DNA from: a bacterium
Lineage (GTDB): Bacteria; Babelota; Babeliae; Babelales; Vermiphilaceae
Length of the DNA: 64,000 nt
Reading direction: 5' to 3'
NCBI GenBank assembly: GCA_021833825.1
Contig: JAKBEL010000007.1
Coordinates: forward strand, 1-64,000
How positions within the stretch are numbered: the stretch's first letter is position 1; the number at the start of each line of letters is the position of its first letter. Below, in pieces: positions 1 through 64,000 of this stretch. The notes beneath the pieces were generated by a model. That model ran no database searches, was not told the DNA's origin, and saw nothing but the letters and a program-made list of their open reading frames with translations. The position numbers and the translations under genes were made by a program.

Positions 1-293
1 CCTTTCAAGGTGGCAATCGTTGCTGTTATGCATAAGCTCATTATTTTGGCTAACACAATATTAAAAAAAGGGCAGCCGTGCAAAGTTTATTAGAATAAAA
101 TAGTTGACTTTTAACACAATCACTACGACGGACAGGTCCCTAACCGTGAACACCCTGTCTCGGCATAGTTATGTGCAACATAACGATGACGGATCGCCTA
201 TTCGGCTCGAATCAGGTTAAACCTCACATTTGATGCATTCACAATAGACTTATTCTGAAACAAACAACTTTATAAAAAATGAATAACTCACGT

Positions 294-406
294 TCCGTTC
301 GTGCTGCCTGTGCGCCATAGCTCTTTAAGCGACGGAGGAAGTTTTGATTTGCGCAGCCTTTTTATACTTCGATACGCTCTTGAGATCGCTACTCAGCACG
401 AACGGG
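294..406. repeat. Intergenic palindromic repeat R1, copy A
   Basis: The right arm reads outward as TTCGATAC, a short hairpin of CTC and GAG, then CTCAGCACGAACGGG at 392-406. The left end begins CCGTTCGTGCTG at 294 but its inner part is degenerate. Three further copies lie near 4107, 8571 and 56767. The arms mirror each other, so the whole unit can fold on itself. Confidence 0.6.
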
Positions 407-454
407 AGAAAAGGCTTTTATTTTTGTTTTTAGTTTCAAAAGAGTTGTATTATT

Positions 455-730
455 TTATTTATAATATTAAGTTCTAATAACGAGTCCCAGACCCGAAGCT
501 CAAGCCTTTTAGGTGCAGAGCGTGTGGTCTGCGTTACGAGTGAGAGAAGCGGTCAAGCAGCATGCTTGTGTCCAGGATTCTCAAGGAGGTTGACAAGAAC
601 CTCCTGAGGCCATCACCCGGCGAGGGTGGAAGAAGAAGTGAAAAAATTTGAAATAAAAAAATAGAAAAAGAAAAATAGATTTTGATATAAAGAAAATAAT
701 CTTAAGAAAACTATAAAAGCCACTGCCCGG
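455..730 (-). repeat. Three-hairpin intergenic element R2, copy 1
   Basis: Shares long stretches with 17440-17645, including the core at 481-500 and the block at 519-547. It holds three consecutive hairpins: 554-559 with 563-568 (loop GCA), 580-591 with 598-608 (loop GACAAG, one bulged A) and 614-618 with 624-628 (loop GGCGA). An A-rich tail and a conserved block at about 695-722 follow; that block recurs near 12197-12224. On the minus strand the element is read as the 3' flank of the glycosyltransferase gene, after a pyrimidine-rich tract. Confidence 0.65.
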
Positions 731-739
731 CAACGGCAA

Positions 740-1570
740 TTAAATAACCTTCACCTTCACTCTATTGACCGCATTATAAAGATCTTTAATAGAAGAAAGA
801 ACACTCAAATGACTTCCCTCTTTGTCTCTCCAGACAATAGGAATCTCATGAATATGAAAATTAGAGAGCTTGCACAGATAGAGAATGTCTAAATCTAAAG
901 CCCATCCTGACTCTGTCAATGATGGCGCAATCGCCTCTATTACTTTACGTTTAAATAACTTTGCCCCACATTGATAATCATGATAATCTAAACCCAATTT
1001 TTTCTTAATCGGACGATTATAAAACCATCTTCTTCCATACTCTTTAATCTTTGGACGGGCAACGCCAATATCTGAACCCTTCATATAACGACTTGCAATA
1101 ACCCCATCACAATCACAAGACTTAGAACAAAGTTCAGAAAGAAGCTTATAATATTGATCTGGAGCTATAGAACCATCAGCATCAACAAATCCTATAATAT
1201 CACAATCGGTCTCAAGAGCTTGCCAAAAACCTTCTCTTACGGCATTTCCTTTTCCTTTAGGAGATTCAATTATAACAATTTCATTAAGAGAATTCTCTTG
1301 CCAACGCTCTACAACAGCTCTTGTATTATCAGTAATACCATTAAGAACAACAATAAAACGAACATTAAAGCCTTTAAAATAATCAGAATAAGCCTCTAGA
1401 GTCGCTCCAATTCTACGCTCTTCGTTATAGGCTGGAATAATAATGCTAACAGGTATTTTGTGAAGATAACTTTTTGAAGTGATATGCTCATAAAAATCAT
1501 TGATGTGACCTCCAAAAGTAAAAAAGAGGCAATTGACCATCAAGAGGGCTACAAACAACATTCTTTTCAT
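740..1570 (-). CDS. Family 2 glycosyltransferase (polyprenyl-phosphate sugar transferase type)
   Basis: A 276-residue GT-A fold glycosyltransferase. After a hydrophobic N-terminal segment (residues 1-20, signal or anchor) the GT2 opening VSIIIPAYNEE appears near residue 41, and the nucleotide-sugar/metal-binding DADG lies near residue 130. The layout resembles dolichyl- or undecaprenyl-phosphate glucosyl/mannosyl transferases (Alg5/DPM1-like), which charge a lipid carrier at the cytoplasmic membrane face. Sugar and acceptor cannot be read from sequence. The start is supported by an AAAAGGA ribosome site. It is a single gene with a repeat element directly after its stop. Confidence in family is high, in substrate low. 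Confidence 0.85.
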   Translation of the reverse strand: MKRMLFVALLMVNCLFFTFGGHINDFYEHITSKSYLHKIPVSIIIPAYNEERRIGATLEAYSDYFKGFNVRFIVVLNGITDNTRAVVERWQENSLNEIVIIESPKGKGNAVREGFWQALETDCDIIGFVDADGSIAPDQYYKLLSELCSKSCDCDGVIASRYMKGSDIGVARPKIKEYGRRWFYNRPIKKKLGLDYHDYQCGAKLFKRKVIEAIAPSLTESGWALDLDILYLCKLSNFHIHEIPIVWRDKEGSHLSVLSSIKDLYNAVNRVKVKVI

Positions 1571-1716
1571 ATAGAATCCTTTTGAAAATTCAGAGCTAAT
1601 TGTTATTCCATAATAGAATAATAATATAATCTTAACAGAATTATTTGAATTCGTAAAATGTTGACATAACCAAATTGAGCAATTTTTGCATCTACTGCGA
1701 GACTTTAACTATGCAC

Positions 1717-1760
1717 AAAAAAAGAGGATCCGCCCAACCTTAGACAGATCCTCTTTTTTA
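1717..1760. terminator. Bidirectional intrinsic terminator after pal
   Basis: Near-perfect inverted repeat, with the arm ending GAGGATC at 1718-1730 pairing with GATCCTC plus T-run at 1747-1759. The A-run on the left and T-run on the right let it work on both strands. It lies just downstream of the leftward pal gene. Confidence 0.85.
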
Positions 1761-1777
1761 TACATCAAAATCAAATT

Positions 1778-2377
1778 TTAAGCGTAAATAAGCTTAATTT
1801 CACAGCGACGATTTGGAGCCTGAGCCAATGTATCACCAGAAACCACTTCTCCATCAACTACAGCAGGTGCTTGTGCTCCACGAGCGACAACTTTAATAGA
1901 ATCTGCTGAGATACCGGCCTTTACAAATGCATCACAGACTGCCGCTGCACGTTTTTTAGAGATCAGCTCATTATACCATGATTGCCCTTTTGAACTGCAC
2001 GCATGCCCTTCAACAACTATTGTTGGCTGATATTCAGCATCTTCTTGCAGATAGGCTTTTGCTAACTCAATATTATATGCAAGCGCCTCTTGCTGATCTT
2101 TTGAAATTGCTGCAGAATTAAAATCAAAGTAGACGGTCTTGAACCCATCCTCATTTTCAACTTCAGAAACAGCTGGTCGATCATCTTTTGCATAAGCTAC
2201 ATGTTGCCCTGCCAGCTCGGTTGATGCAAATTCCCCTAATTCCTCATCAAATGCGCTACAGAAGCTCTCATTAACATCAAGCTCTTTATGCATATCATCA
2301 TGATGTGAACGTTTTAAGCAACCAGAACATGCCATTAAAAGCACCATGCTTAAAAGCATATGTCTATTTGAAATCAT
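1778..2377 (-). CDS. pal: Peptidoglycan-associated lipoprotein (OmpA-like)
   Basis: A 199-residue outer-membrane lipoprotein. The N-terminus is a lipoprotein signal with candidate lipidation cysteines at 17 (LMAC) and 20. Residues 25-90 are a low-complexity acidic linker. The C-terminal OmpA domain shows YFDFNSAAI near residue 85, VVEGHACSSKG near 120 and an NRRCEI end, in the order seen in Pal. Pal binds peptidoglycan non-covalently and, with Tol proteins, ties the outer membrane to the wall. No tol genes are nearby. A purine-rich ribosome site (AAGGAAGGAAG) supports the start. Good evidence for a Gram-negative envelope. Confidence 0.9.
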   Translation of the reverse strand: MISNRHMLLSMVLLMACSGCLKRSHHDDMHKELDVNESFCSAFDEELGEFASTELAGQHVAYAKDDRPAVSEVENEDGFKTVYFDFNSAAISKDQQEALAYNIELAKAYLQEDAEYQPTIVVEGHACSSKGQSWYNELISKKRAAAVCDAFVKAGISADSIKVVARGAQAPAVVDGEVVSGDTLAQAPNRRCEIKLIYA

Positions 2378-2553
2378 TATCTTCCTTCCTTTTTTAAAAA
2401 TAGATATACGACTCTCATAATAGGGGACTTTAACACACTTTTTATTAATTTTCTACTCATTACGCTTTAGATGAGGTATAGTATATATAAAAAGGTATTT
2501 TTTAAGGATATTTTGACTCCTACTATATTCATTAACTTGGAATTTTATACTAT

Positions 2554-4056
2554 ATGAAAAAGATCTTAATCAATAAGGCACCTTGGCAGACACGTATCGC
2601 TTTAACACGTGAGAACCAGACCCAAAATATCTACTTCGCCGCTCCTTTATCAGAACATTTGGAGCGCTCATATTATAAAGGAAAAATCACAAAGGTTCTT
2701 CCTGGTATTCAGACGGCCTTTGTTGACATTGGTCAAGAAAAGGCCGGATTCTTACATATTTCAGAAGTAGATCGAGACCTTGCTATCGAAAAGATCAGCG
2801 AGATGACTCAATTGGACGAACCACACAAGCCAATTAAAAAAGAGAAGATGGACATTGCCAAGATTTTTAATGAAGGCGATGATGTTCTCGTTCAGGTGAG
2901 CAAAGAACCTGTCTATGAAAAAGGCGCAAAACTAACCACATGCTTCACTCTTCCTGGGCGCTTTATTGTGCTTATGCCAAATATCCCTCGTATTGGCGTC
3001 TCAAAACGAATCGAAAATCGTGATGAGCGCAATCGTCTCAAAGAGGTTGTCGCTGCCAACCTACCAGAAGGAATGGGCGCCATTATTAGAACATCCTCTG
3101 AAGATCAAGACCAAAAAGAGATAATCAAAGATGTAAAATATCTTGTCTCTGTTTGGGATAACATCCAAAAACAGTTCGCTTCCGCAAAATCTTCCGAACG
3201 AGTACATGAGGATCTTGAAATATCCTTGCAGATCGTCAGAGACCACCTTGATGATAATGTTGAAGCAATTATCACTGACGACAGAGAGAACCAACAGCAG
3301 ATAACCCGCTTTGTTAAAAAGATTGCACCAGAATTTATCGATAGAGTTCTCTATTATAATAATCCGATCAATATCTTCGATTTTTATGGCATACAAGATC
3401 AGATAAATAATGCACTGCAAAAGAAAGTTGAACTAAGATCAGGTGGTTCACTGATTATCGAAACAACTGAAGCAATGACCGTTATCGATGTAAATACTGG
3501 AAAATTCATCGGTAAAACCAATATGGAAGAGACGATCTTAAAAACAAACCTTGAAGCAGCAGAAGAGGTTGTTCGCCAATTACGATTGCGCAATATCGGT
3601 GGACTTATCGTTATCGACTTTATCGATATGGCAACAGGAACAAATCGGCACAAACTTATGCGCCATTTTGAAAAGACTCTCAAAGAGCAAGATCGCTTCC
3701 AATCGGTTGTGCTCAAAGTTTCAGAATTTGGTCTTGTCCAGATGACCCGCAAACGCTCTGGCAAAACATTACAACAAGAGCTGACCAATGATTGTCACAA
3801 TTGCCACGGAACTGGATTTGTTAAATCAAAACAGACTGAATGCTTTGAGATGCTTCGAAAAATAGAACAAGAGATTCAAGACCATCAAGGAAGCTCAGAG
3901 CTGATTGTTCACACTCATAAAGAGATATTCGATTATATTACCAAAAAAGAATATAACGCTGTTTTGGCTCTTGAAAAGATGTTTGGTGGCAAGATCATAC
4001 TCGATTGCGATAATCACCTTAAAGCTCATGAGTTCAAAATTGAGGTAAAGAAATAG
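2554..4056 (+). CDS. rng: Ribonuclease G/E family endoribonuclease
   Basis: A 500-residue single-strand endoribonuclease for rRNA maturation and mRNA decay. It has an S1-like domain (about residues 35-120, with GIQTAFVDIG) and the DNase I-like catalytic domain. Metal-binding aspartates are D312 (in DVNTG) and D355 (in VIDFIDM), spaced 43 apart as in E. coli RNase E D303/D346. The zinc-link CxxC lies at C414-C417. Length fits RNase G; there is no long disordered RNase E tail for degradosome assembly, which is why rng is preferred. It stands alone, with a repeat-containing gap after it. Confidence 0.93.
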   Translation: MKKILINKAPWQTRIALTRENQTQNIYFAAPLSEHLERSYYKGKITKVLPGIQTAFVDIGQEKAGFLHISEVDRDLAIEKISEMTQLDEPHKPIKKEKMDIAKIFNEGDDVLVQVSKEPVYEKGAKLTTCFTLPGRFIVLMPNIPRIGVSKRIENRDERNRLKEVVAANLPEGMGAIIRTSSEDQDQKEIIKDVKYLVSVWDNIQKQFASAKSSERVHEDLEISLQIVRDHLDDNVEAIITDDRENQQQITRFVKKIAPEFIDRVLYYNNPINIFDFYGIQDQINNALQKKVELRSGGSLIIETTEAMTVIDVNTGKFIGKTNMEETILKTNLEAAEEVVRQLRLRNIGGLIVIDFIDMATGTNRHKLMRHFEKTLKEQDRFQSVVLKVSEFGLVQMTRKRSGKTLQQELTNDCHNCHGTGFVKSKQTECFEMLRKIEQEIQDHQGSSELIVHTHKEIFDYITKKEYNAVLALEKMFGGKIILDCDNHLKAHEFKIEVKK

Positions 4057-4395
4057 GTACTATTTTAAAAGCTATTTCGCTTTGATATCAAACAAATTAC
4101 TTCTATCCGTTCGCACTGAGTAGCTCTTTAGAGCGTATCGAAGTGTAGATGACTATAAAATTAAATAAAATTATAGAGTTGTAACTATCCATATCCAACT
4201 ATATAGTTTTGTAGTTTGATTCAGCGATCCGATGGTTCGATACTGATGCTCCGCATCAACTCACCACGAACGGGGCAAGGGAAAAGCTAACAACAAAGAG
4301 ATTCTATTATTAAAACTAATTTTGTGAGTCCTTTTTTATATGTTATACTCATCACATAGCAATAAGCTGTTAATCAACCATTCAAGGAAAATATA
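4057..4395. repeat. Gap with intergenic palindromic repeat R1, copy B (4107-4274)
   Basis: No gene. The left arm starts CCGTTCGCACTGAGTAG at 4107, carries a mini-hairpin (GCTCT/AGAGC) and continues GTATCGAAG. The right arm reads GGTTCGATACT near 4231, a different mini-hairpin (TGATGC/GCATCA), then ACTCACCACGAACGGG ending at 4274. Arms are inverted with roughly 85 bp between them. The mini-hairpins differ in sequence but each pairs with itself. An AGGA ribosome site for gatB is at 4385-4388. Confidence 0.75.
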
Positions 4396-5859
4396 GTGTC
4401 AGCAAAAAACCCTTCAGTTCTTGATAATTACCCAGATTATGCACTCAATATTGGTATTGAGGTTCACGTCCAATTGACCACCAATAGTAAAATATTTTGC
4501 GAAAGCCCAAATGAACAGACAAAAGATCCAAATCTTTGCATCTGCAATGTGTGCGCAGGATATCCTGGAGTGCTGCCCGTCTTGAACAAAAAAGTGGTTG
4601 ATTATGCAATTTTGGCAGCATTAGGAACAAATAGTACTATAAACCCCCTCTGCTCATTTGCAAGAAAACACTATTTTTATCCAGACCTTCCAAAGGGTTA
4701 TCAGACGACACAAGGAGCTGATCCTATATGCCAAGAAGGCTATATTCCGATTCGCCTTGAAGATGGTTCTATTAAAAATATTCGCTTAATCAGAATTCAT
4801 ATGGAAGAGGATGCGGGCAAAAATATTCATGCTCAAGGCACAAACGAAAGCTTTGTTGATCTTAACCGCGCAGGCACACCACTGCTTGAAATAGTAAGTT
4901 ATCCTGATATTGAGAGCACCTACGAAGCAAAAGCATATTTAAAAGCATTGCATCATATTGTCACCTATTTGGGCATCTGCAGTGGCAACATGGAAGAGGG
5001 AGCATTTCGTGCTGACACTAATATATCGGTTCGCAAAAAAGATAGCACAACATTTGGAACACGTTGCGAACTTAAAAATATCAATTCATTTAAATTCATT
5101 GGTGATGCAATTGAATATGAGATTGAGCGCCAGATCGATTTACTTGAATCTGGTGAAAAGGTACATCAAGAGACACGCCTGTGGGATACAAACCAAAAAA
5201 TAAGTAAAGTTATGCGCTCAAAAGAGGAGGCTGCTGATTACCGCTATTTTTCAGATCCTGATTTACCATTATTAAAAATAGATGAAGCTTGGATCGCTCG
5301 CATCAAAGAGATGTTACCAGAACTTCCTCATGCCAAATTTGTTCGTTTTACAACCGATATCGGCCTGAGCCCCTATGAAGCAGAGATATTGATCGATAAT
5401 AAAGACCTTGCAGATTATTTTGAAAAAGCTCACGCACTGACCAAAAGCAGGCATCTCATCAATTGGATTCTGCGCGATTTAATGGGTTATCTAAAAGAGC
5501 ACAAACTTGAACTTGCCGATTGCAAACTGTCGCCTGAACTGATGGCAGAGCTTATTAACCTTATTGATAAAGGCACCATTAACAATGCTGCCGCAAAAGA
5601 GGTATTTGAGATTGTTATGCAAACAGGCCAATCGCCTGCTATTATCGTTAAAGAAAAAGGCCTAGAGCAGATCGGTTCAACTGATGAGCTTGAAGCGATT
5701 GTCAAACAGTTGGTTGCAAATAATCCTGCACAGGTTGAACAGTATAAATCTGGTAAAGACAAGATGTTTGGATTCTTTGTTGGTATGGCAATGAAAGAGA
5801 CTAAAGGAAAAGGGAATCCACAGATTATTCAAGAGTTATTGAAAAAATACTTGAGTTAA
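4396..5859 (+). CDS. gatB: Asp-tRNA(Asn)/Glu-tRNA(Gln) amidotransferase subunit B
   Basis: A 487-residue GatB, the tRNA-binding and kinase subunit of GatCAB, which converts misacylated Glu-tRNA(Gln) or Asp-tRNA(Asn) to the correct form. Signatures in order are NIGIEVHVQL near residue 18, HYFYPDLPKGYQ near 91, HMEEDAGK near 135, an R-rich tRNA-acceptor motif and the C-terminal YqeY-like helical tail. Length is normal. The start is GTG with AGGA about 8 bp upstream. gatA and gatC are not adjacent, so the complex is encoded at dispersed sites. Its presence implies at least one missing GlnRS/AsnRS. Confidence 0.95.
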   Translation: MSAKNPSVLDNYPDYALNIGIEVHVQLTTNSKIFCESPNEQTKDPNLCICNVCAGYPGVLPVLNKKVVDYAILAALGTNSTINPLCSFARKHYFYPDLPKGYQTTQGADPICQEGYIPIRLEDGSIKNIRLIRIHMEEDAGKNIHAQGTNESFVDLNRAGTPLLEIVSYPDIESTYEAKAYLKALHHIVTYLGICSGNMEEGAFRADTNISVRKKDSTTFGTRCELKNINSFKFIGDAIEYEIERQIDLLESGEKVHQETRLWDTNQKISKVMRSKEEAADYRYFSDPDLPLLKIDEAWIARIKEMLPELPHAKFVRFTTDIGLSPYEAEILIDNKDLADYFEKAHALTKSRHLINWILRDLMGYLKEHKLELADCKLSPELMAELINLIDKGTINNAAAKEVFEIVMQTGQSPAIIVKEKGLEQIGSTDELEAIVKQLVANNPAQVEQYKSGKDKMFGFFVGMAMKETKGKGNPQIIQELLKKYLS

Positions 5860-5961
5860 CAGCATTTATGCCATTTGGCCCCATATCAAAATAGGTACAC
5901 CTTTATTACCTATATGTTCACCTAAACAGCTCCTGAAGAAGGCTCTAAACCCTGCCGCCGA

Positions 5962-5989
5962 TTGACAAATAGGCTATTTTTGATAGATT
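5962..5989 (+). promoter_or_regulatory. Candidate sigma-70 promoter for secreted protein gene
   Basis: TTGACA at 5962-5967, 16 bp spacer, TAGATT at 5984-5989. The stretch from CGATTGACAAATAG onward is shared with the promoter at 22148-22175, and both are preceded by AGCTCCTGAAG, so the two upstream regions look related. Confidence 0.55.
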
Positions 5990-6028
5990 TATAGGTAATA
6001 ATATGATTATTGTAACCTGGAGGTATTT

Positions 6029-6844
6029 ATGAAAATCGGATATTTTCTCTCTATAATGTTGATATTGCAAAGTACAACATCAATTCATGCTATGGCAGGA
6101 CGAGTATGCAATCTACTTCGCAATAGCAGCATGTTATTACCAACATTAACCAATCATACAGCGCCATTATTTGCAAGATCATTGCATGCAACTAAAAACA
6201 TCTCGTTACCATCATACAGATTGTTTCAGCAAAAACCTCGCCCACAAAGCTTTAATAGAAACTTTTTAACAGCAACTGCTGGCCTAGGTTTATGGGGGCA
6301 TAACAGATTAAACTCTATGACTGTGCATGCACAAGAAGAAGAGCTCGAATGCAGCAAGGAGGTGACTAGCCTTTCCTACCAATTCTCAACATATCTAAAA
6401 AAAGATAACTTGAAGGAAGCTCAAGCATCACTCTTTAATATGGCAAATAACTTAAAAAATAAAGATGACTATCTGGTGCTCGCATATCATACTAATGAAT
6501 TTCTTAAAAAAGCAGAATCAGCCTTGATCTACGCAGCATTAGATGAAAAAAAAGAGACCGCAGAGCAATCAATAAAAATGCACATTATGCGCATTCTCAT
6601 GGCAAATGGTATGATAAAATCTATTCAAGAATCAGAACGTCTTACAATTCCTGAAACATATTGGAATCTCTTTTCCGCAGTAAAAAAAAGCAATCTTATA
6701 AAGAAAATATATCTAGATGAAATTAGCCAATTAGAGTCAGACATTATTTACGATAATACAAAAAACGCTCCAACGGCACACAACAAAATTCTTCTAAAAA
6801 TACTCAATACTATAAAAGCCATCTTAAATGGCGAAATTGAATAA
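6029..6844 (+). CDS. Secreted protein of unknown function, basic N-terminal region
   Basis: A 271-residue protein I do not recognise. A Sec signal peptide (cleavage probably near IHA-MAG, residue 21) is followed by about 80 residues rich in Arg, Ser, Leu and Asn with no Asp or Glu until residue 101, then a charged, helix-rich C-terminal region. The start has a strong GGAGGT site at 6019-6024. The acid-free, arginine- and serine-rich mature N-terminus resembles an organelle presequence; this is inference only. The overall plan resembles the product at 24062-24889, though without clear sequence identity by eye. Confidence 0.7.
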   Translation: MKIGYFLSIMLILQSTTSIHAMAGRVCNLLRNSSMLLPTLTNHTAPLFARSLHATKNISLPSYRLFQQKPRPQSFNRNFLTATAGLGLWGHNRLNSMTVHAQEEELECSKEVTSLSYQFSTYLKKDNLKEAQASLFNMANNLKNKDDYLVLAYHTNEFLKKAESALIYAALDEKKETAEQSIKMHIMRILMANGMIKSIQESERLTIPETYWNLFSAVKKSNLIKKIYLDEISQLESDIIYDNTKNAPTAHNKILLKILNTIKAILNGEIE

Positions 6845-7000
6845 AAGAGCATCATTGTTTACAACCCCCACCAGGTCACAAAGGTGTACCATTATTACTT
6901 TTATGACAAAACTGCAAATATTATTGACTTTAGGTCCATAAAATCGCTATCTTGATACTATAATAGTGATTTTTAAAAACAGTATAAATGGAGAGATATC

Positions 7001-7369
7001 ATGAAAAAACAGTTCATATTACTTTTAATAGCGTCTGCGGCAGTTGGAAATTTAGATGCTGCGGCCAATAGATTCTATAATTGGTGCATTAATAACAGGT
7101 CACGTCTAGGTTTATTGTCTGGCGCTGCATTAAGCAGTGGCACCACAGCATATTATTGGAACAATAGAAATCAACAACCAAAAGAAGACATAGAAATTTG
7201 TGGTAACGAACCAGCACACAACCCAGAATCAAAACTTGTACCAGATCTAGTATACGGTTGTAAGTGCAAAGATTATCCTTCTTGTAAGTGCTGGGGCAAA
7301 ATTAAGAAGGATATACACATTATACCCACCTACAATCTACCCGCCTACAGTTCAGAGCGTCATCAGTAG
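7001..7369 (+). CDS. Small secreted protein with cysteine-rich tail, possibly frameshifted
   Basis: A 122-residue unknown. It has a signal peptide (cleavage near LDAAA, residue 21), a second weakly hydrophobic segment (LGLLSGAALSSGTTAYYW), then a tail with a dense cysteine cluster (CKCKDYPSCKCWG, about residues 87-99). A consensus-like -10 (TATAAT, 6959-6964) lies upstream and GAGAGAT precedes the ATG. The neighbouring frame is open from 7306 to 7605 and encodes a similar Pro/Thr-rich, Cys-ending sequence, so the gene may once have continued there. Function unknown. Confidence 0.6.
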   Translation: MKKQFILLLIASAAVGNLDAAANRFYNWCINNRSRLGLLSGAALSSGTTAYYWNNRNQQPKEDIEICGNEPAHNPESKLVPDLVYGCKCKDYPSCKCWGKIKKDIHIIPTYNLPAYSSERHQ

Positions 7370-7401
7370 AAGGAAGTTCGACAATAATTACAGAACCTTC
7401 G

Positions 7402-7605
7402 ATGCCTGACCAAATAGAGACTCCTTTTATTACGCATGTTGTTACGCATGGTAGTCTCAATCCACCAGAGCCAAAAGAAAATAACTATAGACCTGCTCCT
7501 CTAATGCCAATAGAATTAGCAACAGACACTAAAGAATCTCAACCATATTGGAATCATGCCCAAAATAGATGGATCGATTTTTGTAATAATTGCAATAACA
7601 GGTAA
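7402..7605 (+). CDS. Short ORF, possible frameshifted continuation of the upstream gene
   Basis: A 67-residue reading frame without a signal peptide or a clear ribosome site. It is Pro/Thr/Asn-rich and ends in a cysteine pair (DFCNNCNNR). The same frame is open without stop back to 7306, overlapping the 3' part of the preceding gene, and reads sensibly through that stretch. It could therefore be the displaced C-terminus of a single gene of about 200 residues, or a separate small gene. A terminator follows at 7634. Confidence 0.35.
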   Translation: MPDQIETPFITHVVTHGSLNPPEPKENNYRPAPLMPIELATDTKESQPYWNHAQNRWIDFCNNCNNR

Positions 7606-7633
7606 ACCCAATAATATTAAGAATTCAAAAAAC

Positions 7634-7669
7634 AAAAAAGAGCTGCAAAATTTTGTGGCTCTTTTTTAT
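7634..7669 (+). terminator. Intrinsic terminator before parA
   Basis: The arm AAAAAAGAGC at 7634-7643 pairs with GCTCTTTTTT at 7658-7667, with a self-complementary CAAAATTTTG in the loop and a closing T-run. It ends the small secreted-protein transcript. Confidence 0.8.
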
Positions 7670-7784
7670 GACCATTGCAACTTTCCAACCATTTATGATA
7701 CTGTCTCCTTTGAACATTAGGGACACCGGTGCGGTAACAGCATAAAGGTAACCATTTTCCACTGATTTCATAGGGGAGTTTGCA

Positions 7785-8546
7785 ATGCGCAAAATTGCAA
7801 TTATTAATCAAAAGGGTGGTAGCGGCAAGACCACCACTGCTGTTAATTTAGCAGCCTCTCTTGCTGAAAAAAAACGTAACGTCCTTGTTATCGATATTGA
7901 TCCGCAAGCATCAACAACATTGTGGTTTGGCAAAAAGAATGATGGCAAAGATCTGTTTGAACTCTTTATTGATACCGTCAAGATTGAAAGCATCATCACT
8001 CAGACTGATGTTGAACATGTTGACCTGATTCCATCATCATCGTGGCTTATCGGTCTTGAAAAACGGCTTGCGCAAGAGGTTGGCGCTGAGACTATTTTAA
8101 AACAGAAGGTACAACAACTTGCAAATAGATGGGACTATCTTATTATCGATTGCCCGCCAACGCTTGGCATTTTAACTATCAATGCACTGACCACTGCTGA
8201 TGAGATCATTGTTCCGGTAGAAGCGCGCATTATGGCTTTAAGCGGTTTAATGCAACTACTTGATACCGTCAATGTGATCAAAGAGCGTTTAAACCCTAAA
8301 CTACGCATTTCAGGAATCGTTCCTTGCCGTGTTGACCATCGCACTAATCATGCAAAAGAGGTGGTCAAAGAGTTGCGTAATAACTTTAAAGATAAAGTCT
8401 ACAAGACTGCCATTCGAGAAAACATTCGCCTTGCTGAAGCTCCATCTTATGTACAGCCGATCACCAGCTACGATTCTCGCTCAAATGGCGCACATGATTA
8501 TCGCGCTCTTGCACGAGAGGTGATCAAACAGGAAGTGAAGCATTAG
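7785..8546 (+). CDS. parA: ParA/Soj-type chromosome partition ATPase
   Basis: A 253-residue P-loop ATPase of the ParA/MinD class. The deviant Walker A box KGGSGKTT spans residues 10-17 (signature lysine K10, P-loop lysine K15). DIDPQAS follows near residue 38 and the Walker B region IIDCPP near residue 122. It lacks the N-terminal helix-turn-helix of plasmid P1-type ParA, so it matches the short chromosomal Soj class. Such proteins bind DNA non-specifically and move ParB-parS complexes after replication. The next gene encodes a ribbon-helix-helix protein rather than a classic ParB. Confidence 0.92.
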   Translation: MRKIAIINQKGGSGKTTTAVNLAASLAEKKRNVLVIDIDPQASTTLWFGKKNDGKDLFELFIDTVKIESIITQTDVEHVDLIPSSSWLIGLEKRLAQEVGAETILKQKVQQLANRWDYLIIDCPPTLGILTINALTTADEIIVPVEARIMALSGLMQLLDTVNVIKERLNPKLRISGIVPCRVDHRTNHAKEVVKELRNNFKDKVYKTAIRENIRLAEAPSYVQPITSYDSRSNGAHDYRALAREVIKQEVKH

Positions 8547-8860
8547 AAACTTGTATAATGACTATGATCCTGTTCCGTTTTGTCGGCTGCGTAGCTTGCC
8601 GAGTCTGAAGACCCGGATAAGCGTAGACCGATCGTCCTGAGTAGACTCATTACATGAGGCATATCGAAGGATGCTGGATATGAACTACAGTTAAATTATA
8701 GGGTTGTAAATGATTATCTCAAGCTCAATCATTTTTTTAGTTGGCACAGCGCATTGATGCTTCGATACTATTCTACTACGCTCTTCGAGCTGCGAAGAAT
8801 AACTCAGCACGAATGGGAAAGAAAGAAATTAATTTTAAAAATAATTTGGAGACATTTATT
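8547..8860. repeat. Gap with repeat R1 copy C (8571-8817) and nested element R3 (8581-8634)
   Basis: The R1 right arm ends ACTCAGCACGAATGGG at 8817 and holds a self-pairing hairpin between GATACT and ACTCAG. The left part contains TCCTGAGTA, a CTCAT/ATGAG hairpin and ATATCGAAGGA. Bases 8581-8634 match a second locus at 12097-12148 (same order of TGTCGG, CGTAG, TTGCC, AGTC, GGATAA, CGTAGAC), so a separate short element R3 sits inside this unit. The gap separates parA from its probable partner gene. Confidence 0.65.
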
Positions 8861-9181
8861 ATGGCAAAGAAAAACAGAACAATTGGCGTCAATCCACTGA
8901 CCGATTATTTATCAAACAAAGATACAAAAAAGAGAGTTGCACAGAAAGATATCAAACCTGCAGTAGAGGAGAGGGCGCTTAAAACGCGCGTTACTATCCA
9001 CCTTCCTGTTGATCTTATTGATAAGGTGAAAAACGCTGTCTACTGGGAACCTGGGTTAACTCTGACAGACTTTGCAGAGCAAGCGCTGGCCAAAGAGTTA
9101 AAACGGTGGGAAAAAGAGTGGGGCGAAGAATATCCAAAGCGCAAGAATTATCATCTTAAAGGTGGCAGACCATTAAAATAA
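8861..9181 (+). CDS. Ribbon-helix-helix DNA-binding protein, probable ParA partner
   Basis: A 106-residue basic protein. An in-frame upstream start at 8741 would lie inside the repeat; the ATG at 8861 has TTGGAGA about 8 bp before it and is preferred. Residues 1-45 are basic and unstructured. Residues 46-90 look like a ribbon-helix-helix fold: strand TRVTIHLP, helix VDLIDKVKNAVYW, turn PGL, helix TLTDFAEQALAKEL. Such small dimeric proteins act as centromere binders and ParA activators (ParG/Omega class) or as repressors. Position directly after parA favours the partition role. This is inference from fold and context. Confidence 0.65.
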   Translation: MAKKNRTIGVNPLTDYLSNKDTKKRVAQKDIKPAVEERALKTRVTIHLPVDLIDKVKNAVYWEPGLTLTDFAEQALAKELKRWEKEWGEEYPKRKNYHLKGGRPLK

Positions 9182-9293
9182 AACGCTCAGATGACTTTAA
9201 ACATCATCTTTTTGCCCGAAATCTCTAGTTGTAACCTGGCTTGCAAAGCACAATACTCAATCGATCGATCAGATGAGCCCTATAGAAATATTG

Positions 9294-9326
9294 TGTAAAA
9301 TATGGAATTAGATTCCATATTTTACA
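9294..9326. promoter_or_regulatory. Perfect inverted repeat, probable operator
   Basis: Arms of 15 bp (TGTAAAATATGGAAT and its exact complement) are separated by 3 bp. It sits just upstream of the -35 box at 9335. A degenerate copy lies at 9372-9403 between the promoter and the start codon, sharing TTCCATA and TTACA. Two flanking sites around one promoter suggest repression by a dimeric regulator. Confidence 0.75.
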
Positions 9327-9334
9327 TTAAACTA

Positions 9335-9363
9335 TTGTTAAACATTTAAAAAAGGCCTATAAT
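9335..9363 (+). promoter_or_regulatory. Sigma-70 type promoter of the ATPase gene
   Basis: TTGTTA at 9335-9340, exactly 17 bp, TATAAT at 9358-9363. It is the best-formed promoter in the window and is bracketed by the two related inverted repeats. The downstream repeat (9372-9403) covers the expected +1 and reaches the ribosome site AGGA. Confidence 0.75.
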
Positions 9364-9412
9364 AATATTAGTGTAAAAAAAGGACTTAAATTCCATAATT
9401 ACAGGAAAATTC

Positions 9413-10603
9413 ATGATTATTCGTCGAGATTTAACCGAGTCGCTCAAAAAAGCGGCCCATTTTTTCAGGGCAGTGGCCATTCTTGGGCCACGACAATCTG
9501 GCAAAACAACTCTCGCTCAACAGACTTTTCCTCATCATAGATACATCTCTTTAGAAGATATCGATGTTCGCACGAGAGCAATGAATGACCCTCGCCTTTT
9601 TTTACAAGAATATCCAACTGAACATGGTATTATTTTAGATGAAATACAGCATGCTCCAGACCTTCTTTCATATATACAGACCATTGTTGACCAAGAAAAA
9701 AAGAATGGGTTTTTTATCATCACAGGATCACAAAACCTTCTTGTTAATCAAGCTGTTTCGCAAACATTGGCGGGCCGCTTGGCGCTTTTGACCCTCTATC
9801 CACTCTCAATAGATGAACTCAATAAAGCTTCATTATTACAGACAACAATAGAGGAGATTGTTTACAAAGGATGTTATCCAGCAGTATATGCTGAAAATAT
9901 GCCTCCCGAAAAAGTGTATGCTAACTACATTAGAACCTATGTAGAGCGTGATGTGCGACAACTAAAAAACATTTCTGACCTGAATCTATTTCAACGCTTT
10001 TTACAACTATGCGCAGGAAGAATTGGTCAAATTTTAAATGTATCATCATTGGCAAATGATTGTGGAATAGATCCTAAAACCGCACGCGATTGGATATCTA
10101 TACTTGAAGCAAGTTATATTATTTTTCTTCTTTACCCTTATTACAAAAACTTTGGAAAACGGGTTATCAAATCTCCAAAACTATTTTTTGTTGATACAGG
10201 GATTGCCTGTTCACTACTGAATATAAGAAATCATGAACAACTCTTTGAACATTATATGCGTGGCGGGCTCATCGAATCATTTATTATTTCAGATCTTTAC
10301 AAACAATACTATAATATCGATCTTAAACCATCATTATACTTCTGGAGAGATCATCAAGGAAATGAGATTGATTGCATCCTTGAAGAGGCGTTATATGTTG
10401 CACCTATCGAAATAAAATCGAGCAGAACAATATCAAAAAGCTATTTCAAACAGTTCTCTTATTGGAAAGATTTACAAACAAACGTACCTTCACACAATAT
10501 GCTTATTTATAGTGGCGACACCGACCAAAAATGGCAAGAGGCGGAAGTCTGTAGTTGGAAATCAGCTGGATCAATAGTTAAAAAATTGACAGCGCATCAA
10601 TAA
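9413..10603 (+). CDS. AAA family ATPase with DUF4143-type C-terminal domain
   Basis: A 396-residue ATPase of the AAA_14/DUF4143 class. Walker A GPRQSGKTT spans residues 25-33 and Walker B IILDEIQ lies near residue 72. A sensor-like TGSQN motif is near 100, and the C-terminal half carries the DUF4143 features (VERDVRQL, a helical region, then a PD-(D/E)xK-like EIDCILE and PIEIKSS near residues 325-345). The family's function is not settled; members are abundant in host-associated and anaerobic bacteria and are sometimes suggested to be toxin-like or nucleic-acid enzymes. A tightly organised operator/promoter precedes it. Its 3' end overlaps the convergent transporter gene by 7 bp. Confidence 0.88.
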   Translation: MIIRRDLTESLKKAAHFFRAVAILGPRQSGKTTLAQQTFPHHRYISLEDIDVRTRAMNDPRLFLQEYPTEHGIILDEIQHAPDLLSYIQTIVDQEKKNGFFIITGSQNLLVNQAVSQTLAGRLALLTLYPLSIDELNKASLLQTTIEEIVYKGCYPAVYAENMPPEKVYANYIRTYVERDVRQLKNISDLNLFQRFLQLCAGRIGQILNVSSLANDCGIDPKTARDWISILEASYIIFLLYPYYKNFGKRVIKSPKLFFVDTGIACSLLNIRNHEQLFEHYMRGGLIESFIISDLYKQYYNIDLKPSLYFWRDHQGNEIDCILEEALYVAPIEIKSSRTISKSYFKQFSYWKDLQTNVPSHNMLIYSGDTDQKWQEAEVCSWKSAGSIVKKLTAHQ

Positions 10604-11808
10604 GACTGACCAACATCTTTTTGCACCATTGCAGCAACACATGCATCTGACCAGACATTCACTGCTGTTTCAAACATATCAATCAGCGCATAAAGCGGTA
10701 AGATCACGCCTAAAATATCAAGCGGAACATTCATAGCAGCAAGCAACGCACCTGACAAAAAATAGCATCCCATAGGAACTCCGGCATTACCGATCGCTGC
10801 AATTGTTGCAATAAAAATCCACAAAAGCATATCAAATGCGGTAAACACCATGCCGTTGCTCTGCCCGACAAAAAGAACTGTTGTTAAAATGAATGCGGCA
10901 CATGCATTCATATTAATTGTTGCACATAAAGGCAGTGTAATATTGGCAATCTTTTGTGACACACCAAATGTGCGCTGAGTAGATTCTAATGTTAATGGCA
11001 ATGCAACATTTGATGAACGTGAAAAGAATGCAACAGAGAGCGCCGGCGACATCTTGCGCATTGAGGAAAAAGGTTTATAACCTTTCCAGATTAAAAACAG
11101 GGGCAATATCACAAATGCTTGCACAAAATTTGCACCCAAAATACAGATCACATAGAGTGCTAAACGTCTGATACTATCAATATGCTGCTCTTTAATACTC
11201 TCCATAAAGAGCACTGTAAATGCCCACACACCAACAGGAATTACAAGGACTAAAGCATGAGTAATGCGCAATAATGCTGCAAAAAAACTACTAAAAAAAC
11301 TATTGAGTATTATCTTGTTCTCTTCTGGCAATGTTAGAGTGGCAAACGAGAGACCAAGAGCAATGAGCATCATCCCAATTACATTATTTTCTGCAAAAGG
11401 CTGTACAACATTGGAAGGGACCAACTTACACATGAAGTCAAAATATCCCCCAAAATCTTCAAGATTGGTTGCCTGACAGATAAAATCTCCACGCACAGGA
11501 TTCATGATTAAAAAGATCAACAATGCTATTCCTGCTGCAATGATTGTTGTCATAAGTGTATATTTTACCACTACACGACCAATAAAGCGCATCTCATCAA
11601 TATCTGCCATTCCAGATATGGTTGCAGTTATTGAAAAAAAAATCAAAGGCAGACTGATCAACTTTAATAGATTTATGGTTATGTATGATACTGCATGCGC
11701 CGCTGGTTGCAGCATAGGTAGATAGAATGCGGTCAAGATTCCGAGCGCAGCACCATACAATATGAAGCTATTTAAAGAGAGAAGATGATATTTAAGAGTA
11801 TTTTTCAT
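10597..11808 (-). CDS. Dicarboxylate/amino acid:cation symporter (SDF family)
   Basis: A 403-residue inner-membrane transporter of the glutamate/aspartate/C4-dicarboxylate family (GltP/DctA). Multiple hydrophobic helices, the serine-rich reentrant segment (AFFSRSSNVALP near residue 260), the NMNACAA motif of TM7 and GNAGVPMG near residue 340 follow the family order. It should import an acidic amino acid or dicarboxylate with H+ or Na+. For a bacterium with few biosynthetic genes this is a likely nutrient route, but the exact substrate is unclear. The ribosome site is weak. The window's next genes to the right are separated by a 436-bp repeat region. Confidence 0.9.
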   Translation of the reverse strand: MKNTLKYHLLSLNSFILYGAALGILTAFYLPMLQPAAHAVSYITINLLKLISLPLIFFSITATISGMADIDEMRFIGRVVVKYTLMTTIIAAGIALLIFLIMNPVRGDFICQATNLEDFGGYFDFMCKLVPSNVVQPFAENNVIGMMLIALGLSFATLTLPEENKIILNSFFSSFFAALLRITHALVLVIPVGVWAFTVLFMESIKEQHIDSIRRLALYVICILGANFVQAFVILPLFLIWKGYKPFSSMRKMSPALSVAFFSRSSNVALPLTLESTQRTFGVSQKIANITLPLCATINMNACAAFILTTVLFVGQSNGMVFTAFDMLLWIFIATIAAIGNAGVPMGCYFLSGALLAAMNVPLDILGVILPLYALIDMFETAVNVWSDACVAAMVQKDVGQSY

Positions 11809-12245
11809 TAGTCTTATTTTCTTTCATTATGAATTTTATTTTATATCAAAAGAGTAACATATATTGGATTTAATGATCAATTAGTTTGTTTTTTTCTGAT
11901 CATGTCTTTTAATTTTCATTATCTATATTTCTTCTTATATTTTTCTTTTTGCCCTCGCCGGACTGGCACTAAGAGGTTCTATAATATCTTTTTCTTAATT
12001 TCATTTTCTAATTTTTTACTTTATTCCACCTTTGTTAAGGGTTTTGGTTGCTAGGCCTTTTTGACAAGAAAAAGGTTTAGCGCCACTCACCCGGCCTGTC
12101 GGGCGTAGTTTGCCAAGTCGGAACACCTGGATAAACGTAGACTGACGAGGGTGAAAAATAACAAAAAAAGAAAAAAGGATATTGATTATAAAAAAAATAA
12201 TCTTAAGAAAACTATAAAAGCCATCTGCAAAGACATACAAAAAAA
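11809..12245. repeat. Gap with three-hairpin element R2 (copy 2 and a truncated inverted copy) and R3
   Basis: No gene. At 12051-12080 lies the R2 hairpin with the constant loop GACAAG (12063-12068) but a stem unlike other copies. The CACCC arm at 12088-12092 pairs with GGGTG at 12149-12153; the normally 5-base loop is expanded by R3 at 12097-12148. A truncated copy in inverted orientation is at about 11945-11985 (CTCGCCGG, then AAGAGGTTCT). The tail block at 12197-12224 matches 695-722. Confidence 0.65.
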
Positions 12246-12719
12246 CTAATTCTGTACCCAAATCATCAAGTTAAGCCATACTGCAAAAGTGATCCAAAAA
12301 AGATAAGGAACAAGTAAACCAGCAATTCGATAAGACACATTGCCTATCATAATAACGAGAGCTAATATAGAGGCAAAAACAACAAGCGAGTCCGCAAAGG
12401 CCAAACATATATTATGTCTATAAAAAAAGAGATAGGTCCATAAGAGGTTGCTCAACGCATTAACTCCAAAGAGAGCCATGATCATATAAAAATCTTTGTC
12501 ACGCTCAAAACTATTCCAAACCTTTATTACCGCTATGGTTGCAAGCACATAAATCAGAGTCCACATAACAGAGATAAACCATGCAGGAGGGGTATAGCTA
12601 GGCAATTGTAAGCCATAATACCACTGCATACCAAAATCTGAAAAAAACTTACCTATAAATGAAAGAACTAGTGTTATAGATGTAAAGACTATATAGTTAA
12701 TCTTAATATCAACTTGCAT
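12246..12719 (-). CDS. tspO: TspO/MBR family membrane protein
   Basis: A 157-residue, five-helix membrane protein of the tryptophan-rich sensory protein/translocator family. Helix 1-2 loop carries the typical WYYGLQLPSYTPPAW (about residues 34-48) followed by MWTLIYVLATIAV, and a WTYLFF segment lies near residue 95. TspO proteins bind and may degrade porphyrins and affect stress responses in the membrane. A strong AAGGAGG site precedes the start. It is divergent from the photolyase genes with 87 bp between; in photosensitive organisms tspO and light-dependent genes sometimes associate, but that link is only suggestive here. Confidence 0.92.
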   Translation of the reverse strand: MQVDIKINYIVFTSITLVLSFIGKFFSDFGMQWYYGLQLPSYTPPAWFISVMWTLIYVLATIAVIKVWNSFERDKDFYMIMALFGVNALSNLLWTYLFFYRHNICLAFADSLVVFASILALVIMIGNVSYRIAGLLVPYLFWITFAVWLNLMIWVQN

Positions 12720-12806
12720 AGCAACCTCCTTTTATTGCATAAGATATATATGAGACTAGTATACTAATATAGATTAACAATCTTCAATAGTTCTATAGGC
12801 AATAAC

Positions 12807-14189
12807 ATGCATCAATATAATAAAGCGCTCTATCTATTCAGACGTGACCTGCGTCTTGATGATAATACAACCTTTCTTAGAGCAACAGCTCAATCAAAAA
12901 CAATTATCCCATGTTTTATCTTTGACCCCATACAAATAGAAGAAAAAAATGAATATCGAAGCCTACATGCAATCCAATTCATGATCGAATCTTTAAAAGA
13001 TCTTGAACAACAGATATCAAAGCATGAAGGTAAGTTACAGATTTTTTATGGTAAAACGATAGATATTCTTGAAAAACTTATAAACCTAGAAAAGATTGAA
13101 GCGGTATTTTTCAATAAAGATTACACGCCATTTAGCAGCAAAAGAGACCACGCAATTGAAGTGCTATGCAACAAACTTGGCATTGCTTGCATAGCAATCG
13201 ATGATGCCTTGCTTAATCCACCTGAAAAAATCCTCAATAAATCGGGAAAGCCCTACACGGTATTTACTCCATACTGGAAGACTGCAATCCTCAACCCAGT
13301 CAACCAACCTAAAAAATATCTAGGCAAAAATCTCTATAGCCAAAAAATAGAGATAGCAGAGACTGATAAGATATTTAAATCCATCTTGCCTAAAGTAGAT
13401 ACTAACACTGCGCAAAAAGGTGGGCGAGCAGAAGCTTTACACATTCTGAAACATCTTGATAATTTTAATCATTATGAAAAAACACGGGACATTCCATCAA
13501 AGCATACAACTGAGCTTTCAGCTCATATTAAATTTGGCACAATATCAATAAGAGAGGTCTATTATGCAATGCTTGAAAAACTCGGAAGGTCAGCGCATCA
13601 AGGACTTATAAGGCAACTATATTGGCATGATTTTTATTATCAGATCGCATTTCATTGGCCGACAGTTTTTGGAGCCCCTTTTCAAGAAAAATATAACAAT
13701 ATAAAATGGAGTTATAATAAAGAGCATTTCCAAAGATGGTGCGAAGGGGTAACCGGATTTCCCATTGTTGATGCGGGCATGAGACAACTTAACAAAACTG
13801 GGTTTATGCACAATAGAGTGCGCATGATTGTAGCCTCCTTTTTAACCAAAGATCTTTTAATCGACTGGCAATGGGGAGAGCGTTATTTTGCACAACATCT
13901 AGTGGATTATGACCCATGCGTGAATAATGGCAACTGGCAATGGGCAGCTTCAACCGGATGTGATCCCCAGCCATATTTTAGAATCTTCAATCCTTGGTTA
14001 CAACAGGAAAAATTCGATCCTGAATGCACCTATATTAAAGAATGGATCAAAGAACTTTCTCATGTTGACCCTAAAATAATTCATAACTGGCACAAAGAGA
14101 CCAAGCCATCGCCTGATTATCCAAAACCTATAGTTGATCATGCAACACAAAAAGATTTAGCATTAAAGATGTTTAAAGCTTGTAAATAG
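12807..14189 (+). CDS. phrB: Deoxyribodipyrimidine photolyase (class I)
   Basis: A 460-residue flavoprotein that uses blue light to split UV-induced pyrimidine dimers. The N-terminal alpha/beta antenna domain opens with LYLFRRDLRLDDN (residues 8-20). The FAD-binding domain includes LSAHIKFGTISIREV near residue 235, LIRQLYWHDFYYQ near 270, TGFPIVDAGMRQL near 315 and FRIFNPWLQQEKFDP near 390. Length and motifs fit CPD photolyase of class I. It forms an operon with the next gene (12 bp gap). Finding a light-driven enzyme suggests a free or light-exposed phase, or a host in lit water. Confidence 0.93.
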   Translation: MHQYNKALYLFRRDLRLDDNTTFLRATAQSKTIIPCFIFDPIQIEEKNEYRSLHAIQFMIESLKDLEQQISKHEGKLQIFYGKTIDILEKLINLEKIEAVFFNKDYTPFSSKRDHAIEVLCNKLGIACIAIDDALLNPPEKILNKSGKPYTVFTPYWKTAILNPVNQPKKYLGKNLYSQKIEIAETDKIFKSILPKVDTNTAQKGGRAEALHILKHLDNFNHYEKTRDIPSKHTTELSAHIKFGTISIREVYYAMLEKLGRSAHQGLIRQLYWHDFYYQIAFHWPTVFGAPFQEKYNNIKWSYNKEHFQRWCEGVTGFPIVDAGMRQLNKTGFMHNRVRMIVASFLTKDLLIDWQWGERYFAQHLVDYDPCVNNGNWQWAASTGCDPQPYFRIFNPWLQQEKFDPECTYIKEWIKELSHVDPKIIHNWHKETKPSPDYPKPIVDHATQKDLALKMFKACK

Positions 14190-14201
14190 GAGTTATGTAT
14201 A

Positions 14202-15680
14202 ATGAAGCGACAGGAAGAAGCGGTACTCGTCTTGCCAACACAACTCTTTGAAAAACACACTCTTCTTACAAAAGATAGGCCTATTTTTTTAGTAGAGCAT
14301 CCGCGATATTTCACAGAATTTACATTTCATAAGCAAAAAATCCTCTTTCATCGGGCAACCATGAAAATGTATAAAGATCATTTGGAACAAAAAGGATTTA
14401 ATGTTACTTATATTCCTTTTTATGAAATAGATAGATTTTATTCCCTCTGCAAAGAGAAGAAGATTACAAGCCTTCACTGTTATGACCCTGTTGATAAACC
14501 ATTTGAAGATATATTACAAGATTCATGTTCAAAAAATGGAATCTTGTTAAAATTTCATGAAACTCCTATGTTTTTATCCCCAACTGAATGGATAAAAGAG
14601 CTATTTAAGGACAAAAAAAAATATAGAATGCAAAACTTTTATACAGCTCAGCGCAAAAGGCTCAATATCTTAATGACAAAAGATGGCAAACCAATAGGTG
14701 GCTCCTGGAGCTTTGATAAAGAGAATAGAAAGTCTTTGCCAAAAGATATCACCATTCCAAAAATCTATAAGCCAAAAGAGAACAACTATATCAAAGAGGC
14801 AAAAGAATATGTTAAAAAGCATTTTGCCAATAACCCTGGAAATATAAAAGAGCTATATTATCCTGTTGCATTTGATACAGCAAAAAAATCTCTTGATGAT
14901 TTTTTTAAAAATAGATTCTCTCTGTTTGGGCCCTATGAAGATGCTATACACAGATCAGAAACCTTTCTATTTCATTCAGTCCTTTCACCCTTGCTTAATA
15001 TCGGTCTACTTACGCCAGACTATGTTATTCAAAAGTCATTAGACTATGCAAAAGAGCACAAGACACCAATCAACTCAGTTGAAGGATTTATTCGTCAGAT
15101 AATCGGCTGGAGAGAATATGTGCGAGCTATGTATATTTTAAAAGACAAGGAATTGAGATCTTCAAACTTTTTTGATCACAAGAACAGACTGCCACGCTCA
15201 TTTTGGACAGCATCAACTGGCATAGAACCTCTTGATGAATTAATCAAGCCGATTTTAGAATCTGCATATGCTCATCACATTGTCAGACTCATGGTATTAG
15301 GAAACTTTATGCTCCTTTGCGAAACTCACCCTAATGATAGCTATCAATGGTTTATGGAGCTCTTTATTGATGCGTATGATTGGGTAATGGTCCCAAACAT
15401 CTATGGCATGAGCCAATATGCAGCTGCGGATCTCATGACAACAAAACCATACATCTCTGGATCAAATTATATTTTAAAAATGAGCAATTTTAAAAAGGCT
15501 GATTGGTGCGAACTATGGAATGCTCTTTACTGGCACTTTATATTCAAAAAACAGAAAGCTTTATCGACGACACGAGAGTTTTCATCAAATCGTATGATGC
15601 TTGCAAAAATAAAACCGAATACATTAAAAGAGCATCTTAATAAAGCATCAACTTTTTTAAAAAAATTTTCAAAAGCATAA
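14202..15680 (+). CDS. Cryptochrome/photolyase-related protein (FeS-BCP class, cysteines lost)
   Basis: A 492-residue protein of the bacterial cryptochrome/(6-4) photolyase class (Agrobacterium PhrB, Rhodobacter CryB). Supporting motifs are HRATMKMYKDHL near residue 48, VEGFIRQIIGWREYVR near 295, YAHHIVRLMVLGNF near 360 and GMSQYAAADLMTTKPYISG near 405. Class members normally bind a 4Fe-4S cluster through four cysteines. By alignment from memory the first is proline here (STGIEPL), the CxxC pair is absent (MSNFKKADW) and the loop is shortened; one Cys remains before ELWNALYW. A cluster-free derivative is therefore likely. SD TAGGAG overlaps the upstream stop. Confidence 0.85.
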   Translation: MKRQEEAVLVLPTQLFEKHTLLTKDRPIFLVEHPRYFTEFTFHKQKILFHRATMKMYKDHLEQKGFNVTYIPFYEIDRFYSLCKEKKITSLHCYDPVDKPFEDILQDSCSKNGILLKFHETPMFLSPTEWIKELFKDKKKYRMQNFYTAQRKRLNILMTKDGKPIGGSWSFDKENRKSLPKDITIPKIYKPKENNYIKEAKEYVKKHFANNPGNIKELYYPVAFDTAKKSLDDFFKNRFSLFGPYEDAIHRSETFLFHSVLSPLLNIGLLTPDYVIQKSLDYAKEHKTPINSVEGFIRQIIGWREYVRAMYILKDKELRSSNFFDHKNRLPRSFWTASTGIEPLDELIKPILESAYAHHIVRLMVLGNFMLLCETHPNDSYQWFMELFIDAYDWVMVPNIYGMSQYAAADLMTTKPYISGSNYILKMSNFKKADWCELWNALYWHFIFKKQKALSTTREFSSNRMMLAKIKPNTLKEHLNKASTFLKKFSKA

Positions 15681-15764
15681 TTTCAATAAACCATTTATAT
15701 TATGACCTCTATTTTCATATGATCTAGAGAGATAAAGCTCAAAATCAAAATAGGGGGTCTTACT

Positions 15765-16190
15765 ATGAAAAGGATATTTTACTTGTATCTTATCACTTTT
15801 ATAAGAATATACAGCTCTGATTACGAAGAAGAAAAAAGCATTGATTCAGATGCACATGTACTAGCAGAGAGCATTAGAATAAGCCCCCATTTTTCATCCA
15901 AAAGATTATTAACTCCTGGACAACGCAAAAGAGTAACTGAAGAGACCTACATTATTGAGAGCACGCTAGAACCATCTAAAAATGCGGTTCATAACAGCCC
16001 CGATATGGAAGAATTCCCAAAAATACGCATCTCATTCGAACATCGCCCCTTACTTGCATATAATGAAAAAACAGGAACATTTAGAATGATTAAAGATGAA
16101 TCTGAATTACAACAAGAAGAGTTACTCCATCCCTGTAGTCCCCGATTAACTGAAAAAAATATTCGAGAGAAATATAATATTCAGGATTAA
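15765..16190 (+). CDS. Small secreted protein of unknown function
   Basis: A 141-residue protein with a short N-terminal signal-like segment (MKRIFYLYLITFIRIYSS, residues 1-18) and no other hydrophobic stretch. The mature part is polar, with an acidic start (DYEEEKSIDSD), a basic middle and no cysteine until near the C-terminus. A GGGGG-containing ribosome region lies about 10 bp before the ATG. I do not recognise a family. It ends 30 bp before the FAD oxidoreductase and may share its transcript. Confidence 0.6.
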   Translation: MKRIFYLYLITFIRIYSSDYEEEKSIDSDAHVLAESIRISPHFSSKRLLTPGQRKRVTEETYIIESTLEPSKNAVHNSPDMEEFPKIRISFEHRPLLAYNEKTGTFRMIKDESELQQEELLHPCSPRLTEKNIREKYNIQD

Positions 16191-16220
16191 AAAAGAACCT
16201 TTTCTGTTATACTGCACTGT

Positions 16221-17195
16221 ATGTATAATTATATCATAATCGGCCAAGGATTGGCCGGCACTATTCTTTCTTATCACCTACTCAAACAGGGCAAAAAAGT
16301 TATTGTTCTCAATCACTATAACCCTAAATGCTCCTCTTATATAGCTGCAGGCATATTCAGCCCAATAACGGGTCAAAGGGTGACCAAAATAGCCAATTAC
16401 GAGCAAGTTATCCCTTATGCGCATATTTTATATAAAGAGATTGAAAGCCTCTTGAATAGCCAATTTTTTCATGTTAAGCCCTATATTAAACTTAATGTTA
16501 AAGAGAAAATAGCCCATTATACTCAAGCGCGCTTAGCTGATCCTGAATATCAGCACCTAATAACACCTTTTGCGCACAAACTTGGCAGCAAACGAGTTAA
16601 TGGTATTGCTATCAAACAGGCAGGATATCTTGACATACCAATAATGCTCAACGCTTATCGCGCTTACCTGAATGATCTTGGATGTTATAAAGAGGAACAG
16701 TTCAACGAAGATCATCTTGTTGTTCACGGCAATTCAATAACATATAAAGATATAAAAGCTGAACGCATTGTTTTCTGTAATGGTTTTAACGCAAAGGATA
16801 ACGGATTTTTTAATCATCTAAATTTTAACCCTACAAAAGGTGAACTGATAACTATTCGCATGAAAAAAGATATGGATAGCATTATAAGTGGGAATGTATT
16901 CTTACTTCCTATTGGCAATAATCTTTTCCATGTTGGCGCCACTTATGAACGTAACTACCAACACGATCAACCAACGCAAGAAGGGCGCAATTGGTTAATT
17001 AATGAACTCAGCCTTATTCTTGATGAACCGTATGAAATAATTGACCATAAAGCGGGAATAAGGCCAACAACATTCGGCCATCAACCGTTTATTGGATGGC
17101 ATAAAGAGTATGATAATGTTGGTGTTTTTAGTGGATTTGGATCCAAAGGGGCGAGTCTGATTCCTTTTTATGCTAAAAGGTTTAGCGATTCTTAA
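16221..17195 (+). CDS. FAD-dependent oxidoreductase (DAO family)
   Basis: A 324-residue flavoenzyme. The dinucleotide-binding GQGLAG lies at residues 8-13 after a beta strand (YNYIIIG), followed by a basic/acidic strand end (VIVLNH). The C-terminal FAD-contact region GIRPTTFGHQPFIGWH near 275-290 and FSGFGSKGASLIP near 305 match D-amino-acid oxidase/glycine oxidase-like (DadA/ThiO/MnmC C-domain) folds. Substrate is unclear; similar short proteins are usually annotated only as FAD-dependent oxidoreductase. No thiamine or tRNA-modification partner is adjacent. A repeat element follows the stop after a T-rich tract. Confidence 0.85.
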   Translation: MYNYIIIGQGLAGTILSYHLLKQGKKVIVLNHYNPKCSSYIAAGIFSPITGQRVTKIANYEQVIPYAHILYKEIESLLNSQFFHVKPYIKLNVKEKIAHYTQARLADPEYQHLITPFAHKLGSKRVNGIAIKQAGYLDIPIMLNAYRAYLNDLGCYKEEQFNEDHLVVHGNSITYKDIKAERIVFCNGFNAKDNGFFNHLNFNPTKGELITIRMKKDMDSIISGNVFLLPIGNNLFHVGATYERNYQHDQPTQEGRNWLINELSLILDEPYEIIDHKAGIRPTTFGHQPFIGWHKEYDNVGVFSGFGSKGASLIPFYAKRFSDS

Positions 17196-17652
17196 TGTTT
17201 TTTCTTTTATATCAAAATTATTTCTTTTAATTTTTCTTTATATATCTCTTAGTTTTTCAATATTCTGTTTTTCTTTCTTATTCTTCTTCACGCTCGCCGC
17301 GTGTGGCATTAAGAGGTTCTTGTCAACCTCTTAATGATCTGGACACAAAAGGAGACCTTTTGAATCCCCAAACCGGTTTGAAGCATGAACACTCGCCTAT
17401 CGGCTCCATTCAGCTGCAAACCTTACATCTGATATATATTATTTTATATTAAGTTCTGATAACGAGTCCCAGACCCGAAGCTCGTAGAGCGTGTGGTCTG
17501 CGTTACGAGTGAGAGAGGCGATCCAACAGCATGTTGGTGTCTGGGATTGTTAAGGGGGCTGACAAGAGCCCCGCTTAACGACGCCACCCGGCAGGGTGAA
17601 AAATAACAAAAAAGAAAAAGAAATTTGATATAAAGAAAATATATTAAGTACA
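17196..17652. repeat. Gap with an inverted pair of three-hairpin elements R2
   Basis: Two copies face each other. Copy in + sense, about 17270-17365: CACGC 17289-17293 with GCGTG 17299-17303 (loop TCGCC); 17307-17318 with 17325-17336, a perfect 12-bp stem with loop CTTGTC; 17346-17352 with 17356-17362. Copy in minus sense, about 17440-17645: 17523-17528 with 17532-17537 (loop GCA); 17549-17560 with 17567-17579 (loop GACAAG, one bulged G); 17585-17589 with 17594-17598. Each is read as the 3' flank of its neighbouring gene after a pyrimidine-rich tract. About 17393-17433 resembles 193-235. Confidence 0.75.
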
Positions 17653-18462
17653 TTAAAATGATACAACATTTTCACAAATGTTAATCATCTTATCTTTTAC
17701 CAAACCATCCAAAACAACTTTATATCTCTCCTGCTCTCTACCAAGAGAATCAAAAAGATCATCAATATCTATCTTGCCAACTTCAGTTAATTTTCTAATT
17801 ATCTTCCCTCTAATCTGACGATTAGATCCTTCAAATTTTGATTGAACCGCATAATGAGCACTGCGCCTGTTTGGATTAGGGAGCATTTTTTTAAGATAGA
17901 CCCCATAATCCATGAGAGCATAATACCACTCTCTTGGATTTGATTGATCAACTGTTTGAGCAATCAGTGGAAGCAATTGCCTATCATGGACATCATCTTT
18001 CTCTTTAAAGAAAGTGTGCAAATAAACAGTTCTTATATTCGTTTCAATAAATACAACCGGCTTATTAAAAGCAAATGCCACAATAGAAGCAGCAGTATTA
18101 GGGCCAATATGTCTGAAGGTTTTTAATATTTCAGGATCATCTGGAACAACACCTTCATATTCTTGAGTAATTCGTTGCGCATTTTCCCATAACGCTTTAC
18201 CACGCCGATTGTAGCCAAGACCTTGCCAAACACCAAGCACATCCTGCAGATCAGCATCTGCTAAACTATATATGTCCGGGAAAGCCGCAATAAATTGCTC
18301 AAATTTAGCAACAACACGATCAGTCTGCGTCTGTTGCAACATAATCTCAGAAACCATAATATAGTAAGGATTATCAACGTTACGCCAAGCAAAATATCTT
18401 TTGTTAGTTGCATAAAAATGCCAGATAAATGTTTGAAATGAGCACAATTCTTGCAAATCCAT
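17653..18462 (-). CDS. mutY: MutY-like A/G-specific adenine glycosylase without Fe-S cluster
   Basis: A 269-residue HhH-GPD glycosylase that should remove adenine opposite oxidised guanine. The catalytic-loop motif SEIMLQQTQ (about residues 38-46) keeps the MutY glutamate. The helix-hairpin-helix is FRHIGPNTAASI near residue 118. The position of the family's catalytic aspartate (ILDGN in E. coli) reads FIETN here, a Glu. The C-terminal four-cysteine cluster loop is absent: after YLKKMLPNPNRR no cysteine ligands follow, and there is no MutT-like domain. The protein is shorter than E. coli MutY (350). A short winged-helix-like C-terminus is possible. Confidence 0.8.
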   Translation of the reverse strand: MDLQELCSFQTFIWHFYATNKRYFAWRNVDNPYYIMVSEIMLQQTQTDRVVAKFEQFIAAFPDIYSLADADLQDVLGVWQGLGYNRRGKALWENAQRITQEYEGVVPDDPEILKTFRHIGPNTAASIVAFAFNKPVVFIETNIRTVYLHTFFKEKDDVHDRQLLPLIAQTVDQSNPREWYYALMDYGVYLKKMLPNPNRRSAHYAVQSKFEGSNRQIRGKIIRKLTEVGKIDIDDLFDSLGREQERYKVVLDGLVKDKMINICENVVSF

Positions 18463-18528
18463 AAGAGCCTTGTTGTTAATACTTTGTATGTATTATAATA
18501 AAAGAACAAAAAACTAAAAGGAGCTTCT

Positions 18529-19299
18529 ATGATCACCTCTTTTATTCACTGTGCACTATTTGTGTTTCTGTACATGAACCTACTCTTTGTATTAGCACTC
18601 TATAAAAAAGACAACAGTATTGCCGACATCGGATGGGGCATAGGGTTCATGCTGATCGCACTCTATACATTTTTTCAATTTAGTAACTTTGAACAGCGTC
18701 AAATAATCACAACCGCTTTAATCCTTTTGTGGGGAACACGATTAGCTACACATATCTACCTTCGCAATAAGGGCAAGGGAGAAGATCCTCGCTATCAAGC
18801 GTGGCGCCAACAATGGGGAGATCATTTTTTTATACGTAGTTATCTTCAAGTATTTATGTTGCAAGGATTTATTATGCTACTTATTGCAACACCCATTATT
18901 ATCATTAATAGTATTCATGGACCTACATTAGGATTTTTTGATCTGCTTGGGTTTACTATTTGGTTTGTCGGCCTCTTTTTTGAAGCGGTTGCCGACTATC
19001 AACTTTACCTATTTTTACAAGACCCCACAAAGCGTGGCGAAATCATGATGCATGGCCTCTGGCGCTATTCGCGCCATCCAAACTATTTTGGCGAAGTACT
19101 TATTTGGTGGGGCATCTTTATTATAGCATGCAATGTTCCTTATGGACTGATATCCATAGCCAGCGCAATCACCATAAGCTACATACTTCTATTTGTATCT
19201 GGCGTACCTCTTGCTGAAAAACAACTAAAGGGGCTCAAAGATTTTGCCGAATATGAAAAGAGAACCAGCATCTTTATTCCATGGTTTGTAAAAAAATAA
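18529..19299 (+). CDS. DUF1295 / steroid 5-alpha-reductase-like membrane protein
   Basis: A 256-residue integral membrane protein. Six or seven hydrophobic helices are followed by the family signature LWRYSRHPNYFGEVLIWWG (about residues 178-196) and a YEKRTSIFIPW C-terminus. The domain is shared with eukaryotic 5-alpha-reductases and isoprenylcysteine methyltransferases, so an NAD(P)H-linked reduction or methyl transfer on a lipid substrate is possible; the bacterial role is not established. A strong AAAGGAGC ribosome site precedes the start. The lactate dehydrogenase gene follows immediately and may be co-transcribed. Confidence 0.88.
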   Translation: MITSFIHCALFVFLYMNLLFVLALYKKDNSIADIGWGIGFMLIALYTFFQFSNFEQRQIITTALILLWGTRLATHIYLRNKGKGEDPRYQAWRQQWGDHFFIRSYLQVFMLQGFIMLLIATPIIIINSIHGPTLGFFDLLGFTIWFVGLFFEAVADYQLYLFLQDPTKRGEIMMHGLWRYSRHPNYFGEVLIWWGIFIIACNVPYGLISIASAITISYILLFVSGVPLAEKQLKGLKDFAEYEKRTSIFIPWFVKK

Positions 19300-19310
19300 C
19301 GAAATTATCA

Positions 19311-20225
19311 ATGAAGCCAACAAAAATAGCTATTATTGGAACTGGATCGGTTGGAGCAACTACGGCATACGCTTGTATAATGCGCAACATAGCTGCCCAA
19401 ATAATGTTAGTTGATGTTGATGAAAAAAAATGCAAAGGTGAAGTTCTTGATCTATCAGATGCGCTTCCATTCTCAGCAACGTCAAAAGTCGAACAGGCAA
19501 CATTCACTCAAGCGGCGCAAGCTGATATTATCATCATTGCAGCAGGTAAACCACAATCACCGGGGCAAAAGAGAACTGAACTTCTTGAAATAAATGGGAA
19601 AATAGTAAAATCGATAATAGAGAAGCTTAACCCTATAAACCCAAAGAGCGTTATCATTGTCGTCAGTAACCCTGTTGACCCCTTAACCTGGTATACACAG
19701 CAGCTGATTGATCTACCTAAAAATCAGATTATTGGATCTGGCACTATGCTCGATTCACAACGATTACGCAATCTTATCGCACAGAGACTCGATATTGGCG
19801 AACAGTCCATTCATGCCTATATTATAGGGGAACATGGCGATAAACAGGTTGCAGCACTATCAGCAGGCAATATAGCAGACGTTCCTTTGTATACATTTAT
19901 CCCTATAACTGAGCTACAAACAATGGCCCAAGAGGCAATGAGAAGAGCTTATGAGATTATAGAACTTAAAAATTGCACCTGCTATGGAGTAGCTTCATGC
20001 GTTGCCGCCATATGCGAAAACATCATATTCGACACCAAACGGATAATCCCTGTATCCTGTTTTATTGAAGAATACAACCTATGCATGAGCATGCCGGCAA
20101 CGATAGGGGCCAATGGCACAGAAGAGATAATAAAACCCCCTTTAAACGCTACCGAACAAAAAGAGCTCTTAATATCAATAGAATCTATAAGGTCTAACAT
20201 CAATATTCTCAAAAATAGCCTATAA
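19311..20225 (+). CDS. ldh: L-lactate dehydrogenase
   Basis: NAD-dependent enzyme interconverting pyruvate and L-lactate, recycling NADH. The start at 19311 is chosen because the alternative at 19281 lies inside the upstream gene; this gives 304 residues. The NAD-binding GTGSVGATT spans residues 10-18. The substrate loop reads AAGKPQSPGQKRTELL, with Gln rather than Arg at the specificity position, favouring lactate over malate. VVSNPVDPLTW and the catalytic GEHGD follow. Length is normal. Together with eno and tpiA in this window it suggests a fermentative lower glycolysis. Confidence 0.9.
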   Translation: MKPTKIAIIGTGSVGATTAYACIMRNIAAQIMLVDVDEKKCKGEVLDLSDALPFSATSKVEQATFTQAAQADIIIIAAGKPQSPGQKRTELLEINGKIVKSIIEKLNPINPKSVIIVVSNPVDPLTWYTQQLIDLPKNQIIGSGTMLDSQRLRNLIAQRLDIGEQSIHAYIIGEHGDKQVAALSAGNIADVPLYTFIPITELQTMAQEAMRRAYEIIELKNCTCYGVASCVAAICENIIFDTKRIIPVSCFIEEYNLCMSMPATIGANGTEEIIKPPLNATEQKELLISIESIRSNINILKNSL

Positions 20226-20448
20226 AAATCTATTACTAGATATCATTAATTTAGACATAATAATTATATTTTGAGGCAAAAACAGAGCCTTTATACCTGT
20301 AGTTATAATTCTATTTTAAAAAATTTCAATTTGTAACAAAAAATTATTGTTTTTTTGACTGAAATACTGTTAGACTGTTTTTAGTGATAAAAACTACTCT
20401 AAGTAATGGGGTAGGCATATGTTTAACCTTCATTCAAAAAGGATTGTA

Positions 20449-20811
20449 ATGAAGAAATTATTATTAGTTGCCCTAGTGGCAGTTTCTGTGGTCGGCTTAG
20501 CTGATGCACGTTGTGGTAGAAGAAGCAGTTGTGAAACTAATGCATGCGCACCAAAATGCGAGCAAAAGTCTTCTTGCTGCATAGGTTCTCCTGTAGTCGT
20601 TTGCAGCACTGTAAGCGAAACATGTGGAGAGATGCCTCAGTTGTGTTCGTTGAAACCTGTACGCGTACACGTTAACAAACACACAGACATCATCCATACT
20701 TTCTCTTGTGCAGAGCGCGGACCTTGTGAGGTTATCCCAACTCAAGCTCAAGTTGATGCTCTTGTAGAAATGGGTGCAGTTCCAGCTGGAACACAACCTT
20801 GCTCACGCTAA
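20449..20811 (+). CDS. Cysteine-rich secreted protein of unknown function
   Basis: A 120-residue protein. The ATG at 20449 is preferred over 20419 because AAAAAGGA lies about 6 bp upstream and a clean signal peptide results (KKLLLVALVAVSVVGLADA, cleavage near residue 20). The mature chain holds more than a dozen cysteines, several in short-spaced pairs, so it is probably disulphide-bonded in the periplasm or outside. No family recognised. A terminator follows directly, so it is a single-gene transcript; this style fits a structural or host-directed protein. The cysteine content contrasts with cysteine loss in the repair enzymes nearby. Confidence 0.75.
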   Translation: MKKLLLVALVAVSVVGLADARCGRRSSCETNACAPKCEQKSSCCIGSPVVVCSTVSETCGEMPQLCSLKPVRVHVNKHTDIIHTFSCAERGPCEVIPTQAQVDALVEMGAVPAGTQPCSR

Positions 20812-20837
20812 ATTTAGCTTAGCAAAATAAGAATAAA

Positions 20838-20880
20838 CGACCCGTCATTGCTATCAAAGTAGTGACGGGTTGTTTTCTCT
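20838..20880 (+). terminator. Intrinsic terminator of the cysteine-rich protein gene
   Basis: ACCCGTCA at 20840-20847 pairs with TGACGGGT at 20863-20870, followed by TGTTTTCTCTTT. It also lies at the 3' end of the leftward gene that stops at 20881. Confidence 0.8.
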
Positions 20881-21984
20881 TTAAGACAAAATTGAAAATC
20901 TTTTTGATCTTAATACATATATCTGATAAATAAAAAACATTGTCAAAAGAATAATCATTAAAAAACCTAAGATAAACAATAACGCGGTTATCAATGATGA
21001 AACTTTGAGCAATAGATTGTTCTTACTAATAACATCTTCTATAGCCCGAGCCATTATAGCCATACGCTCTTCGCGATCAATATTTATATCTAATTTGCGC
21101 ATTAATAGCTTATGAACAAATCCATCTACTGATACTGCAACTGCATTGTAATCAATCTGCCCCAGACTACAGATTTTTTTATAACCCAACTGAGCAAGTA
21201 ACTCCATAGCATGATTGGCATGAAAAGCTCCCACACAAACAATAACATGCTCATCTTGCTCTTGGGCTAAAGTATGCAACAATAAACAGTCAAATATTCT
21301 GCTATCAAATGCAATCCAATAATCGCTATATTTAAACTCTTTTTTTCTTGGATCGGCATTAATAGCAGCAACAATCTCTTTAAACTCATCTGTTCTTACA
21401 AGGTCAGCAACAAATTCATCATGAGCCCTTAAATAATCCCATAGCGGTTTAAATACCTGGGTGACCATATCTGTCGACTCTCTGTAGTATTCATTAAAAA
21501 GATCATTATCATCATACGATCTAATATCAGCTATTACGCTATCAAGCATATGCATAGCCATCTTGCCAGTTATTGAGCGACCACTTCTGAAAGCATCAAC
21601 CCATTGACGATAATCAATATTGCGTGCATCAACTCCAGCAGTACGTGCAAATAGCGCAAGTCCACGCAAAGGAAACCGTGATGATTCTTCTTTTTTTAAA
21701 TGTTCCATACAATCAAGCTCAATCTGAGCCATAAATCGATCGTTATGAACATAATTACGCAAAGTTGATGTATCAACCATCTCTTCGGTAAACAACTTTG
21801 CATTAAGCTCTTTTGCTAAATTTACTATAGCAATTTGCTGCTCTGGAGCCTTTTCATAAGCCTCATGAATATCATTAAAGAAATATATATTCTGTTGCCC
21901 ATTGGACATATGGGTTGCACAGGTAAACACTGCCTTAACAGGTTGAGCAAATAGTAGGAATAAAAATAGTAATCTGAATAACAT
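20881..21984 (-). CDS. Exported TraB/TIKI/ChaN-like protein with C-terminal anchor
   Basis: A 367-residue protein with a signal peptide (residues 1-18) and a C-terminal transmembrane helix (about 335-358) ending in a short basic tail. Near the N-terminus YFFNDIHEAY places a His at residue 40, soon followed by acidic LFTEEMV. Near residue 243 VIVCVGAFHANHAMELL gives a GxxH-type motif and a GYKK end. This N-terminal His/Glu plus distal GxxH plan is typical of the TraB/PrgY-TIKI-ChaN-erythromycin esterase superfamily, which includes putative metallopeptidases. The match is by motif only, so the call is tentative. Topology suggests the domain faces the periplasm. Confidence 0.5.
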   Translation of the reverse strand: MLFRLLFLFLLFAQPVKAVFTCATHMSNGQQNIYFFNDIHEAYEKAPEQQIAIVNLAKELNAKLFTEEMVDTSTLRNYVHNDRFMAQIELDCMEHLKKEESSRFPLRGLALFARTAGVDARNIDYRQWVDAFRSGRSITGKMAMHMLDSVIADIRSYDDNDLFNEYYRESTDMVTQVFKPLWDYLRAHDEFVADLVRTDEFKEIVAAINADPRKKEFKYSDYWIAFDSRIFDCLLLHTLAQEQDEHVIVCVGAFHANHAMELLAQLGYKKICSLGQIDYNAVAVSVDGFVHKLLMRKLDINIDREERMAIMARAIEDVISKNNLLLKVSSLITALLFILGFLMIILLTMFFIYQIYVLRSKRFSILS

Positions 21985-22147
21985 ATAAACTCCCTAAATA
22001 TAACTACATTAAAACTCATTCATTGTCTTAATGATAATCAAATTAATACTAACTGTCAAAAGGCCTCCAGACCTAATTTTACAGAGATAGACAGGTTCAA
22101 AAGAGCCCTAAATAGCTCCTGAAGCTGTTTTAATAATTTTATATCGA

Positions 22148-22175
22148 TTGACAAATAGCAAATTACTGATAAAAT
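22148..22175 (+). promoter_or_regulatory. Candidate sigma-70 promoter of the caspase-like peptidase gene
   Basis: TTGACA at 22148-22153, 16 bp, TAAAAT at 22170-22175. The CGATTGACAAATAG stretch and an upstream AGCTCCTGAAG are shared with the region before the secreted protein gene at 6029. Confidence 0.6.
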
Positions 22176-22215
22176 TAGATTAAATAGAAAATTTGATCTA
22201 ATGGAGGTTAAATCT

Positions 22216-23169
22216 ATGAAAAAGCCCATTTTTATCACATTAGCCCTTATTTTAAGCGGCCTAATATTAATAAAACAGTTCATATTAAACGGTCAAAGCT
22301 CAATAACAGAGATCTGTATTTTTAGCGATTATGTCGGATCAGAAGCCATCGGTAGCACAGCTATAGTAGAAGAGACCCTTAAATCCATTAGCGTTGAATG
22401 TAATCATATATTTTTAAATAAAATGTTATGGAATGAATGCATAAACGACCTTAACAAAGATGCCTTTAAATCAATCTGGAATGTATATGATACTCATATT
22501 GGACTCTTATATCTACAACACAGACATGCACCCTTATTGCCCGGCATGCAGATAGACAAATGCACCATTATTAATGATCCTTTTGATGCTAGCCAGATGT
22601 CTGTCATTAATGAAAATAAAGAATGGGCAAAACTATTTGAAACATTATTCGATATCGGCACATGGCAACAATATCACAGCAATCCTAACAATAGAATATG
22701 CATCTACATGAATGGTCATGGAATGGCAAGAATGGATTCATATGATTATGATATTGTATGCGGGATCAATGCAAAAGAGTTTGCTCATCTTTTGAACTTC
22801 TTCAACAAAGAACTGCGCATTAACCTTCTTGGTGTACAATCATGCTACTGGACAGCAGCGCGCATATCTGAACTGATGAAAGATCTCTATGGGTATACAA
22901 CATTGCGTTTCTCAATTTTGACACCACTTAGCTCAGAAGAGGGTCTATGGCTTGATACTGCTCATAATTACATAAAAAAAGAGGGCTATAAAAGCTGTTT
23001 TTTTGAATGCTGTGCTGACTTTACAGAACAATATAATCATCAAATGACCGATGAAATCAAAAAACTTGTTTATAGCACAGATACACTCTCATTAGAACTT
23101 AATAAAAATCAGAATGCAACCATGATTGCTGGCGGAACAAATGAACTTGTCACCATCGCAAGAGCATAA
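22216..23169 (+). CDS. Predicted clan CD (caspase/clostripain-like) cysteine peptidase, membrane-anchored
   Basis: A 317-residue protein. The start at 22216 has GGAGG about 8 bp upstream. An N-terminal hydrophobic segment (residues 5-22) exports or anchors it. Motifs fit the caspase-haemoglobinase fold: a hydrophobic strand ending in a catalytic-type histidine (YMNGHG, H168), then a second strand ending in a cysteine (LLGVQSCYW, C210), 42 residues apart. That is the spacing and order of clan CD peptidases. No exact family is recognised, and the call rests on this dyad. A second clan CD peptidase, a clostripain-like lipoprotein, lies at 31541. Targets unknown. Confidence 0.55.
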   Translation: MKKPIFITLALILSGLILIKQFILNGQSSITEICIFSDYVGSEAIGSTAIVEETLKSISVECNHIFLNKMLWNECINDLNKDAFKSIWNVYDTHIGLLYLQHRHAPLLPGMQIDKCTIINDPFDASQMSVINENKEWAKLFETLFDIGTWQQYHSNPNNRICIYMNGHGMARMDSYDYDIVCGINAKEFAHLLNFFNKELRINLLGVQSCYWTAARISELMKDLYGYTTLRFSILTPLSSEEGLWLDTAHNYIKKEGYKSCFFECCADFTEQYNHQMTDEIKKLVYSTDTLSLELNKNQNATMIAGGTNELVTIARA

Positions 23170-23176
23170 AGAATTT

Positions 23177-23824
23177 TTAGCTCTCTTTTCTCTGTATATT
23201 ATGTTTTGCAAAAAAATCTTGCCAGTCCTCTTTAATGCAATCACAATGCTTTGCTTTGCCAAATATAACCGTCTGCATCAACTCAGAAGGTGCCTCTTTT
23301 ATTTCTGCTACTATCTGATCTTCTGTTCTATTGCCAAAGATACGATTACAAAGAAATGGTTTGGTCTCCTTTTCATATAACTCATCCATCTCAATCTTTT
23401 TATCATTTAATGGCCTTGAACTCTTTTGCAATGCAATAATAGCTGCAACATCTCTTGCTATACTGCCCATAAGCTCTTTTTTATCAAGCTCTTTACTCTG
23501 CGCTGCTATTTTTTGATTCATTGCGCAGATCAGACCAAGCCCTAAAAAATAGACTATCTGTGGGTTCTTTGCGTGCTCACGGATCTCTTTTAGAAGATCA
23601 CTATAATTTTTGCCTTCTGCAATTTTTGCAGAAACCCACTCAATATCAGCCTGATCAAGCTTGAGACGATACTCTTGCATCTCCTGCTTAAACTTTTCCG
23701 TTCTGGCATTAAGATAATCCATCTGACTCGGGATTGATTTAACATAACTGGCAACACTGGAAAAAGATTCACTTTTTATAGCTGTTAACAAGAGGGGCAA
23801 AAGAAAAATATATTTTTTATTCAT
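23177..23824 (-). CDS. Secreted, helix-rich protein of unknown function
   Basis: A 215-residue protein. The start at 23824 is chosen over 23878 because it opens a signal peptide (NKKYIFLLPLLLTAIKS) and has AAAGGA upstream. The mature chain is charged and predicted largely helical, with coiled-coil-like stretches (for example MDYLNARTEKFKQEMQEYRL near residue 40), one hydrophobic patch (IVYFLGLGLICAM) and a cysteine pair near the C-terminus (HCDC). No family recognised. It converges with the caspase-like gene, with 7 bp between stop codons. Confidence 0.65.
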   Translation of the reverse strand: MNKKYIFLLPLLLTAIKSESFSSVASYVKSIPSQMDYLNARTEKFKQEMQEYRLKLDQADIEWVSAKIAEGKNYSDLLKEIREHAKNPQIVYFLGLGLICAMNQKIAAQSKELDKKELMGSIARDVAAIIALQKSSRPLNDKKIEMDELYEKETKPFLCNRIFGNRTEDQIVAEIKEAPSELMQTVIFGKAKHCDCIKEDWQDFFAKHNIQRKES

Positions 23825-24061
23825 GAAATTCCTTTCCATACTATTATTACCACCTTTAGCATAACCTTTTTCCCCCAATTTTACAAAAAAGACTACCCAC
23901 AGGACTCTTAATTATTTTTTACATAAATAATCGCTTCGTCCACCATTCAGCACCGCAAGAACAGGTTTAAATTTCAATTTTAAATATTTTTATTGATAAT
24001 AGCAATAGACTTGTGCTATTTTGTAAATGATAGAAATTAATTTAAATGGTTGGTTAAATCT

Positions 24062-24889
24062 ATGAGAAAGTTTCATGCATTTCTGTTGTTAACAATGGCT
24101 AGCTTAAGCCTTTTTGATCTTTTTGCCGCCTCAAGAGCCTCTTTACTTCTAAAACCACAATTCCAACAACTAATGAGCAGGCAACTCTCTTCGAGCAGAA
24201 AGCTCATGGCCTCAAGAATTCCAAAGTTAAAATCCTCACCTCTGTTACCTAAGGATAAGCTCCATAATCAGGCCGCACCTTTAAGCTATCAAACAATCAT
24301 CCAAGCATCAAGAAAGCGCCCCCTTGTAGCAACTACCATAGCAGCAACGCTTTCACTTTTTTATACCACAGATTTCTTGATACATTCATATAACAAAATG
24401 GTTGCCACAAAGGCCCTTGAAGAGCTTAAAAAGAATCCATGGGATGAAGGATCTGAAAAAATGTTTACAGAAATAGCTGAGAGAAATAAATTTTCCGATA
24501 AGGGCAGGTTGTTACAAAAACTACAACAAGAGGCCATTCCCCTCTATAACGCTTTTAAAAAGGGTGGGCCAGAAAATTTTTTGTCTCATCTACTAAGCAA
24601 CAAATACTCTACTTACGACGCCGAAAGATTTCTCTCTTCATATCACTTTGAACTCTTTATTAAAAAGCTTACTCCAGAAGAAAAAAATCAGATTCGTTTT
24701 GCGATTGAAGAGCAAATACTAAAGAGGAATAATGAGATTGAAGATCTAACAACTGATCCTGGTTGGCTCTGGGGCAGAAGAGAAAAAGCAGAACCTCAAT
24801 CTTCTGATACAAAGAAAAGGATCAGCACAATCAAAAAAGAATTAATAATCCTTAAAGCTGCTGAAAAGATTTTCTGGGTAATCCGTTAA
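24062..24889 (+). CDS. Secreted protein of unknown function, basic Ser/Arg-rich N-terminus
   Basis: A 275-residue protein. The ATG at 24062 is preferred over the TTG at 24050; GGTTAAATCTATGA around it also occurs at 22207-22220, so the two genes share a leader. A signal peptide (cleavage near residue 22, FAAS) is followed by about 45 residues rich in Ser, Leu, Arg and Lys with almost no acidic residue, then a hydrophobic segment (VATTIAATLSLFYTTDFLI, about 86-104) and a charged helical C-terminal region. Layout resembles the product at 6029. Possible host-directed or envelope protein; function unknown. Its stop overlaps the convergent peptidase gene by 4 bp. Confidence 0.65.
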   Translation: MRKFHAFLLLTMASLSLFDLFAASRASLLLKPQFQQLMSRQLSSSRKLMASRIPKLKSSPLLPKDKLHNQAAPLSYQTIIQASRKRPLVATTIAATLSLFYTTDFLIHSYNKMVATKALEELKKNPWDEGSEKMFTEIAERNKFSDKGRLLQKLQQEAIPLYNAFKKGGPENFLSHLLSNKYSTYDAERFLSSYHFELFIKKLTPEEKNQIRFAIEEQILKRNNEIEDLTTDPGWLWGRREKAEPQSSDTKKRISTIKKELIILKAAEKIFWVIR

Positions 24890-27555
24890 TCAACTCTCCC
24901 TATACGAAGAACCACCATAAAATCAGAGTTCATATATTTACGAGCAGCCTCTTTTACATCATAAAGAGAGATTTTAGCCAAATTTTTTGCTCTAGAATCA
25001 AAATAATCAGACGCAAAACTATATTTTTCTAAAAATAGAAATGCTTGTGCAATATTGGCATTAGAATTAAATATCCCAATCAGAGAATTTGCTATAACAT
25101 TTTTAGCTTCGACAAGCTCATCTTCAGTCAAGGTATCCACCACTGAATTGATCAAATCTTTTATTGCAAGCTCAGCCTCTTTTAATCTATCTTTTGAGAC
25201 CATAGTTCGAACCATAGTCATACCAGGCTGCTTACCAGCCTGCAATGTTGTTGAACCGCTTATTGAATAAAAAAGTCCGGTCTGTTCGCGCAACTGCATT
25301 AATCGTGAATGTAGACCTCCTTCTGCGAAAATTTGATCAAAGAGAAGCAATTTATCAAAATCAGGATTATTCCTATCAACTGATAAACCAGCAAACATAA
25401 GCACAACCTGATCACGATTGATAGGAACATTTAACTCTTGATGTTCAATTGGTGAAAGTGATGGATAAGCCTGCTCTTCAACTTTATTACCGGACCATTT
25501 GCCCAATCTTTTATCTAATAGAGCCTGTACGTCAATATCTCGAAGATCTCCAACAAGAGCCAATGTTGCTCCATCTGGAGAGATAACATTACCATAACAC
25601 TCTAAAAGATCTTCGCGTGTAATACCGGTAATTGAATCGATTGTTCCTGCAGAATTTTTAGAAAATGGATGCCCTTTGTATACAATCTCATTTGCCAATT
25701 GACCAGAGAATGCAACGGGATTATCCCAAAATTGCTTTAGCCCAACATATATCTGTGAACGAACTTTTTCAACCTTATCCTCAGGAAATGTTGCGCAGGT
25801 TAACACTTCGTATAATAATTCTATACCTTTTTCAAAATCATCTTTCAACATTGCCATCGAAATTCCGCCTGGATAGAGCGCTAGACTCATACCGCGTGAT
25901 TCAAGCTCATGTGCCAATTGATCTGCAGAATAATTCTTTGTTCCTTCGGTCATCATACGACACAAGAATGAAAAAAGCCCCTGTTTATCTTCAGGATCAG
26001 ACCAACTCTTTGCTTTTAACTCAAGAACAAGATTGATTTTGGGTGTCTCTGGATTATTATACCATAACAACTTCAGACCATTTGAAAGCATTTCGCTGTG
26101 CGCTTTTGGAAAATTAAAATCTTGCGGAACGTTCACTTTGATATCATGAGCATATTTCGGCAACTCTATCGGAGTTAAACGCTGGCGAGCGGATAAAATA
26201 TCATTATCTTGTTTATCAGAAGCTGCCTGTAAAGAGAGCAACTGAAGTTTATCTGCATCATCAATTAATGGAAGTATCAAACCTCGATGCATAACCGATG
26301 GACGAATAAATTGCTTTAAATAGAGAGGAAGCTCTTTTGCAAATTGCTCTTTTGGTATTTCTAAATAGGTAAAAGCATAATTGGGATCACCCGTTGATAA
26401 ATAATACTGACCTATTAAATATGCTTGCATCTCATTATTTTCAAGAAGATTATATTCGGCCATTTTGGCGTTATTAAGAGCTGTCTGTAATTCCTGATCT
26501 TCAGGACCCAATAAAACCAGCGATTGAACAGTGTCAAGAATAATCTGCTCTATAAGCGGAATATCTTCAACCTTTTTTGGACTATAAATAAACAACATAA
26601 GCCCATAATCAAAAAGATCCAATGGCGAGACCGATATTGAGCTTACCAATTGCTCTTGATCAACTAACCGCTTATAAAGACAAGAACTCTTTCCACCACC
26701 TAAGATAATAGAACTGACATCAGAAAGATGTGATTTTTTCTCTTTTATTCCAGGTATCACAAACGCAATAATACCTGTTGGTTGCTGAATATCTCGATAT
26801 AACGTAACCGATTTAGATGCAATATCTTGATTATGATAAAATTCCTCTTTTTTATAATTTTTATCCGCAGGAATATGCCCAAAGTATTTTTCGGTAAGAT
26901 CAAAAACTTCTTTTTGGTCAACATCTCCAACAACAACTAAGGTTGCGTTGCCTGGATGATAATGTTTTTTATAAAATCGCTCTAAATCAGCCCCTGAAAC
27001 TGACCATAAATCCTGTTTATAACCAATCAGTGGATAATGATATGGATGATCTGGAAAAATGGTGGTCAAAAGATCATAAGCGATTTGGCGCGTATGATTA
27101 TCTTTAAGCATCTTAAGCTCTTGAATCACCGCTTTCATCTCAGAATTTAAATGGTCATCTTTAAAAGATGCATTAATCATGCAATCAGCCATAATAGGCA
27201 ACATCTCTTTCCAATGTTGTGATGGCATATTAAATTTATAACCGGTGTAATCATAAGAAGTAAAGGCATTACAATCACCTGAAAGTTTATGTACCACAAT
27301 TTTTATATCACTCTCAGAGAGCATCTTCTTTGTGCCCTTAAAGATCATGTGCTCAATTAAATGAGCTATCCCTTTTTCTCCTATATGCTCATCCTTTGAA
27401 CCAACATTATACCACATCTGAACAGATACCTTGGGAACAATCTTGCTCGGTTTGACAAGAATAGTAAGGCCATTTGACAAGACTTTTTTTGCAATAGACA
27501 TCGCGCACACATCCTTAATGAAAATCAGCATTAAAGCTATTAATATCTTCTTCAT
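24886..27555 (-). CDS. M16 family zinc peptidase, exported
   Basis: An 889-residue pitrilysin/insulinase-like protease made of two M16 halves. The ATG at 27555 gives a signal peptide (KKILIALMLIFIKDVCA) and is preferred over 27639. The inverted zinc motif HLIEH lies near residue 56 within KGIAHLIEHMIFKGT, with the downstream glutamate region (EMKAVIQELK) about 75 residues on. The second half begins near residue 470 (LSNGLKLLWYN) and lacks the zinc motif, as usual. It should degrade peptides in the periplasm. A related gene without signal peptide lies immediately upstream in the same direction, making a tandem pair. Confidence 0.9.
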   Translation of the reverse strand: MKKILIALMLIFIKDVCAMSIAKKVLSNGLTILVKPSKIVPKVSVQMWYNVGSKDEHIGEKGIAHLIEHMIFKGTKKMLSESDIKIVVHKLSGDCNAFTSYDYTGYKFNMPSQHWKEMLPIMADCMINASFKDDHLNSEMKAVIQELKMLKDNHTRQIAYDLLTTIFPDHPYHYPLIGYKQDLWSVSGADLERFYKKHYHPGNATLVVVGDVDQKEVFDLTEKYFGHIPADKNYKKEEFYHNQDIASKSVTLYRDIQQPTGIIAFVIPGIKEKKSHLSDVSSIILGGGKSSCLYKRLVDQEQLVSSISVSPLDLFDYGLMLFIYSPKKVEDIPLIEQIILDTVQSLVLLGPEDQELQTALNNAKMAEYNLLENNEMQAYLIGQYYLSTGDPNYAFTYLEIPKEQFAKELPLYLKQFIRPSVMHRGLILPLIDDADKLQLLSLQAASDKQDNDILSARQRLTPIELPKYAHDIKVNVPQDFNFPKAHSEMLSNGLKLLWYNNPETPKINLVLELKAKSWSDPEDKQGLFSFLCRMMTEGTKNYSADQLAHELESRGMSLALYPGGISMAMLKDDFEKGIELLYEVLTCATFPEDKVEKVRSQIYVGLKQFWDNPVAFSGQLANEIVYKGHPFSKNSAGTIDSITGITREDLLECYGNVISPDGATLALVGDLRDIDVQALLDKRLGKWSGNKVEEQAYPSLSPIEHQELNVPINRDQVVLMFAGLSVDRNNPDFDKLLLFDQIFAEGGLHSRLMQLREQTGLFYSISGSTTLQAGKQPGMTMVRTMVSKDRLKEAELAIKDLINSVVDTLTEDELVEAKNVIANSLIGIFNSNANIAQAFLFLEKYSFASDYFDSRAKNLAKISLYDVKEAARKYMNSDFMVVLRIGRVD

Positions 27556-27613
27556 AACATCCCTTTTTTTACACATATAACATTGAGTTCTTATCATAGA
27601 ATGTATCAAAAGA

Positions 27614-30238
27614 TTAAAATCTTCCAACCTTAAAAACACTTATATGCTCTAGATTAAGAACATGCTTTACAGCATTGATCATCTCATCTTTTGTAATGCG
27701 AACAATATGTTGCATTCTATCTTTAAAATAATCTCTTGGTAATCCCATGCGTTCAAGAAATAAGAAACTCTCTAAAGCTCCTTTTTGAGTCGCAAACTGA
27801 TCAATCAATTGATGAGCTATAGCATTTTTCGCCATGACAAGATCATCATCGGTAATACGATCTATTGCGAGTTTGATCGTCTCTTTTATTGCCAACTCTG
27901 CTTCAATGAGCCTATCCTGAGATACCATTGTTTTAATATAAAACATCCCCGGTTGCTTGCTTGCATTAAGAACAAGCGAACCTCCAATAGAATAAAAAAG
28001 TCCAGTCTGCTCCCGAAGCTGAAACAGTTGTGAGCTCATAGAACGTTGTGCCCCACCTGTGAAAATCTGATCAAAAAGCAAGAGTGCATCATAAAAATTA
28101 CTATGATAATCAACCGAGAGTCCTGCTAAAACAAGAACTACTTGATCTCTAACTATTGGATAAACAATCTCTTGCGATAATGGCTTTGAAAGAATTGGAA
28201 AATCAATATCTCCTATTTTATTCCCCACCCAACCATTAAAGCTTTCTGCAACCAATTCTTTAATATTAAAATCATAAGCCCCAACAATAGCAATACGAGC
28301 GTGAAAAGGGCTTATATGTTTTTTATAATAGGACAGAATATCATCCCGTCTAATTTTTATAATCGACTCTTCAGTTCCTAGATAGTTTTTACTGTAAGGA
28401 TGATTTTTATAAATATGTTCACGAACCAATTGGCCCACAAAATCATTAGGGCTATCCCAATAATCGGTAATCTCAGATAGAATCTGTGTTCTCACTTTTT
28501 CAATAGCCTCATCATCAAATAATGAATGTCGAACAATATCTGACAGCAATGAGAGCCCATATTGCAGATCATCTTTTAAAAGAGTTAAACTGATATAAGA
28601 TAGGCCTATATCCAGCTGCATTCCTTTAGACGCAAAAGCATCCATAAGGGCCTCTTTAGTATAATTTTTAGTACCCTCTTGCATCATGGCAAAAACAAAA
28701 TTTCCCAATCCCTGTAAATCTACCGGATCATGATAATATTGCACATCAAACTCTATCTGAAGCTCAATCTTGAGCCCCGATGCTGGATAACAGAGAATAG
28801 AGAGGCCATTATCTAAAAGAATTTTTTGATGCTCTGGAATATTAAAAAATAGAGGATCTTTTGCATGTACCGATTGAACAAACCTTCCCGGCTCAACAGT
28901 CGTTTGACGATCTTTACGCGATAAAATTACAGCATCAGTTCGATCACCCTCATCCTGTAACGCAATCCAATATTCTTTTTCCGATTCTGGCAATGGAGCA
29001 ACTGCACCCTTATGCATAATAGAGATTCGTAGATACCTCTTTAAAAAATCAATAACCTTATCTCTGATCATTCCAGTATCAAACTGAAGATGACTATTAA
29101 TATAATAAGGATCACCAGTTGCAAGAAAAGTTTTACCAATAATATATGCTCGCTCCTGAAAGCTCTCCATCTGCACTAGGTAATCCATCTGAACCTGCTT
29201 CATCGCACGAGAAACCTGTTCTTGAGTAACACCATTTTTTTGCAAAGTATCAATGACGCGCCCTATTTCATCCTCTATTTCTGATTTAACGTCATCATTT
29301 ATAGGCTCTATATGCAAAAATAATAATCCATGCTCAAACATGTCATCAACATACATCTGCACATTTGTAGCAAGACAAAGATCATCTACCAATCTTTTAT
29401 AAAAAATAGAACTCTTTGATTCACCCACTATATAAGCAACCACGGATATTACAAAATCCATTTTTGATTGAGTCCCAGGAATACGCCATGCATAGAGCAA
29501 TTGCGATCTCTGAACATCTCGATAGAGGGTAACTCCAGTAGGCTTAATATCTTCAGTTGCGCAAGAGATCGACCGGTCCTGCTTGTTTATCATAGGAATT
29601 GATCCAAAATAAGACTCTATTTCTCTCTGAGCATCTACAGGATTGACATCTCCCACTATAACCAATGTAGCATTATTAGGAGAATAATGTTTTCTATAAA
29701 ACTGCAAAAGCCCATCACGCGTTATTGACCATAAATCCTGCTTATAGCCAATGATAGGATGATGATAAGGGTGATCTGAAAATATATTGGCAACCATAGC
29801 CTCAATTAAACTGGACGAATAATCATCCTTATAGAGTTTTAACTCTTGAATTACAGCCTTTAACTCTGACTGCAACATATCCTCTTTAAAGGTGCAATTG
29901 ACCATGCAATCTGCAAGCATATCAAGGGCAATTAACCAATGCTGCTTCGGAAAATCAAATAAATAACCGGTATAATCATAAGATGTAAATGCATTGGTAT
30001 AACCAGAAAGCTTGCTAGTTATCATATTGATATCAGACTCAGAAAGACGATTCGTTCCCTTAAAAATCATATGCTCTAAAAGATGCGCAAGTCCCTTTTG
30101 GCCGGATTTTTCATCCTTAGAGCCAACATTATACCAGAGCTGAATTGAGACTTTGGGTGTTCCATGATCTGAATTAATAATAACCTGCAAACCATTTTTG
30201 AGTACAGCATGATAAATATCACCAAATATTTTATTCAT
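27614..30238 (-). CDS. M16 family zinc peptidase, paralogue without clear signal peptide
   Basis: An 874-residue two-half M16 peptidase related to its downstream neighbour. Zinc motif HLLEH occurs near residue 49 (KGLAHLLEHMIFKGT), with ELKAVIQELK downstream; the inactive second half starts near residue 455 (LDNGLSILCYP). The ATG at 30238 leaves 104 bp to the divergent comEC-like gene for promoters; from this start no signal peptide is seen. A start at 30337 would add a hydrophobic stretch but overlap the divergent gene's 5' region. The pair may therefore work in different compartments or as a heterodimer, as some M16B proteins do. Confidence 0.88.
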   Translation of the reverse strand: MNKIFGDIYHAVLKNGLQVIINSDHGTPKVSIQLWYNVGSKDEKSGQKGLAHLLEHMIFKGTNRLSESDINMITSKLSGYTNAFTSYDYTGYLFDFPKQHWLIALDMLADCMVNCTFKEDMLQSELKAVIQELKLYKDDYSSSLIEAMVANIFSDHPYHHPIIGYKQDLWSITRDGLLQFYRKHYSPNNATLVIVGDVNPVDAQREIESYFGSIPMINKQDRSISCATEDIKPTGVTLYRDVQRSQLLYAWRIPGTQSKMDFVISVVAYIVGESKSSIFYKRLVDDLCLATNVQMYVDDMFEHGLLFLHIEPINDDVKSEIEDEIGRVIDTLQKNGVTQEQVSRAMKQVQMDYLVQMESFQERAYIIGKTFLATGDPYYINSHLQFDTGMIRDKVIDFLKRYLRISIMHKGAVAPLPESEKEYWIALQDEGDRTDAVILSRKDRQTTVEPGRFVQSVHAKDPLFFNIPEHQKILLDNGLSILCYPASGLKIELQIEFDVQYYHDPVDLQGLGNFVFAMMQEGTKNYTKEALMDAFASKGMQLDIGLSYISLTLLKDDLQYGLSLLSDIVRHSLFDDEAIEKVRTQILSEITDYWDSPNDFVGQLVREHIYKNHPYSKNYLGTEESIIKIRRDDILSYYKKHISPFHARIAIVGAYDFNIKELVAESFNGWVGNKIGDIDFPILSKPLSQEIVYPIVRDQVVLVLAGLSVDYHSNFYDALLLFDQIFTGGAQRSMSSQLFQLREQTGLFYSIGGSLVLNASKQPGMFYIKTMVSQDRLIEAELAIKETIKLAIDRITDDDLVMAKNAIAHQLIDQFATQKGALESFLFLERMGLPRDYFKDRMQHIVRITKDEMINAVKHVLNLEHISVFKVGRF

Positions 30239-30342
30239 AGATCTTCTTTGCGTATAGATAATTTTTTTCAGCTTAAAGCAAATTGCGCCATCTGGCAAAC
30301 AGATCATTACTATTATGTCTAAAATATGTATACTCATATATT

Positions 30343-31470
30343 ATGCAAAAACAATCATCTTCTAATTTAAAACGATCATTTTTTGAACACTTAATTATTA
30401 GTATTTTATCCACAATCTCACTAATTGGGGGAATATTATCTGCATTTTACCATTATTGGGCACCTATTGGAGGAATCATAATCTTTGCTACCATCCTTTT
30501 TCTATCACAAAAAAAAGGGCTTGCTCTATGCATAATCATACTATTTAGCCTTGGCTACATTCGATTGCAACAGATGGTATTTATGCATAACAAAATTATC
30601 GAACAGATTCAAAAAAGAGCAACATTATTGGGAAATGTCTTAAGTATTGAGAAAGCCCAGCACAAGCAATATCAGTACTCAATTTTAATAAAAGTTTCTG
30701 ATCATTTTCAGAATAATCAGAAAGTACCATACAATACTGCATGGACCCTGCAATGCTACAGCAAAAGTCACCCCAAAATAGAGGTGGGTGATACCATTCA
30801 AATAACAGATATAAACCTCAACACCAAGGCCAAGGACTCTTTTTCCTCATTTCTTATCAAAGAAGGGGTTCATGCAACAGCATTTTTGCCATTTAACTCC
30901 ATAACCCTAATTGCTCGACCAGCATTTTCTCCCCTAAGATCCATACATCAAACGCGAAGCAATCTTATTGAAAATATCAAAAAGAAATGCTCAAAGAGCA
31001 CTTTAGCACTAATATCCTCTATTTTCTTTGGCAATAGATTGTATGTCAAAGAGGAGTATTCTGAATTAAAAGAGCTCTTTTGCAATTGGGGAATTGTTCA
31101 CTTTTTGGCAAGATCAGGCCTACATATGGTTATTTTTATTCTTTTTTTACAATTCGTTTTACAATGGATACCGGCAGCATTTTTAATTAAACAATCTATT
31201 CTTATAGCCTTAAGCCTAGCATATGCTCTTTTAAGCTGGCAAAGCGTATCGTTTTCAAGAGCTTTCTGCAGCTTCTTATGGTATAAAATATCTAATATGT
31301 GTGGCCTGCAAACAGACGTTGTCCACATAATTATGGCCCTTAGCTGCATATTTCTTCTATGCAACCCCATGCTCATCTTCTTTCTCGACTTTCAGCTCAG
31401 CTTTGGCCTAACCACAATTTTAGCAATAACAAATCATTGCCTCTTAAAGCAAAATAGGCGCCTTTCATAA
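30343..31470 (+). CDS. comEC: ComEC/Rec2-type competence channel core, lacking the C-terminal nuclease domain
   Basis: A 375-residue membrane protein. Residues 15-75 hold three hydrophobic helices, then an OB-like soluble DUF4131 region (about 80-200), then the Competence domain with HFLARSGLHMVIF near residue 254 (family: HLLAVSGLH) and more helices. Full ComEC proteins are about 700-800 residues and end in a beta-lactamase-like domain; here the gene stops after about the first half of the channel helices. Either a reduced DNA-uptake channel, or a decayed gene. The ATG at 30343 is used because 30283 lies in the shared intergenic region. Confidence 0.75.
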   Translation: MQKQSSSNLKRSFFEHLIISILSTISLIGGILSAFYHYWAPIGGIIIFATILFLSQKKGLALCIIILFSLGYIRLQQMVFMHNKIIEQIQKRATLLGNVLSIEKAQHKQYQYSILIKVSDHFQNNQKVPYNTAWTLQCYSKSHPKIEVGDTIQITDINLNTKAKDSFSSFLIKEGVHATAFLPFNSITLIARPAFSPLRSIHQTRSNLIENIKKKCSKSTLALISSIFFGNRLYVKEEYSELKELFCNWGIVHFLARSGLHMVIFILFLQFVLQWIPAAFLIKQSILIALSLAYALLSWQSVSFSRAFCSFLWYKISNMCGLQTDVVHIIMALSCIFLLCNPMLIFFLDFQLSFGLTTILAITNHCLLKQNRRLS

Positions 31471-31540
31471 AAATGATTGCGAATGCTTATAAGTTTGTCA
31501 TATCATAGCCATAATGGTTTTTCAGAAAAAAGGAGCTCTC

Positions 31541-33010
31541 ATGAACCGATACGACAACGGCATTCTCTTGTTTATAACTATAATTAGTCAAATATCATTC
31601 ACCTCATGCTTTGATCATTCAACAGGTTCAACACCAGCAGACCCTATTGAAAAAAAATATCATAAAGCGCGGACAACATTTATCGTCTATATGGCCGCTG
31701 ATAATGATCTAAGAAGCTTTGCGGCAAGAAATATAAAGCAGATGGCCGAAGTAGGATCTAGCGAAAATCTACACATTGCAATCCATCTTGATATACGAAT
31801 TGCGGGCAACAAAAAAATAACTCGCAGATATTACATAGAATCAAAAGACAAAATACTCCATATGAATGCCGATGACCCAAATACGCAAATGATGGATAGC
31901 GGCCAACCATCAACTCTTATATCTGCTTGTAAATGGGCGATTCAAAACTTTCCCGCAGATGAATTTGTATTAATCTTCTGGAATCACGGAACAGGATATC
32001 TAGACCCAGCGCGGGGTAAAATCTTAAATCCAACAGAATTTTTTGTATATAACCCAAAATCAAATATGCTCGAACTTGATCGATCAACAAGCATACTCGG
32101 CAACATTCATAACATAAATAATAGATATGACTCTGCTGATCTTTTTATGTTTTTAGATCAACAGACAGATGCAAACTGGCAAGAGATTGAAAAAGAGATA
32201 CTCGAAAGTGATGACCCAAAGGGCATATGCTGGGATGATTCAACGGGCAATTATTTAACCAATCAAAAACTAGATGAGGCTCTAACCATTATTAGAAAAA
32301 AGTATCTCAATAATAAAAAATTTAGCATTATAGGATTTGATGCATGCTTAATGGCAATGCTTGAAATCGGAAGCCTTATAAAAAAACATGCAAATATAAT
32401 GGTTGGCTCGCAAGAGGTTGAGCTTGGCACAGGATGGAACTATCAAAAGGTTTTACAACCATTTACAACCAAAGCATTAGAAAAAAAAGAGTTTGCCCGC
32501 CATATCGTTACAGCATATGAAGAGACATACAAAAAAATTACAAACGACTACACGCAATCGGCCATATCACTTGATGACATAACCATTCTGGAAAACAACC
32601 TTAATGATCTTGCTATTCTGCTTGTGCAAGCTCTTGAAGCACAGCAAGATAAAACGGTTCTTAATGCCTTGCGAGCAAGCAAAAATAAATTATTATGCAC
32701 ACATTTTGACGAACCGAGCTATATTGATCTTCATCATCTATACCTAAACCTAGAGCAAAATTTAAAATTATTCAGTTTTTCCGACCAAACATTGGGGAAA
32801 AAAATCACAAATAGCATCCGCCAAACATTGATTCAAGGGCGCACTGCAATTAAGAAAATAACTCTTGCCAATGTATGCGGAAAAAATCTTAGCCAGGCAA
32901 AGGGAATATCTATCTACTTCCCCGAAAGAATCCACAACTCCTACCAAAATTCCCCATTCGCATTAAACAATAGCTGGTTTCAGTTTTTGAAAGCCTATAC
33001 CGCCGGCTAA
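31541..33010 (+). CDS. Clostripain-like (C11) cysteine peptidase lipoprotein
   Basis: A 489-residue lipoprotein. The ATG at 31541 follows AAAAAAGGAGC. The signal ends in a lipobox (SFTSC, Cys 23), so it is anchored to a membrane. The C11 domain opens with FIVYMAADNDL near residue 46; the catalytic histidine is H149 in FWNHGTG and the nucleophile C269 in GFDACLMAMLE. Clostripain relatives cleave after basic residues and are activated by self-processing. It sits between comEC and a uracil-DNA glycosylase with no obvious functional link. A surface protease in a host-associated organism is plausible. Confidence 0.88.
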   Translation: MNRYDNGILLFITIISQISFTSCFDHSTGSTPADPIEKKYHKARTTFIVYMAADNDLRSFAARNIKQMAEVGSSENLHIAIHLDIRIAGNKKITRRYYIESKDKILHMNADDPNTQMMDSGQPSTLISACKWAIQNFPADEFVLIFWNHGTGYLDPARGKILNPTEFFVYNPKSNMLELDRSTSILGNIHNINNRYDSADLFMFLDQQTDANWQEIEKEILESDDPKGICWDDSTGNYLTNQKLDEALTIIRKKYLNNKKFSIIGFDACLMAMLEIGSLIKKHANIMVGSQEVELGTGWNYQKVLQPFTTKALEKKEFARHIVTAYEETYKKITNDYTQSAISLDDITILENNLNDLAILLVQALEAQQDKTVLNALRASKNKLLCTHFDEPSYIDLHHLYLNLEQNLKLFSFSDQTLGKKITNSIRQTLIQGRTAIKKITLANVCGKNLSQAKGISIYFPERIHNSYQNSPFALNNSWFQFLKAYTAG

Positions 33011-33105
33011 TGGAACAAAAATCACAGAAGTTTCACATTTTCAAACAAGCGCATATACTTTTCATTGAAAGATATATGAGGACACCCTTTAATTAAAAAT
33101 TGATC

Positions 33106-33699
33106 ATGAGCCAAAAAATTTTAAAACAGAAGCTTCTTGATGATCTTTACAAAAATTATAAAACCTCAAAAGAGCTCTATATTAAAGGGGGCGGTAAAAC
33201 AATCATCTTTGGAGAGGGCAACGCAGACTCCAGCATCATATTTATTGGAGAAGCTCCCGGCGCACAAGAAGATCTTCTGGGAAAACCCTTTGTTGGCAGA
33301 TCAGGAAAGTTACTTGATAAACTCCTTGTTACCGCAAAAATTAAACGTGAGGACGTCTTTATCACAAACATCGTCAAGTGTCGCCCGCCCAACAATAGAA
33401 AGCCCTTTGCGCAAGAAATTGCAAGCGCAAGGGAGCTGCTACTCAAACAAATAGATATTATAAGCCCGGCCATTATATGCACCCTTGGGGCATCGGCCCT
33501 AGAAGGAATAACCGACAGGCACGTTCAGATGTCCCAAATAAGAGGGCAATTGCTTTTTTACAACAATCTAACAATTTTACCCACTTATCATCCAGCGTTT
33601 ATATTGCGCAATCCACAGAAGCTTGAGATCCTTGCCAACGATATTATTTACGCATGCAAAAAAGCGAATGAGTTGATATCAAGAACTATAAATGCATAA
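33106..33699 (+). CDS. Family 4-type uracil-DNA glycosylase lacking Fe-S ligands
   Basis: A 197-residue uracil-DNA glycosylase that starts base-excision repair of deaminated cytosine. Family 4 motifs are IFIGEAPGAQEDLLGKPFVG (about residues 45-64), NIVKCRPPNNRKP near 88 and PTYHPAFILRNP near 165. Family members bind a 4Fe-4S cluster through four cysteines: a pair near the N-terminus and two around KCRPP. Here the N-terminal pair is missing (KTSKELYIKGGGK) and the last is replaced (ASARELL); only the KCRPP cysteine remains. The fold and catalytic loops look intact. ATG at 33106 preferred over an upstream TTG. Confidence 0.85.
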   Translation: MSQKILKQKLLDDLYKNYKTSKELYIKGGGKTIIFGEGNADSSIIFIGEAPGAQEDLLGKPFVGRSGKLLDKLLVTAKIKREDVFITNIVKCRPPNNRKPFAQEIASARELLLKQIDIISPAIICTLGASALEGITDRHVQMSQIRGQLLFYNNLTILPTYHPAFILRNPQKLEILANDIIYACKKANELISRTINA

Positions 33700-33770
33700 C
33701 TAAAAGCAAGGCCCTAGACATAAAAATTGACCCCGACAGAACGATTTCTACTAGACGCAGAAGCTTTGCC

Positions 33771-33956
33771 TTAAGAATATAGAGACCTGCAACAGCATCG
33801 ACAAAGCCTCTTTGCTGCAATCAGATTAGAAAATCCAATAAGCCAATCATAAATAGCAAGCCTTGCGCTAGCGGCAGGCACCCTATCTGGGAGTGGAGTA
33901 AAAGCCAAGCCCAACGGCTGCAGATGCGTTATCAAAAAAATTAGCAAAAGAATCAT
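33771..33956 (-). CDS. Possible small secreted peptide, coupled to the upstream gene
   Basis: A 61-residue frame whose ATG overlaps the stop of the preceding leftward gene (ATGA at 33953-33956), the usual arrangement for translational coupling. It opens with a signal-like stretch (ILLLIFLITHLQPLGLAF) and ends with a cysteine cluster (CRCCC). No family recognised. Shortness and lack of an independent ribosome site leave it uncertain; it could also be a displaced tail of the upstream gene. Confidence 0.4.
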   Translation of the reverse strand: MILLLIFLITHLQPLGLAFTPLPDRVPAASARLAIYDWLIGFSNLIAAKRLCRCCCRSLYS

Positions 33957-34681
33957 TCGGCATTAAAAACATGTGCGGCCTCCATCCCAAGCGGGGATCT
34001 CGCTACAGAGCTACGGATGTCCTCTGGGGTCCTTAGCATCCTGGCTGTTTGCGGATTTTGGTACCTGAACCTTTCCCACCTTGGCGCCCAGTATTTTTTT
34101 AGGCCACCCTGCAAAGAATAGATGCCTGGCGTAGAGAGTCCCGCTGCCCCACCCAGCGCGCCCCCTATAATTGCAGCCTCGGGTGATCCATAACGGTTAT
34201 AAGCCAGTGCAGCGCTGGCCAAAGCTGGTGCCATTATTCGAAAATATTGAGCCGTTCGTTGCGCGTCATCACTAGGCCTAAAAAGATTATCTATTGCGGT
34301 TTGCGCCGCATTGCCCCCCAGCAATGTGCTCAGGCTGATATACAAAGGGTCCATAGGAAGATTAAACCAACTAGCATTATCTACAGACTTTGCCAATGTA
34401 ACTATAGGTTGCAAAGCGGATGCGCCATAGTAAAGGGCTCTTCCTCTGCTTGGCAACTGCCTGTCTAGCCATTGGCTCAAATTTGCGCCAGCTTTACCAT
34501 CTGGATTAGGGCTGCTTGCCAAGCTTATCAATGCTCGCATCGGCGCTGGAGGCAAACTTTCCCAAGCACCTTGGGCCCAATTTACGACACCCCCATCCCT
34601 CTGTGCAGCAAGGCCATTCGCTGCGCTTATCATCGCAATGAGCGAGATGAATGATGATACTCTCTTTTTTGTTACAAACAT
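33953..34681 (-). CDS. Secreted protein of unknown function with GC-richer codons
   Basis: A 242-residue protein with a signal peptide (cleavage near ANGLAA, residue 26). The mature part is Ala/Gly/Pro-rich, with a Gly/Ala-rich segment (IIGGALGGAAGL, about 168-179) and several Arg-rich helices near the C-terminus. No family recognised. Its codons use more G and C at third positions than most neighbours (GCG, GGC, CCC), which may reflect transfer or simply its position beside the compositional switch. It is the last gene left of the candidate replication origin. Confidence 0.6.
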   Translation of the reverse strand: MFVTKKRVSSFISLIAMISAANGLAAQRDGGVVNWAQGAWESLPPAPMRALISLASSPNPDGKAGANLSQWLDRQLPSRGRALYYGASALQPIVTLAKSVDNASWFNLPMDPLYISLSTLLGGNAAQTAIDNLFRPSDDAQRTAQYFRIMAPALASAALAYNRYGSPEAAIIGGALGGAAGLSTPGIYSLQGGLKKYWAPRWERFRYQNPQTARMLRTPEDIRSSVARSPLGMEAAHVFNAE

Positions 34682-35435
34682 TTATTTTCCTTTTACTATG
34701 AAACGTTTATATACTATATACTGTCACACCTAATAATACCATTTGTAACCCCCCCCGTGTCAATATTTTAAAAAATTACATCTATGCCTGCGCATGAAAA
34801 TTATTCTGGCATGGCAGCGCAATTGATAGGACGCCAAAATAAGCAACTTTAGCCCCCTCTCCTTTCGCGAACCCTAAGGGAAAGCCCCCCGCTCTTTTTT
34901 GGATATAATGATTCAATGTCATGGTCTCTTTATAGCCCCCGCACCTGTTTTAACAGCAAAAAACTGGCCCAGATTAAGACAAGTTCATGCGCAGGTTCTG
35001 ACCCAAAACTCTGCCCACCAAGAAAAAATAGACTGGTGGATAAGTGGTGGATAACTGGTGGATAAGTGGTGGATAACCACCCAAAAGATTAACGCATTGC
35101 CCCCAAAAACCCTTGCCCAAAAGCTTCCGCGGGGAACGCATTCGCCTGAAGGCTCTCCAGCTGGCTACAAGGTTCGCCAGGTCCGGAAGTTTTCCACATT
35201 CTGTCCACCACTTATCCACCACTTATCCACCAGCACCAAATATCTCCCGCGCCCCTTTGCATGAATCTTGCAGCAATCAACAACACAGTTTTTCCACCAA
35301 AAAACGCTTGACCATTATTATAAGATTTAAAAAAAGAGTTTAATTACTAAAAGCGAGTTAGTTGGTACGCCTTCCCTTTCCAGTTTTTTGTGCTACAATA
35401 GAGAGTAACTATTCAAAAAAAATTGATATCAAATC
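34682..35435. other. Long non-coding gap, candidate replication origin region
   Basis: No convincing gene. 34682-35030 holds C-rich patches (34749-34756, about 34853-34892) but no recognisable element. 35034-35232 holds two opposed sets of 11-bp-spaced boxes. 35280-35380 is AT-rich (for example ATTATTATAAGATTTAAAA), a possible unwinding region, before nusA. Strand composition changes around this gap: by hand count 32881-32940 has 16 C and 8 G, while 36181-36240 has 11 C and 22 G on the + strand. Confidence 0.55.
35034..35232. repeat. Opposed 11-bp-period arrays of TTATCCACC boxes (DnaA-box-like)
   Basis: TGGTGGATAA occurs four times at 35034, 35045, 35056 and 35067, exactly 11 bp apart. On the other side TCCAC cores lie at 35193, 35204, 35215 and 35226, also 11 bp apart; the last two are full TTATCCACCA. 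The sets face each other across about 115 bp. TTATCCACC differs from the E. coli DnaA box TTATCCACA by one base. The arrangement resembles DnaA-box clusters or iterons. Confidence 0.6.
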
Positions 35436-36515
35436 ATGAAGGATATTGTGAAACTTTCTGCAGTTATCGAAGAGCTTGTTGAAGAACGCGGGCTCGCCAA
35501 AGAGACTTTAAGCGCCATCGTCTGCGAGGGAATGCTTGCGGCATATCAAAGAAAATACCCAACCCTTTCGCTTCGTTCTCACTACGACAAAAAGAGCGAC
35601 GATGTTATTATTGAGGTCGAAAAGCACGTTGTGGCTTCGGTTGAAAATGATGACACCGAGATTAGCGCAAGAAGGGCTGTCCATGTAGACAAGTCTCTTG
35701 CGGTTGGCGACGTGGTATGGTTGCCGTTTGATGGTAAGATTGGTCGCATCGAGATCCTAAGGGCAAAGCAAGTAATTGCCGGCAAAATAAGAAAGATAGA
35801 GGCCGATGCGGTTTGTGAGCAGTTTAAAGAAAGAGAGGGAACGATTGTTCATGGGGTTATACATAAATGTGAGCGCGGCGGAGTCTCTGTTAAACTTCAA
35901 GATTTTATGGCCTTTTTGCCAAAATCTCTTATGAGTCCTGCCGATAAATGCATTGTTGGCTACCCGATTCGTGCGCTTTTAAAAGAGGTTCTTCCTGAGC
36001 CACGCAATGAAAATCAGCTTATTTTGGATAGATCATCAGAGCAGTTCCTTATTCGTCTTTTTGAACTAGAAATACCAGAAGTATTTGAAAAGCTTGTAGA
36101 GATTAAAAAAGTGGTCAGATCTGCTGGCTATAAATCAAAGGTTGTTGTTGTCTCAAATGATGTCAATATAGACCCCGTTGGAACTTGTGTGGGTGTTGGC
36201 GGCGTTCGCATCAAGCCCATATTGAAAGAGCTTGGCGGAGAAAAGATTGATGTTCTATCTTCGAGTGATAACCCTGAAATAATGGTTAAAGCTGCGCTAA
36301 AACCGGCAATTGTTAATAGTGTTGAAATTAAGGATGGCAAAGCCTATGTTTGGGTCGATGAAGACCAAAGGTCTTTAGCTATAGGCAAGGGCGGACAGAA
36401 CATTTCCTTGGCGGCGCGCCTTGTTGGAATGGATATTAATCTTGTGCAAGAGCAAAAAAGAGCGCCTGAAGAATCAGGCTTGCTGTTTAGTGAGCAAGAA
36501 GAAATAGAACAATAA
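35436..36515 (+). CDS. nusA: Transcription termination/antitermination factor NusA
   Basis: A 359-residue NusA that binds RNA polymerase and nascent RNA, acting in pausing, termination and antitermination. Order: N-terminal polymerase-binding domain (about 1-125, LAKETLSAIVCEGMLAAYQRK), S1 domain (about 130-200, GTIVHGVIHKCERGGVSVKL), then two KH domains (GTCVGVGGVRIKPILKELGG near 250 and SLAIGKGGQNISLAARL near 310). It lacks the C-terminal acidic repeats of the E. coli protein, like Gram-positive and many reduced-genome forms. infB starts 23 bp later, the conserved nusA-infB operon. First gene right of the origin candidate. Confidence 0.95.
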   Translation: MKDIVKLSAVIEELVEERGLAKETLSAIVCEGMLAAYQRKYPTLSLRSHYDKKSDDVIIEVEKHVVASVENDDTEISARRAVHVDKSLAVGDVVWLPFDGKIGRIEILRAKQVIAGKIRKIEADAVCEQFKEREGTIVHGVIHKCERGGVSVKLQDFMAFLPKSLMSPADKCIVGYPIRALLKEVLPEPRNENQLILDRSSEQFLIRLFELEIPEVFEKLVEIKKVVRSAGYKSKVVVVSNDVNIDPVGTCVGVGGVRIKPILKELGGEKIDVLSSSDNPEIMVKAALKPAIVNSVEIKDGKAYVWVDEDQRSLAIGKGGQNISLAARLVGMDINLVQEQKRAPEESGLLFSEQEEIEQ

Positions 36516-36538
36516 AATTTTTTATAAGTGGTAAGACA

Positions 36539-38479
36539 ATGTCTATGCGTGTGTATGAATATGCAAAAAAAATTGGTTCCTCATCAAAAGAGATCTTAAA
36601 ACGACTTTCCGACGCTGGATTTGATGTGGCAAACCACATGACAGTCTTGACCGAAGAGGATGTGGAGTTTTTAAATCAAACATACACAAATAAAGAAAAA
36701 AAAGCTCGAAACGGAGTTTTGAGCAATGATTCTGGCCAAGCAGATGCGCTTGCCACAGAGGGGGGCTCGGCCAAGGAAGGGCAGGGGGCTATTGAGATTA
36801 TTCTTGAGCCGATGACCGTTGCGGACATTGCCAGCCAACTTGAGGTTCCCGCCACCGAAATCATCCTTTTGTTGTTAAAGTGGGGGATTGTTGCACCAAA
36901 AAATTATCTATTAGACGAGGCGATTGTCTCCAGAATAGCGCAACACTTTGGGGTTTGTGTAAAAAAGCCTGAAAGAAAAGTTGAGCAAAAGCGAGAGGTC
37001 CGTGCTATTTTGGATAGCGCCAAAATAGAAAAGCGCATGCCAGTTATAGTTGTTCTTGGGCATGTTGATCATGGAAAAACAACGCTGCTTGATTTTATTC
37101 GCAAAACCCGAGTGGCAGCGAGAGAAAAAGGTGGAATAACTCAGCACCTTGGTGCATATCATGTAGAGACCAAGCATGGCGGAATTGTTTTTCTTGATAC
37201 CCCTGGCCATGAAGCTTTTTCAAAAATTAGATCTCGCGGTGTGAAAGCGGCTGATATAGCAATTCTTGTTGTTGCGGCCGATGATGGTATCATGCCTCAA
37301 ACAATAGAGGCTATCAAATTTGCAAAAGAGATGTCGCTCCCTATTATTGTCGCGGTAAATAAGGTTGATAAGGCAAATGCAACAAGGCTAGAAGTTGTTA
37401 AGCGTCAATTGGCTGAGCAAGATCTTTTGCCAGAGGAGTGGGGCGGTCAGACCATTGTTATGCCAGTCTCTGCAAAGGTTGGAACGGGAATAGATGAACT
37501 TTTAGATATGGTCGACTTACAGGCTCAATTGCTTGAGTTAAAAGCTGATATTTCGTCTCCGGCGGCAGGCTATGTTTTGGAGTCAAAGCTAGAAAAGGGT
37601 AGAGGGCCGGTTGCTACAATTATTTTGCAGCAGGGTTATTTGCGCATTGGGGATACATTTATTGCTGGAGATGCAACTGGAAAAGTTTCATCTTTGTTGG
37701 ATTCGCACAACAAGTCGCTTCGAGAAGTTGGGCCATCGCAACCGGTTCAAGTTGCTACTTTTTCAGAGCTTCCAAATGCGGGAGATTACTTTGAGGTTGT
37801 TCCAAAGGGGCAATTGCGTAAGGCTAGGCCGCAACCCAAAGCGGTATCAAAGCCGGGTTTCAAAGATAAGGCTATAAATCTTATCATAAAGGCTGACACT
37901 AACTCTTCAAAAGAGGCGCTAGAAGATGCTATTAAAAAACTTTCCAAAAAAATTGATCATACTGATTTCCATATAGTTGCATCGGGTGTTGGAGATATTG
38001 GTGAGCGTGATGTTCAACTTGCATCTCACACGGGGTCATCAATTGTTGGTCTTCATGTAAAGGCTACAAATGCCTTACATGCTGCTCAAAAAGAGGGCGT
38101 CTCTATAAGTCTTTTTGATATAATATATAAGCTTTTAGAAGATTTAGAGAGGCGTGCAGAGGGCGCAAGAGAGATTAAAATGGTTGACAAAAAGGTTGGA
38201 GAGGGCGTTATTCGTAAGGTTTTTGATATCAAAAAAGTTGGTATTATTGCTGGATGCTATGTCAAAGATGGTATTTTTTCAAAAAATGGAAAAATGGTTG
38301 TTTGGCGTAATAAGCAGAAGATTGGATCTGGGTCCATTACCAGTTTACAGCGTGAAGGCAAAAATATTAAAGAAGTGCATGCTGGTTTTGAATGCGCCTT
38401 TATGGCCGATGGATTGTTAGATTTTGCAGTAGACGATCGCATCGAATGCTATATTTCAGTTCCAGAAAATAAACCATAA
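36539..38479 (+). CDS. infB: Translation initiation factor IF-2
   Basis: A 646-residue GTPase that brings fMet-tRNA to the ribosome. An IF2-N motif (MSMRVYEYAKKIGSSSKEIL) is followed by a short linker and a second IF2-N-like helix region. The G domain starts near residue 170 with GHVDHGKTT, then GGITQHLGAY, DTPGHEAF and NKVD. Domains II-IV follow, ending in the tRNA-binding C2 domain (DDRIECY). Length matches compact bacterial IF2. It is the second gene of the nusA operon; rbfA and truB do not follow, so the classic operon is shortened. Confidence 0.96.
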   Translation: MSMRVYEYAKKIGSSSKEILKRLSDAGFDVANHMTVLTEEDVEFLNQTYTNKEKKARNGVLSNDSGQADALATEGGSAKEGQGAIEIILEPMTVADIASQLEVPATEIILLLLKWGIVAPKNYLLDEAIVSRIAQHFGVCVKKPERKVEQKREVRAILDSAKIEKRMPVIVVLGHVDHGKTTLLDFIRKTRVAAREKGGITQHLGAYHVETKHGGIVFLDTPGHEAFSKIRSRGVKAADIAILVVAADDGIMPQTIEAIKFAKEMSLPIIVAVNKVDKANATRLEVVKRQLAEQDLLPEEWGGQTIVMPVSAKVGTGIDELLDMVDLQAQLLELKADISSPAAGYVLESKLEKGRGPVATIILQQGYLRIGDTFIAGDATGKVSSLLDSHNKSLREVGPSQPVQVATFSELPNAGDYFEVVPKGQLRKARPQPKAVSKPGFKDKAINLIIKADTNSSKEALEDAIKKLSKKIDHTDFHIVASGVGDIGERDVQLASHTGSSIVGLHVKATNALHAAQKEGVSISLFDIIYKLLEDLERRAEGAREIKMVDKKVGEGVIRKVFDIKKVGIIAGCYVKDGIFSKNGKMVVWRNKQKIGSGSITSLQREGKNIKEVHAGFECAFMADGLLDFAVDDRIECYISVPENKP

Positions 38480-38558
38480 GAGTTTATTAATTATTGTTTT
38501 TCGGTATGCAGATCTTTTATCTTTAGATATCACTGAAGAGAAAAAAGGGATTGGCTAC

Positions 38559-39572
38559 ATGAGCTCTATAGCATTAAGGCTGTTTTTTGCTTGCATATTA
38601 TCATTCTGTTTTACGTATTATTTAATTCCTATTTTTATTGCCATAGCGCGCAAGTATAATATCATCGATTTCCCTGATGGAATTATTAAACAGCATGTAT
38701 TGCCGACTCCATATTTAGGTGGGGCCGCAATCTATTTGGGTTTTTTGCTAACATTGGCAGTTGTTTTTCCTTTTGATAATCAATTTTTTTTATTTTTAGT
38801 CGGGAGCAGCTTGCTCTTTTATATTGGGCTGATCGATGATCTTATTCAATTACAGCCTTTGCAAAAATTTCTTGGGCAAATAATTGCGGTGATATGTTTC
38901 ATTCGGGCTGGATTTTATCTTAAATCACACCTTTATTGTAATTTGTGGAGCATGCCCATCTCTGTTCTTTGGATGCTACTTATAATCAATGCATTTAATC
39001 TGATAGATATTATGGATGGATTAGCGTCGATTACAGCTTTATGCTGTGCACTAAACTTTTTAGTCTTGGCTATTTTAACAGAACAATATATTCCCGCACT
39101 TTTGTTATGCTCAATAATAGGTTCCATCGCAGCCTTTTTATGTTTTAATAAGCCTCCTGCATATATTTATTTAGGAGATGCGGGGTCACTCTTTATAGGG
39201 GGCCTATTTTCTACCATCCCATTTCTTTTTCCATGGGGGGGCATGAATGTCCATGGATATATTATTCCTGTTATTGCATTAGCAATTCCCTTATTGGAGG
39301 TTTGCGGTCTGATATGTATTAGAACATACAGGGGACTACTTTTTTATAAACCGAGCAAACATCATTTTATGCATTATTTAAAACGCAATCATTTTTCTGA
39401 AAATGAGATATTAAGATTCATTTTTATGATGTCATGCATTCTGATAGTAAGTGCGGCTCTTTTTGTTAAAAACTCCCTGCAGATCGATAGATTAATGGTA
39501 ATAGGAGGGGGATTTTTAGCCTATTGGATTTACTCCCTTGCACCACAGCGCAACTCATTTTTTCTAAAATGA
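38559..39572 (+). CDS. MraY/WecA-family phospho-sugar transferase
   Basis: A 337-residue polytopic membrane protein that moves a sugar-1-phosphate from a UDP-sugar to undecaprenyl phosphate. About ten hydrophobic helices; motifs YIGLIDDL (residues 88-95), NAFNLIDIMDGLA (about 144-156) and YLGDAGSLFIGGL (about 205-217), plus a basic loop KPSKHHFMHYL near 270, fit the WecA/TagO branch (HIPG-like His cluster replaced by KHHFMHY) more than MraY. It would start synthesis of a surface polysaccharide or glycan. It stands alone, followed by a strong hairpin at 39591. Confidence 0.9.
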   Translation: MSSIALRLFFACILSFCFTYYLIPIFIAIARKYNIIDFPDGIIKQHVLPTPYLGGAAIYLGFLLTLAVVFPFDNQFFLFLVGSSLLFYIGLIDDLIQLQPLQKFLGQIIAVICFIRAGFYLKSHLYCNLWSMPISVLWMLLIINAFNLIDIMDGLASITALCCALNFLVLAILTEQYIPALLLCSIIGSIAAFLCFNKPPAYIYLGDAGSLFIGGLFSTIPFLFPWGGMNVHGYIIPVIALAIPLLEVCGLICIRTYRGLLFYKPSKHHFMHYLKRNHFSENEILRFIFMMSCILIVSAALFVKNSLQIDRLMVIGGGFLAYWIYSLAPQRNSFFLK

Positions 39573-39880
39573 TTCACATTGAAACAAGCGTTGCTTTTTT
39601 GTTGTTTTATTAAAAAAGCAATCGCGTTTTTCTAAAAAAGCTTTATTTTGCAGCATTGTTACGTTGTTGCTTTTTTTTAAGAATAAATTGCGTTGCATTT
39701 TTTGCAAAATAAGTAGAAATTTGAAGTGTCTTAAGCTTAAATCATACTTCTTAATTTTGGGTATGGTTAAATGCACTGCTTGCTGAGAAAAGTAATAGAT
39801 TTATAGTCCAATAGCTTTTTGGCTACAATTCCTTCTTAGCTTACTAATATGGTCTAAAGTCTATTACTTTTTTCGCTTTT
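39573..39880. other. Non-coding gap with two hairpins
   Basis: No gene. 39591-39625 is a terminator hairpin for the upstream gene. Further down, AAAAGTAATAGA at 39788-39799 can pair with TCTATTACTTTT ending near 39871, closing a loop of about 60 nt next to the 3' end of nfo. This could be an nfo terminator or a small structured RNA. Confidence 0.5.
39591..39625 (+). terminator. Hairpin terminator after the WecA-like gene
   Basis: TTGCTTTTTT at 39591-39600 pairs perfectly with AAAAAAGCAA at 39612-39621, with an 11-base loop. It lies 18 bp after the stop codon. The U-run is within the stem rather than clearly after it, so strength is uncertain. Confidence 0.6.
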
Positions 39881-40750
39881 TTAATCGTCTATTAACTCTC
39901 TTATTGTAGTTAAGTTTCTCAGGTTATCATCTAGTGATTCTACCGGCGTTTCAAGTATCTTAGTGATATGCTTGAGCTGTTGATCGTTCATGATATATCT
40001 AAAAGCTTCAAGTCCTAGGCGCCCTTTTCCTATATGTTCATGCCGATCAACGCGAGATCCAAGCTCTTTTTTTGAGTCATTAAGATGAATTACATGTAGG
40101 TTTTGCAATCCCAATATGGTATCAAATTTGCTTATCACCGTTTTATAGGCATCTACAGATGAGATGTCATATCCTGCTGCAAAGATATGGCAGGTGTCAA
40201 GGCAAAATCCGATCCGATTCTTTTGGTCTATCTTGTTGTATATATGGGAGAGTTGCTCAAAGGTATAGCCAACATTTGTTCCTTGGCCCGCCATTGTCTC
40301 TATGAGAAGCTTAGTTTTGCTTGCCTTAACATTCTTGAAAATAAGGTTTATGTTTGATGCGATCTGATCAAGGCAATTGTCTAGAGGGCCCTCTTTATGT
40401 GATCCGGGATGGAAGACAATATGGTCGACATCAAGCTGTTGAGCCCTGATAAGTTCATCTTGTAGAGCGATTGTTGCTTTTTGCGCAGAGGGCTGATCGG
40501 GTGACCCTATATTTATAAGATAGCTTGCATGAATAATTGTTGATTGGATTGTGGGAGAGTTGGCGACAGCCAACTTAAATTTTTCTATTTCTTCTTCTGA
40601 TAGAGGCTTTGCCTGCCATTGGCGATTACTTTTGCTAAAAAATTGTACTGCGGAGCAATTGAGCTCTTCTGCTCTTGAAATCGCTTGATCTAAGCCTCCA
40701 TTAATTGATAGATGCATTCCTATGAGATCAGTGTGAATCTTTTTGGGCAT
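39881..40750 (-). CDS. nfo: Endonuclease IV (AP endonuclease)
   Basis: A 289-residue zinc-dependent enzyme that cuts DNA 5' to abasic sites. Motifs follow the family: GMHLSINGGLDQAI near residue 11, AVQFFSKSNRQW near 34, HASYLINIGSPD near 75, VFHPGSH near 115, LLIETMAGQGTNVG near 145, FCLDTCHIFAAGYD near 180, VIHLNDSKKELGSRVDRHEH near 218. Zinc-binding His, Glu and Asp are in place. Length is normal. It would act after the glycosylases encoded at 17653 and 33106, completing base-excision repair without any iron-sulphur enzyme. Single gene. Confidence 0.95.
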   Translation of the reverse strand: MPKKIHTDLIGMHLSINGGLDQAISRAEELNCSAVQFFSKSNRQWQAKPLSEEEIEKFKLAVANSPTIQSTIIHASYLINIGSPDQPSAQKATIALQDELIRAQQLDVDHIVFHPGSHKEGPLDNCLDQIASNINLIFKNVKASKTKLLIETMAGQGTNVGYTFEQLSHIYNKIDQKNRIGFCLDTCHIFAAGYDISSVDAYKTVISKFDTILGLQNLHVIHLNDSKKELGSRVDRHEHIGKGRLGLEAFRYIMNDQQLKHITKILETPVESLDDNLRNLTTIRELIDD

Positions 40751-40869
40751 TTTTATTTCCTTGATATATAGCCTATTTATTAGATGTTAATATAGCTTTT
40801 TCTTAAAAATCTGTCATTGAAGACTGCGATTAAATCTTAAGAATCAGCTTTTTTCAGGTTAACTCTTCA

Positions 40870-40897
40870 TTGACAAAAGTGGCAAAAACTTTAAAAT
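40870..40897 (+). promoter_or_regulatory. Candidate sigma-70 promoter of the beta-barrel gene
   Basis: TTGACA at 40870-40875, 16 bp, TAAAAT at 40892-40897; the same boxes and spacing as the promoter at 22148. A terminator-like hairpin lies in the leader downstream. Confidence 0.6.
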
Positions 40898-40933
40898 AAT
40901 TTGTAAATAAAAAGGTCAAAAATAGTATAAATG

Positions 40934-40960
40934 AAGCTCCAGATAAAAGGGGCTTTTTTA
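40934..40960 (+). terminator. Terminator-like hairpin in the leader of the beta-barrel gene
   Basis: AAGCTCC at 40934-40940 pairs with GGGGCTT at 40949-40955 (one G-T pair), followed by TTTTTA. No rightward gene precedes it, because nfo reads leftward from 40750. It therefore sits in the 5' leader, about 33 bp before the start codon, and may attenuate the porin transcript. Confidence 0.5.
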
Positions 40961-40992
40961 TTTACGTGCGTAACTTACACATTTAGGATTAT

Positions 40993-43026
40993 ATGAATCT
41001 CAATAAAATATCACATATATTATCAGTTGCTCTTCTTTTAACAGCATCACAGCTGCTTCCTTTAGGGGCGCTTTTCAAACCGACAGATGACTTTTCGTTC
41101 TTTTTTTCAGGTAAATACAGACCTGAAACATTTTATGCGAGCAATGTAAGTCTTTTAAATGATAATAATCGTGAAGATAAAATCTATTTTAGTCGTCATA
41201 CTCTTGATATGACATTGAACTCGTTTTATGGCCTTGGGACTTATGGTTATAATATTGCTGAGATGAAGGCGACCATGAGAAATAGAGCTGTTTGGGGAGA
41301 CCCAATGAGCATATCTCCAACAACTCCAGCGGTTATAGATGATCTTGGGGCTGCAGATTTTTCTCACAACCATTATCTGCCTCGCAATATTGTCTGGATT
41401 CGTGAATTTTGGCTCTCATTTGATATTGGGCCAGCATTTGGTCTGACTTTTAAGAATCCACAAACATTTATTATTGGGGCTTTTCCATTCTTGCTTGGTA
41501 GAGGTATCGCCTTGGGTGAAGCCTATGCAACAGGAAATTCAGTGCTCGGTTTTTATACAGATTTTAATATTGATCAATTTGCTTGGGGTGCAAGTTTTTA
41601 TGGCGATATTGTAAAAGATGTTTTGCGCTATGATTTTTATACAGCTCTTTTGCGAAATAATGCCAGTTCGGTTAGTAAAAACATAGAACCTATTTATGAG
41701 CATGAAATTGGAAAGAAAAATTGTCCAGAGCGTGGATTTGGTAGTGTTAATTTTTTAGTTGCACAACGCCTCCAGTGGAATGTATTTAAAGATGATATTT
41801 GGGGAAATTTGACCCTTGAGCCATACGCACTGTTTAATCATGATCCTGAACAGCGTGTTGAATTTAGAGCTGATGCTGAAAGTAAGTTATTAACATTAGG
41901 ATTTGCCGGCGAATATGAAGGGCCCCGTTTTGCTTTAGGATTTGATACTGCTATGAACTTGGGGCGTCAGCAGGTAAGGCCTTGGGATCGTAATTACATT
42001 GTCAGACAGTTGCGTGATGGAGTTGCTATGCGTGTTAATAGTCACGTATATGTTGGTCTTGATCCAAAGAATCCTGATAGCGCGAAAAACAAGGATGTCT
42101 ATTTGGCTCCTTATTCAAAAAATGTTGTTTCTATATCAACGCAGAATGTAAGCAATGTTGGCAAGCAGGCGCAAGAGCTTATTGACAATGCTCCACAGGG
42201 AGAGTTTTTCAATGGGCTTGCTATAGGCACAGTTTCAGGATTTTCAGCAGATATGCCATATGTTCCTAATAATGTAGATCCTGCTATGGCCGATCAGTTT
42301 TTTAATGCAAATAATCGTTATAGGGATGGATACAAAAATCGTTATAAAGGCTGGATGTTTATAGCAGATGGAGCTCTTTTTTTCTGTGATAAAGATCTGC
42401 AACTTGCAGCAACAGCCGGTATTGCATCAGGCGATGATAATCCACACTATGAGACTGTTGATGGCGATTTTACAGGTTTTATTGGTCTGCAAGAGATCTA
42501 TTCTGGTACACGTGTGCGTAGCTCATTCTTATTAGGATCTTTGGGTAAAGTACAAGTTCCATGCTCTGCACCAAGAGGGGATCAAGCTCCAGCAAAATTT
42601 GCTCAAGGTATTTCTGGTTTTACAAATTTGGTACTATGGGGAACGGCATTACATTACACACCATCATTTGTAAAACGGCGCATTGTATTCAATCCAAATC
42701 TTTATATGTTCTGGCAAGATAAACCGACTCATAAATTTGATCCGGTCAATAAAAAAGAGACTGATCAATTTGCAAGAACTTTCTTAGGTACTGAGCTTAA
42801 CCTATTCTTTGATTACTATATGTTCAAAGATCTGAAGTTGTTTTATGTAAGTTCTATCTTTGTTCCAGGTGGTCATTTCAGTGATATTAAAGGAAAACCT
42901 GTCAATTCAAGACAGCAAAGATTGCTTGATAGTCGCACTATTGAAAGTTTTGATGCGTGTAATATTCCAAATATCGGTGATGATATTAGCTTTGCTGTGA
43001 ACATTGGTTTAGAATATAGATTCTAA
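40993..43026 (+). CDS. Large outer-membrane beta-barrel protein
   Basis: A 677-residue protein with a signal peptide (residues 1-26, ending near PLGA). The rest alternates short hydrophobic and polar residues with many aromatics and Gly-Asp/Asn turns, and ends GLEYRF, with a C-terminal Phe as recognised by the Bam machinery. There is no plug or TonB box visible. It may be a porin or solute channel of about 16-18 strands; the family resembles alginate-export-type or Dependentiae major barrels only in general plan. Promoter and a possible attenuator precede it. Confident as an outer-membrane barrel, unsure of substrate. Confidence 0.8.
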   Translation: MNLNKISHILSVALLLTASQLLPLGALFKPTDDFSFFFSGKYRPETFYASNVSLLNDNNREDKIYFSRHTLDMTLNSFYGLGTYGYNIAEMKATMRNRAVWGDPMSISPTTPAVIDDLGAADFSHNHYLPRNIVWIREFWLSFDIGPAFGLTFKNPQTFIIGAFPFLLGRGIALGEAYATGNSVLGFYTDFNIDQFAWGASFYGDIVKDVLRYDFYTALLRNNASSVSKNIEPIYEHEIGKKNCPERGFGSVNFLVAQRLQWNVFKDDIWGNLTLEPYALFNHDPEQRVEFRADAESKLLTLGFAGEYEGPRFALGFDTAMNLGRQQVRPWDRNYIVRQLRDGVAMRVNSHVYVGLDPKNPDSAKNKDVYLAPYSKNVVSISTQNVSNVGKQAQELIDNAPQGEFFNGLAIGTVSGFSADMPYVPNNVDPAMADQFFNANNRYRDGYKNRYKGWMFIADGALFFCDKDLQLAATAGIASGDDNPHYETVDGDFTGFIGLQEIYSGTRVRSSFLLGSLGKVQVPCSAPRGDQAPAKFAQGISGFTNLVLWGTALHYTPSFVKRRIVFNPNLYMFWQDKPTHKFDPVNKKETDQFARTFLGTELNLFFDYYMFKDLKLFYVSSIFVPGGHFSDIKGKPVNSRQQRLLDSRTIESFDACNIPNIGDDISFAVNIGLEYRF

Positions 43027-43140
43027 TAATATGGCTCAGTAAATAGTCAAAATGATAATGTACGTCCTACCATATTGCAATAGATCTGCTATGCTGGGAT
43101 GAGAAATTTAGTTGTTTGTGAACAAAGATAGGGCAGAAAA

Positions 43141-44910
43141 ATGCAACGCTCAGGTCGCACTATAGAATGTGCAAAAGTGACAAATGAATTACTTGGTAAA
43201 GAGATTACTTTAGTCGGCTGGGTTAACCGCCGTCGTGATCATGGAGGATTGATATTTATTGATCTGCGTGATCGCAGTGGCATTATGCAGCTTGTTTTCA
43301 ATCCAGACTTTAATCAAGATGCTCACAAACAGGCGCAAGCGATCCGTTCTGAAGATGTCATTCAAGTTGTAGGGACTGTTGTCAAACGTTCAGTTGAAAC
43401 AATTAATAAAGATTTAAAGACCGGAGAGTTTGAATTACAAGTTCACAAATTAAACATACTCAATAAATCAAAACCGTTGCCATTTATGCTAGAGGATGCA
43501 GATCAGGTTGATGAAGAGCTTCGTTTAAAATATCGTTATCTTGATATGCGTCGCCCTGAAATGCAAGAGCGTTTTGCATTACGCAATAAGATTACTTTCG
43601 CAATGCGTGAATTTTTGGTCAAACTTGGATTCTATGAAATGGAAACTCCAATATTGACCAAGAATAGCCCTGAAGGTGCCCGTGAGTTTATAGTGCCTTC
43701 TCGTGTGCATCAAGGGTCTTTTTATGCGTTGCCGCAATCACCACAACTTTATAAGCAGTTGCTAATGGCCAGTGGGTTTGAAGCATATTTCCAAATTGCC
43801 CGTTGCTTTAGAGATGAGGATCTTCGTGCAGATCGTCAGCCGGAATTCACACAGCTTGATATTGAAATGTCATTTATTAATGAAGATGACATTCAGCGCG
43901 TTACTGAGCAACTTATTGCCCATATTTGGAAGATTGGCTTTAATATTGATTTACAACTTCCATTTGAGCGCATGACTTATGATAAAGCTTTTTCTACTTA
44001 CGGATCTGATAAACCGGACTTGCGCTTTAATCTGCCAATTCATGATATAAGTTCTCTATTTGCGCAAACTGAACTTAAGTTCTTACGCGCGGTTCTTGAT
44101 AACAACGAAAAAATTGGTGCATTGGCAGTTCATAATCATGAGTTTGCCCGTTCTGAGCTTGATGGAATGGTTGGCCGAGCTCAGGAGCTTGGTGCAAAAG
44201 GTTTACTATGGATACGTTTTAAGGATGGTAAACCGGATTCTCCAGTATCTAAATTTTTACCCGATAATTTCTTAGAACAGTTACAAAAAATTATCCCTGA
44301 AGCAGGACCTAAAACAACATTGTTTATTGTTGCTGGTCCTTATGATGAAGCTTGGACAACATTGGGTAGATTGCGCCTTCTATTAGGTGAAGATCTTAAA
44401 CTGATAAATCATAATGCTTATAAGTTCTTATGGGTAACAGATTTCCCTCTTTTTGAGTATGATAAAGAGAGTAAGCAATGGAACGCTGTTCACCATCCAT
44501 TTACTAGTCCACAAGCTGGATGGGAGAATATGAATCAGAAAGATATTAAAGCTCGTGCATATGACGTTGTGCTCAATGGTATAGAGCTTGGTGGCGGGTC
44601 TATTCGTATACATGATCATGACATGCAAGACCGAGTGTTTGATCTTTTGGGCCTTGATAAGGAGACTGCTAATAAAAAGTTTGGTTTTTTGCTTGAAGCT
44701 CAAACACTAGGTTTTCCTCCACATGGCGGTATTGCACTTGGGCTTGATAGGCTTATTATGCTTATGACCAAAAGTAAATCAATTCGTGAAGTCATTGCAT
44801 TTCCAAAAACAGCTCGCGGCTATGATCCATTGATGGTCTGTCCCACAGAGGTTGATGATGTTCAGTTGCGTGAATATGGTTTAAAACTATTGCCTGGTAA
44901 GAAGAAATAA
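43141..44910 (+). CDS. aspS: Aspartyl-tRNA synthetase
   Basis: A 589-residue class IIb synthetase. An N-terminal OB anticodon-binding domain (about 15-110, VGWVNRRRDHGGLIFIDLRD) is followed by the catalytic domain with motif 2 (FRDEDLRADRQPEFTQLD, about 217-234), the bacterial GAD insertion (about 290-420) and motif 3 (GGIALGLDRL near 530). Length and insertion match bacterial AspRS. It charges tRNA(Asp), and if non-discriminating also tRNA(Asn), which would fit the presence of gatB; this cannot be settled here. The ribosome site is weak (GGGCAG). Confidence 0.96.
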   Translation: MQRSGRTIECAKVTNELLGKEITLVGWVNRRRDHGGLIFIDLRDRSGIMQLVFNPDFNQDAHKQAQAIRSEDVIQVVGTVVKRSVETINKDLKTGEFELQVHKLNILNKSKPLPFMLEDADQVDEELRLKYRYLDMRRPEMQERFALRNKITFAMREFLVKLGFYEMETPILTKNSPEGAREFIVPSRVHQGSFYALPQSPQLYKQLLMASGFEAYFQIARCFRDEDLRADRQPEFTQLDIEMSFINEDDIQRVTEQLIAHIWKIGFNIDLQLPFERMTYDKAFSTYGSDKPDLRFNLPIHDISSLFAQTELKFLRAVLDNNEKIGALAVHNHEFARSELDGMVGRAQELGAKGLLWIRFKDGKPDSPVSKFLPDNFLEQLQKIIPEAGPKTTLFIVAGPYDEAWTTLGRLRLLLGEDLKLINHNAYKFLWVTDFPLFEYDKESKQWNAVHHPFTSPQAGWENMNQKDIKARAYDVVLNGIELGGGSIRIHDHDMQDRVFDLLGLDKETANKKFGFLLEAQTLGFPPHGGIALGLDRLIMLMTKSKSIREVIAFPKTARGYDPLMVCPTEVDDVQLREYGLKLLPGKKK

Positions 44911-45003
44911 TTTTTATTTCATTCATTGGCAAAGTTGTATAGGCTAAAAAAGAGGTCTCTTGTTGATTAGATAATAAATAGTATTGAAAAAAGGTGTTAT
45001 GTA

Positions 45004-46260
45004 ATGAAAATTGAATCTATTCAAGCATTTGAACTTTTTGATGCTTTGGGCCAGCCAACTGTTGCATGTACTGTTGTATTAGATAATGGAATTTTTGCCT
45101 CTTCTATCGTCCCATCAGGACAATCAAAAGGATCTTTCGAAGCAAAAGAGCTTCGAGATGCTAAAAACAAGCGTCTCTTTGGAATGGGTGTTAGTAAAGC
45201 GATTGAAAATATTCAGACTATTATAGCACCAGCTCTTATAGGTCTTCCACCAGCTGTTGTTGAGATGGACCTTAAAATGATAGAGCTTGATGGTACAGAA
45301 GATAAATCCAATTTAGGAAGTAATGCAACCTTAGCTGTGAGTATTGCTATTTTAAGAGCCCAGGCTATTGCAGAAGAATTAGAAGTCTATGAATTAATAG
45401 CCCATCTTTGCGATTATGAGAGAGTGACATTACCTTTTGGCATGTTTAATTTAATTAATGGCGGTATGCATGCTCACAATAAATTATCAATTCAGGAGTT
45501 CATGATTATGCCTGTTGGAGTTGATAGCTTTCGTTCATCAGTTGAAATTGTTGCCGAGGTCTTTCATCAATCTGCTTTGTTACTAAAAAAAAGCGGACGT
45601 TTTTTTGGTATTGGCGATGAAGGTGGTTATTCTGTTCCATTTGATCATGACAGAGAAGCTCTTGATCTTATTATGCAAGCAGTACATGATTGTGGCATGC
45701 AAAAACAGATTGTTATAGCACTCGATGTTGCAGCAACAAGACTTTATGATGAAAAATTAAAAACCTATAAGTTAAGCGGCAAAGAGTATACTGCTCATGA
45801 GTTGATTGCCTATTATGATGAGCTGCGCAAACAATATCCTCTATATTCAATAGAAGATGGCCTTCATGAATCTGATTGGTCCTCTTGGCAAGAGATGACT
45901 AAGCAATTGGGGGATAATTTACAAATAGTTGGAGATGATCTTTTTGCAACTAATGCAGCCCGTATTGCTTATGGCATTGAACATCAGTCTGCAAATGCTG
46001 CTGTAATTAAACCAAATCAGGTTGGAACAGTTACAGAGACGCTGCAAGCTATTAAGCTTTGTAAAGAGTATGAAATGAATGTTATAGTTTCACATCGCTC
46101 TGGAGAGACAGAAGATACATTCCTTGTTGATCTTGCTGTTGGAACAAGTGCCGGTCAGATTAAAGCGGGTGGCCTTATGCGCAGTGAACGAGTCTCAAAA
46201 TATAATGCCCTTTTACAGATAGAAGATTCCCTTATGGGATCATTATTGGACTCTTATTAA
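45004..46260 (+). CDS. eno: Enolase, sequence-divergent
   Basis: A 418-residue glycolytic enzyme converting 2-phosphoglycerate to phosphoenolpyruvate. Catalytic features are kept: QEFMIMP (Glu), GDEGGYSVP, ALDVAA (metal Asp), YSIEDGLHE, GDDLF, IKPNQVGT (Lys), VSHRSGETED (His) and IKAGGLMRSERVSKYN (Lys). Unusual changes lie in the otherwise fixed N-terminal motifs: the canonical DSRGNPTVEV reads DALGQPTVAC and PSGASTG reads PSGQSKG. The active-site serine is retained. Function as enolase is likely but kinetics may differ. It overlaps the convergent secretin gene by 29 bp, so terminator sequences must lie within coding DNA. Confidence 0.9.
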   Translation: MKIESIQAFELFDALGQPTVACTVVLDNGIFASSIVPSGQSKGSFEAKELRDAKNKRLFGMGVSKAIENIQTIIAPALIGLPPAVVEMDLKMIELDGTEDKSNLGSNATLAVSIAILRAQAIAEELEVYELIAHLCDYERVTLPFGMFNLINGGMHAHNKLSIQEFMIMPVGVDSFRSSVEIVAEVFHQSALLLKKSGRFFGIGDEGGYSVPFDHDREALDLIMQAVHDCGMQKQIVIALDVAATRLYDEKLKTYKLSGKEYTAHELIAYYDELRKQYPLYSIEDGLHESDWSSWQEMTKQLGDNLQIVGDDLFATNAARIAYGIEHQSANAAVIKPNQVGTVTETLQAIKLCKEYEMNVIVSHRSGETEDTFLVDLAVGTSAGQIKAGGLMRSERVSKYNALLQIEDSLMGSLLDSY

Positions 46261-48823
46261 GATCCAAAGGATTTTCCTGATCAGCTAAGAATGCTTTAAG
46301 ATTTTGTGTGTCACCGGCAGTTGTTTGATTATTATTCTCTTCTTGTTCTTCTATTGTATCAATAACTTTCTTTTGTGAATTATTAACTCTGCACTTTTTA
46401 TTGGGCGATTGAGTTGGCTGGCCTTTAATTCGCGGAGCGCCTTCAATAACCTTACTTGGCTTTGTGCTCTTCTCAAGCGGATTTTCTTCATTAACAAGAA
46501 AATCTTTGAGTGCAGTTGTGGTATTAATTGGCGAATTATTCATTGGCTGATCAAAAACTTGAGCTTCTTGATCAGTAACAATATCAATAGATTGTGATTT
46601 ATATAAAACATCTACAGATTGATCTTTTTGTAAGAAATCAGATGTTATAACTTCAGCTTCAGAATCTGTTTTAAAGAACCATCTGGTGATTGGGTCTCGT
46701 AAATTATCAAAAACGCCGCTCTGTTTGCTATAATTTTTTGCAATTTCTACATAGGCTTTTGTGTATTCGCCAACTCCACCACGAAGTTTAGGCTGAATGA
46801 TTGTTGGAGATATAAATATGCTTAGGCTTGTCTGAGCAACCGTTTTGCTTTTCTTTTTAAAGAACCAACCAAGAATTGGAATATCACTTAAAATAGGAGT
46901 GCGGGTTATTGCATCTGAAGTATCTTCTCTAATTAAGCCGCCAAGAGCTAAAATATCGCCACTCTTTACTGTTGCATTGGTAACAATGTAGCGGCTAATA
47001 CGGTTTCCACTTGTGTAGTCGGTTGGATTATTAAATTGATCAACCTTGATTTCAACAAGGAGATTTACGGTATTGGCTGAGCTTATTCTTGGAGTTATAT
47101 AGACATTGGTATTTGCCTCAATAGGTTGCTTTCTGATGGTAATACCACTGGTGCTAGGAGCAGCTTGGTCTGGTAGCAATCTTGTCTCACCAACTTCTAT
47201 AGATGCTTTTTGATTATTAATAGCAATAACATGTGGGTGAGAGAGTATTTTTGTTGTATTAAAGAGTTGTAATATCTCAAGAATGCTCCATGTATTACCA
47301 TCGTTATCACTGATCGAAATTACAGTTGACCCAGGGGGCTGAGCTTGAGGAACGCTTTCAAACTCGGTAGATCCTGGCGATGCAGGAACTGTTATGGCGT
47401 TTAAATCGGAGGCAACTCCGGTTAATTTATTAATTGCTTCTTGATCATTATAAGGAGCATCAAGAACAACTTGGTCGATCATAGCAGCTTGAAGGCTAGC
47501 ATTGCCAGGAAAGGCTACATCTCGTGGATTACGTGTAATTGATCCTAGGCTTCTGACATCATCAAGGGTTAAATCGGCCAATAGTACTTCGATAATAACT
47601 TGTGGTTGTGGTTGATCAAGTTGTTCAATAAGCATTTTAATTCGTTTCCAGTCATCATTTCTTGCAGCGACAACAAGTTTATTTCCACCAAAGTATTTTG
47701 ACTCTGCATTCTCTTCAGATCCTTCACCGCTTATATCCGGTTGAATAATCACTTGATCAAAAAATCGCTCAGTTCCTCCCTGGGCACCACCAGTTTTGGA
47801 TTGTTCTGTTCCTCCTGAACGGGTTGATTCGACAATATTGCGTAGTATTGGCGCAAAGTCAGAAGCATCCAGATATTGTAGTTCATAAATATGTAATATT
47901 GATCTACCTGAATCGAGTTCAATATCTATATGCTTAAAAATAAAATCTTTTATTCTCTCTACAGCTTGAGATCTACCGATAACTATTAAAGAGTTGGTTC
48001 TTGCTTCAGGAATAACTCGGACATTGCTTGAAAAATAACTTGCAGCTTGATCAGTTTTGTCAAGGTTATGGCGAATGTTTGGTTGAGGAGCGGCGGTTTT
48101 TAAAATTTCTGTAAATATCTTTGCAACATTGGCAGCCTTTGTGTAACGAAGTCGTATTGTTTCAAGATTTTCATGGAAACCAACTTCATCTAAAGCATCA
48201 AGAACTTCTATGAAAGATTTGACGTCTTGTGATTTGCCTATAACCAGAATGCCGTTTGAATCGGTATCGCCTTTTAATAGACTGTCTTCTGGCATAAACT
48301 CTTTAAAGAGGCCCATTATTTGATTATCAAACTCTTGAGAGATTTTTATATTTTTAAGATAGTACATATAACGAATTCTCTCATCGGTATTAGGAATTTC
48401 AGATACCGGAGTGTTAATGTAAATCGGGAATGGCTCGCTGGTGATTGTTTTACTATTTTTTACAATAACATAGAGATCTTTTTTGGGTACAAGGCTATAG
48501 CCAGCGATATCAAGAATCGTATAAAGAAGGTCCCAAGCCTCTTGTAAAGTGAGTTTTTGCGGTATTGATAAAGAGATCTTTGCATTAATGGCATTAGTGC
48601 CTGTTGGAAGAATAATATTTACAGCCTTTTTTGCTGCAAGCATATTGATTATATCGACAAGCTCTTCATTATTGAAAACAAAAGATATTGTAGCGCTCTT
48701 TCTATTTTTTTTTGAAGAGTCATGGATTTTAGCCGCCAATAATTTGTCGTTATGCATTTCTGTATATATATCTGACCAAAGGCAAAAAGAATAAAAAAAA
48801 GAGATTAATAATAGTTTTTTCAT
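46232..48823 (-). CDS. Second secretin of the type II secretion cluster
   Basis: An 863-residue outer-membrane secretin. The ATG at 48823 has AAGGAT upstream and opens a signal peptide (KKLLLISFFYSFCLWS). Repeated N domains cover about residues 40-400 (SLSIPQKLTLQEAWDLLYTI near 95). The secretin domain runs from about 420 to 680, with QVIIEVLLADLTLDDV, VGETRLLPDQ and the typical end TPILSDIPILGWFFKKKS. The tail (about 710-863) is polar and probably disordered. It lies last in an operon that already encodes another secretin, and the two differ in length and tail, so they may form separate or mixed channels. Confidence 0.88.
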   Translation of the reverse strand: MKKLLLISFFYSFCLWSDIYTEMHNDKLLAAKIHDSSKKNRKSATISFVFNNEELVDIINMLAAKKAVNIILPTGTNAINAKISLSIPQKLTLQEAWDLLYTILDIAGYSLVPKKDLYVIVKNSKTITSEPFPIYINTPVSEIPNTDERIRYMYYLKNIKISQEFDNQIMGLFKEFMPEDSLLKGDTDSNGILVIGKSQDVKSFIEVLDALDEVGFHENLETIRLRYTKAANVAKIFTEILKTAAPQPNIRHNLDKTDQAASYFSSNVRVIPEARTNSLIVIGRSQAVERIKDFIFKHIDIELDSGRSILHIYELQYLDASDFAPILRNIVESTRSGGTEQSKTGGAQGGTERFFDQVIIQPDISGEGSEENAESKYFGGNKLVVAARNDDWKRIKMLIEQLDQPQPQVIIEVLLADLTLDDVRSLGSITRNPRDVAFPGNASLQAAMIDQVVLDAPYNDQEAINKLTGVASDLNAITVPASPGSTEFESVPQAQPPGSTVISISDNDGNTWSILEILQLFNTTKILSHPHVIAINNQKASIEVGETRLLPDQAAPSTSGITIRKQPIEANTNVYITPRISSANTVNLLVEIKVDQFNNPTDYTSGNRISRYIVTNATVKSGDILALGGLIREDTSDAITRTPILSDIPILGWFFKKKSKTVAQTSLSIFISPTIIQPKLRGGVGEYTKAYVEIAKNYSKQSGVFDNLRDPITRWFFKTDSEAEVITSDFLQKDQSVDVLYKSQSIDIVTDQEAQVFDQPMNNSPINTTTALKDFLVNEENPLEKSTKPSKVIEGAPRIKGQPTQSPNKKCRVNNSQKKVIDTIEEQEENNNQTTAGDTQNLKAFLADQENPLDLNKSPIMIP

Positions 48824-48830
48824 GAAATCC

Positions 48831-49403
48831 TTACTCCACATATTCTGTTGGTTCTGTGCGAAGCTTTAATGTTGCAATGGTTAATTGTACCTCAAGTGTT
48901 CGCGGGGATTTGCGTGATTTTTGTATTTCAAGAGATTTAGTATAGATTCGCTTATTCTGTTCAAAAATATTAAGTAACTCAGAGAGCTCTTTCATGTTGA
49001 TATCGGTAAATTTTGCAGTTAGAATGCTCTCATTATAATTCTGTTCGCCCCGTTCTTGTGTCGTGACAGAGGTTGAGACCTGTTTGTTTGATAACCCTAG
49101 TATCTCTAATACTTTTATGAAATATCCTTCAATTTTGAAATTAGGATCAGCCTCTAAAATAGCATTGACTTCCTGTTTTTGTTCTTTTATTAAAGCAGCC
49201 TTTTCAAGAAGATCTCCAATCTCTTCACGCTGTATATTAAGCGCCTGTATCTGCTTTTTGTAAGAGTTAACATTGCTGTAAAAACGATATACAATAAAAA
49301 TCTCCAAAAGAACAATAACAGCTAATACTATACCAATATATTTAAAGAAATCTTTGGTATCTAGATTATCAAGAAAATCTTTGATTTGATGTAAGATATT
49401 CAT
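48831..49403 (-). CDS. GspM/PilO-like inner-membrane assembly protein
   Basis: A 190-residue bitopic protein: a short cytoplasmic start, one helix (YIGIVLAVIVLLEIFIVY, about 22-39), a coiled coil (about 45-85) and a small alpha/beta domain. This is the plan of GspM and PilO, which with GspL/PilN link the inner-membrane platform to the secretin. Sequence identity to either is low, so the call relies on size, topology and position. Its start overlaps the upstream gspL-like stop by 4 bp (ATGA), indicating coupled translation. Confidence 0.7.
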   Translation of the reverse strand: MNILHQIKDFLDNLDTKDFFKYIGIVLAVIVLLEIFIVYRFYSNVNSYKKQIQALNIQREEIGDLLEKAALIKEQKQEVNAILEADPNFKIEGYFIKVLEILGLSNKQVSTSVTTQERGEQNYNESILTAKFTDINMKELSELLNIFEQNKRIYTKSLEIQKSRKSPRTLEVQLTIATLKLRTEPTEYVE

Positions 49404-51028
49404 GAGCCCTCTCCTGGTCCTGTTGCAAACCGTAATTCTGTCGTAAAGCTAGGTGTGTCTTTTTTGGGAATGTAACTGAAAAGCTTGGTCTGTTCTAGTT
49501 CACTTTCAAAACGCTTGAGCGCTTCATGATCTCTGACTTGTGCTTTGATAGTTACTACTCCCTTATCTTGGTCTATACCAACTTTATCAAAAATAAGGCC
49601 CAATCCTTCTCGATCAAGACGAGTTAGCTCAAGAAGAAAATTTAAGCATGAAGTTTTAGAATTTTTGCTAAAAGAGAACCATAATTTTTCCTCTTTTTTT
49701 GCCTCTTCTTCTGCCTCTTCTATCATAACATCAAGATGCTGTTCTTCAATATTAGGGAACCATTCAACAAGAATGGTAGAAGCTTCACGACGCGATTGTT
49801 CAAGAGCTGCCCGTAATGCTCGAGTCTGAAATAAGCTATGCATAAGTAGGCTGCTAAATAAGAGAATTGTTAGAATTGCACCAACAATCATCTGTTTAAC
49901 TAATAGTTGATTATTTGAGGGGGCAAACTCTTTTTGTAAAAGATTAAAATGTTCTGTGGTCGTATTTGGTATTGCGATGCTTGCACTAATGCTATTTTCA
50001 ACCGGAATATGTGCAGTTTTTTTTAAGCTAACATGAGGATTATCTGTGATCTGATCAGGATTGAAAATAGCGCATGGTATATTTAATGATTTTTCAAGCC
50101 AGGAATTAAATCCTTTTATCGTAGCTCCGATGCCAAGAAGAAAAATGTGAGAGATCTGCTCTTCTGGATTATTGGTCTGAACCATAAATGATTGCATGGT
50201 AAATTTAAGCTTTGAAACAAAAGAATCAGCAGCACTGTTGATCGCCTCCATAAAAGAGGGTTCTTCCTCTTTTTCAAATCCATGACGGAGAAGCTCTTCC
50301 ATAGCATCTTTGATCGGGATCGAACGATGCGTTCCAACCGCCTTTGCAATATGTGTTGTTCCTAAAACTAGAGTGCGGATAAATTTGAGCTGACCATTAA
50401 GAATGTAAGCTATTTTTGTGCAAGAAAATCCTATTTCTATAAGTAGCACTCCACCAGTAAGATTATTGTAATAAGGAATTGCTCTATAGATTCCATAAAG
50501 CTCAAAGAGATCAATAGTTATAACTTCGGGTTGAATTCCAGCCTCTTGAAAAGGTTCTAATACCTGTCTAATGTGCTGTTTTTGAAGAGCAGCTACGCAG
50601 ATTTCGGAGCTTTTTTCAGTCTTATTTTGTTCTGTTATAATGAAATCTACAACAGCATCATGAATTGAGAATGGTAATAATGGTTCAACTTCAAAATTAA
50701 TAACGCGCTCTATTTTTTCATAATCATCAAATGGTAGCTTCATATTTTTAAAAATAGCCTGTGAGCTTGAAACACTCACATGAATAGATGAGTATTTGCC
50801 AATTGCTGCAAGAGCCTTTTTAATTGCAATTGCTGTGCGTGCGGTTAATTCTTGGCCATTATCCTGCTCTATTGCTATATCTATAGATTGCTCAATAGAT
50901 ATGGATGATCCATGCAGATAGACAGCGGTCGCAAAAACATAATTCTTTGTTATCTCAAAGCCGACTATTCGTTGAGGGAAAAGATAGTAAGATCTGATTT
51001 TTTCAGGAAGGAGTATATTTTGGATCAT
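49400..51028 (-). CDS. gspL: GspL-like protein, PilM-PilN fusion plan
   Basis: A 542-residue protein. Residues 1-345 form an actin-like PilM/GspL cytoplasmic domain (VGFEITKNYVFATAVYLHG near 24, LLIEIGFSCTKIAYILNGQL near 195). One transmembrane helix follows (MIVGAILTILLFSSLLMH, about 375-392), then a coiled coil and a small periplasmic ferredoxin-like domain as in PilN. GspL has this fused plan, while type IV pilus systems encode PilM and PilN separately. It should connect the secretion ATPase with the periplasmic parts. ATGA overlaps on both sides show a tightly coupled operon. Confidence 0.8.
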   Translation of the reverse strand: MIQNILLPEKIRSYYLFPQRIVGFEITKNYVFATAVYLHGSSISIEQSIDIAIEQDNGQELTARTAIAIKKALAAIGKYSSIHVSVSSSQAIFKNMKLPFDDYEKIERVINFEVEPLLPFSIHDAVVDFIITEQNKTEKSSEICVAALQKQHIRQVLEPFQEAGIQPEVITIDLFELYGIYRAIPYYNNLTGGVLLIEIGFSCTKIAYILNGQLKFIRTLVLGTTHIAKAVGTHRSIPIKDAMEELLRHGFEKEEEPSFMEAINSAADSFVSKLKFTMQSFMVQTNNPEEQISHIFLLGIGATIKGFNSWLEKSLNIPCAIFNPDQITDNPHVSLKKTAHIPVENSISASIAIPNTTTEHFNLLQKEFAPSNNQLLVKQMIVGAILTILLFSSLLMHSLFQTRALRAALEQSRREASTILVEWFPNIEEQHLDVMIEEAEEEAKKEEKLWFSFSKNSKTSCLNFLLELTRLDREGLGLIFDKVGIDQDKGVVTIKAQVRDHEALKRFESELEQTKLFSYIPKKDTPSFTTELRFATGPGEGS

Positions 51029-53832
51029 GCAGCAACTCCTGTTGAAGTATAAGGATCAATGTTTTTATGGCCCCTACGAGCATCGCGCCGTTTTGTAGGC
51101 TTTTGGTCTGCAACTTGAATGTTTTCGGACGCAGTATGATTCATCATTTTTAAAAGCTTTGAATATTCAATTGGTGGGCCATTTTCTATATTTTTAGTCT
51201 GAGTATTATTGTTAGGTTCAGGGGCTGATTGCAGCGCCTCTTTTCTTTGGGCTCGAGCCTTTTCAGATCGGCTAACGCGCTCTTTTTTGGTCTCTTTTTT
51301 TAAAGGGGCTTCTTTGTCTGCTTCTATTTTATCAAAAAGGAAATTCTCAACAATATCAGTAGACCCTTCATATTTATTATCAAAGAATCGTTTGTAGACT
51401 GGGTCACGGCGTTCACCGCTATCGTGGAAACCTTCAACTGTTTCATAATAATCTCGTAATTTCAGTTGTGTATGTGCATCTACAACTTCTGTAACTTCAG
51501 GTTCGATAATACGTGTTGAGATGAGGATAAGGAGGTTCTTCTTTACTATATCTTTTCGTTTATTTTTGAATAACCAACCAAGAATTGGAATATCGCCTAA
51601 TACTGGAACCTTTGTTAAATTCTCCATCACAACATTTTGAATTAAACCACCAATAGCTATCACCTCTTTGTCAGCAACTATTGTTCTGGTGTCAATAACA
51701 CGAGTTTGCTTGGCAACTTCAGCATCATTGGTTATAGGACTTACAAAATTTTCAAAAAGAACATTCAGCTTTAATACAATCATTCCATCAGAGTTTATCT
51801 GTGGTGTTACTTCCAATTTTAGTTGTGCTTCAAAATCTCCAAAAGCTGGGCTATCATTGCTGCCGGCAAAAACAGTGCTGGTCACAACACGTCGCACCTC
51901 TCCCACCGATACGGTCGCCTTAGTTTTGTTTGTTGCAACAAGAAAAGGGTTTGAAACCACTTGTGTATTAGCTATTGTTTGTAATATTCCAAAAATACCC
52001 CAAACACCAAAAACATCAGCGCCTAATGAAACAACAGTATTGCCCGCAACGGCATTTTTTACTACATTGATTAAATTACCTAAAAGTCTATCGGATCCGG
52101 GCCCAGTCTCTCTAGTGACAACAGGTTGTGGTGTTCCGCCTAATCTGATGCCTGAGGTTTGTATTGATACATTGTTGCCAAGAAGACCGCTCGATTCAGG
52201 AACACGGTTACGTATCTGAGTTCCAAGCTCTTTTTGATCTTCAAAATCAAGAGTTAAAATTAATGCCTCAACGGCAACTTGTGGTTGAGGTTCATCAAGT
52301 TTTTTAATAATAGCAGAAGCTTTTAAAAAATCTTCATAATCACCTTTAACAATGAGGGTATTGGTTGAAGGTTCAGGAGTGAATGTCATAGGTTTTAAAT
52401 ATTTATCTCCACCACGAACACCACCAGTTTTGCCCGCTGCATTATCACTTCCAAATTGTGACATGTTATTCATGATATCTGCGATAGTGACAGCATTGGC
52501 ATAGCGAAGATGATATGTGTGTAAAGGTGAATATGGCTTTTCAAGCTCTATATCAATATATTGTTTGATAAAATCTTCTATTTTTTTAATCGCATCTGCA
52601 GCACCAAATATAATTAATGAATTAGTGCGCGGCTCAGCTATCATGCGAGTGTTTTCAGGGAAGTATAATGCTGTTGGTTGTTTGCGCATTGCAAATAATT
52701 TAGCTGGCTGCTGCTGTTCATCAGATTTAGTTATACTATCATAAAGAGCTTTAACATCAGCTGCATCTGCACTGACCAGTTTAAAGACAGACATTGATTG
52801 TGGCATACTCACCTGATCAAGCTCATGAACGATCTCCATGAGCGTTCGAATGTTATAGGCGCGATCTGTTATAACAAGAGCCTTTATCTCTTGTAAAATA
52901 ATTGCATGCGCGCTCGGACTTTTTAATGTTGTTACAATATCTTTTATGGTCTCTACACGAGCATTCTGGATGAAGTAGACATAGCGAATGACTTGGTCAT
53001 TTTCAGGCAATTTTTTTGAATCTATACCAATAAATGTTGGGACTGGAGAGCGTTGAGCTTTATCTGAAGTAACAACACGATAAAAACCGGGTTCAGATTG
53101 AGGAATTAATGCAAATCCTGCCAAATCTAAAAATGTAAGAAAAAGATCCCACGCCGATTTTTTTGAAAGTGGATTGTGTGTTTTAAATGAGATTTTATTG
53201 CCTTTTAGAGCTTTTCCGCCAGGGGTTAACGGATCAACAATATCATCAGTAATGAATGTAACATTGTTAAATAATTCTGATATTTGCGTTAATAGATTCA
53301 TAATATCAGCATCTTCAAAATAGAACTCAATAAGATCTGTATCGATGGAGAGCTCTTCTTTTATTACATTTTCAGAAAGCTCTTCTTTTATCTCTTTTTT
53401 GTGTTCATTTGACTCTAAGCTCTCTTTTGTTAGCTCTTTTTGACTTGATAACACATTAAGTTCGTGTGAATCTTCTGTTTGCTCATCCGTTTCATTGCTA
53501 GAGTCTGCAGGCATTTCAGATTCATCTATAGACTCTCTAATAAACTCATCAATTATCTGTTCATTTTCATTAAAAAAGGGCTTAGATTGAACGTGTGCCT
53601 CTTCAGGGACTTGTTTAGTCTCTTCTTGTTGCATGTTGCCATCGAATAAAGGTCTCTTTTCTGCTAATTCTATAATGCTTTCTGGTGCATCTATCGCATC
53701 AAAAATAGAGATGCGATGTTTTTTTGTTTTTGCTCTGTTTGAATATAGACTTCTATCTGACAAGACAGACCCTGTCTGTATAAGTAACAGGCAGAGAGAT
53801 AATGAGAGCACAATGTTCTGTTTTTTTACCAT
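51025..53832 (-). CDS. gspD: Type II secretion system secretin GspD
   Basis: A 935-residue outer-membrane channel protein with a signal peptide (residues 1-25). An acidic, Glu/Ser-rich stretch of about 120 residues precedes the N0 domain (DLIEFYFEDADIMNLLTQI near 160). N1-N3 domains follow, with PRTNSLIIFG near 390 and PSTNTLIVKG near 480. The secretin domain runs about 510-780, with QVAVEALILTLDFEDQ, VSVGEVRRVVT and VPVLGDIPILGWLFKNKRK. A long basic/polar tail ends the protein. It follows gspC with 8 bp between, the usual gspC-gspD order. The acidic insertion before N0 is unusual. Confidence 0.9.
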   Translation of the reverse strand: MVKKQNIVLSLSLCLLLIQTGSVLSDRSLYSNRAKTKKHRISIFDAIDAPESIIELAEKRPLFDGNMQQEETKQVPEEAHVQSKPFFNENEQIIDEFIRESIDESEMPADSSNETDEQTEDSHELNVLSSQKELTKESLESNEHKKEIKEELSENVIKEELSIDTDLIEFYFEDADIMNLLTQISELFNNVTFITDDIVDPLTPGGKALKGNKISFKTHNPLSKKSAWDLFLTFLDLAGFALIPQSEPGFYRVVTSDKAQRSPVPTFIGIDSKKLPENDQVIRYVYFIQNARVETIKDIVTTLKSPSAHAIILQEIKALVITDRAYNIRTLMEIVHELDQVSMPQSMSVFKLVSADAADVKALYDSITKSDEQQQPAKLFAMRKQPTALYFPENTRMIAEPRTNSLIIFGAADAIKKIEDFIKQYIDIELEKPYSPLHTYHLRYANAVTIADIMNNMSQFGSDNAAGKTGGVRGGDKYLKPMTFTPEPSTNTLIVKGDYEDFLKASAIIKKLDEPQPQVAVEALILTLDFEDQKELGTQIRNRVPESSGLLGNNVSIQTSGIRLGGTPQPVVTRETGPGSDRLLGNLINVVKNAVAGNTVVSLGADVFGVWGIFGILQTIANTQVVSNPFLVATNKTKATVSVGEVRRVVTSTVFAGSNDSPAFGDFEAQLKLEVTPQINSDGMIVLKLNVLFENFVSPITNDAEVAKQTRVIDTRTIVADKEVIAIGGLIQNVVMENLTKVPVLGDIPILGWLFKNKRKDIVKKNLLILISTRIIEPEVTEVVDAHTQLKLRDYYETVEGFHDSGERRDPVYKRFFDNKYEGSTDIVENFLFDKIEADKEAPLKKETKKERVSRSEKARAQRKEALQSAPEPNNNTQTKNIENGPPIEYSKLLKMMNHTASENIQVADQKPTKRRDARRGHKNIDPYTSTGVAA

Positions 53833-53840
53833 CTATTTAC

Positions 53841-54956
53841 TCAAACTGTTTGCACTGTTTTATGATTTACTGGCATTTTACCCCGAGAAAGCATATTTTG
53901 CCGTTCACGCTTTTTTAAATCATTCGTTGTTGGCGCGAGGATCTTTTTTTGCTCTAATGCTTTCAGTTGCTTTTCTTTCATACTCTGTTCATTTTCTAAT
54001 TCTTGAGCAGGATTAATTGCTTCTAGCTTATCAAGAATACTAAATTCTTCTAATGTGTACACAAGAGTTGCAGACTGATGATCCCTTAAAATTTTTACAA
54101 CAATAGTATCATTCGGTTTTTTTGCGATAATATTTTTATAGATAAGGAAGCGATTATTAATATCGGTTGCTGGAATATTATCGATAGATAAAATAATATC
54201 TCCAGTATTAAACCCGAGTGCAGCGCCCAGAGAATCTTGCTTTACTATTCCAACGCGACAGCCTATACTTTTGCCATTTTGATATGCAGTAGTAATATCA
54301 AGCGCATCGATAAATTGTGCTACGCTGTTGATATGATCTGTAAATGCTATAGGATTAATAATATGATAATAATTGTCTATATGTTTTGCTATATGAGACC
54401 AATTGTTTAATCCGGCATATGTTGGGTCCAGAAGAGCATCTTTTTCTCTCAAATAGAGGACCTCTTGCTGACCATTTGATCTTAAAAATATAACTTTATT
54501 ATTAAAGATACGGATAAGCTGTGCATCCGTAATCATATTGCCCACTTTGTACGATGTCTCCCGCTTTGTATCATTATCTTGTATAATGGCTCTATTTTTA
54601 TTGTCATTATTTGAAATAATGATTCCTTTTAAAGTGATATTAAGAGGATCTAAAAATTCTATTTTAGGAATTTCTGGGATTTTTGTGGTAGTAGGTCTTG
54701 GTGGAGGAGGAAGAGGAATCTCTCTCGCTGCTTCAAAAAGTTGATCCGGTTTTTTTTGATAGGTCTCAAAAATGTCATTTTCATAAATTTTGCTTATATT
54801 GATTTTTGTTTCATCCCGTTTTATCCGATCAGTCGATAGTTCTGGGTTTATAGCAAAAGGTTTTTTGATATTTTGGCGCGAAAGAATTATAAAAAGAAAT
54901 GTGCATAGCAATAATGAAGCTATCGCACTATTTAAAATCCAAAGAGGATGTTTCAT
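53841..54956 (-). CDS. gspC: Type II secretion protein GspC with PDZ domain
   Basis: A 371-residue bitopic protein. A membrane helix (residues 10-26), a proline-rich spacer (IPLPPPPRPTT near 84), the homology-region domain that contacts the secretin (about 105-175, ITLKGIIISNN and YKVGNMITDAQLIRI) and a C-terminal PDZ domain (about 225-300, GAALGFNTGDIILSIDNIPA). This is the GspC order. PDZ domains here are thought to help select substrates. First gene of the gspC-gspD-gspL-gspM-secretin operon. The platform ATPase (gspE), gspF and pseudopilins are not in the window. Confidence 0.88.
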   Translation of the reverse strand: MKHPLWILNSAIASLLLCTFLFIILSRQNIKKPFAINPELSTDRIKRDETKINISKIYENDIFETYQKKPDQLFEAAREIPLPPPPRPTTTKIPEIPKIEFLDPLNITLKGIIISNNDNKNRAIIQDNDTKRETSYKVGNMITDAQLIRIFNNKVIFLRSNGQQEVLYLREKDALLDPTYAGLNNWSHIAKHIDNYYHIINPIAFTDHINSVAQFIDALDITTAYQNGKSIGCRVGIVKQDSLGAALGFNTGDIILSIDNIPATDINNRFLIYKNIIAKKPNDTIVVKILRDHQSATLVYTLEEFSILDKLEAINPAQELENEQSMKEKQLKALEQKKILAPTTNDLKKRERQNMLSRGKMPVNHKTVQTV

Positions 54957-55071
54957 GTTATTTTTCCCTTTATAATACTAACTGTTTTCAACAATACCGT
55001 CCAGACCTTTATGTTGTCAAGTTTGACATTATTCTTTCTGCTTCATAATCTCGTTAAGTCCTATAATTCAG

Positions 55072-56061
55072 CTATGGAGCAGAAATAGAATTTAAAATAG
55101 TATCTATTAATTGGTCAGCTGTAATCTCTTCAGCTTGAGCTTCATATGTTAATCCCAGTCTGTGGCGTAATACCGCAGGAGCAACAATTTTTACATCATC
55201 AGGTGTAACAAAATGGCGCTTTTTAATAAAGGCATGTGCTTTTGATGCATGAGATAGAGCTAATGTTGCACGAGGAGAAACTCCGTGTAATATATATGTT
55301 GCAATGCGATTAAGTTGATATGCTTGTGGATCACGAGTTGCAAATATGATATCCAAGATATACTGTGTTATCTTTGGGTCTATGTATATCTGTTTAACGA
55401 GAGCTTGAAATGTAAAGATATCCTGCTTTGTAAGGCAAGGATGGATCTCTTGAGATTGAAATGTCCTATTTAAAATCTCAAGCTCTTCCTCTTTCTTAGG
55501 GTATTCTACTAATAGCTTAAACATAAAGCGATCAACCTGTGCTTCGGGTAGTCTGTATGTTCCTTCTTGTTCAATTGGATTTTGCGTAGCAAATACTAAA
55601 AAGGGCTCATCCAATTTGAATGTTTCAGATCCAATAGTGACTTGATGTTCCTGCATCGCCTCAAGCAGGGCAGATTGAACTTTTGCGGGAGCGCGATTTA
55701 TTTCATCAGCAAGGACTAGATTTGAAAATACGGGCCCCTTTTTTGTCTCAAAGTTTTGTGTTTTTGGATTGTAAATAAGTGTTCCAATAAGATCAGCAGG
55801 TAATAAGTCTGGAGTAAATTGAATGCGATTAAAGTGCAAGCCTAATGCTTGAGCTACCGCTTTGATCATAGTTGTTTTTGCAACACCAGGAACGCCCTCA
55901 AGCAGAATATGTCCATTGCAAAGTAATGCTATGCTAATAAAATCGATAACATCTTTTTGACCGATAACTACTTTTGCCACTTCATGAGTGAGTGCAGAGA
56001 GGCGATTGCTCTCATCTTTAATATGCTGCATAGTTATTTCTGAGATGACTTTTTCTGTCAT
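55072..56061 (-). CDS. MoxR-type AAA+ ATPase
   Basis: A 329-residue AAA+ ATPase of the MoxR class. Walker A GVPGVAKTT (about residues 56-64), Walker B LVLADEINRAPAKVQSALLE near 112, sensor 1 FATQNPIEQEGTYRLPEAQ near 155 and a C-terminal lid with GVSPRATLAL near 275. MoxR proteins act as chaperones that help mature complexes, often with von Willebrand factor A domain proteins; none is adjacent here. It lies 115 bp upstream of the secretion operon in the same direction and could be co-expressed. Family call is firm; target unknown. Confidence 0.92.
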   Translation of the reverse strand: MTEKVISEITMQHIKDESNRLSALTHEVAKVVIGQKDVIDFISIALLCNGHILLEGVPGVAKTTMIKAVAQALGLHFNRIQFTPDLLPADLIGTLIYNPKTQNFETKKGPVFSNLVLADEINRAPAKVQSALLEAMQEHQVTIGSETFKLDEPFLVFATQNPIEQEGTYRLPEAQVDRFMFKLLVEYPKKEEELEILNRTFQSQEIHPCLTKQDIFTFQALVKQIYIDPKITQYILDIIFATRDPQAYQLNRIATYILHGVSPRATLALSHASKAHAFIKKRHFVTPDDVKIVAPAVLRHRLGLTYEAQAEEITADQLIDTILNSISAP

Positions 56062-56196
56062 AACAAACCTTTTTTATAAATTATATACCAATTATTTTTA
56101 TATGGTATTTTTTATTAACGCATGATATCTTTTTATTCTAACATGTTGTAGTAATAAGACAATCTTAGGGTTACATAGTAGAATTAAGAGGGCATC

Positions 56197-56724
56197 ATGA
56201 TTTTATCGGGAAGAGAGATTAAGCGTCGTCTTGGCAAGGATATCTTTATTGAGCCATATAATTCGCAGCAATTAGGGCCCAATAGTTATAATTTGCGTTT
56301 ACACAATGAGTTGATGTTGTATGAAGATCAGCTTCTTGATATGAAGCAAAAACCTAATGTTCGAACAATTATTATTCCTCAAGAAGGGTTGGTTCTTGAG
56401 CCAGGAATTCTCTATTTAGCTCGCACGGTTGAACATACAAAAACTACATCATGCGTCCCTATGCTCGAAGGTCGTTCTTCAATTGGAAGATTGGGTCTAT
56501 TTATTCATATTACCGCAGGATTTGGAGATGTTGGATTTTGTGGATATTGGACATTGGAGATGTTTTGTGTAAAACCGATTCGCATTTATCCTAATGTTGA
56601 AATATGCCAAGTCTTTTATCACACAATTGAGGGTGATTTTGACCAATATTCGAGCAATAAGTATCAAAATAATCAAGGTATTCAACCAAGCATGTTGTAT
56701 AAAGATTTTGAAAATAGTCTTTAG
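56197..56724 (+). CDS. dcd: dCTP deaminase
   Basis: A 175-residue trimeric nucleotide enzyme of the dUTPase fold that deaminates dCTP to dUTP. Motifs: LSGREIKRRL at the start, LGPNSYNLRL near 27, LEGRSSIGRLGLFIH near 89 with the conserved Arg-Ser-Ser and Gly, then AGFGDVGFCGYWTLEM near 107, where the Glu is the catalytic residue. Length is near the standard 190. No dUTPase gene is seen, so either a separate dut or a bifunctional enzyme supplies dUMP for thymidylate synthesis. It is divergent from moxR with 135 bp between. Confidence 0.9.
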   Translation: MILSGREIKRRLGKDIFIEPYNSQQLGPNSYNLRLHNELMLYEDQLLDMKQKPNVRTIIIPQEGLVLEPGILYLARTVEHTKTTSCVPMLEGRSSIGRLGLFIHITAGFGDVGFCGYWTLEMFCVKPIRIYPNVEICQVFYHTIEGDFDQYSSNKYQNNQGIQPSMLYKDFENSL

Positions 56725-56766
56725 ATTCTATGAGATTCGGTGCACTTCATTCCAAATTTTTTTGTT

Positions 56767-56925
56767 TCGAGCGATTGACTAAATTCGCTCATCCTGAGGA
56801 CTTTGCGTAATTCGAAAAATGAAGCAAAGTATCGAAGAATCTGTTATTGTTACTCGAGTAATTAATTATAGATGGTTCGATACTCCTATTGCGCTACGCT
56901 TCATAGAGTCCTCACCATGAGCGGG
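56767..56925. repeat. Intergenic palindromic repeat R1, copy D
   Basis: Left part: CTCATCCTGAGGA, an inner arm pair CTTTGC/GCAAAG, then GTATCGAAG. Right part: GGTTCGATACTC, an inner pair CTAT/ATAG, then GTCCTCACCATGAGCGGG. Same inverted plan as the copies near 294, 4107 and 8571, but ends are more diverged. It lies between dcd and the leftward mlaF-like gene. Confidence 0.55.
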
Positions 56926-56957
56926 ATCTAGTTTAAATAAAATTTGGTTCGCGCAAT

Positions 56958-57701
56958 CTAATCAGGCTGAATTGGTCCTTCAGATTCTCTTCTTATGAAT
57001 TGATAAATGTATGGATTATCGCACTCCCATATGGTTTTTGCGGGCCCAAAATATTGAATTCGGCCTTTGTGCAGAAATGCAACATAATCAGCATGTTGAA
57101 ACAGATCTATGCTATGAGTGATGACGACAGATGTTATCTGCAGTTGTTGTTGCATATCATACATTAATTCATGAATGCGTCGTTCAGTTAAAGGATCAAG
57201 GCCAGTTGTAGGTTCATCATAAAGAATAATTTCTGGATTTGTAATCAATGTTCTTGCAAGACCGACTCGTTTTGCCATTCCTCCAGATAATTCTGAAGGA
57301 TATTTGTAGAGAGTGCTCTCTGGAAGATGAACAAGGTTTAATTTTTCTTTTACTATAGGTAGGACTTTTTCTTTTGGGATACCGTTATTTAGCAATGTGA
57401 TACCAATATTTTCCCAGACGGTCAATGAATCTAAAAGAGCTGCAAATTGGAATACGTAACCACATTTTTTTAGTTGATCATAAAGTTGATTTTCACTTAT
57501 TTTTGTAATATCAATGTTGTCAATAAATATGGATCCTGATGTTGGTTTTACAAGTCCGATAATCTGCTTTAATAACAATGATTTGCCCTCTCCAGATCGA
57601 CCAATAATAATGGTCATTTTTCCTTTTGGAATATCTAAATTAAGATTATCTGTTATAGTGCGATTTCCAAATGCTTTGGTTAAATTACGAATGCTAATCA
57701 T
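56958..57701 (-). CDS. mlaF: MlaF-like ABC transporter ATPase
   Basis: A 247-residue ABC ATPase. Walker A GRSGEGKS (about residues 35-42), a Q-loop (YVFQFAALLDSLTVWENI near 88), the ABC signature LSGGMAKRVGLARTL near 140, Walker B IILYDEPTTGLDP near 161 and the H-loop (VITHSID) near 200. The GMAKR signature and LLKQIIG context match the Mla/Ttg2A branch that drives phospholipid transfer between membranes. The permease gene directly upstream overlaps its start by 4 bp, which supports the call. MlaD, MlaB and MlaC are not adjacent. Confidence 0.9.
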   Translation of the reverse strand: MISIRNLTKAFGNRTITDNLNLDIPKGKMTIIIGRSGEGKSLLLKQIIGLVKPTSGSIFIDNIDITKISENQLYDQLKKCGYVFQFAALLDSLTVWENIGITLLNNGIPKEKVLPIVKEKLNLVHLPESTLYKYPSELSGGMAKRVGLARTLITNPEIILYDEPTTGLDPLTERRIHELMYDMQQQLQITSVVITHSIDLFQHADYVAFLHKGRIQYFGPAKTIWECDNPYIYQFIRRESEGPIQPD

Positions 57702-58525
57702 AGGTGATCAAGAAATTTAGTAAGAAAATAATTAGTGATAAGAATAAGCATAGAGGAGAGGACAACAGCCTGTGTAGTGGCGGCTCCAACGCCTCGTGCT
57801 CCGCCATGGGTGTAATATCCTTTATAGCATCCAACCGATGAGAGTATCAAGCCAAATGCGGCTGATTTAATAAGGCCTCCCATGAGATCCTCCATATCCA
57901 TTAATTGGATAATGTTTTGTATATATTGTTCTGCGTTGAGATTAAGAACATGGGTAGAGACTATATAGCCGCCAACAATGCCACATGTGGTTGAAAAGAG
58001 GCTTAGACAAGGAAGAACTAATATGGTGGCTAGTATGCGCGGGGCAATAAGATAAGAAAATATATTAATGCGCAGTGTTATTAAGGCATCAATCTGCTCT
58101 GTAATGCGCATAGTTCCTAACTCTGCGGCCATCGCAGAACATGCTCGTGCAGTTACCATAAGTCCGGTCAAAACAGGGCCAAGTTCACGTGCCATTCCTA
58201 AAGCAACAACCGATCCTATAAAGTCTTGGCCTCCAATGCGAGAGAACCCTATGTAAGCTTGTAATGCAAAGACCATCCCTGAAAATGTGCCTGTTAATAG
58301 TGTGATGCTTAATGATTCTATGCCGATCTGTTCAATCTGCACAAAGAGTTTATCTATCTTTATGCGAAGGAAAAAGAGAGTTTTTGCGGCCTGTGTTAAG
58401 AAGTTTATAACATTTGCAAGATAAGATGCAGTTTTAATAGAATAGGATCCAACTAGAGTAGAAAGTTTAATGAGAAAATATAATGGATTCTCTAGATGTA
58501 ATTCAAATTTATTTTTATCATTCAC
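57698..58525 (-). CDS. mlaE: MlaE-like ABC transporter permease
   Basis: A 275-residue inner-membrane permease of the MlaE family with five or six hydrophobic helices. Family motifs include FTGTFSGMVFALQAY-like text (LLTGTFSGMVFALQAY near residue 80), ELGPVLTGLMVTARACSAMAAELG near 112 and a C-terminal GARGVGAATTQAVV near 240. The N-terminal amphipathic stretch (about 15-45) is typical. With the overlapping ATPase gene it should form the core of a phospholipid or lipid transporter that maintains outer-membrane asymmetry. A missing mlaD next door suggests a split or reduced system. Confidence 0.92.
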   Translation of the reverse strand: MNDKNKFELHLENPLYFLIKLSTLVGSYSIKTASYLANVINFLTQAAKTLFFLRIKIDKLFVQIEQIGIESLSITLLTGTFSGMVFALQAYIGFSRIGGQDFIGSVVALGMARELGPVLTGLMVTARACSAMAAELGTMRITEQIDALITLRINIFSYLIAPRILATILVLPCLSLFSTTCGIVGGYIVSTHVLNLNAEQYIQNIIQLMDMEDLMGGLIKSAAFGLILSSVGCYKGYYTHGGARGVGAATTQAVVLSSMLILITNYFLTKFLDHL

Positions 58526-58579
58526 AATTTTCTTGCTCTGTGCATATATACATTTTCACGGCAAAAAATCGATTTAGAA

Positions 58580-58921
58580 TTATTCAGTCTCATCATTAGT
58601 TGAATCAGCAGATTTTTGTATAGGAGCTGATTGGTGAATTGCTGTAGAAAATTCTTTAATGTACGAAGAATTTCTTAGCTCTTGAGTTCTCATAATAGAT
58701 AATAAAAGGGAGCCTAGCATATAAACAGTGCCTAACACCCATGTGGTTTTTTGAAAAAGATCCTGTCCGCCAGATCCGCCAAATAGCATTTGAGAGCTTC
58801 CTCCAATTGATCCGATGCCAAGACCGCCCTTTCCCTGTTGTATAAGAATAACCAGAACAAGAATGAGGCAATTAAGTGTATAGAGCGTTAATAAAAAACC
58901 GAATAACATAGGTATCTCCAA
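58580..58921 (-). CDS. secG: Preprotein translocase subunit SecG
   Basis: A 113-residue small membrane protein with two helices (about 4-25 and 58-78) joined by the glycine-rich loop typical of SecG (QQGKGGLGIGSIGGSSQMLFG, residues about 29-49). The loop ends with FQKTTW and is followed by a polar tail. SecG assists SecYE in protein export. It is last of a leftward run before mlaE, as a separate unit. Many exported proteins in this window depend on this pathway. A GGAGATACC-type ribosome site precedes the start. Confidence 0.9.
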   Translation of the reverse strand: MEIPMLFGFLLTLYTLNCLILVLVILIQQGKGGLGIGSIGGSSQMLFGGSGGQDLFQKTTWVLGTVYMLGSLLLSIMRTQELRNSSYIKEFSTAIHQSAPIQKSADSTNDETE

Positions 58922-59084
58922 AGTGGTAAAAGGGGTCCTTTTTATTTAAATATACTACCTTTTCGGGGCTTTGAAAAGCGGAAAGATAGAAGCTCTTGCC
59001 CATATACACTATTTTTTATAATATTATGGCGCAAGATGGTCTTTTTTTAGGTATATCTAAGTTAAAAAGGGAAGTGATAAACTT

Positions 59085-59918
59085 ATGAGTATAATAGTAA
59101 GCAGCCTGTTCTTATTGGGAGCATTTTTTATTGTAAACAGCGGTGTCGAAGAGATTGCAATGAGTGAGCAAAAGAGGAAAAAAGAGAAGGAAATTCAGTT
59201 GCTAGATGCTGTTGTTCAGGGAGATTGTCAAAAGGTAAGCTTCTTATTAAGTGATTTTTCTGTTAAAGGAAGTGGTCTTTTGTGTATGGCTATTTTAAAG
59301 AAGCAGATGGATATGGCAAGACTTCTTATAAAATATAATATTGATATTAATGCAATGTTTGACAATCTTTGGCCTTTACAGATTGCAGTAGAGACAGAAA
59401 ATATGGATGCTGTTGGAATATTATTAAATGCTAATGTAAATGTGAATGCTGTTGATGGTTATGGAAGCACGGTTCTACATTTTTTGCCCGATTCGGCTTC
59501 GGATATATGTAATAGATTAATGAGAGCTGGAGCATCTCCGGCTATTGCAAATTTAATGGGATTAACACCCTTGCATAACGCTGCAATTAAAGGATTTAAT
59601 AATATTATTGATGAATTGTGCGTATGTAAGGGGGTTGCAATAGATGCTAAAGATTGTAATGGAAGGACTCCGCTTCATTATGCTCTTTTATATTCGCATG
59701 AAAGTGTCGCACTAAAATTGATAGATTTTGGAGCAAAAGTTAATACAATATCGAAACTTTATGAGAGTCCTTTTGATATTGCAGATGATAACAATCTAGA
59801 GAATGCAAAAAGAGCATTAAGAAAAAAAGGTGCTTATTCTTGCCAATTGCCGTATGGTAATATATATGATAATGCAGCTTTAAAGGAGAGCTTAATGATT
59901 GGTCGAGTTAAAAGTTAA
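59085..59918 (+). CDS. Ankyrin repeat protein with N-terminal export segment
   Basis: A 277-residue protein. A hydrophobic N-terminus (residues 1-20) is followed by a charged linker and about six ankyrin repeats from residue 40 to 255. The clearest are GLTPLHNAAIKG-like units near 166 and GRTPLHYALLYSHESVALKL near 201, plus NAVDGYGSTVLHF near 124. Ankyrins bind proteins; in intracellular bacteria such proteins are often exported into the host, but many act in the periplasm. A second, shorter ankyrin gene follows 45 bp later. AGGGA precedes the start. Target unknown. Confidence 0.85.
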   Translation: MSIIVSSLFLLGAFFIVNSGVEEIAMSEQKRKKEKEIQLLDAVVQGDCQKVSFLLSDFSVKGSGLLCMAILKKQMDMARLLIKYNIDINAMFDNLWPLQIAVETENMDAVGILLNANVNVNAVDGYGSTVLHFLPDSASDICNRLMRAGASPAIANLMGLTPLHNAAIKGFNNIIDELCVCKGVAIDAKDCNGRTPLHYALLYSHESVALKLIDFGAKVNTISKLYESPFDIADDNNLENAKRALRKKGAYSCQLPYGNIYDNAALKESLMIGRVKS

Positions 59919-59963
59919 AGAGGGGCCAATTTTATTGAAAATATTAGTTGAAAAAGGTGCAAT

Positions 59964-60218
59964 ATGAAGCGATTGCTATTTATTTTTATGACGACATTTC
60001 TTTTTGGTGATTATGCTAATGCTGGAGATAGTCTTTTACATATAGCAGCTCGAGATGGATTAATAAATCAGCTTAAAGATCTGTTGGCAAAGGGAGCAAA
60101 TCCTTTTATTACAAATTCAAAAGGTTTAATGCCTGTTCAGAATGCCGCAAATAATGAGATTCGTTTTATATTGATAGTTGCTATGAATGAGTATTCTTTA
60201 AAAACTAAGCAGAAATAA
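59964..60218 (+). CDS. Short secreted ankyrin-like protein
   Basis: An 84-residue protein with a signal peptide (KRLLFIFMTTFLFGDYANA, residues 2-20) and about one and a half ankyrin repeats (DSLLHIAARDGLINQLKDLL, then GANPFITNSKGLMPVQNA). AAAGGTG precedes the start. Too short to form a stable solenoid alone, it may pair with another ankyrin protein, or be a remnant of a longer gene. Its 3' end overlaps the convergent tpiA gene by 14 bp. Confidence 0.7.
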   Translation: MKRLLFIFMTTFLFGDYANAGDSLLHIAARDGLINQLKDLLAKGANPFITNSKGLMPVQNAANNEIRFILIVAMNEYSLKTKQK

Positions 60219-60951
60219 TAGCTCTAAAACTCTCTATTTCAGTACTTGCTCTGCCAATCAACAGGCCGTTAACATGTTCGATTGCCAGTAGTTCTTTTGC
60301 ATTATTCTGATTGACACTTCCACCATAGATTAATAAATGATGAACCTTGGTTCGTTTTGAGCACTCTTGGTCGATCCACTTAAAGATATCGGCTAAGATG
60401 TTTGTCGGAGGAGTGTTATTACTCCCTATAGCCCAGACAGGCTCATATGCGATAATAAATAAGGACATATTCTCTTCGTGTTGTTTAATTATTTCTAGAT
60501 TGCCAAATAGTTGCTCTTCAAGAATTTGATATGTTTTTTGTTGTTCATAATGTTCTTGTGGTTCGCCAATGCATATAATAGGAATAATATTATTTTTGAT
60601 GAGTTCTTTAAGTTTGTGCTCAATGTTTATATTTGATTCATGATTATATTGTCTGAGGTCAGAATGCCCAATAATGCAATATGTGCATCCAGCCTCTGAT
60701 AATGATTGAGCAGAAACTTCTCCAGTGTAGGGGCCAAAAGGATGGCGCGATACTGTTTGTGCTCCAATAGCAATTGGTGATTGTTCGCAAAGCATTGCTA
60801 TGGTGTGTAGCGCTGGAAATGATGGGCAGAGCACAATTGTTTTATTCAGTGCTAGTTGCTCTAGGGATTCCAAATTATATTGAATAAATGAACATGATTG
60901 ATCAAAAGAAAGTTGCATTTTCCAATTTGCTACAAAGATTTGCTGTGCCAT
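60205..60951 (-). CDS. tpiA: Triosephosphate isomerase
   Basis: A 248-residue TIM barrel enzyme interconverting dihydroxyacetone phosphate and glyceraldehyde 3-phosphate. Motifs: FVANWKM at residues 6-12 (catalytic Lys 11), YCIIGHSDLRQY near 92 (catalytic His), IIAYEPVWAIGS near 163 (catalytic Glu) and LIYGGSVNQNNAKEL near 205. The nearly invariant GHSERR is GHSDLR here, an Asp in place of the conserved Glu 97. Phosphate loop GSNNTPPT replaces the usual GTGKTAT. Length is normal. Probably active, but divergent, like the enolase in this window. Confidence 0.92.
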   Translation of the reverse strand: MAQQIFVANWKMQLSFDQSCSFIQYNLESLEQLALNKTIVLCPSFPALHTIAMLCEQSPIAIGAQTVSRHPFGPYTGEVSAQSLSEAGCTYCIIGHSDLRQYNHESNINIEHKLKELIKNNIIPIICIGEPQEHYEQQKTYQILEEQLFGNLEIIKQHEENMSLFIIAYEPVWAIGSNNTPPTNILADIFKWIDQECSKRTKVHHLLIYGGSVNQNNAKELLAIEHVNGLLIGRASTEIESFRAIISA

Positions 60952-60962
60952 TATTATTTCCT

Positions 60963-63083
60963 TTATTCTATGGAGATAGAACCTTTTTTTAGTTCTACAT
61001 GTACCTCTTTTGCATCGGGATGTTTTAGTAAAAATTGTGAAATAGGAACTGTTATATGGTTTACAATAGCACGTTTTAGAGGGCGTGCTCCAAGATCTGC
61101 AGAATAGCCAAGTTCGGCAATATGATTAAGCACTTGGTCAGAAACATGTAATATTATATTACGTTCATCAAGCCGTTTTTTTAAGTGATTAATCTGTATG
61201 TGAGCAATACTAACAACGTCTTTTGGTTCAAGTTTTTTGAAATAGACAATCGCATCAATTCTATTTAAAAATTCGGGTCTGAATGTCTGATATAAGAGCT
61301 TGTTAACCTGATTTTTTATTTTATCGTTGATATGATCAGACTCTAAAATAAGGTGAGACCCAATATTTGATGTCATTATAATGATACAATTTTTAAATGA
61401 AACAGTTCTGCCTTGGCTATCAGTTAATCTGCCATCATCAAGGATCTGTAAAAATATATTAAAGACGTCTGGATGAGCTTTTTCTATCTCATCAAAAAGC
61501 AAAACGCTATATGGATGGCGACGAACTTGCTCAGTCAATTGTCCACCTTCTTCATATCCAACATATCCTGGAGGAGCTCCAATTAAGCGGGCAACTGCAT
61601 GCTTTTCCATATATTCAGACATATCAATACGGATCATTTTGCTTGGATCATTAAATAAAAATTCGGCCAGAGTGCGTGCAACTTCTGTTTTGCCAACGCC
61701 AGTTGGTCCTAAAAACAGAAATGAGCCGATAGGGCGATTAGGATCGGTAAGTCCGGTGCGATGCATCTGAATTGCATTGACCACATTTTCAATAGCCTCA
61801 TGTTGGCCAATAACACGTTGCTCAAGAGTTTTGCCCATATTAAGTAGTTTTTCTGTCTCGCTCTGTTTTAATTTTTCAGCCGGTATTTTGGTCCAGCGTG
61901 AAAGAACTGCTGCAATATCGTTCTCATCAACCTCTTGTTTGATTAGGTTGGTTTTTAAGTTTTTGATTTTTAGCTGTTCCTGCTCAAGCTGTTTTTCAAG
62001 TTGGGTAATTTTGCCATACTTTATCTCAGATGCTTTTGCAAAATCACCCTCGCGCTCTGCCATATGATATTGGTAGTTTGCTTTTTCGATATCCTCTTTA
62101 ATCTTGTTGATCTTTTCAAGAGGCGCTTTTTCAGCTTTCCATTGATTGAGCAGTGTACTGTGTTCATTTTTAAGCTCTGCAAGCTCTTTTTCTAATCTGG
62201 CAAGGCGATCTTTTGCATTATCATCATTCTTCTCTTTTTGAAGGGCCACCTTTTCGATCTCTAGCTGACTGATGCTGCGCTCTAATGTATCAATCTGTTC
62301 TGGATGCGAATCTATAGACATTTTGACCATTGCCGCTGCTTCATCGATAAGATCGATTGCTTTATCTGGCAAGAAGCGATCTGCAATATTTTTATCAGCA
62401 AGTTTTACCGCATCAACCAATGCTTGATCTTTAATATGAATACCATGATGAAGCTCGTAACGCTCTTTCAGTCCTCGTAATATTGAGATGGCATCTTCAA
62501 CGGTAGGTTCTTCAACAAACACTTTTTGAAAACGGCGCTCAAGAGCAGAATCAGATTCAATATATTTTTTATACTCTTTTAATGTTGTTGCACCAATGCA
62601 ATGCAGTTGACCACGAGCAAGTGCCGGTTTTAAAAGATTAGAAGCATCCATGCCACCACCGCTTGAACCAGCTCCGATGAGCATATGCAGTTCGTCGATG
62701 AAAAGAATGATATCATCAGGATGTTTTTCGATCTCTTTAAGGAGCCCTTTAATGCGATCTTCAAATTCACCTTGATATTTAGCTCCTGCGATCAAGAGGC
62801 CAAGATCAAGAGCATAAACCTTTTTACCCTTTAAGCTTTCAGGAACATCATTATTAATAATGCGTTGAGCAATGCCTTCAACAATAGCAGTTTTACCAAC
62901 GCCAGGCTCACCAATTAAAACAGGATTGTTTTTAGTGCGGCGTGATAATATCTGTATAACTCTTCTTATCTCTTCATGACGCCCAATAACAGGATCTAGC
63001 TTGCCCAAACGTGCCTGTTCGGTTAAGTCTTGTGCATATTTAGCCAATACATTATATTGATTTTCAGTCGATTTATTATCCAC
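60963..63083 (-). CDS. clpB: ClpB-type disaggregase lacking the N-terminal domain
   Basis: A 706-residue AAA+ chaperone that rescues aggregated proteins with DnaK. NBD1 opens with [15 protein letters not shown] and Walker [10 protein letters not shown] (about residues 58-66). The coiled-coil M domain spans about 265-390, which separates ClpB from ClpA/ClpC. NBD2 has Walker [10 protein letters not shown] near 460 and [17 protein letters not shown] pore-loop context near 505. The usual N-terminal domain of about 145 residues is absent, as in the internally initiated short ClpB form. A gene of unknown function lies 14 bp upstream in the same direction. Confidence 0.93.
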
Positions 63084-63097
63084 GATATTTCCTTACT

Positions 63098-64000
63098 TTA
63101 TCCAACATCAGCATGAGAATATAAAGAGCATAACCCAGCTATGCATGAAGATGTAGATTTTGAAACTTTTGGAGCCTCAGGGGCCTGCTCAATAAGATTA
63201 TCAACAAAAAGAAGTTGAGATGGATTTGCCTTAGCATGCTGCCGTAATACTGCAGCAAATTTGAGCAATTCACTTTTATTATGATTCCAGTGAGACAAGA
63301 TAGAGATCTCAAGCTCACTTGCATCTTTAACAATAGATTCAAAATCATTCCCTTTTTTCAGCAGTGCCCACTTTGTTTTAAGAGTCTGATATTCTTTTGT
63401 GGTAGACGGGTGTTTGCACCTTTTCATCCATTCAGACTCGCTTACATAGATTATATTTTCTAAAAAATGATTGGTATCGGCCTCTATAATTTTATTGACA
63501 AGCTCTTGTGGGCGCTCATACATACTTTTTTGGACTATAGGATTTTTTTTAATTAACGTGTATATGTCTGATTGTATACCAGTTTTTGAAGCTCCAGCTT
63601 TTGCAATAGGGAGAAAACAGTTGCGTATTTGCAGTGGATTGATTATGCATCTTATAGGTTTGTATATCTCTTTGAATTGACCATCTATGCATTCTAGAGT
63701 AGAGATTGTTTTTTCTGTATCGCAAAGATGAAGAAGGCTTATCAGCATATGTTGCGTTTGGGTGTTGCATGGATTTATAGCTTTATTCTCTTTATAAAAT
63801 TCTATAATTATGTTTTGCATAGCATTTGCAAGATCATCTGTGTATTGAGCAGATTTTTTTTTATGTAGAGCTATAAGAGTGAGAGGTATTTTGGGTTGTA
63901 CATATCTTGTAAGCTCTTTATTGTCAGTAGAGAATCCATAAAAAAAGAGTTCATTTTCGCCTACTTTAACCTCTCCAGATCCGGTCAAAGAGTTATTTTT
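63098..64000 (-). CDS. Protein of unknown function, 5' end beyond the window
   Basis: A reading frame of about 300 residues that remains open to the window edge, so its start is not seen; the TTG at 63988 need not be the true start. The visible part is soluble, mixed helical, with scattered cysteines (for example CNTQTQHMLISLLHLC) and no recognised domain. It ends 14 bp before clpB and reads the same way, suggesting a shared transcript. No function can be assigned. Confidence 0.6.
   Translation of the reverse strand, partial: KNNSLTGSGEVKVGENELFFYGFSTDNKELTRYVQPKIPLTLIALHKKKSAQYTDDLANAMQNIIIEFYKENKAINPCNTQTQHMLISLLHLCDTEKTISTLECIDGQFKEIYKPIRCIINPLQIRNCFLPIAKAGASKTGIQSDIYTLIKKNPIVQKSMYERPQELVNKIIEADTNHFLENIIYVSESEWMKRCKHPSTTKEYQTLKTKWALLKKGNDFESIVKDASELEISILSHWNHNKSELLKFAAVLRQHAKANPSQLLFVDNLIEQAPEAPKVSKSTSSCIAGLCSLYSHADVG

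Follow-up and report, generated by a model that had tools for sequence, protein, structure and literature searches.

A probable chromosomal replication origin of Dependentiae (Babeliales) upstream of nusA, with two opposed arrays of DnaA-box-like repeats

Main finding

The stretch from 34682 to 35435 of the window (the 64,000 nucleotides analysed) is almost certainly the site (oriC) at which chromosome replication starts in a member of the Dependentiae (Babeliales). A candidate origin had been proposed here from the DNA letters, and this proposal gained support from the cumulative GC-skew minimum at 35313, an array pair unique in the genome, conservation of the arrays beside nusA, skew reversals at the same locus in relatives, overlap with the published presumptive origin of Chromulinavorax destructans, and covariation of the boxes with DnaA. 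Four features looked for in an oriC, namely a skew minimum, a genome-unique box cluster, an adjacent AT-rich element and a dnaA gene in the genome, are present together. One Dependentiae origin at this place has already been published; the order-wide architecture, the linkage to nusA and the co-change of box and DnaA are new.

Architecture of the region

Two opposed DnaA-box-like arrays, with units at 11-bp steps, are followed by a solitary box, a short run of triplets and an AT-rich tract, in the arrangement below (window positions).

33100..33699, + strand: family-4 uracil-DNA glycosylase gene (TIGR00758)
33953..34681, - strand: 242-aa open reading frame between the glycosylase gene and the origin; no Pfam or NCBIfam match
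35035..35076, - strand: left DnaA-box array, four TTATCCACC units at 11-bp steps (35035-35043, 35046-35054, 35057-35065, 35068-35076); same place in relatives
35077..35189, unstranded: central spacer, separating the two arrays; 57% GC in the window, mostly 97-125 bp long in relatives
35190..35231, + strand: right DnaA-box array of four units, one every 11 bp (35190-35198 TTTTCCACA, 35201-35209 CTGTCCACC, 35212-35220 and 35223-35231 TTATCCACC); also in relatives
35232..35289, unstranded: 58-bp spacer from the right array to the solitary box
35290..35298, + strand: solitary DnaA box, TTTTCCACC, one mismatch; TTATCCACM in most relatives
35299..35311, + strand: 13-nt spacer from the solitary box to the triplets
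35312..35323, + strand: DnaA-trio-like triplets CCA-TTA-TTA-TAA; two good here, neighbours degenerate
35312..35360, unstranded: probable DNA unwinding element, 20% GC; includes the skew minimum of the contig
35394..35399, + strand: TACAAT, by sequence match a possible -10 element for transcription of nusA, directed away from the origin
35436..36515, + strand: nusA (TIGR01953), the conserved neighbour on the unwinding side
36539..38479, + strand: infB (TIGR00487)

The sequence-only reading had described four left and four right units in opposite orientation at 11-bp steps, a box one base from the E. coli DnaA box, and an AT-rich stretch beyond the arrays; the coordinates, the repeat itself and the GC content of 35312-35360 bear out all three points, and what that description missed was the solitary box and the DnaA-trio-like triplets. 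The module of the window is weaker than that of the relatives, with only two exact TTATCCACC boxes among the four units of the right array, one mismatch in the solitary box and triplets that are partly degenerate. The arrays stand alone in the genome. In the window, TTATCCAC occurs 9 times against 1.9 expected, a count reached in 0 of 100 shuffles; on the 160-kb contig, box pairs spaced by 11 bp (up to one mismatch) are found in these arrays only, and in the whole 1.23-Mb draft the four occurrences of TTATCCACnnnTTATCCAC are the four spaced pairs described here, the reversed control pattern having 0 occurrences genome-wide. No further tandem 11-bp TTATCCAC array was found elsewhere in the 1.23-Mb draft, and the many equal arrays that would speak against an origin were thus not encountered.

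Strand composition and the published origin of a relative

The GC skew is about -0.1 to the left of approximately 35 kb and +0.1 to +0.19 to the right of it, so that the strand-composition switch noted earlier runs from negative to positive as claimed; the cumulative minimum of the whole 160-kb contig, which had been expected within this stretch, lies at 35313, where the triplets begin, although skew does not resolve a start site to single bases. For this genome, a draft of 23 contigs, skew was taken from contig C22 and parts of C1 and C20; for two complete genomes, those of C. destructans (G055, 1,174,272 bp) and Candidatus Dependentiae bacterium Noda2021 (G024), it was taken from sampled 20-kb stretches. 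In the former the sign of the skew changes near 652126 and reverts somewhere from 80 to 120 kb; in the latter the switches are at 1135744 and near 490 kb. Both pairs are roughly antipodal, and in 42 of 43 named relative loci the skew passes from negative to positive across the site. It could be argued that the switch marks a recent inversion junction, or an effect of gene orientation, at which the arrays lie by chance, since skew partly follows gene strand and the gene strands differ on the two sides; this is hardly credible, as the switch recurs in nearly all of those loci and has an antipodal partner in the complete genomes.

The available text of the C. destructans SeV1 paper (PMC6561590) gives a GC skew, a presumptive DnaA box and a presumptive origin at 651641-652233. 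The array pair of that genome (651690-651871) lies within this interval, with nusA at 652198, and the published origin is thus at the same locus as the arrays here; the arrays, the solitary box, the triplets, the link to nusA and the conservation are not described in the text available from that paper. A search of the open-access literature for origins in this group that are linked to nusA or unlinked to dnaA, and for the oriC of Babela massiliensis, gave nothing relevant.

Conservation across the order

Of the 134 genomes searched, 67 have the exact spaced pattern, and 65 of these 67 belong to the order; the relatives used are MAG-based. Among the arrays listed, those sharing a contig with nusA always lie just upstream of it, and in G060, G066 and G067 both array and nusA are at contig ends. 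When mismatches and genome-specific cores are allowed, both arrays have at least two units in 74 of 82 nusA-upstream regions of relatives and at least three in 66 of 82; clear arrays at nusA are absent from G045, G098, G100 and G025. In these relatives the left array points away from nusA and the right array toward it, with steps of 11 bp in 326 of 388 cases (12 bp in 50, 22 bp in 8, 10 bp in 4) and inner gaps clustering near 100, 111 and 122 bp. Tandem direct repeats of one helical turn in opposed blocks do look iteron-like at first sight, and such repeats could belong to an integrated plasmid or phage and be bound by a Rep protein instead of DnaA; this is extremely improbable for repeats found at one and the same position in most of the order, beside nusA-infB and with no rep gene among the scanned neighbours, and whose unit differs by a single base from the DnaA box of E. 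coli and changes in step with a DnaA residue.

The unwinding side recurs as well. The distance from the right array to the solitary box, start to start, is 66-68 bp in 52 of 66 relatives, the spacer from this box to the triplets is 13-14 nt in 56 of 69, and at least three CTA/TTA triplets (in runs of 3-5) follow the box in 55 of 69, compared with 29 of 1600 positions chosen at random; the unwinding tract, ahead of nusA, has about 10% GC. A mirrored unwinding module left of the arrays was considered and rejected as a conserved feature, the box and the run of at least three triplets each being found in 4 of 66 relatives. An IHF-like bending site was likewise rejected for both spacers, as no useful enrichment was seen among 69 relatives: matches to WATCAANNNNTTR number 0 of 69 in the 58-bp spacer and 3 of 69 in the central spacer, where shuffled sequences gave a mean of 0.5 and a largest value of 3. 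Two HU/IHF-family genes are present.

Two loci differ from this picture in their own ways. At L020 (G027:C8, upstream of nusA) the left array is expanded to 15 consecutive 11-bp boxes, which indicates that array length can grow via unit duplication. In G045, where no exact array was found, a frame-broken DnaA C-terminal stretch (C12:7140-7342) lies just upstream of nusA (7585) where the arrays would be expected; another dnaA is on C13.

Neighbouring genes and the position of dnaA

Most records of NusA relatives, at approximately 55-77% identity, bear the name Candidatus Dependentiae, Babeliales or TM6, some of the MAG records being labelled only 'bacterium' or carrying an evidently wrong name. 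On the other side, visual inspection of the DNA suggests that in several relatives the end of the glycosylase gene immediately adjoins the origin on its left, and the 242-aa open reading frame that intervenes here is apparently absent from G001. The window also contains a type II secretion/type IV pilus cluster (GspD, PilM-like, GspC; 46232-54956, - strand), approximately 11-20 kb right of the origin and transcribed toward it, two adjacent M16-type peptidase genes of 917 and 907 aa (24886-30337, - strand), and a protein weakly matching ankyrin-repeat effector models (59085-59918, + strand); the available text of PMC6561590 reports ankyrin repeats as abundant in the phylum Dependentiae. No RNA families or tRNAs were found in the window.

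As the sequence-only reading had supposed, dnaA is unlinked: it was found on another contig (G000:C1; E=8.5e-69, 457-aa open frame). Of the 'parA partition pair' of the same reading, only ParA (7785-8546) is recognisable; the open reading frame next to it gave no ParB family match, nor was any parS-like site found in the window with up to three mismatches; the pair is therefore not confirmed.

In relatives, dnaA is far from the origin and near the terminus (G055:C1 1117; G024:C1 432020; G073:C1 1278; G040:C2 371111; G057:C8 402174; G091:C5 30743), at 0.84-0.89 of the half-circle in the three single-contig genomes (G055, G024, G073) and 527-643 kb away on the large contigs of G040, G057 and G091; it would consequently be among the last genes copied. 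G035 is an exception, with dnaA approximately 21 kb from the origin.

Comparison with known origins

Two oppositely oriented arrays have been reported in E. coli oriC by Rozgaja et al. 2011 (as described in PMC6727663), the opposed one lying beyond R2 (PMC6727663). Both origins share two opposed arrays of four 9-bp sites separated by 2 bp (11-bp period) and a solitary box on the side of the unwinding element, apart from the nearer array and pointing to that element, and the left half of E. coli oriC, mirrored, gives the layout seen here. In MG1655, R1 was computed at 58 and the array sites at 113, 124, 135 and 146, all in R1 direction, which gives 55 bp start to start, shorter by about one helical turn than the 66-68 bp found here. 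The E. coli array sites, whose weakness acts as a timing device, have low affinity and prefer DnaA-ATP (PMC6727663), whereas the units here are, judged by sequence, mostly near-consensus, so that the layout is better called E. coli-like than assigned to that type. The neighbours also differ (mnmG/mioC there, nusA here), and the IHF site of E. coli has no detectable counterpart; with no enrichment of an IHF-like motif across the 58-bp spacer, the E. coli bending step is without support in this group. Closely spaced R-box arrays are known from the oriC of Thermus thermophilus and Aquifex aeolicus (PMC6727663), and the likeness to them, drawn from their description, is that closely spaced strong boxes would suit a DnaA-ATP filament.

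The unwinding side resembles the basal unwinding system (BUS: DnaA box, spacer, DnaA-trios; PMC8287927), in which spacers extend up to 16 bp with a peak at 10-13 and the DnaA-trio consensus is 3'-GAT-5' (PMC8287927). The complement of the CTA/TTA triplets reads 3'-GAT-5'/3'-AAT-5', and the relatives have the box, the spacer of at most 16 bp and the at least three consecutive NTN triplets of that system, common features being the box, the 13-14 nt spacer, the NTN triplets and the AT-rich DNA. A tandem box pair is the more frequent form of the BUS (57%; PMC8287927), whereas here the box is single and an array stands 58 bp behind it.

Proposed initiation at the site

Replication probably initiates here as follows. 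DnaA would bind the near-consensus boxes and form two oppositely directed oligomers, one on each 11-bp-phased array, with one box per helical turn. The right oligomer may extend across the 58 bp that separate its array from the solitary box (35290) and, beyond this box, onto the single-stranded triplets at 35312, and the AT-rich tract between the solitary box and nusA would open; helicases would be loaded and forks leave both ways, which would explain the skew switch. The left array, having no unwinding module of its own, is probably a second platform, concerned with helicase loading, in support of the second helicase, and with timing, by analogy with the right half of E. coli oriC.

E. coli DnaA also regulates some promoters and is titrated at some loci, and the arrays, placed just upstream of nusA and the TACAAT element, might be read as a place where DnaA binds as a regulator or is titrated (control of the nusA promoter, or a sink of the datA type), with replication starting elsewhere. 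This is very unlikely, since the chromosome-wide skew switches exactly here in this contig and in the two complete relatives, and locally in 42 of 43 loci, and since a module of box, spacer, triplets and AT-rich DNA is needed by an unwinding site and not by a regulator.

Co-change of the box and DnaA

The arrays are tied to DnaA by the boxes themselves, whose changes track the DnaA position that corresponds to D433 of the E. coli protein. The list of variant boxes preceded any look at DnaA sequences; six genomes carry a G at box position 5 or 6 through both arrays.

TTATGAAC: G046 and G051
TTATCGAC: G036, and G058, where it is mixed with TTATCAAC
TTATGCAC, mixed with TTATCAAC: G008 and G028

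In exactly these six, the Asp of the DnaA motif RDHST is replaced by Asn, a change seen in none of the 64 others scored; this Asp aligns to E. coli D433. Among 4254 residue-column tests, the one for Asn at this position ranked first (p=7.6e-9, without correction for relatedness). On a DnaA tree built without these columns each trait changes five times, and in independent pairs on well-supported branches the traits agree in 4 of 4, too few pairs for a sign test to reach significance (p 0.125). D433 of E. coli DnaA is reported to contact the box, the published contact being at position 7, whereas the changes here are at positions 5 and 6. Among the genomes with TTATCAAC, the Asp is kept in G039 and G090 and is Ser in G061; the core is shifted in G014 (units TTATCCAAC and CTCCAACA), which alone has Cys three residues after the Asp.

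These data point to a repeated re-coding of the DnaA-box alphabet in Dependentiae, which appears likely in at least five lineages and would involve both arrays and mostly the solitary box, with the G-bearing cores TTATGAAC, TTATCGAC and TTATGCAC arising along with Asp-to-Asn at an otherwise near-invariant residue; the result would be natural initiator-origin pairs, orthogonal to one another, at a single conserved origin. No papers on a co-change of this kind between DnaA box and DnaA domain IV were recognised in the open-access literature.

Significance

With this site, a whole and largely uncultured phylum would gain a defined origin, conserved in the setting udg - oriC - nusA-infB and unlinked to dnaA, from which replication direction and growth (peak-to-trough) could be read in metagenomes. 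Since the site is a very regular natural example of the two-array origin of E. coli, array geometry can be compared between many genomes. The joint change of box and DnaA residue, in turn, would render the evolution of initiator-origin specificity directly testable in vitro; if the specificity switch is true, Asp DnaA should favour CCAC and Asn DnaA the G-bearing box (box versions TTATCCACA, TTATGAACA, TTATCGACA and TTATGCACC).
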